Shown here piece by piece: positions 1 to 21,698 of a stretch of DNA of 21,698 nucleotides. The translations under genes and the position numbers were made by a program. Below the pieces are notes generated by a model, which saw only the letters and a list, made by a program, of their open reading frames with translations, did not search any database and was not told the DNA's origin. How positions within the stretch are numbered: position 1 is the first letter of the stretch; each line of letters begins with the position of its first letter. This DNA is from a virus. The stretch covers positions 1 to 21,698 of the IMG/VR virus record IMGVR_UViG_3300047457_000412, one strand, 5' to 3'.

Positions 1-2030
1 ACATCAGCCGGATCAACAGCAACGACGACATTCGCCTCGCCCGCTGGGAGGGGCAGTCTGACGACGGCAAGAAATACAGCCAGAACCTGCGTAATGGGGA
101 TACTGCCTTCCCGTTCGAGGGGGCGTCGGACGTGCGTGTTCGGCTGGTGGACTCGATCATCAATGAGCTTGTAATCCTGCTTGTGAACTCCTGGCGCCTT
201 GCGCGCATCCGGGTCGGCGGAACGGAAGTCAGCGACGCGAACGTCGCATCGGCAGTCCAGACCCTTGCCCGGTGGGTGGTCGAGAACCGCCTGCGGCCTG
301 AGCTTGAGCGCGAGGCTGAACTGTACGCTCAGTACTGCATGGCTTACGGCTGGTCTGTCATGCACATCGGCTGGGAGCGCAGGATCGCGTCTCGGAACGT
401 CACCGTGACGATGCCAGGTCTTGAGATGGAAGCCGGCATGAACGCCATGCTCGCTGAGGCGCTCATGCAGATGAACGCGAACGGCGCCTCTGACCTCGCT
501 GCGAACCTCATCGCAAACGCCTTGCAGACCGACGAGCAGGAAGGACGTCGCATCGTGTCTGAACTGCTCGCCTCCGGCACTTCCACGTTCAGCCAGCAGT
601 ACAACAGGTCTAATCTGCCCGTCGTCGCGGCCATGAAGCCGTACGAGGAGATTTCATTCCCGCCTGAAACCCTCGACCTTCAGGATGCCCGTGTGATTTT
701 CCGTCGGACGTTCATGACCGAGGTTGAACTCCGTGAGATGATTAAGACGGACGGCTGGGATGAGAAGTTCGTCGAGGATGCCGTAATGACCTCCGGCAAG
801 TCGTCTTATCTTACCGACCCTAACCTCATCCCCGTCACGTCGAACGTCACGAACGCCCTGCACCGCGCCGACAACCTCGTCGAAATCGTGTACGCTTACA
901 GCCGCCAGATTGACGACAAGGGTATCCCCTGCATCTACTACACGGTTTTCTGCCCTCAGACGAGCCTTGTCGAAACCTACGGCAAGCACGCCAAGCTCGA
1001 TTACGTCCACGGAGACTATCCGTTCGTCGAACTGCGCCGCGAAGTCCTGAAGCGCGCCATCGTCGAGTGCCGTGGCGTGCCTGAAATCGCCTACACCGAT
1101 CAGGAAGAAATCAAGGCGCAGAAGGACAGCCTGCGTGACCGCACGGCCTTCGAAACCCTGCCTCCAATCAAGGTCAAGAAGCGCCTCGGCACTCAGAACC
1201 AGATTGCCCCAGGCTCCCTGCTGCCTGTCACGACGCCTGACGACTATTCGTTCCTTTCTCCCCCTGGCGGGACGCCTAATCTCGCGTTCAACCTGATTGA
1301 CCGCGTTGAGAAGCAGAACGCCGAGTACTTCGGCCTGTTCCATCCTGCAGTGTCTCCTGCAAAGACCCAGATGCACCAGCAGTTCCTCGTGAACAACTGG
1401 CTCACGGCCTGGAGCCGCATCATCAAGCAGATGGTCGCCCTGTCCTTGCAGTACTTCGACGGGTCTGAACTTGAGCGCATCTGCGGAGTCCCGGTCGTGC
1501 TTGACCCGCATGACGTCAGCCAGATGTACGACATTAACGTGTCCTACAACGTCCGCGAGCTCGACACCGACTACGTCATGGAGAAACTCAAGGCCGTGGC
1601 GTCGTTCGTCGTCCCGATGGACGCCGGCGGGGTCATTGATCGCAACAAGCTCACGGCGCGGTTCCTCGAAGCCATCAGCCCTGAGTCCGCTAAGGATCTC
1701 CTGCTCGACCAGCGCAGCGCCAGTCAGAAGATGTACAACGAAGTCCAGACCGATATCGCCAAGATGATGGCCGGCATGGAGCCTCAGTACGTCGAGAACG
1801 ACCCTGCTGCCGGAACGAAGCTTCAGTTCGCCCAGGACGTCCTCAGCAAGAACCCCAAGGCTCAGCAGATGGCCCAGACTGACCAGCAGTTCCAGGCGCT
1901 CTTGCAGAACTACCTCCAGAACCTCCAGATGAGCGTCCAGCAGCAGCAGAACAAGACCATCGGACGGTTCGGAGTCACCCCTGTTTCTGACAAGCTCGCG
2001 CAGGGTCAGGCATCGGCCCAGCAGTACTGA
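1..2030 (+). CDS. Portal protein (5' partial)
   Basis: The portal forms the dodecameric ring at one capsid vertex through which DNA is packaged and ejected. The frame is open to the left edge (first full codon at position 3), giving 675 residues in the window, so the true start lies upstream. The GTG at 132 is an internal Val codon, not a start. Support: the N-terminal stretch FPFEGASDVRVRLVDSIINE is typical of podovirus-type portals (the 'W/F-P-F-x-G-A-S-D' signature). A long alpha/beta body follows, and the C-terminus is Gln-rich and helical (last ~80 residues, many QQ), as in the crown/barrel of portals. The position directly before scaffold-like and capsid genes fits. The stop TGA overlaps the next ATG by one base. 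The family call rests on recognition of sequence style and gene order, not on a search. Confidence 0.88.
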   Translation, partial: ISRINSNDDIRLARWEGQSDDGKKYSQNLRNGDTAFPFEGASDVRVRLVDSIINELVILLVNSWRLARIRVGGTEVSDANVASAVQTLARWVVENRLRPELEREAELYAQYCMAYGWSVMHIGWERRIASRNVTVTMPGLEMEAGMNAMLAEALMQMNANGASDLAANLIANALQTDEQEGRRIVSELLASGTSTFSQQYNRSNLPVVAAMKPYEEISFPPETLDLQDARVIFRRTFMTEVELREMIKTDGWDEKFVEDAVMTSGKSSYLTDPNLIPVTSNVTNALHRADNLVEIVYAYSRQIDDKGIPCIYYTVFCPQTSLVETYGKHAKLDYVHGDYPFVELRREVLKRAIVECRGVPEIAYTDQEEIKAQKDSLRDRTAFETLPPIKVKKRLGTQNQIAPGSLLPVTTPDDYSFLSPPGGTPNLAFNLIDRVEKQNAEYFGLFHPAVSPAKTQMHQQFLVNNWLTAWSRIIKQMVALSLQYFDGSELERICGVPVVLDPHDVSQMYDINVSYNVRELDTDYVMEKLKAVASFVVPMDAGGVIDRNKLTARFLEAISPESAKDLLLDQRSASQKMYNEVQTDIAKMMAGMEPQYVENDPAAGTKLQFAQDVLSKNPKAQQMAQTDQQFQALLQNYLQNLQMSVQQQQNKTIGRFGVTPVSDKLAQGQASAQQY

Positions 2031-2269
2031 TGGCTGGAGAGAACGATCCCCGGCGAGCTCTGGCGTTCGAGAAGAACGAGGTTTTCGACGCCGTGCTGGT
2101 TTATCTCAGGCAGAGCATCGAGTCTGAGGTCGATAGGGCTATTTCTTACTCAACTGAGGGCGAAAAGCGCGTTCATGCGTGCGGAAGGGCCGAAAGTCTC
2201 AAGGATTTCTTGGATTTGTTGGTATCGGAGCAGAAAACAGCGCTGGACGAGCGTTTTGGGAGCAAATAA
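2030..2269 (+). CDS. Small hypothetical phage protein, 79 aa
   Basis: I do not recognise this protein. It starts at ATG 2030, sharing one base with the portal stop (TGATG), so it is probably translated by coupling; no Shine-Dalgarno sequence is visible. It is predicted mostly helical, charged and soluble, with an Asp/Glu/Lys-rich helix around residues 10-70 (for example AESLKDFLDLLVSEQK) and no Cys pair, signal peptide or membrane segment. Small helical proteins between portal and scaffold are common in podoviruses. Codon use drifts towards A/T at the 3' end, merging into the AT-rich intergenic region. Confidence 0.7.
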   Translation: MAGENDPRRALAFEKNEVFDAVLVYLRQSIESEVDRAISYSTEGEKRVHACGRAESLKDFLDLLVSEQKTALDERFGSK

Positions 2270-2279
2270 CCCCAAAAAG

Positions 2280-2303
2280 TTGCCAAACCTTGCCGAACAA
2301 GGT
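2280..2303 (+). repeat. Tandem 9-mer pair and hairpin in the pre-scaffold intergenic region
   Basis: Two near-identical 9-mers, TTGCCAAAC (2280-2288) and TTGCCGAAC (2290-2298), repeat with a 10-base period, about one helical turn. The second copy lies in a perfect 6-bp hairpin, ACCTTG (2287-2292) and CAAGGT (2298-2303), with a 5-base loop. No T-run follows, so it is not an intrinsic terminator. It could be a protein-binding site or an mRNA structure; its role is unknown. Confidence 0.4.
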
Positions 2304-2308
2304 CATCG

Positions 2309-2359
2309 ATGGCTGATGCCTTTGACTTATTAGGGCTATTAGGTGTTTTAATGGGCTAA
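2309..2359 (+). CDS. Possible 16-aa leucine-rich leader peptide
   Basis: ATG 2309 to TAA 2357-2359 encodes MADAFDLLGLLGVLMG. Five of the 16 residues are Leu, all written with TTA or CTA codons, whereas neighbouring genes mostly use CTC, CTT and CTG. It lies just upstream of the scaffold-like gene, as a leader peptide would. It may equally be a chance product of AT-rich promoter DNA. No Shine-Dalgarno sequence is seen. Treat as a candidate only. Confidence 0.2.
   Translation: MADAFDLLGLLGVLMG
2322..2352 (+). promoter_or_regulatory. Promoter-like sequence with tandem TATTAGG heptamers
   Basis: A sigma70-like pair is visible: TTGACT (2322-2327) and TTTAAT (2347-2352). The 19-base spacer is longer than ideal. 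The spacer carries two copies of TATTAGG (2328-2334 and 2337-2343), which could be operator half-sites. The region is clearly richer in A/T than the flanking genes and is the largest gap in the + strand operon. It could drive scaffold, capsid and downstream genes. Evidence is consensus matching only. Confidence 0.35.
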
Positions 2360-2390
2360 CGTCCTCTGAGTGGACGTAAAACTCTCTGAA

Positions 2391-3425
2391 ATGAGCGAAA
2401 ATACCAATGCCGATCTTGGAACGGCTGAAAATAACTCCACGGAACAGTCAAACCCCGTCCCTGCGGGCCTAAATGAAGAAACCCTTGCGGAAATCCTGCG
2501 AGGAACGCTGTTTGCAGAGGAAGAACAGCCGGCACAGCCCGAGGCCGCAACGGAAGGCGAAGTCCAAACGGAGGTCAAGGATGAGTCCGGCGAAGAAGCC
2601 CCCGCGCAGGAGGCCCAAGCCGAAGAACAAGTCCCCCAGGCCGAGGATGGCCCGAACGACGTTCATTCACAGCACACGGAGGACACGGAGGGAGAAGCAG
2701 AACTCCCGAAGGGCGTGCAGAAGCGCATCGACAAGCTCACGGCCAAGCGAAAGCAGGCCGAGGAGGAAGTCAGCAAGCTCCGCGAGGAGGTTGAGGCGCT
2801 GAAGCAGCAGATCCAGACCACGACTCAGTCCGACACGACGGAAACCAGCGTCCAAGACGCATCAAACCCGTTCGAGTCGCTCCAGACTAAGGCCCAGGTG
2901 GACAAGGAACTGGAAAACGCCCGTTGGCTCAAGTACAAGTGCATGGAGAACCCTTACGGGTTTTCCCTCGGAGAAAAGGAGTACAGCCAGGACGACGTGA
3001 CTCGCATGTTGGTCAATGCCACGAAAGCCATCGAGGAGCAGCTCCCCAAGCAGCTCGCTATGATCCAGGCGCGTGAGCACATCGAACCTATTGCGGTCAA
3101 GACGTACTCTTGGTGGAGCAAGCCGGAGTCGAAGGAATACCAGCTGGCGCAGCAGGTCATGAAGGCCTTCCCTGCGTTCAAGAAGTTCCCCGACCACAAG
3201 CTGTTCATTGGCGACTACATCCGAGGATTTATGGCACGGGAAGCGCAGGTTTCACAGCCGGCGGCAGCCCGAAAGCCCGCACCAGTACAGCCCGTACGTC
3301 CGACCGCCACCCCGGCCCGTTCCAAGCCTGTTGAAGTCCAGGCGAGGTCTGCCGAGGATCGTTTCCGCAAGACGACGAGTGCTGAGGATCTCGCTAAGGT
3401 TCTCCTATCTAAAAACTTCATCTAA
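2391..3425 (+). CDS. Scaffold-like protein, acidic coiled coil
   Basis: Probable scaffolding protein that guides assembly of capsid protein into the procapsid and is then lost. The 344-residue product has a disordered acidic N-terminal half (residues ~1-105, very rich in Glu, Gln, Ala and Pro). A Lys/Glu coiled coil follows at about 105-145 (RIDKLTAKRKQAEEEVSKLR), then a helical middle, a Pro/Ala-rich linker at about 285-315, and a basic C-terminal helix ending SAEDLAKVLLSKNFI. Such C-terminal basic helices commonly bind capsid protein in scaffolds. It lies between portal and capsid genes, the usual place. ATG 2391 (MSENTN) is chosen; an in-frame GTG at 2370 would add seven residues. Neither has a Shine-Dalgarno sequence. 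Confidence 0.72.
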   Translation: MSENTNADLGTAENNSTEQSNPVPAGLNEETLAEILRGTLFAEEEQPAQPEAATEGEVQTEVKDESGEEAPAQEAQAEEQVPQAEDGPNDVHSQHTEDTEGEAELPKGVQKRIDKLTAKRKQAEEEVSKLREEVEALKQQIQTTTQSDTTETSVQDASNPFESLQTKAQVDKELENARWLKYKCMENPYGFSLGEKEYSQDDVTRMLVNATKAIEEQLPKQLAMIQAREHIEPIAVKTYSWWSKPESKEYQLAQQVMKAFPAFKKFPDHKLFIGDYIRGFMAREAQVSQPAAARKPAPVQPVRPTATPARSKPVEVQARSAEDRFRKTTSAEDLAKVLLSKNFI

Positions 3426-3446
3426 ACCGCCTAACTACCTACAAAT

Positions 3447-4472
3447 ATGGCCTCACTCCTCGAACGAAACATCGTCAACGCTGGTAAGCGTGAAGATCTC
3501 GCCAACCTCATCGCCCTTGTGGACGCGAAGGACACCCCCTTCACCTCCATGGCGAAGAAGGGCGCCGAACCGGGCAACACCCTGTTCCGCTGGCAGGCTG
3601 ACCGCCTCCCGTCCACCGCCGCCCCGACCCCCGTGGTCGATGGCTCTGACGTCTCCTCCTACGACAACTACGTCAACGACGGCGGCACCCAGTACCGCGT
3701 CGAACTGTCGAACCGCATCCAGATCTTCCGCCGCGCCATCCGCGTGTCGAAGCTCACGAACAGCTCCGTGACCAACGTTGCCGGAGTCCGCGACGAGCTC
3801 TCGAACAACGTCTCGAAGGCCATCACGCTCATCAAGCGTGACATGGAAGTCGCGATGTGCGCCAACCAGGCCGCCCAGGTGGACAACGGCACCGTCGGCT
3901 ACCGCACCCGTGGTCTGGACAAGTGGCTCGTCCTTGCCGCCTCCATCGACACGGTTGACCTGCCCGCCGCCGCCTCTGCGTTCTGCCCCTCGGCTTCGCA
4001 GATCTCGACCGTCGGAACCGCCGCCCTGACCGAAACCGTCGTGCAGGATATCCTGTCCGGCATCTACTCCCAGACCGGCCAGTACCGCAACTACGACGCC
4101 ATCGTCGGCCCGACCCTGAAGCGCGCGTTCACGAACCTCGTGTTCACGACGCCCTCCAGCGGCAACGATGAAACCCGCACCGCCGTCCGCACCCTGAACC
4201 GCGACGCCACCAGCCCGACCTACATCTCGGCTGTGGACGTGTTCCAGGGCGACTTCGGCCAGATCCGCCTGCACCCCAGCCTGTTCCTGAAGAACAACTT
4301 CGCTGGCTACATCATCCCGTTCGACATGGTCGAAGTGCGCTACGGCGGCAACGTCGCTGAAGTCACCGAGCTGCCGAACGCTGGTGGTGGCGAGGCCCGT
4401 CTCGTCGAAGCCGTCGCCGGCCTCTGCGTGTACAACCCGCTGGCCTTCGGTAAGTTCGACTTCACGGCCTGA
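3447..4472 (+). CDS. Major capsid protein, SU10/DUF5309-like
   Basis: Builds the icosahedral shell, presumably with the HK97 fold. The 341 residues match the usual length and style of the SU10-type (DUF5309) capsid family. The N-terminus has the pattern 'LANLIALVDAKDTPFTSMAKKG', followed by an FRWQADRL-type segment. A helix around residues 115-140 contains a Lys/Arg-rich 'LIKRDMEVAMCANQAAQ', and the C-terminus carries the usual beta-rich domain. The codon use is strongly biased (C-ending codons), as expected for the most highly expressed virion gene. ATG 3447 is preceded by an A-rich leader with no Shine-Dalgarno sequence. It follows the scaffold-like gene by 21 bases. Confidence 0.9.
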   Translation: MASLLERNIVNAGKREDLANLIALVDAKDTPFTSMAKKGAEPGNTLFRWQADRLPSTAAPTPVVDGSDVSSYDNYVNDGGTQYRVELSNRIQIFRRAIRVSKLTNSSVTNVAGVRDELSNNVSKAITLIKRDMEVAMCANQAAQVDNGTVGYRTRGLDKWLVLAASIDTVDLPAAASAFCPSASQISTVGTAALTETVVQDILSGIYSQTGQYRNYDAIVGPTLKRAFTNLVFTTPSSGNDETRTAVRTLNRDATSPTYISAVDVFQGDFGQIRLHPSLFLKNNFAGYIIPFDMVEVRYGGNVAEVTELPNAGGGEARLVEAVAGLCVYNPLAFGKFDFTA

Positions 4473-4480
4473 AGAACGCG

Positions 4481-4843
4481 GTGGCTGACTTCATTCAGTC
4501 GCTCTCTGAGGTCATTCCCTCCCATCTTCGCAAGGAGATGGAGAGGGAGCTCCTCAACGGGTGGAGGATGCAGGAAGCCGCCTCTTATACTCAGGCGAAG
4601 CAGATTGCGGCGTTCAATCACTCGAACGCTGCGAGGAGCCTGGAGGGGGTCGGGGAGCTAAAGGCTCAGATCCCCCTCTCTGCTTATCATTACTGGGGCC
4701 AGCGCCTCGGTTATGCGTGCTGGGATGATGAGTCGTTCGTGAATGACTACATCAAGCACAACCCGGAGATCGCCGTGAAGAACCGCGTGAAGCGCACGGT
4801 GGTCAACGGGGCCATTTTCACCGCCGACGGATACGTCGTATGA
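4481..4843 (+). CDS. Hypothetical phage structural-module protein, 120 aa
   Basis: I do not recognise this protein. GTG start at 4481, eight bases after the capsid stop; only a weak GAAG precedes it. The product is predicted mostly helical and soluble. It has an aromatic central motif AYHYWGQRLGYACWDDESFV (residues ~67-86) and a basic segment KNRVKRTVV near the C-terminus. The stop overlaps the ATG of the connector-like gene by four bases (ATGA), suggesting coupled expression. The place between capsid and adaptor would suit a head-completion or assembly factor, but nothing in the sequence proves that. Confidence 0.65.
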   Translation: MADFIQSLSEVIPSHLRKEMERELLNGWRMQEAASYTQAKQIAAFNHSNAARSLEGVGELKAQIPLSAYHYWGQRLGYACWDDESFVNDYIKHNPEIAVKNRVKRTVVNGAIFTADGYVV

Positions 4844-5601
4844 GGACTGTCAACTTCAGCACCGTTCTGTTCGAGGGGCTTCAGCTCGCCGGCCAGGACA
4901 GGCACAACATCACAGACGAGACGTTCGCCCAGTTCAGGGACTTCGCCAATCAGCGCCTGCGGATGGCATGGGAGTCTCAGGACTGGCCTGATATCATCCG
5001 CGTGAGCCAGTTCACCGTCACGGACGTCAACGGGCTTGTGACGGCAGCCATCCCTGCCGACGCCGGGGAGATTTTGAACTGCTATTCGGACGATCCTCTG
5101 AGCACGACCAGGGCTGTTCCGATTTCATACCGCATCTACAACGACGGAAGCACCGTCAAGCTGGTTTTCGGGACTGACCCGTCTGTCGTCTGGGGGGAAT
5201 ACCGCATTAAGAAGCCTGAGCTGTTCGGAGACATTTGGAGCTCGAGCGTGGCTTATTCAGTCGGCGCTCAGGCGTACTTCGACAGCGGTTCGAACACCGG
5301 CACTTCGATGCCCGTTGCCGGAAAGCCTCATTACGGAGACTTCTGGGAGTGCCTTGCGGCTACTACGGCTGGTCAGTCCCCTGCGACTCATCCTTCGTAT
5401 TGGCAGAAGAAGGAGGTTCCGTACATCTTCGGGACGTTCCTTTCCAGGGGAATGTATGCGGACTGGCTGCGCTCTGAGCTCCAGGTTGACGCGGCTCAGG
5501 TCGCTGAGGCCGAGGCTCAGGCCATGCTCGAGGCTGAGGTGGACAAGATTTTCCGCCAACAGAAGCAGTCGAACCGCATCAACATGATCCGCACTTACTG
5601 A
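4840..5601 (+). CDS. Head-to-tail connector/adaptor-like protein with inserted CBM-like segment
   Basis: Probable adaptor that attaches to the portal and carries the tail. The N-terminal ~60 residues form helices (TDETFAQFRDFANQRLRMAW) followed by beta strands. The C-terminal ~60 residues are helical (SRGMYADWLRSELQVDAAQ, then AEAEAQAMLEAEVDKIFRQQ), the helix-rich plan of podovirus gatekeeper/adaptor proteins. Between them, residues ~133-192 form an extra segment with spaced aromatics, W...VAYSVGAQAYFDSG...GDFWECLAAT...P..HPSYW, like a carbohydrate-binding module of the CBM5/12 type. The start ATG overlaps the previous stop. The adaptor call is inferred from order and helix pattern. Confidence 0.6.
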   Translation: MRTVNFSTVLFEGLQLAGQDRHNITDETFAQFRDFANQRLRMAWESQDWPDIIRVSQFTVTDVNGLVTAAIPADAGEILNCYSDDPLSTTRAVPISYRIYNDGSTVKLVFGTDPSVVWGEYRIKKPELFGDIWSSSVAYSVGAQAYFDSGSNTGTSMPVAGKPHYGDFWECLAATTAGQSPATHPSYWQKKEVPYIFGTFLSRGMYADWLRSELQVDAAQVAEAEAQAMLEAEVDKIFRQQKQSNRINMIRTY

Positions 5602-5604
5602 TTT

Positions 5605-5901
5605 ATGTCGTATCCCATCAACAACTTCTTCACCCGGAGCTTCACGCATAGCGACGTGACGGTGGGGACTTCCGCCGCTTCGGCCCTTGCTGCGCTTGCC
5701 CAGCCTGGTCGCCGCATCCACCTTCTCATCCAGAACCAGCACGCGTCCGCCGTGGTCGAGGTCATTCTTAATGGCACCGGCTCCGAAGGCTTCAACTTGG
5801 CCGCTGGCGCTACCTTCAGCATCGAGGGCTACAACGGGGAAGTCCGTCTGAAGTCTGACACGGCTGCCACGCCCGTCCACATCGCCTACGCAGTCGCCTG
5901 A
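5605..5901 (+). CDS. Small beta-rich virion protein, possible decoration or head-fibre protein
   Basis: 98 residues, mostly predicted beta strands, with a segment RRIHLLIQNQHASAVVEVIL and a Gly/Ala-rich turn (FNLAAGATFSIEGYNGEVRL). This 'I/L-Q-N ... PG/AG-x-x-x-x-I' plan is often seen in small phage capsid decoration or fibre-base proteins. It has no signal peptide or membrane segment. ATG 5605 follows the connector stop by three bases (TGATTTATG) with no Shine-Dalgarno sequence; the same junction occurs before the 715-aa gene. The stop overlaps the next ATG (TGATG). The role is inferred from fold style and position. Confidence 0.55.
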   Translation: MSYPINNFFTRSFTHSDVTVGTSAASALAALAQPGRRIHLLIQNQHASAVVEVILNGTGSEGFNLAAGATFSIEGYNGEVRLKSDTAATPVHIAYAVA

Positions 5902-6728
5902 TGGCGATCAGGATCCAGTTCGCTGGAGACAAGAGCATCGGTGTCGGTTCAAGGCCGCCCGGTGCTTTCAGCATTTTCAAGCCTCCTGGTGCTGCGTTCC
6001 CCCCTGCCGGGACATACTACGACACGCAGTACGGGGTCGAGTATCCTATCGCAGAGGGTGGGTTGTATTTCACCAGTCCTATAGGGGCAAATCCTCTAAT
6101 TCCTAATCAGACTTGTGATGTTGACAGGGAACACGATGGGTCTGGAGGCATCGTGTATGATTGGACTACGGCTACAAATGTGGCGTACAAGGTTATGGGG
6201 ACTTACTGGGGAACAGATACCACAGCACAAACCCCTTCAACCCCTGTTGAAGTTCCTTCTGGAAGCGGGTTCTATTATGACTCTGGATACGACAATCCTA
6301 CCTATGAACACGATGGTCTTGGTGGATGGCAGAATGGTCTGCCAGTCTTTGCGGGTTATTACGCTAATGGAATATTCATTGTCCAAGAGTTGAGTTATCA
6401 GACTGAAGTTCCTTCTGGCTCTGGTCAATACTACGACAATGGACTTGTTAGTAACTATGTTTGGAATGGAAGCGGTGGATATACGACAGCAACTGGTGGG
6501 GCTTATTACAATCCGGGTATTATCATAACACTAATCAACGACTCAACGGAAGTTCCTTCTGGCTCTGGTCAATACTACACTAATGGAATGGTGCATCAGT
6601 ATACTTGGGATGGTGGTGGAGGATACGTATACGCTTTTAATGGAAGTTATTACTCCTCTGGCACATTCATCTATAATGACGGAACTTACGACTACTACTG
6701 GGACGGCTCTGGCGGCTACTACACCTAA
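5901..6728 (+). CDS. Tyr/Gly-rich repeat protein, possible fibre or surface protein
   Basis: 275 residues. The first ~50 residues are GC-rich like the neighbours and probably anchor the protein. The remainder is AT-rich and built from repeats of about 48-52 residues. Each opens with EVPSGSG-x-YY (starting at residues 117, 169 and 217) and contains YxW-[DN]-G-x-GGY and a further YY. Earlier, more diverged copies appear around residues 35-110. Aromatic, Gly-rich repeats of this kind suggest an exposed, beta-structured fibre or receptor-facing protein. I do not recognise a named family. The start overlaps the previous stop by one base. The composition change from about position 6060 points to acquisition or repeat expansion. 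Confidence 0.55.
   Translation: MAIRIQFAGDKSIGVGSRPPGAFSIFKPPGAAFPPAGTYYDTQYGVEYPIAEGGLYFTSPIGANPLIPNQTCDVDREHDGSGGIVYDWTTATNVAYKVMGTYWGTDTTAQTPSTPVEVPSGSGFYYDSGYDNPTYEHDGLGGWQNGLPVFAGYYANGIFIVQELSYQTEVPSGSGQYYDNGLVSNYVWNGSGGYTTATGGAYYNPGIIITLINDSTEVPSGSGQYYTNGMVHQYTWDGGGGYVYAFNGSYYSSGTFIYNDGTYDYYWDGSGGYYT
6249..6692 (+). repeat. In-frame coding tandem repeats (~144-156 nt units)
   Basis: Unit starts are at 6249, 6405 and 6549. A 30-base stretch beginning GAAGTTCCTTCTGG is identical at 6405-6434 and 6549-6578; the first 14 bases also occur at 6249-6262. Spacings are 156 and 144 nt, both multiples of three, so unit gain or loss keeps the frame. Confidence 0.85.
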
Positions 6729-6738
6729 TCTTTAATCT

Positions 6739-6864
6739 ATGCTCATCACTATCATCATCTCGCTCACCCTTGGCTTCGCTGGCGGCTTCTACGCCGGGAT
6801 CAAGAACGCCAACTCGTCCAAGGTCGCCAAGGCCAAGGACATTGTTGACCTTATCAACAAGTAA
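6739..6864 (+). CDS. 41-aa single-pass membrane microprotein
   Basis: ATG 6739 to TAA 6862-6864 encodes 41 residues. An N-terminal hydrophobic helix (LITIIISLTLGFAGGFYAG, residues ~2-20) has a small-residue GxxGGxxxG-like pattern that favours helix packing. A Lys-rich, predicted helical tail follows (residues 22-41). The stop overlaps the nozzle gene ATG by one base (TAATG), the same junction used elsewhere in the operon, and the gap between the flanking genes is otherwise unexplained, so I take it as real. It probably sits in the inner membrane or packs in the virion. Function unknown. Confidence 0.6.
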   Translation: MLITIIISLTLGFAGGFYAGIKNANSSKVAKAKDIVDLINK

Positions 6865-8477
6865 TGCCCGTCCGTGAGTACGCAGTCGATGGCGACTTGG
6901 GGTTCATCGGACTGAACTCCAGGGACAATCCTGTCGTACTCAGCAAGGGCTTCGTCACGAAGTCCCAGAACATGCGGATGGATCGCGGGGTTGCGACCGT
7001 CCGAAAGGGCGCCGAGAAGCTCACGTCCGGCGCGCTGGTCAGCGAGACGATTTACGCAGCCTGTACCTACACGACGTCCACAGGGACTGAGTTGCTGGTT
7101 CTTGCCTGCGGTGACGGCCTGTACACATACAACCCTGACACCGAGGCCATCTCAACAAAGAAAACCTACCCTGCCGGGGAGACTATCACTTCCTCTGACG
7201 ATGTTGACATGTATCAGGCGCAGGGAGTCGGCTATGTGTACATCTGCCGTGGGTTCAGCAAGAGCACGCTCAGGTGGGACGGAAGCTCGGCTACTGTCGC
7301 TGGCCCTGGGGTTAGCGCACATCACAACTACCCTAACAGCCGTCACGCAATCTACTACGGGAACCGGCACATCGTCCAGACCGACAGCAATACCTTCCAG
7401 GTCAGCCATTACCTCGAGGACAACAACTGGTCGTCCTTGGACATGTTCAGCATCAACGACGGCGGAAACGACCGTCTCGTCTGTCTGACGCCCTGGACTC
7501 TTAACGAGTTCGTGATCTTCATGCGGAACAGCGTGTTCTACGCTTCCGTAGGGGTTGGCGCCGCGTCCGTAGGTGACCCTGCTCAGGATACTGACTCCTA
7601 CATCAAGTCCCTGGCTACCGACATAGGCTGCATCGCCCGCAGGTCTGTCGTTCAGGCCGGCGGGGGGATCATCTTCCTGTCTGACAACGGGGTGTACGTC
7701 CTGAACCCCTCCGGGGCGTCCTCTGGGCAGGGAAATACCCCGGAGGGCATGCGCCTGCTTACCATCGGTGAGCCGCTGTCTGCGCCCATTTCTGACGTAA
7801 TCGCGCGCATCAACTACAACTACGTCGATAAGGCCGTGGCGGTGTACTGGGAGAACAGGTACTACCTTGCCGTCCCCTTGGACAGCGCTACCACGAACAA
7901 CACGGTCTTGGTGTATAACTTTGTGAACAAGGCTTGGGAGTCTGTTGATACATACCCTAACGGCTTCGATATCAACAACTTCTGCATCGCCAAGGTCGGA
8001 AATCGCAGGCGCATATTCGGCATCGACCCGCAACAGGGCATCTACCTTCTGGAGAACCTCGAATGGGACGAATACGGCGCGTCAACCGGCCAGCCCACCC
8101 TGCCCTTCTATCTTCCTTCTTCCAGCGTCCTTGGGACGAGCTCTTACACCCAGCACGCCATATCAGGTGAGCTTATCAGCAGGGCTTACGCTTTCGACAC
8201 GAACCGCGAGAAACGCTATTCCAGCGTCCAGGCTGACGCCTCCTTCCCAGCTGGATCGTCAGTCACGGTGTCCTTCATAACGGTCAATCCTGACTACACG
8301 ACCGTCCTAAAGACGTATAACTCCCCTTCTGATGAGGACTTTCTGTTGCGTTTCCCCGTAAGGAAAACAGGATTTTACGGACAGCTGAAGTTCCAGACGA
8401 ACAACCTCAGACCGTCCATCCGTTCCATCACGACCGAGGCCATAATCCCCGGCATCAACACTCAAACCACCAAATAA
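6864..8477 (+). CDS. Tail nozzle/hub-like beta-propeller protein
   Basis: 537 residues, nearly all predicted beta strand. The N-terminus carries GFIGLNSRDNPVVLSKGFVT and NMRMDRGVATVRKG, a pair of segments I associate with large podovirus tail proteins that lie after the adaptor. The body has repeated blade-like strands (LLVLACGDGLYTYN, GVGYVYICRGF, GGIIFLSDNGVYVLN, VLVYNFVNKAWESV, GIYLLENLEW), which fits a beta-propeller such as the nozzle (T7 gp12-like) or a P22 gp10-like plug. No catalytic motif is seen. It starts on the stop of the microprotein gene and ends directly before the fibre-like gene (TAAATG). The fold inference is moderately safe; the exact tail role is inferred from order. Confidence 0.62.
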   Translation: MPVREYAVDGDLGFIGLNSRDNPVVLSKGFVTKSQNMRMDRGVATVRKGAEKLTSGALVSETIYAACTYTTSTGTELLVLACGDGLYTYNPDTEAISTKKTYPAGETITSSDDVDMYQAQGVGYVYICRGFSKSTLRWDGSSATVAGPGVSAHHNYPNSRHAIYYGNRHIVQTDSNTFQVSHYLEDNNWSSLDMFSINDGGNDRLVCLTPWTLNEFVIFMRNSVFYASVGVGAASVGDPAQDTDSYIKSLATDIGCIARRSVVQAGGGIIFLSDNGVYVLNPSGASSGQGNTPEGMRLLTIGEPLSAPISDVIARINYNYVDKAVAVYWENRYYLAVPLDSATTNNTVLVYNFVNKAWESVDTYPNGFDINNFCIAKVGNRRRIFGIDPQQGIYLLENLEWDEYGASTGQPTLPFYLPSSSVLGTSSYTQHAISGELISRAYAFDTNREKRYSSVQADASFPAGSSVTVSFITVNPDYTTVLKTYNSPSDEDFLLRFPVRKTGFYGQLKFQTNNLRPSIRSITTEAIIPGINTQTTK

Positions 8478-9419
8478 ATGGCTCAAATCCAGAAAGGCCA
8501 CACCTACGCCAACGGCGATCAGGTCACGGCGTCCAACCTGAACAATCTGGCTGACTCAGCCGTTCTTCTGCCTGGGGCCATCACCGACCAGACCGCGCTC
8601 ACGGCGAACACGGTTGCCACCGGGGATACCGTCCTGCTGCATGATGCTTCCGCGTCTGCTCTCAAGAAGGCCAGCGCGTCAGACCTGCTGAACAGCGGGC
8701 TTGCCATCACGACCTCGGCTCTGGCGAGCCCTACGGCTGCTGACCTCGTCATTACTCCTTCCGCCGGTCAGAAGGTCGATGTTGCCGGGACTCTTGAGGC
8801 TGACGACGTCAATGTCACGGACGACCTCACGGTCACGGGAGACACGACACTTTCCGGCCCTGTTATCACCAGCAGCACGATCACGGCGAACGGAGCCAGC
8901 ACCTTCGTCGGGAACGTGATCGTTGACAACGGGCTGACCAGCAACGGGACTGCCAACTTCACGGGCGTCCTTCAGGTCAACGGAAGCACGGCGTATGTGC
9001 TGTATGAGGTCAGCGAGGAGTCCATCAACAAGTTCACGGCTACGAACAACAGCCAGCTTTATTCGGCGTTCACCTCGGCTTCCTACACCAAGCCTTCCGG
9101 GGAAATCTGGGTGGTTGAGTTCAATATCGACATGCTCGGCAACTCAGGGCGCATCCATTACCGCATGACCAACAGCGCGGATACTACGGTGTATCAGATG
9201 AAGAACGGATACATCAACTCGTCCGCCGATCCTCGGTCATACTTCGACCGCTTCTACTTGAACACTTCAAACACCCATTCCGGCACGTTCGTCCTGCGTG
9301 TTTTTAACATCCAGGCTGGGGTTATCATCAATCCCGAAGCCGCCGACTGGAACGGTCAGTCCTTCCAGAACTACGGCACCGTCGGGAAGTTCCGCATCTA
9401 CAAGTACAAGACTGCCTGA
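8478..9419 (+). CDS. Tail fibre-like protein
   Basis: 313 residues. The N-terminal ~80 residues resemble a virion-attachment region (GHTYANGDQVTASNLNNLAD is a common phage-fibre opening). Residues ~85-165 are short repeated strands of the type V-x-V-x-G-x-T-x-L (LEADDVNVTDDLTVTGDTTL, STFVGNVIVDNGLTSNGTAN), which suggests a trimeric beta-helix shaft. The C-terminal ~145 residues are a separate beta-rich domain, probably the receptor-facing tip. No enzymatic motif or chaperone-type autocleavage motif was recognised. ATG 8478 directly follows the nozzle stop, without a Shine-Dalgarno sequence. Confidence 0.65.
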   Translation: MAQIQKGHTYANGDQVTASNLNNLADSAVLLPGAITDQTALTANTVATGDTVLLHDASASALKKASASDLLNSGLAITTSALASPTAADLVITPSAGQKVDVAGTLEADDVNVTDDLTVTGDTTLSGPVITSSTITANGASTFVGNVIVDNGLTSNGTANFTGVLQVNGSTAYVLYEVSEESINKFTATNNSQLYSAFTSASYTKPSGEIWVVEFNIDMLGNSGRIHYRMTNSADTTVYQMKNGYINSSADPRSYFDRFYLNTSNTHSGTFVLRVFNIQAGVIINPEAADWNGQSFQNYGTVGKFRIYKYKTA

Positions 9420-9847
9420 TGCTTCTCTCTGAACTCAAGGCGTTCATCAAGACGAACCGCAAGAAGGGTCGTCGGGAAGCGTTCGGCCTTGCTGTCCAGA
9501 GCGACGACACCTACCTCGCCTGGGCGTTCGCCTTCGACTATCTTTTCGTGGTCAAGGAGGACTTCAAGGTGACTGGATGCGGGGTGGCTTATCCGCTTAA
9601 CAAGCCGTATTCAGGCGACGTCAAGGCGCTCTTTGCGTTCGGCAAACCAGTCCCGCGCGACTCAGAGGGTTCATGCGACATTTGCATAATGGACTGGATA
9701 GCTGTCACGGGGAACGCCCGCCGTGAACTCGTACGGCTTTTCAAGGTTCGCTACAAGAACTGGGACAAGCAGCGCAAGTGGGGTCTGCACGACGACGTCC
9801 CGCGTGAGTTTTCCAACAAGTACCTCAACCATCTCGAAACACTCTAA
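9419..9847 (+). CDS. Unknown 142-aa protein in T7 gene-13 position
   Basis: A small alpha/beta protein with a central aromatic segment (YLAWAFAFDYLFVVKEDF), strands around CDICIMDWIAV, and a basic C-terminal helix (RRELVRLFKVRYKNWDKQRK). The length (142 aa) and place just before the ejection proteins parallel T7 gp13 (138 aa). The layout could fit a reduced acetyltransferase-like (GNAT) fold, but I cannot identify an acetyl-CoA-binding loop. It starts on the fibre stop (TGATG) and its stop overlaps the next start (TAATG). Function unproven. Confidence 0.5.
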   Translation: MLLSELKAFIKTNRKKGRREAFGLAVQSDDTYLAWAFAFDYLFVVKEDFKVTGCGVAYPLNKPYSGDVKALFAFGKPVPRDSEGSCDICIMDWIAVTGNARRELVRLFKVRYKNWDKQRKWGLHDDVPREFSNKYLNHLETL

Positions 9848-10689
9848 TGGGCTCAAAAGCAAAGGTTCCAGCACCTAACCCTGAAGCCGACTACCAGCAG
9901 TATCTGGCTGAGGCCAGGAACGCCCTGCGCGCCCAGTATCAGGTTCTTCCTGAGATGGCTGAGATGCAGACTCGGCTCGCTCCGCAGCTCGCTCAGGCTC
10001 AGACCGCCGCCGCCGAGGCAGGTGCTCGCGGTTTCCTCGGTCTTGCCGGGGCGCTCTACCAACCAGGGATGGATATGCAGCAGCGGGTCGCCCAGGGTCA
10101 ACTCGGCCTTATGGCTGGGCTTGCTCCCCAGGCCACCCAAGCGGTCATGGCTGGGATGGATGAGACGACCAGAGGCCTGTATCAGACCTTCGGGCAGCAG
10201 GCTCTTGCTGATCTCCAGCAGGGGACTGCCCTTAGCGCTCAGGAGACTACGCTCGCCCAGCAGGCTGCGCGGGCTGCGGCTGAACGACGCGGGGTGAACT
10301 TCAGCCGTCAGGGGGCAGACCTTGAGATTTTGAACACCTACCAGCTCGGCCAGCAGAGGCAGGCTCAGCGCCGTGCGGTCGCTCAGCAGGCGTTCGCCTT
10401 GGGTCAGGGCGTTCAGACCCTTGGGCTTACGGGCTTCCTCAGCCCGTCTCTGGCGATGGCTCAGCCTTACAGTCCGACGGGTCTTGCTGGCTACGGCATG
10501 CAGTCAGTACCGAACCTCGCTGAGTCGTTCCTTACGCCTGAGTCGCAGTACATGGCTAACATCCGAGCCAACCGCATCCAGATGGAAACCTCTATCCAGG
10601 CCGCCAACGCCCAGCGTTCCGGGGCTATCTTCGGAGGTATTGCTTCTGGTATTGGAGCCGCAGCCGGTGGCTATCTTAGCAGACCTTGA
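9847..10689 (+). CDS. Internal virion (DNA ejection) protein, T7 gp14-like position
   Basis: 280 residues, Ala/Gln-rich and almost entirely helical, with repeated AQ-rich amphipathic helices (residues ~20-190). A C-terminal segment MANIRANRIQMETSIQAANA is followed by a Gly/Ala hydrophobic helix (IFGGIASGIGAAAGGYL), a plan typical of podovirus core proteins that insert into host membranes. In T7, gp14 is ejected to the outer membrane and starts the ejection channel. The order 142-280-715-2403 aa parallels T7 gp13-gp14-gp15-gp16. No signal peptide or enzyme motif is seen. Assigned by composition, C-terminal pattern and gene order. Confidence 0.62.
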   Translation: MGSKAKVPAPNPEADYQQYLAEARNALRAQYQVLPEMAEMQTRLAPQLAQAQTAAAEAGARGFLGLAGALYQPGMDMQQRVAQGQLGLMAGLAPQATQAVMAGMDETTRGLYQTFGQQALADLQQGTALSAQETTLAQQAARAAAERRGVNFSRQGADLEILNTYQLGQQRQAQRRAVAQQAFALGQGVQTLGLTGFLSPSLAMAQPYSPTGLAGYGMQSVPNLAESFLTPESQYMANIRANRIQMETSIQAANAQRSGAIFGGIASGIGAAAGGYLSRP

Positions 10690-10692
10690 TTT

Positions 10693-12840
10693 ATGGCATC
10701 ACCCTTCCAGAAATACACCAGCGAGCAGGTTCAGCAACTTGCCCCTGGGTTCGTCGAGGCATACGGTCGTGCCGGGGCTTCTATCGGAGCCGGCATCCAG
10801 AACCTCGTCGGAGGAGTCGTCAAGGGCATCGAGGCGGGTCAGGACAGGCGCACCAAGGAAGCCGCTGTCAAGGGTCAGCTTTCGCCGCAGATTGCCCGCG
10901 AGGTTCAGAGCGTTGAGCGCTTCCTTCAGGGCGGTGAGTTCGTCAAGGACGACAAGGGGAACATCACGATTGCCGCAGGAAAAGAGGGCATGTTCGACCC
11001 GGTCAAGGCTCAGCGTGCCATCGACGTGTACAACCAGACGGCTGGCGGAACCAAGGACGTCAAGGGGGATGACCTCGTTCGTCTTGCGTCCACCTATCAG
11101 GGATACGACCAGATCATTCAGGCTGACGCAGCCAACGCCAAGGCTGCTGTTGAAGCCAGAAAGGCTGCGATTGACCTGAATAACTCAGAAATCGAAGGAA
11201 AGGTAAAGACCTTCACGCTGGTCAAGGGTGCTGCTGATGCGTTGCTCGTTCAGGCTGCTCAGGCTCAGACTGAGGCCGACAGCCTTGCGCTCGACCCGAA
11301 TATTCCACAGGACGTCATAGCCAGCCGCTATGCCATCGCAAAGGCCTTCAAGGATCAGGCCATTCAGATTACCAAAGATGGCTTGTCTAAAGCCGGCGTT
11401 GACCTTTCATTGTATGAACCGAAACCGCCCGAACCTACCCCTGTCACGCCGGCGTCCATCGCGCTCGGGTTCGGCGTCCCGACGGTCGGAACTGTCGCAG
11501 TCCCGACGACGGGTGAAGTCCCGACGGTGCCGTCAGTCTCAGCAGCCCCTTTTGCGCCTGCTACTGCCCCTGCTGCCAAGCCTGTTAAGCCTGCTGAGGC
11601 GCCTGCTGCCGGGGTCGCTCCTGCGCCTGGGGTGACGCCTGCCCCTGCGCCTGCTCCTACCCCTGCCCCTGCGCCTGCCCCTGCTGCCGTCCAGCCTACT
11701 CCTACCCGAAACGTACAGAACCTTCTGACGGGCAAGATGGTAGCGCCTACTGCCCCTGCCACTACACCTGCCGTACGGCCTGCCGCCGCAGCCAAGCCTG
11801 CCCCTGCTGTTGGTATTAGGGCTACCGAGGCGAACGAAATCATCGAACGCCAGAAGGTCGTAAGGCAGAACTACCTCAGAGATCAGGCAGTCCTTTCTGC
11901 CAGGTTGAGCAGCCGCGTCATTTCACCCGAAGCCAGGGAAAGCACGAGAAAGCAGATTGAGTCCATCAACAACAAGGTGGTCGAAATCGACAAACTCATT
12001 ACCAGCCAGACGGCTATCGTCGCTGAGCAAGAGAAGGCTGCTGCTGCTGGTGAGACGGCTAAGGCCGCATCTACGACGGAACAGCGCAATCTTGTGAAGG
12101 ACTTTGAGACAGGCCTCCCAATCCTCGGTGGAGGGTGGATGTACGAAGGACGCGCTCGAGCGATGGAGGACAACGCAACCGGCGTTCTCATGAAGCTTGA
12201 GGAAGCGGCTCTCACCCCCAACTACGGTCGTTTCCAGGGAAGCCTTGATGAAGTCAAGGAAACCGTATCTTCGCTTAACACCTTCATGGGTACTGCCCTT
12301 GACCTTGACGCTGCGATCAAGAAGCGTGTTCAGACCGGCGACCGCTGGCTTGACCGAGTCTCTCTTACCACCAACGACTTCACGACGCACGCCGCCGGAA
12401 ACATCGCTGAGAAGATCCTTCTGGCGTCCATGCGTAAGGCCATTGTCTCAGGCGGAAACTTCTCCGACCAGGACAGAAAGTTCGTCTTGGAGGCCATCGC
12501 GTCAATCAACACGCTTGACCCTACAAAGAGGGCTGAGTACTTCCTGAAACTGAACGAAGTAATGGCACAGATGGTCTATCGCATGTACTCTGACAAGCTT
12601 GAGGTCGCAGGCTTCGTCAACCGTCCTGACCTCGTAGGCAAGGGAGATGCCTCTCCGTCATCCAAGCAGCGCTCGAATTTCGAGCAACGCTTCATGGTCG
12701 GAAAGGCCAGAGAGGAACTTGATGCCCTAATCAGGGCAAAGCCAGGAAAGGACTCAGACAGGGCATCCCTGTCCGGCGCCATCGAGGCTTTCAATCAGGC
12801 CGCAATCGAAGCGCGAGCCAAGGCCAACTCAGCCCGCTGA
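10693..12840 (+). CDS. Internal virion (DNA ejection) protein, T7 gp15-like position
   Basis: 715 residues, close to the 747 of T7 gp15, and in the same order. It starts with a Gly/Ala helical region (YGRAGASIGAGIQNLVGGVV), followed by long Gln/Ala/Lys-rich helices to about residue 240. A disordered Pro/Ala/Thr linker spans residues ~242-373, then a helical C-terminal half (about 376-715) that contains charged coiled-coil-like stretches. No enzyme motif is seen. T7 gp15 forms the periplasmic tunnel with gp16; the same role is likely here but inferred. ATG 10693 follows the previous stop by three bases (TGATTTATG), without a Shine-Dalgarno sequence. Confidence 0.6.
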   Translation: MASPFQKYTSEQVQQLAPGFVEAYGRAGASIGAGIQNLVGGVVKGIEAGQDRRTKEAAVKGQLSPQIAREVQSVERFLQGGEFVKDDKGNITIAAGKEGMFDPVKAQRAIDVYNQTAGGTKDVKGDDLVRLASTYQGYDQIIQADAANAKAAVEARKAAIDLNNSEIEGKVKTFTLVKGAADALLVQAAQAQTEADSLALDPNIPQDVIASRYAIAKAFKDQAIQITKDGLSKAGVDLSLYEPKPPEPTPVTPASIALGFGVPTVGTVAVPTTGEVPTVPSVSAAPFAPATAPAAKPVKPAEAPAAGVAPAPGVTPAPAPAPTPAPAPAPAAVQPTPTRNVQNLLTGKMVAPTAPATTPAVRPAAAAKPAPAVGIRATEANEIIERQKVVRQNYLRDQAVLSARLSSRVISPEARESTRKQIESINNKVVEIDKLITSQTAIVAEQEKAAAAGETAKAASTTEQRNLVKDFETGLPILGGGWMYEGRARAMEDNATGVLMKLEEAALTPNYGRFQGSLDEVKETVSSLNTFMGTALDLDAAIKKRVQTGDRWLDRVSLTTNDFTTHAAGNIAEKILLASMRKAIVSGGNFSDQDRKFVLEAIASINTLDPTKRAEYFLKLNEVMAQMVYRMYSDKLEVAGFVNRPDLVGKGDASPSSKQRSNFEQRFMVGKAREELDALIRAKPGKDSDRASLSGAIEAFNQAAIEARAKANSAR
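11416..11811 (+). repeat. Low-complexity Pro/Ala coding tract
   Basis: Dense CCT/GCC/GCT/CCC runs encode a Pro/Ala/Thr/Val-rich linker of about 130 residues inside the 715-aa protein, with its core around 11630-11700 (alternating Ala-Pro). It probably forms an extended, flexible spacer that lets the protein thread through the portal and tail. Confidence 0.75.
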
Positions 12841-12842
12841 AG

Positions 12843-15800
12843 ATGGAACCTGACGCGCCGGAAGCCCCGAAGCCGTATTCCGTACCATTCTACACCTACG
12901 ACCAGAACGGTCAGGTGAACGGTGGGTACTCCATGCAGGATCCCAAGTTCCAGGCCGGGACTGCTGAGTCCGCCCTGTTCTTGGACTCACCTGCCGCCCA
13001 GTCCCTGCCTAATGTCAGGGATTTCACCAAGCGAGCTGAGTTCCTGTTCAAAGTTAAACTTGGTCAAGAAACCAATGTCATTGGCATGGCACGCGCTCCC
13101 TTCGCGTCGTTGGAGCCTATCGCCGCGTTCAAGGACGTAGATGATGCGCGTCGTTCCATGACTCTGGCTGAGATTGCTACTGAGCACGACTCGGAATACG
13201 TCTTTACCACGATCAGCGAGAAGCTCAGGGACATTTCCAGAAGCAACGAAGGGAACGCTGATTTCCGCCTTCATAACCTTTCGGACGAAGATGTGATAGC
13301 TATCTCCGCCGGCATGGGGGTCGAAAGTCATGTCATTGACCAGATGCGTGCGAGCAAGCAGAACCCATACAAGGAGTTCGGCATCGACCTAATGACTAAG
13401 GTTAGGGCTAAACTGAGCAGGGCTGACTCTGAATACGAACTCGGTGAAACCGTGGCTAACGACCTCATGGGGGAACTGTTCCTTGAGGACAACCCTGAAT
13501 GGAAGGCCAGGAAGTTCCTGGCGTATCAGTACTACACGGCATCTACGGCTCCCAATAACGTCAATCAGTTCACGCATGCCATAGGCACGCTTTTCAGCGC
13601 CTTCGCTGAGACTGCTATCAATGTTGGTACGGGCACTAAGGAGGCCTTGGCCGGCACGGATGAGCAGATGCTTTCTGACAAGTACCGTCAGAACCCTGAC
13701 CTCAAGAACAAGGCTCTTGCCATCCTGCGCCGTGCCGAGGACGTAGCCTTGACGCAGTACAATCAAATGAAGTCTTTGAGCCGCGAGGACATGTACACGG
13801 CGGCTTTGGCGTTCGCCCAGGTTCCTGATAATCAGCAGCTCCTGCTGGACATTGAGACGCTGAAGCAGGACGGCGCTTTCACGGACGCGAGCCGGTGGAG
13901 CCGTCTTTACAGCGTGTTCGACGGGGCGATCCGTGGGACTCAGGAGTTCTATCGAATGGGAGTGGGATCTACCGACCCGAACTCAATCACATATAACATC
14001 GAGAGTGCATATGATGATCCTGATATTCAAGGGCCAATGTCAGCCCCCTACGCAGTCATTAGGGGCATAAAGAACGCTTTCGCAGGGACTGAGCGTTATC
14101 GCAGGATGAGCACGCAGGAGCTACTCAGGTCTGCTAAGGTGCTTGAGGATAACTACAATCAGGCTCACGAGAACTCAGACATGGGTGGCATCGCCAGGAT
14201 GTACAAGGCCGCTGGAATGACTGAAGCGTCCGTCGCGGCTGACAGGCTGACCAGTCTTGGAGTATCAGAGCAGGCTTCATACGCCATCGACATTCCTACT
14301 CTGGCCGGAGGGGTCGCTGGAATGTTCAGTAAGGGCGCGAAGGCAGCGAAGATAGCAGGCTTCGTTGACGACGCCATGAAGTCGAAAGCCGTGACGCTCA
14401 TTGGGGACGTAGTCGCAGCAAGGGGAGCAGTAGCCGCCGCTGACGATGCCATGTCTATTGCGGTCAAGAACCTAAAGGATGGCTTTGCCGCGAGGGGGAT
14501 ACAGGTCACGGAGAACGAGGCGATTGCCTTGGCTCTGTCTCAGAACCTCGCGTCTCCTGAAGCCCGTGCAGCGCTTGCGGCCATGAGCCCTGACGTAAAC
14601 ACGGTGAAGTCTGCCGTCGGTGGAGTTCTGGCTAAGAACAAGGACGTCAGGAACGCCACCAAGCAGTTGCTGGCTGATGCCAAGGAAGCCGCAGCCAAGG
14701 CTCCCAAGCCTACCGTCGCCAAGGGCGCTCCCGTGGCCGGTGCTGTCGCCAAGGGTGCCGGAAAGACGGCTGAGTTCACGGGGTCTGTGCTTGAGACGCT
14801 CGGTGATTTGATACTTGGGACTTCGCCTGAAAGGGCAGGAATGGTCACTCGCAGGGGTGCTCAGATGATCCGAAGGGGGGCAACAGGAGCCTCAGTAGTC
14901 GGCGGTTCTATGGTCGCTTACGACGTCTTTACTGGTGAGATTTCTGACATTCCTGGCGCTGCTGCTGAGTTCCTTAAAGGAAGCGTTCAGGCTGCTGCAT
15001 TTGCCGCCGGTGCTAAGTTTGCCGGGACTGTCCTCAAGACCAACGGAAAGCTCCTGTCGAACGTCGCCATTGAAATCGCACAGGGCAACCGCAAGGGCGC
15101 GTCAATCTTCCTTGAGTCCGCAGACAGGCTTGAGGCGAGCGTCGAAGCCTTGCGTAAAGCAGGGGCGAGTCAGGAGAAGATAAACAAGACTTTGGCTGAC
15201 GCGAAACTTCTCAGGAACGCCCATAAGGCTGGGTGGGAGAAGCCTCTCACGGAGATGGCCGTAATCTCCTATCAGGGAGCCAAGGCCGCCACGACCGGGG
15301 CTGTCCTCGCATACCTGAACAACACCCAGGCAGCGTCCGCAGGGGCAGGCTTCGGGTTCGGTGGCGCCATGATTGCAGGAGCTGCCGCCCGCCTCGGCCA
15401 GATGCTCCCGTCCGGAGTTGAGGCAAACCGAGAGATGGCCGTGCTTGCGAACGGTCTGTACGTCCTGAACAGGCGCAGCCCGAAGGAACGCGCGCTGTTC
15501 TATGAGATGATGGAACGGAACGGAATAATCAATCCCGACGGCACGATGGGCAACCGAGACGCAGCCATCCGCATGCTTGAGGGGCTCACTCTGCTCGAAG
15601 GCGGACTAATGGGGTCTTTCGAGATCATCCGCGAGGGCGAGCTCATGGGCAGGACTATCGGCATGCAGCATGCCGGCATCAACGTAGATGCCATCAAGAC
15701 TCTGGCTGGTCAGATGTACCCGGACGATGCGGTCATGGCTGCGAACTACGCTGAGGCTCTCGTCCAGCGTGCGAACTTCCAGAACAACCAGTACGCCAAG

Positions 15801-18800
15801 GTCGCCGCCCTGAACGTCCAGATAGGCAAGAACTCCAAGCACCTTGAGAAACTGAAGGTGGAACTTGACGCACAGACCAAGGCTCTCGCCCTGGCTGAGC
15901 AGAACAACAACGCGAAGCGTCAGTCTGAGCTTCGCTCGCAGATTTCGCAGACCGAGGCGAACATCAAGGTTCTGGAGACTGAGAACCAGAAGTTCACGGA
16001 TGACGTCAATCTTGAGAAAACCCGTCTTGTTGACCGTGAAGCGGTGATCCGTGAGGCCGATGCCCGTAAGCTCGAAGGCAAGGAAAGGGAAACCTTCATC
16101 GAGACTGAGGTTCTCAATCGCGCAGAGCAAATCGACCCTATCCGTCCTGGCGAGGTCAGGAACGGTCAGGTAGGAACCAGCATCAGGCAGGTCGCTGACG
16201 GCGTGTACATCAACGACGGAGAGGGCGGCAAGGTGTACATCAATGCCAATAAGGCCAACTCGCTGACCTTGGTTCACGAAGCCTTCGAGGGCATCCTCAA
16301 GGACGACGCCATGAAGGCGGTAATGCCTGAGCTGGTGGACTTCCTCTACGGTCAGCCCGGTTCTGGAAAGAGGGTCATTTCTGACGCCAACCGCCAGAGG
16401 TTCTTCGACCTGTATGCGTCAGACCTGGCGCCTGAACTTCGGACTAAGTACCTCGAACAGCTCAAGAACGCCGAGAAGCTCTATAACGACACGGGAGACT
16501 TCTCTGCCCTGCTGCCTTACGTTCAGGAGGCTTCGGCCTGGTGGCTGTCCGTCGTGCATGACTCCAGACCCGTAGGCTATGCCCCGGGCATGACCACCCC
16601 CAGGGGGCAGGAAGCGCCTCGTCCGCGCATCTTCGACGGCATCTTCGGCAAGGACGGACGCTCCAAGACGAGGGCCATGTACGACCTTCTGATGGGCGAG
16701 CGTTCCACGGCTGAAATCGCCGTTGACAGGCTTGCCGCCGGCGCCGACGCAGAATGGGCCGCCTTCATCGACCCTGACTTCGGATGGTTCGGTCAGCGCA
16801 CCCGGTCGTTCATTCGGTCGCATCTTGAGTCAAACGGGTTCTCGATGCTCGAAGGATCAGACGGCACGGTAAGAGGGTTCTTCCGTGAGGACGGCGTAGT
16901 CCAGCGCGGCTATCTCCTCGACGACATGTACGAGGCCATCGCTCGGAACCTCGGAGGAACCAGCGGCGTCCGCAGGGCGAACTTCGACCCTCTTTCAGAC
17001 CCCCGCGTTTCGGAAGCCGTGAAGGTCGAATGGGCTCAGCAGAACGGCCTTGACCACCTGCTGACAGACCCTGCCGCCGGCCCTGTCAGGGTTATGACCC
17101 CGGATGAGATGGCAGGGGTTTCGAGGCAGATCAACGAAGGCATCCGCGACGCCATCAGCACGGTTGAACCCGGCAAGTCAGGCCTTCAGATCATCGACAA
17201 CGGGAACGGCCAGACGGTAATCACGGGCAAGCCAACCCAGGCTGACATTGATGCCGTGAACGGAAACCAGTCCATCCCCCCTGGCGTACGGCAGAACATC
17301 GTGACCGCCATGGAGGGGGCGGCCAACGGCACGGCTAACAGCGTCCTGCGTGGGCGCTATGTGAACGTCAGGACTAAGCAGAAGGGCGTCGGGACTGAGG
17401 AGCGCCTGCGCGTCCCGCGTGACACGGGCGGAGCCGTCAGCGAGGAGAAGGAGTTCATTCCTCTGAGCATCGTGCTCGGCATGTCCAGGGACGTACCGGG
17501 CGGAGGTCGCCTTGCTGCCCCGATCCCGACGGCGCGCATCGTCGGTCTGGACATTAAGGCGGTCAAGGGGAACCTGCTGACCATGCGTAGCCGTGGCCTG
17601 TTCGATCAGGAGGGCAACATCGTCGTAGGCTCAGACGGCAAGGCTTTCACGCCTGAGCGTTTCAGGGAGTTGTTCCCGACCGACGCGCAGTACTGGAACG
17701 CCGTGAACGTGTACACGACTCACCTGATGGCGGCTGGCAAGATTGACCCTACGAACAACCGCCCCGTGATGCCGGCGAACATGGAGCCTACCGCCGCCGT
17801 GCTCGCTCGGATGGCTGGCAACCCGTCCGACCTCAAGCTTGGGGAGGCCATGCGCGACGCCATCCGTTTCGGTCTTGGCATCGACTCCCGCAAGGACTTG
17901 GTGCTCATCCATCCCAGCCCATACAAGAAGGTGCTGCGCGACATCAACCAGACCATCACGGACTTCCGCATCGACGGCCTCGGCAAGCTCATGCCTACCG
18001 GCGAGCAGTTCGCCGTGGACTCGAACGTGATCGCTTGGTCACAGGCGAACATGTCTCCGTCCACCTGGACTAAGCTGAGCAAAGAAGGACTGGCCGGGCT
18101 TGCCCCTGCCGGGGAGGGTTGGTCTGTGTCGTCGGCGGTGTATCACCCGAACACCCAGCACATCATCGTTCAGGACAGCCGAAAGACGGAAGGCGGGAAG
18201 CCTGAAGTCCGTTTCCGCATCTATGACAAGTCCGGCTCCCTGATTGAGAACCAGGCTCGGAACATGCAGGAAGCCCGCGAGGCCGTAAGGAACAAGATGG
18301 CTACGGACGAGGCGAACTCAGCCATCGCAGACGCCTTGGCAGAGGCCATAAAGGAGGAAGATAGAATAAAAATGCCAGTACTTAAAGAGGCAGCAAATAA
18401 AGCAGGATACACGGTTGGGCCTGTTTTTCATGGAACTCCAACAGGTGGGTTTTATGTGTTTGATGCAGGAAGAACTGGTACTGGAGGAGGTGTATCAAGA
18501 GGAGGCTTCTCATTCACTACGAATAAAGAAGCGGCGACCAGTTATTCGATGAGTGTAGGAGCTTCGCCTGCGTCAGAGATGGTTGTTTCTGCTAACAAGA
18601 TTTTCAGAACTTCTGATCCTAAAAAATTCATCTTCGATACTCCGGCTAATGAAATAGAACTAAAATTGGAAAATCTTGATTATTCAGGCAAGGGAGATGT
18701 TGCCGATGCGCAAGCTGAAGTAATACGAGATTATGCTGACCTATATGAAGCTGCTGGAATGAAAGAACAGGCAGATCAACTCAGAACAGTAGCATCAATG

Positions 18801-20054
18801 GCAGCATCTAAACCTACTCCAGAGGTCAAGAGTGTGTTTCTGAGGATTGGTGACAATCCTTTGATTGTAAAAACTACGAGGAAGAACATGGCTAATGACC
18901 TATGGGGAGTTCGTGCAGAGAAAGGAAGGAATGTCATTGTTGAACTTGAGGACGGAGAAAGGATTTTCTACATTAACGACCCATCAGACATTAAGAGTGC
19001 TGAGCCGTTTGTATTTGACGACAATGGCGTTGAAGTACCTCTTGAAAGAAGGTTTGGCCCTGGAGCAGATATTAGAGGTGATTTGTCTGGCCTAAAAGAA
19101 AGAACAAAAAAAGGTAAAGCCTTCATGGAGGTGCAGGCTTATTACGCCGCCCGTTCCAAGCGCATCGCTGAAATAGCCCGTCGCATCGCCAAGGAGAAGG
19201 AGATAAAGTTCATCAGGGAGAACAACGCCGACGTCGAAGCCCAGCGCAAGTGGGAGGAGGAGGCCGCGCGCCGTGCCGAGGGTGAGCGCAAGGCTGAAGT
19301 CCGCAGGCTTGAGACTGAACGCAAGCAGGCCGAGAAGGACGCCTATGACGCGGCTAAGCGCCAGCGAGACATTGACAACAAGGCCGGCAAGGCTTTCCGT
19401 CTGCCGTCAGAGCAGCTCAGCCTCGCTGAACGCTATTACCTCGGAGACGACGTCAAGCTCCGCAAGGCGCTGGAAGCCATCGACAAGACCGGGCCTGGGC
19501 TCGTTAATCTTCAGAATATGCTCCAGACTCCGATGGAAGAACTCGGCGTCGGGATTGAGAAACAGACGAGCATCCAGGGGGTCGGCCTTGCTACCCTGCC
19601 CGTGTACAAGAAGGCTCTGATGTTCACCAAGCGTCCTCTGTCCAAGGTCAATCAGGACATAGCCGCAGCGAGGGCTGGTCAGATGGGAACCGTTTCGGAG
19701 GCCATGAGCATGCGTCCTCAGAGTGCCGAAGCGCTCCAGGCGTACGACTACATCATGTCAAACGCAGCAGGCGGGGTCATTGTCAGCGAACTCAGGAAGA
19801 TGCAGGGCAAGCCTCCGATACGAGTATTCTCGGTGTATTCTTCCGGCATGAAGGTCAAGATCATGGAGACTGAGGACTTCCGTGAAGCCCTTCAGGAGAC
19901 GCTAATCAGCGCGTACCGTAATGACGCCAAGGCGATTGCTGAGGCTACTAAACTCCCTGCCATCACGGTTGAGGGGATGGCTGAGACTGTCAGGATGAAG
20001 TCTATGCGCGGCGAGCCGCTTGCTCCGCAGGTAATCCAGAGGTACACCCGATGA
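12843..20054 (+). CDS. Giant polyvalent internal virion protein, T7 gp16-like position
   Basis: 2403 residues, far longer than T7 gp16 (1318), and last in the ejection-protein series. Order of visible parts: a helical N-terminal region (1-470) without a recognisable lytic transglycosylase motif; hydrophobic Gly/Ala stretches at about 480-500, 680-735 and 805-855 that could enter membranes; a coiled coil at about 992-1085; a zincin-like segment (1120-1235) with H1145-E1146-x-x-E1149 and a later E1229; mixed alpha/beta regions to 1835; an ADP-ribosyltransferase-like domain (about 1838-2095); a highly charged helix (2104-2180); and a C-terminal region to 2403. Such domain mixes are known from 'polyvalent' proteins that phages and plasmids deliver into new hosts. 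ATG 12843 lies two bases after the previous stop. Overall role inferred, domains partly recognised. Confidence 0.7.
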   Translation: MEPDAPEAPKPYSVPFYTYDQNGQVNGGYSMQDPKFQAGTAESALFLDSPAAQSLPNVRDFTKRAEFLFKVKLGQETNVIGMARAPFASLEPIAAFKDVDDARRSMTLAEIATEHDSEYVFTTISEKLRDISRSNEGNADFRLHNLSDEDVIAISAGMGVESHVIDQMRASKQNPYKEFGIDLMTKVRAKLSRADSEYELGETVANDLMGELFLEDNPEWKARKFLAYQYYTASTAPNNVNQFTHAIGTLFSAFAETAINVGTGTKEALAGTDEQMLSDKYRQNPDLKNKALAILRRAEDVALTQYNQMKSLSREDMYTAALAFAQVPDNQQLLLDIETLKQDGAFTDASRWSRLYSVFDGAIRGTQEFYRMGVGSTDPNSITYNIESAYDDPDIQGPMSAPYAVIRGIKNAFAGTERYRRMSTQELLRSAKVLEDNYNQAHENSDMGGIARMYKAAGMTEASVAADRLTSLGVSEQASYAIDIPTLAGGVAGMFSKGAKAAKIAGFVDDAMKSKAVTLIGDVVAARGAVAAADDAMSIAVKNLKDGFAARGIQVTENEAIALALSQNLASPEARAALAAMSPDVNTVKSAVGGVLAKNKDVRNATKQLLADAKEAAAKAPKPTVAKGAPVAGAVAKGAGKTAEFTGSVLETLGDLILGTSPERAGMVTRRGAQMIRRGATGASVVGGSMVAYDVFTGEISDIPGAAAEFLKGSVQAAAFAAGAKFAGTVLKTNGKLLSNVAIEIAQGNRKGASIFLESADRLEASVEALRKAGASQEKINKTLADAKLLRNAHKAGWEKPLTEMAVISYQGAKAATTGAVLAYLNNTQAASAGAGFGFGGAMIAGAAARLGQMLPSGVEANREMAVLANGLYVLNRRSPKERALFYEMMERNGIINPDGTMGNRDAAIRMLEGLTLLEGGLMGSFEIIREGELMGRTIGMQHAGINVDAIKTLAGQMYPDDAVMAANYAEALVQRANFQNNQYAKVAALNVQIGKNSKHLEKLKVELDAQTKALALAEQNNNAKRQSELRSQISQTEANIKVLETENQKFTDDVNLEKTRLVDREAVIREADARKLEGKERETFIETEVLNRAEQIDPIRPGEVRNGQVGTSIRQVADGVYINDGEGGKVYINANKANSLTLVHEAFEGILKDDAMKAVMPELVDFLYGQPGSGKRVISDANRQRFFDLYASDLAPELRTKYLEQLKNAEKLYNDTGDFSALLPYVQEASAWWLSVVHDSRPVGYAPGMTTPRGQEAPRPRIFDGIFGKDGRSKTRAMYDLLMGERSTAEIAVDRLAAGADAEWAAFIDPDFGWFGQRTRSFIRSHLESNGFSMLEGSDGTVRGFFREDGVVQRGYLLDDMYEAIARNLGGTSGVRRANFDPLSDPRVSEAVKVEWAQQNGLDHLLTDPAAGPVRVMTPDEMAGVSRQINEGIRDAISTVEPGKSGLQIIDNGNGQTVITGKPTQADIDAVNGNQSIPPGVRQNIVTAMEGAANGTANSVLRGRYVNVRTKQKGVGTEERLRVPRDTGGAVSEEKEFIPLSIVLGMSRDVPGGGRLAAPIPTARIVGLDIKAVKGNLLTMRSRGLFDQEGNIVVGSDGKAFTPERFRELFPTDAQYWNAVNVYTTHLMAAGKIDPTNNRPVMPANMEPTAAVLARMAGNPSDLKLGEAMRDAIRFGLGIDSRKDLVLIHPSPYKKVLRDINQTITDFRIDGLGKLMPTGEQFAVDSNVIAWSQANMSPSTWTKLSKEGLAGLAPAGEGWSVSSAVYHPNTQHIIVQDSRKTEGGKPEVRFRIYDKSGSLIENQARNMQEAREAVRNKMATDEANSAIADALAEAIKEEDRIKMPVLKEAANKAGYTVGPVFHGTPTGGFYVFDAGRTGTGGGVSRGGFSFTTNKEAATSYSMSVGASPASEMVVSANKIFRTSDPKKFIFDTPANEIELKLENLDYSGKGDVADAQAEVIRDYADLYEAAGMKEQADQLRTVASMAASKPTPEVKSVFLRIGDNPLIVKTTRKNMANDLWGVRAEKGRNVIVELEDGERIFYINDPSDIKSAEPFVFDDNGVEVPLERRFGPGADIRGDLSGLKERTKKGKAFMEVQAYYAARSKRIAEIARRIAKEKEIKFIRENNADVEAQRKWEEEAARRAEGERKAEVRRLETERKQAEKDAYDAAKRQRDIDNKAGKAFRLPSEQLSLAERYYLGDDVKLRKALEAIDKTGPGLVNLQNMLQTPMEELGVGIEKQTSIQGVGLATLPVYKKALMFTKRPLSKVNQDIAAARAGQMGTVSEAMSMRPQSAEALQAYDYIMSNAAGGVIVSELRKMQGKPPIRVFSVYSSGMKVKIMETEDFREALQETLISAYRNDAKAIAEATKLPAITVEGMAETVRMKSMRGEPLAPQVIQRYTR
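18354..19125 (+). other. AT-rich island encoding an ADP-ribosyltransferase-like (ART-PolyVal-like) domain
   Basis: Within the giant gene, base composition changes abruptly to A/T-rich and codon choice changes too (AGA Arg, ATA, AAA, TTT), returning to the GC-rich style near 19130. The encoded ~258 residues carry the marks of the polyvalent-protein ART domain: VFHGTP (H1863), a GGFSFTTNKEAATSYS block (to Y1901), a VFLRIGDNPLIV strand, E2039 in DGERIFYI, and DPSDIKSAEPF (2046 onward) followed by an RFGPG tail. In the family these residues bind NAD+ and transfer ADP-ribose to a target; here the catalytic residues are candidates by position only. Confidence 0.68.
20038..20042 (+). promoter_or_regulatory. 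Shine-Dalgarno-like site (AGAGG)
   Basis: AGAGG lies eight bases before ATG 20051, inside the end of the giant gene. It supports the lipoprotein start and contrasts with the structural genes, which mostly lack such a site. Confidence 0.5.
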
Positions 20055-20818
20055 GGATTGCCCTTATTTCAGCATTGGCAGTCCTTACGGGCTGTTCCAC
20101 GGTCAAGGACTGGTTCAAGGCCGAGGAGGAGCCGAAGAAGGTGGTTGTCACCCAGTCGGCAGACCCTGGCGCCATGTCCAAGCTGGGGGACAAGATTGAC
20201 AAGTCCGATAGCCGGGTGGCCGCTGCTTTGACCGCTGCCATCGAGAACAAGGACAAGCCGGACGTCGTCCAGGCTGAAGGCAGCCTCGCCCTCGCTTACC
20301 TCCCGAAGCCAACGGACGGAGATCTGGCCTTCGCCCGTGCAAGGGCCGCCAAGGCCGACCCCAAGGACTACCTTGAGCAGTCGAAGTTCGCCAAGGAGTT
20401 CCTCGCCAGTCTGGACAAGGAATGGAAGGATGCTCAGGACAAGGCCAAGAAGAACGCCGACGACCTGACTGCCGCCATGACTAAGATTAACGACCTGAAC
20501 GTCGAGCTGGCTAAGGTTCGCAAGGATGCGGAGATTAATCTACGCAAGGCCGAGGCCGAGGCGTCCAAGAACGTATGGACTCTGGCAGGGGTGGCTCTGG
20601 TCGCCCTGGGCGCCATCCTGACCGCGTTCATGGGGGTAAGGGTCGGCGGCGTCCTGCTGGTCTGCGGGGCGTTCTGCGGGTCTATGCCGTTCATCTACGG
20701 AAGCCAGTACTTCAACTGGGTAGCCGGGGGAACCCTCGGGGTGGCTGCGGCTCTCGGGCTTTGGCGCCTGTACGACTACATAAAGGACAAGAACGATGAG
20801 CGCGGCGAGCAACCCTGA
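20051..20818 (+). CDS. Lipoprotein with coiled coil and three C-terminal membrane segments, candidate spanin-type lysis protein
   Basis: 255 residues. An N-terminal signal sequence ends in a lipobox (LTG-C15) with Ser at +2, so an outer-membrane lipoprotein is likely. Then comes a mostly helical, Ala/Lys-rich periplasmic part, with a coiled coil at about 108-172. The C-terminus has three hydrophobic segments at about 175-193, 198-216 and 223-240, ending in a charged tail. A lipid anchor at one end and an inner-membrane anchor at the other is the plan of unimolecular spanins such as T1 gp11, but those have one C-terminal TM, not three. It overlaps the giant gene by four bases (ATGA) and the holin gene by 23. 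Other membrane roles are possible. Confidence 0.55.
   Translation: MRIALISALAVLTGCSTVKDWFKAEEEPKKVVVTQSADPGAMSKLGDKIDKSDSRVAAALTAAIENKDKPDVVQAEGSLALAYLPKPTDGDLAFARARAAKADPKDYLEQSKFAKEFLASLDKEWKDAQDKAKKNADDLTAAMTKINDLNVELAKVRKDAEINLRKAEAEASKNVWTLAGVALVALGAILTAFMGVRVGGVLLVCGAFCGSMPFIYGSQYFNWVAGGTLGVAAALGLWRLYDYIKDKNDERGEQP
20783..20787 (+). promoter_or_regulatory. Shine-Dalgarno site (AAGGA) for the holin gene
   Basis: AAGGA sits eight bases before ATG 20796, a good spacing. It fixes that start within the end of the lipoprotein gene. Confidence 0.6.
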
Positions 20819-21155
20819 CGACTACGCCCAGCTCGCCAAGGACGGGGTGATTTCAGCCGCCCTTGGGGGTGGGGCTGCCATCAGCCGCATCCTGCTGAAC
20901 CCTGAGCCTGTCAGCATGGGGTGGGTGATCCGAAGGACTGTAAGCAGCGCCGGCATAGCCGTTCTCGCAGGATACGCCCTTCAAGAGCACGTCGCGTCGC
21001 TTTCTCTTAGGTTCGCCTGCATAGGTCTGGCCGGGGCAACGGCTCCTGAAATCATGGAGGGGGCTATCCGCTGGGTTCAGGCGAGGATCAACTCTGAGGT
21101 CGGAAAGGCCAGGAAGAAGCCCAATGCGAAACGAAAGCCTAAGAAGCGCCGCTGA
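20796..21155 (+). CDS. Holin, LydA/phage_holin_3_3-like
   Basis: 119 residues. There are three short hydrophobic segments (about 17-34, 44-62 and 69-90), and the segment GWVIRRTVSSAGIAVLAGYA followed by LRFACIGLAGATAPEIMEG is the pattern I associate with the LydA-type holin superfamily. The C-terminus is strongly basic (KKPNAKRKPKKRR), as in many holins. Holins permeabilise the inner membrane at a set time so that the endolysin can reach the wall. It has a clear Shine-Dalgarno site, overlaps the lipoprotein gene by 23 bases and overlaps the next gene by 32. No endolysin gene is visible in this window. Confidence 0.68.
   Translation: MSAASNPDDYAQLAKDGVISAALGGGAAISRILLNPEPVSMGWVIRRTVSSAGIAVLAGYALQEHVASLSLRFACIGLAGATAPEIMEGAIRWVQARINSEVGKARKKPNAKRKPKKRR
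21111..21116 (+). promoter_or_regulatory. Shine-Dalgarno site (AGGAAG) for the last + strand gene
   Basis: AGGAAG lies seven bases before ATG 21124, within the holin gene's 3' end. It supports that overlapping start. Confidence 0.55.
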
Positions 21156-21453
21156 GGTGAACCTCATATGGGCTGTCGCCGGCATCCTCGCTGTGTGCTG
21201 CGGGTGCGCCCTGTTCACGGCTTTAGTCATACAGGACGTCCAGCAGACCCTTGCGTCAAGCAACAGCATGGTCGTCCTCATAGGGGCTGACAGCTTCGCC
21301 TCGGACGACAAGAACCTGGAGCACTCCCTGAACTCAGCCAAGGCCACCCTTGACCTCGCCTGCGACATTTCCTGCGCCGTAGTAGCCACATGCGTCATGA
21401 TCGCCGGGGCGCTGGTTTGGCGCTTGACGGCTTGGACTAAGCGGGGATACTGA
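21124..21453 (+). CDS. Small two-TM, Cys-rich membrane protein, possible antiholin or second holin
   Basis: 109 residues with two hydrophobic segments: about 13-35 (IWAVAGILAVCCGCALFTALV) and about 78-99 (LACDISCAVVATCVMIAGALV). They are linked by a ~40-residue acidic/neutral loop. There are six Cys, three in each TM segment, which is unusual. Overlap with the holin frame (32 bases) and its place in the cassette suggest a partner of the holin (antiholin) or a second pore protein. I do not recognise a named family. The gene ends the operon, 24 bases before the terminator. Confidence 0.55.
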   Translation: MRNESLRSAAEVNLIWAVAGILAVCCGCALFTALVIQDVQQTLASSNSMVVLIGADSFASDDKNLEHSLNSAKATLDLACDISCAVVATCVMIAGALVWRLTAWTKRGY

Positions 21454-21477
21454 CGCTGCTGACTGGCATGGGTTGGC

Positions 21478-21511
21478 AAGAGCCGCGCTCTACGGGGTGC
21501 GGTTCTTTATT
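21478..21511 (+). terminator. Rho-independent terminator closing the + strand operon
   Basis: A 13-bp stem (21478-21490 with 21495-21507, allowing three G-U pairs) closes on the loop TACG between C and G, which is the extra-stable cUNCGg tetraloop. It is followed by a T-rich stretch (TTCTTTATT). It lies just after the last gene of the + strand block. On the opposite strand the G-U pairs become A-C mismatches, so it is strongest in the + direction. Confidence 0.8.
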
Positions 21512-21553
21512 GATTGGTTTATGACAGCCGTTAGGATGGCATGCGTCACGTTC

Positions 21554-21618
21554 TGGGAGCAGGTGTAGGATTGCACCCTCATGGGGGGCGTGGCCTTGGT
21601 ATCCAGCCGGTGCTCCCA
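21554..21618 (+). other. Structured intergenic segment: 8-bp inverted repeat enclosing a smaller hairpin
   Basis: TGGGAGCA (21554-21561) and TGCTCCCA (21611-21618) are exact inverted repeats. Directly inside, GGTGTA and TGCACC (21562-21577) form a 6-bp stem with a 4-base loop (one G-U pair). The remaining ~33 bases can form only weak pairing. The segment sits between the terminator and the convergent minus-strand gene. It could be an RNA structure, a DNA-binding site or chance. Confidence 0.35.
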
Positions 21619-21632
21619 CGGCGGATACACCC

Positions 21633-21698
21633 TTACTGATAGCCGAGATCCTTGAAGATTTCGTCGCGCATCCTGCGTGCCTCCTCGACGTCCTTGGA
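21633..21698 (-). CDS. 3' end of a convergent minus-strand gene (partial)
   Basis: The minus strand from 21698 reads SKDVEEARRMRDEIFKDLGY plus a final Q, ending at TAA (complement 21633-21635): 21 residues in the window. It has the codon style of the other genes, and the gene continues beyond the right edge. The ending resembles the 'EEA...R...E...K-LGY' tail of AP2/HNH homing-endonuclease-like phage proteins, but this is a weak match on 21 residues. It marks the change of transcription direction at the end of the late operon. Confidence 0.5.
   Translation of the reverse strand, partial: SKDVEEARRMRDEIFKDLGYQ

What the first reader, a model, noticed from the sequence alone, without database searches (positions are those of the whole stretch)
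18354..19125. ADP-ribosyltransferase-like domain on an AT-rich island spliced in frame
Base composition and codon choice change sharply at both ends of ~258 codons, while the reading frame stays intact. The island matches the ART domain closely (HGT, FSFTTNKEAATSYS, DPSDIKS). This suggests recent horizontal acquisition of a toxin-like module into a virion gene.
Basis: partly seen in the sequence, partly recalled or inferred. Interest (0 to 1): 0.75.

Follow-up and report, generated by a model that had tools for sequence, protein, structure and literature searches.

The report
ART cargo domain in giant phage protein
A tailed phage's giant, probably injected, protein carries a foreign-looking ADP-ribosyltransferase domain spliced in frame at a spot where related phages carry nothing or other domains, as if the protein's tail end were a holder for interchangeable cargo.

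Summary
The island alone scores above Pfam's cut-off for ART-PolyVal (PF18760). It aligns end to end with ART modules of other giant phage proteins (up to about 39% identity), and its predicted structure matches only ART-fold enzymes in the top 50 re-aligned PDB chains.

Sixteen homologous giant proteins were recovered, and none carries the ART. The closest full homologue (L110, 47%/45% identical either side) changes from similar to unrelated exactly at the island's edges and holds a different 145-aa segment there. Seven homologues read straight through; others hold other domains. In near-identical pairs a second, nearby tail site gains or swaps a roughly 110-160-aa domain.

Best reading: an ART-PolyVal effector cassette acquired in frame into a cargo region of a giant, probably ejected, virion protein. 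This is a new member of the known polyvalent-protein kind.

Not shown: packaging, injection, enzyme activity, date of acquisition, donor. The conserved GYDG aspartate is Asn here, so activity is uncertain.

The parts
12843..20054 (+). giant protein gene (2403 aa), scaffold that carries the island; between two likely internal-virion-protein genes and lysis-type genes
   Evidence: homologues in 16 other phage contigs, intact ones 2193-2942 aa (one is split in two ORFs)
18354..19124 (+). ART-PolyVal module (aa 1838-2094) on the AT-rich island
   Evidence: segmentation; PF18760; alignment with 41 phage ART modules; model and structural neighbours
18429..18437 (+). HGT motif (His1863), His invariant in all ART modules aligned
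   Evidence: the HG[TSG] motif was also used to pick the set
18543..18545 (+). Tyr1901 of the A-x-x-Y motif, conserved in most relatives (34 of 50)
18924..18938 (+). GRNVI, position of the family's GYDG motif; conserved Asp is Asn2030 here (two relatives, L170 and L191, also have GKN)
18975..19001 (+). NDPSDIKSA, counterpart of FDP(S/T)QIKSA; followed by the family's tail (EPxxxDDxG...PLxxRF...DIR)
18303..18353 (+). left flank, last block shared with homologue L110 (53% over 17 aa) before divergence
19125..20051 (+). right flank, coiled-coil and C-terminal block, 45% identical to L110
16275..16289 (+). HEAFE, degenerate zincin-like motif of the scaffold (SExxH in another clade), with invariant Glu at aa 1229; function unproven
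   Evidence: model of the region low confidence

Best explanation
The island is a complete ART-PolyVal (Tox-ART-HYD2 type) effector module that was acquired, in frame, from a more AT-rich source. It sits in a variable cargo region just before the C-terminal coiled coil of a giant podovirus protein. The most likely working, in steps: (1) shown: the module is an ART-family domain standing where the relatives have nothing or something else between the same two conserved flanks; (2) inferred from gene order and size: the giant protein is an internal virion (ejection) protein packaged in the head and delivered with the DNA; (3) inferred from the family (Iyer 2017, phage T4 Alt as model): inside the host the ART uses NAD+ to ADP-ribosylate host macromolecules early in infection; (4) inferred: the slot lets phages of this group change the effector without changing the delivery scaffold. 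Step 3 is the weakest, because the family's conserved aspartate is Asn in this copy; I put step 3 alone at about 0.5.
For: Composition and codon break at both ends with open frame. PF18760 above curated cut-off. Module aligns from GYTVGPVFHGT to the PLxxRF..DIR tail with ARTs of other giant phage proteins, phmmer E down to 1e-10 in the small set searched. AF2 model (pLDDT 77) whose 50 best re-aligned PDB rows are all ART folds, Z up to 7.8; 40%-identical match over the whole module in BFVD, E 5e-21. None of 16 giant homologues has the ART: 7 read through and the rest hold other segments. L110: 47% identical before, 45% after, different cargo between. Near-identical pairs L112/L122 (112-residue in-frame insertion, 87-90% identical flanks) and L117/L118 (different cargo, 90% identical flanks) show gain and swap in the same tail region. 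Class precedent: PMC5512222, PMC9503650.
Against: No sibling with the island was found, so a contig chimera cannot be excluded by a second copy. The homologues outside L110 are only 24-28% identical, so exact slot edges there depend on alignment. Packaging is not shown and the giant protein matches no PHROG. GYDG aspartate and FDPSQ glutamine are replaced, so catalysis is doubtful. VIA Z stays below 8 and Foldseek against PDB alone gave no significant match.
Confidence: 0.75

Rival explanations
1. The ART domain is old in this gene and the low GC reflects local constraint or relaxed codon selection in a non-essential domain, not recent import; relatives lost or replaced it.
For: Other cargo segments are also somewhat AT-richer than their scaffolds (L110 0.63 against 0.73, L122 0.52 against 0.66), so low GC could be a property of the tail region.
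Against: The shift here is far larger (0.29 against 0.72) with edges sharp to a few codons; none of the homologues shares the domain; flanking linker and coiled coil have normal composition.
Confidence: 0.15
2. The domain is a divergent, catalytically dead ART kept for binding NAD+ or a host protein, or as a structural filler. (This concerns activity and can be true together with the acquisition described above.)
For: Conserved GYDG Asp is Asn2030, FDPSQ is NDPSD, and the aromatic of GFYF is Ser.
Against: The His and most hydrophobic positions are kept; two other phage ARTs (L170, L191) have the same Asp to Asn change, and the GFYF position varies in the family; no frame damage.
Confidence: 0.3
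3. The contig is a metagenomic chimera in which an unrelated ART-bearing fragment was joined into the scaffold.
For: The window is a single metagenomic fragment; no second copy exists in the collections searched.
Against: Both junctions keep the reading frame; module edges fall at the site where relatives also hold other domains; the right flank continues into genes with homologues in related contigs.
Confidence: 0.05

Closest known systems
ART-PolyVal (PF18760; Tox-ART-HYD2 clade) in phage polyvalent proteins, e.g. Roseovarius Plymouth podovirus 1 vRNAP (CBX87992)
   Same: same domain family by curated profile; domain inside a giant phage protein; conserved His
   Different: conserved GYDG Asp replaced by Asn; long helical insert between motifs; carrier protein is a different scaffold with no recognised RNA polymerase
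uncultured Caudovirales phage protein A0A6J5LR51 (BFVD)
   Same: 40% identity over the whole module in the structural search
   Different: its surrounding protein was not compared
MuF polymorphic toxins of temperate phages (PMC5576092)
   Same: virion-associated protein with exchangeable effector domain (known from abstracts seen)
   Different: no MuF domain found; cargo is internal, followed by a conserved C-terminal block; no immunity gene was searched for
T7-like / P22-like ejection proteins with mosaic domains (PMC8954989)
   Same: gene position after tail genes, large size, domain swapping described as thematic
   Different: no match to any PHROG family at E 0.01; cargo here is an ART-type effector

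Membership tests
ART-PolyVal (PF18760) | score above the curated profile cut-off | tested here: met
   33.7 bits against 31.2 for the island alone; in the full 2403-aa protein the score is 23.9, below cut-off
ART-PolyVal (PF18760) | catalytic His in strand 1 (HG[TS]) | tested here: met
   His1863; strand 21-28 in the model
ART-PolyVal (PF18760) | conserved Tyr (HYD2 active site) | tested here: inconclusive
   Tyr1901 of A-x-x-Y present, but the aromatic of GFYF is Ser; which Tyr is catalytic was not resolved
ART-PolyVal (PF18760) | conserved acidic residue (Asp of GYDG, taken here as the D of HYD) | tested here: not met
   Asn2030 in the alignments that place GRN at GYDG; L170 and L191 also have Asn. 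Membership of the sequence family rests on the profile; membership among canonical HYD2 enzymes is not met
ART-PolyVal (PF18760) | ART fold | tested here: met
   all 50 listed VIA-align rows are ART enzymes, Z 6.3-7.8, below the level of 8 that the tool advises for certainty; Foldseek not significant in PDB, significant with ART-PolyVal proteins in BFVD
Polyvalent protein | several domains of disparate activity in one giant protein of a mobile element | tested here: inconclusive
   one enzymatic-type domain certain; zincin-like motif degenerate and its model low confidence; relatives hold GNAT-like domains at sub-threshold score
Polyvalent protein | packaged and delivered with the DNA | not testable with these tools
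   only gene order supports it
MuF polymorphic toxin | MuF domain | tested here: not met
   no MuF family among Pfam or PHROG matches of the protein

The most novel reading that the evidence does not exclude
The C-terminal part of this uncharacterised giant protein family is a dedicated cargo-exchange region: a conserved delivery scaffold whose internal slot is emptied, filled or refilled with unrelated, often AT-richer effector domains (ART here; GNAT-like and unknown domains in relatives), an internal counterpart of polymorphic-toxin tip swapping in a podovirus group.
Probability: 0.5. Interest if true: 0.6.

Novelty: new member of a known kind. Interest (0 to 1): 0.45.

Why it matters
ART domains in giant phage proteins are known, and their repeated accretion has been argued from architecture. 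Here the event can be read directly: sharp compositional edges, a 47%-identical homologue with different cargo between the same flanks, empty sites, and near-identical pairs in which a tail domain is gained or swapped. That makes the question of how phages re-arm an injected protein testable, and the slot gives a way to find new effectors by looking at what lies between two conserved flanks in metagenomic phages.

Tried and rejected
tblastn of the giant protein or the island in isolate phages and of the island in plasmids found nothing at 1e-5; a relaxed search gave only chance-level hits. Direct scans of viral contigs with the giant protein or the island found no relatives; going through the major capsid protein did. 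Core alignment against bacterial genome contigs: none, so no host or prophage was identified. Flanking direct repeats at the island's edges: none of 8 bases or more, so no recombination footprint. Siblings through the right flank: only L110. Zincin fold of the scaffold: model too weak, no PDB match; left as a lead. L110 cargo: no Pfam match and no other copies. The PF18760 score passes the cut-off for the island alone (33.7) but not for the full-length protein (23.9). FDP(S/T)QIKSA and HG are invariant in my comparison set by construction, since those motifs were used to fetch and filter it. The first alignment put Asp2019 at the GYDG column; the closer set and alignment A2 place Asn2030 there.

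Full report
Observation. The window is a 21,698-base virus record with a podovirus-like structural module: portal (3-2030, phrog_1216), scaffold-like protein (2370-3425), major capsid protein (3447-4472, phrog_1328), tail-type proteins (4840-9419), two likely internal-virion-protein genes (9847-12840), the giant ORF 12843-20054, a lipoprotein-like gene and a holin-like gene. In the giant ORF third-position GC drops from about 0.72 to 0.29 between 18357 and 19118. The change is far beyond block-shuffled controls and sharp to a few codons, and the reading frame runs through.

What the island is. By itself it scores above the curated cut-off of PF18760, ART-PolyVal. A motif scan of viral contigs gave 80 loci with FDP(S/T)QIKSA, mostly in long proteins, many over 1000 aa. 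The island aligns with these modules from KAGYTVGPVFHGT to the tail EPxxxDDxG...PLxxRF...DIR, so the island is one complete module and its edges are module edges. It has a long helical insert between the second and third motifs. An AF2 model made with 41 of these modules reached pLDDT 77. Re-alignment to PDB chains gave only ART-fold enzymes in the 50 listed rows: cholix, exotoxin A, PARP1, tankyrase, PARP15 (Z 6.3 to 7.8). BFVD gave an uncultured Caudovirales protein at 40% identity over the module and several proteins named ART-PolyVal-like. The Foldseek PDB search alone was not significant.

Is it intact as an enzyme? The His is kept. The family described by Iyer et al. has His, Tyr and Asp (PMC5512222). 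The conserved Asp of GYDG, present in nearly all modules, is Asn2030 here; L170 and L191 also have Asn. FDPSQ is NDPSD, and the aromatic of GFYF is Ser. Activity is therefore an open question.

Do relatives lack it? The capsid protein led to 80 related contigs. The giant protein's homologues were then found in 16 distinct records that reach the site, by whole-record search and by a core alignment. PF18760 matched only the window among 48 records; many of those are fragments without the gene, so the informative number is the 16. In L110, the closest, identity is 47% before and 45% after the island; between the same flanks it has an unrelated 145-aa segment of nearly scaffold-like composition. 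In L104, L107, L108, L115, L124, L125 and L131 the left block runs directly into the coiled coil. In L102, L103, L112, L113, L117, L118 and L122 a shared helical segment of about 200 aa lies there. L105 has two other segments. Outside L110 the homologues are 24-28% identical, so their slot edges are approximate.

Gain and swap caught in near-identical pairs. L112 and L122 are 87-88% identical before and 90% after a point in the tail where L122 alone has about 112 more residues in frame. L117 and L118 are 90% identical on both sides of the corresponding point and hold different segments there (21% identity). The L117 segment has a sub-threshold GNAT match (E 0.004). The L118/L122 segment looks GNAT-like by motif only. 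These cargos are AT-richer than their own scaffolds (L117 0.34 against 0.52; L118 0.33 against 0.41; L122 0.52 against 0.66). This second site is near, but not identical to, the ART site.

How it most likely works. Polyvalent proteins are giant multi-domain proteins thought to enter the host with the DNA; ARTs are their commonest protein-modifying domain, GNATs are typical partners of one kind, and T4 Alt is the worked model (PMC5512222; PMC9503650). Ejection proteins of podoviruses are known to be mosaic (PMC8954989; PMC10386132). The gene's place between tail and lysis genes fits that role but is not proof. I therefore read it as an effector cassette carried by a delivery scaffold. Shown: domain identity, in-frame insertion relative to homologues, foreign composition. 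Inferred: packaging, injection, ADP-ribosylation of host targets, donor of lower GC.

Novelty. The domain, the protein class and domain accretion are all known. New are this scaffold family (no Pfam match above cut-off outside the island and no PHROG match) and the clear empty, filled and swapped states of its tail. I rate it a new member of a known kind.

Noticed in passing
window 5901-6728: Second composition outlier: a gene with GC3 0.45 made of repeats of the type TEVPSGSGQYYDNG; 13 loci hold relatives, the best four 37-61% identical.
   Followed up: partly
window 18352-18374: AGGAGG followed 14 bases later by an in-frame ATG (18372) exactly at the island's left edge; could allow internal translation of the ART alone, or be a relic of a free-standing gene. 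No other such site in the gene has an in-frame start.
   Followed up: partly
window 16275-16289 and aa 1229; alignment A3: Scaffold motif HExxE in the window's clade and SExxH in another, with invariant downstream Glu, like a zincin in which each clade lost a different His.
   Followed up: partly
window 9847-10689 and 20051-20818 versus G012 (L102, L114): Genes near both sides of the giant gene are 80% and 72% identical to this phage while the giant protein itself is only about 24%, so the giant gene may itself have been exchanged as a block.
   Followed up: no
L108:977-8099 (G017): The giant gene is split into two overlapping ORFs in this relative (1123 and 1312 aa): frameshift, real split or sequencing error.
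   Followed up: no
L110:9440-9874: Unrelated 145-aa cargo at the ART site (YRIVSANEVRSIFTEGMMI...), no Pfam match and no other copy found in viral contigs.
   Followed up: partly
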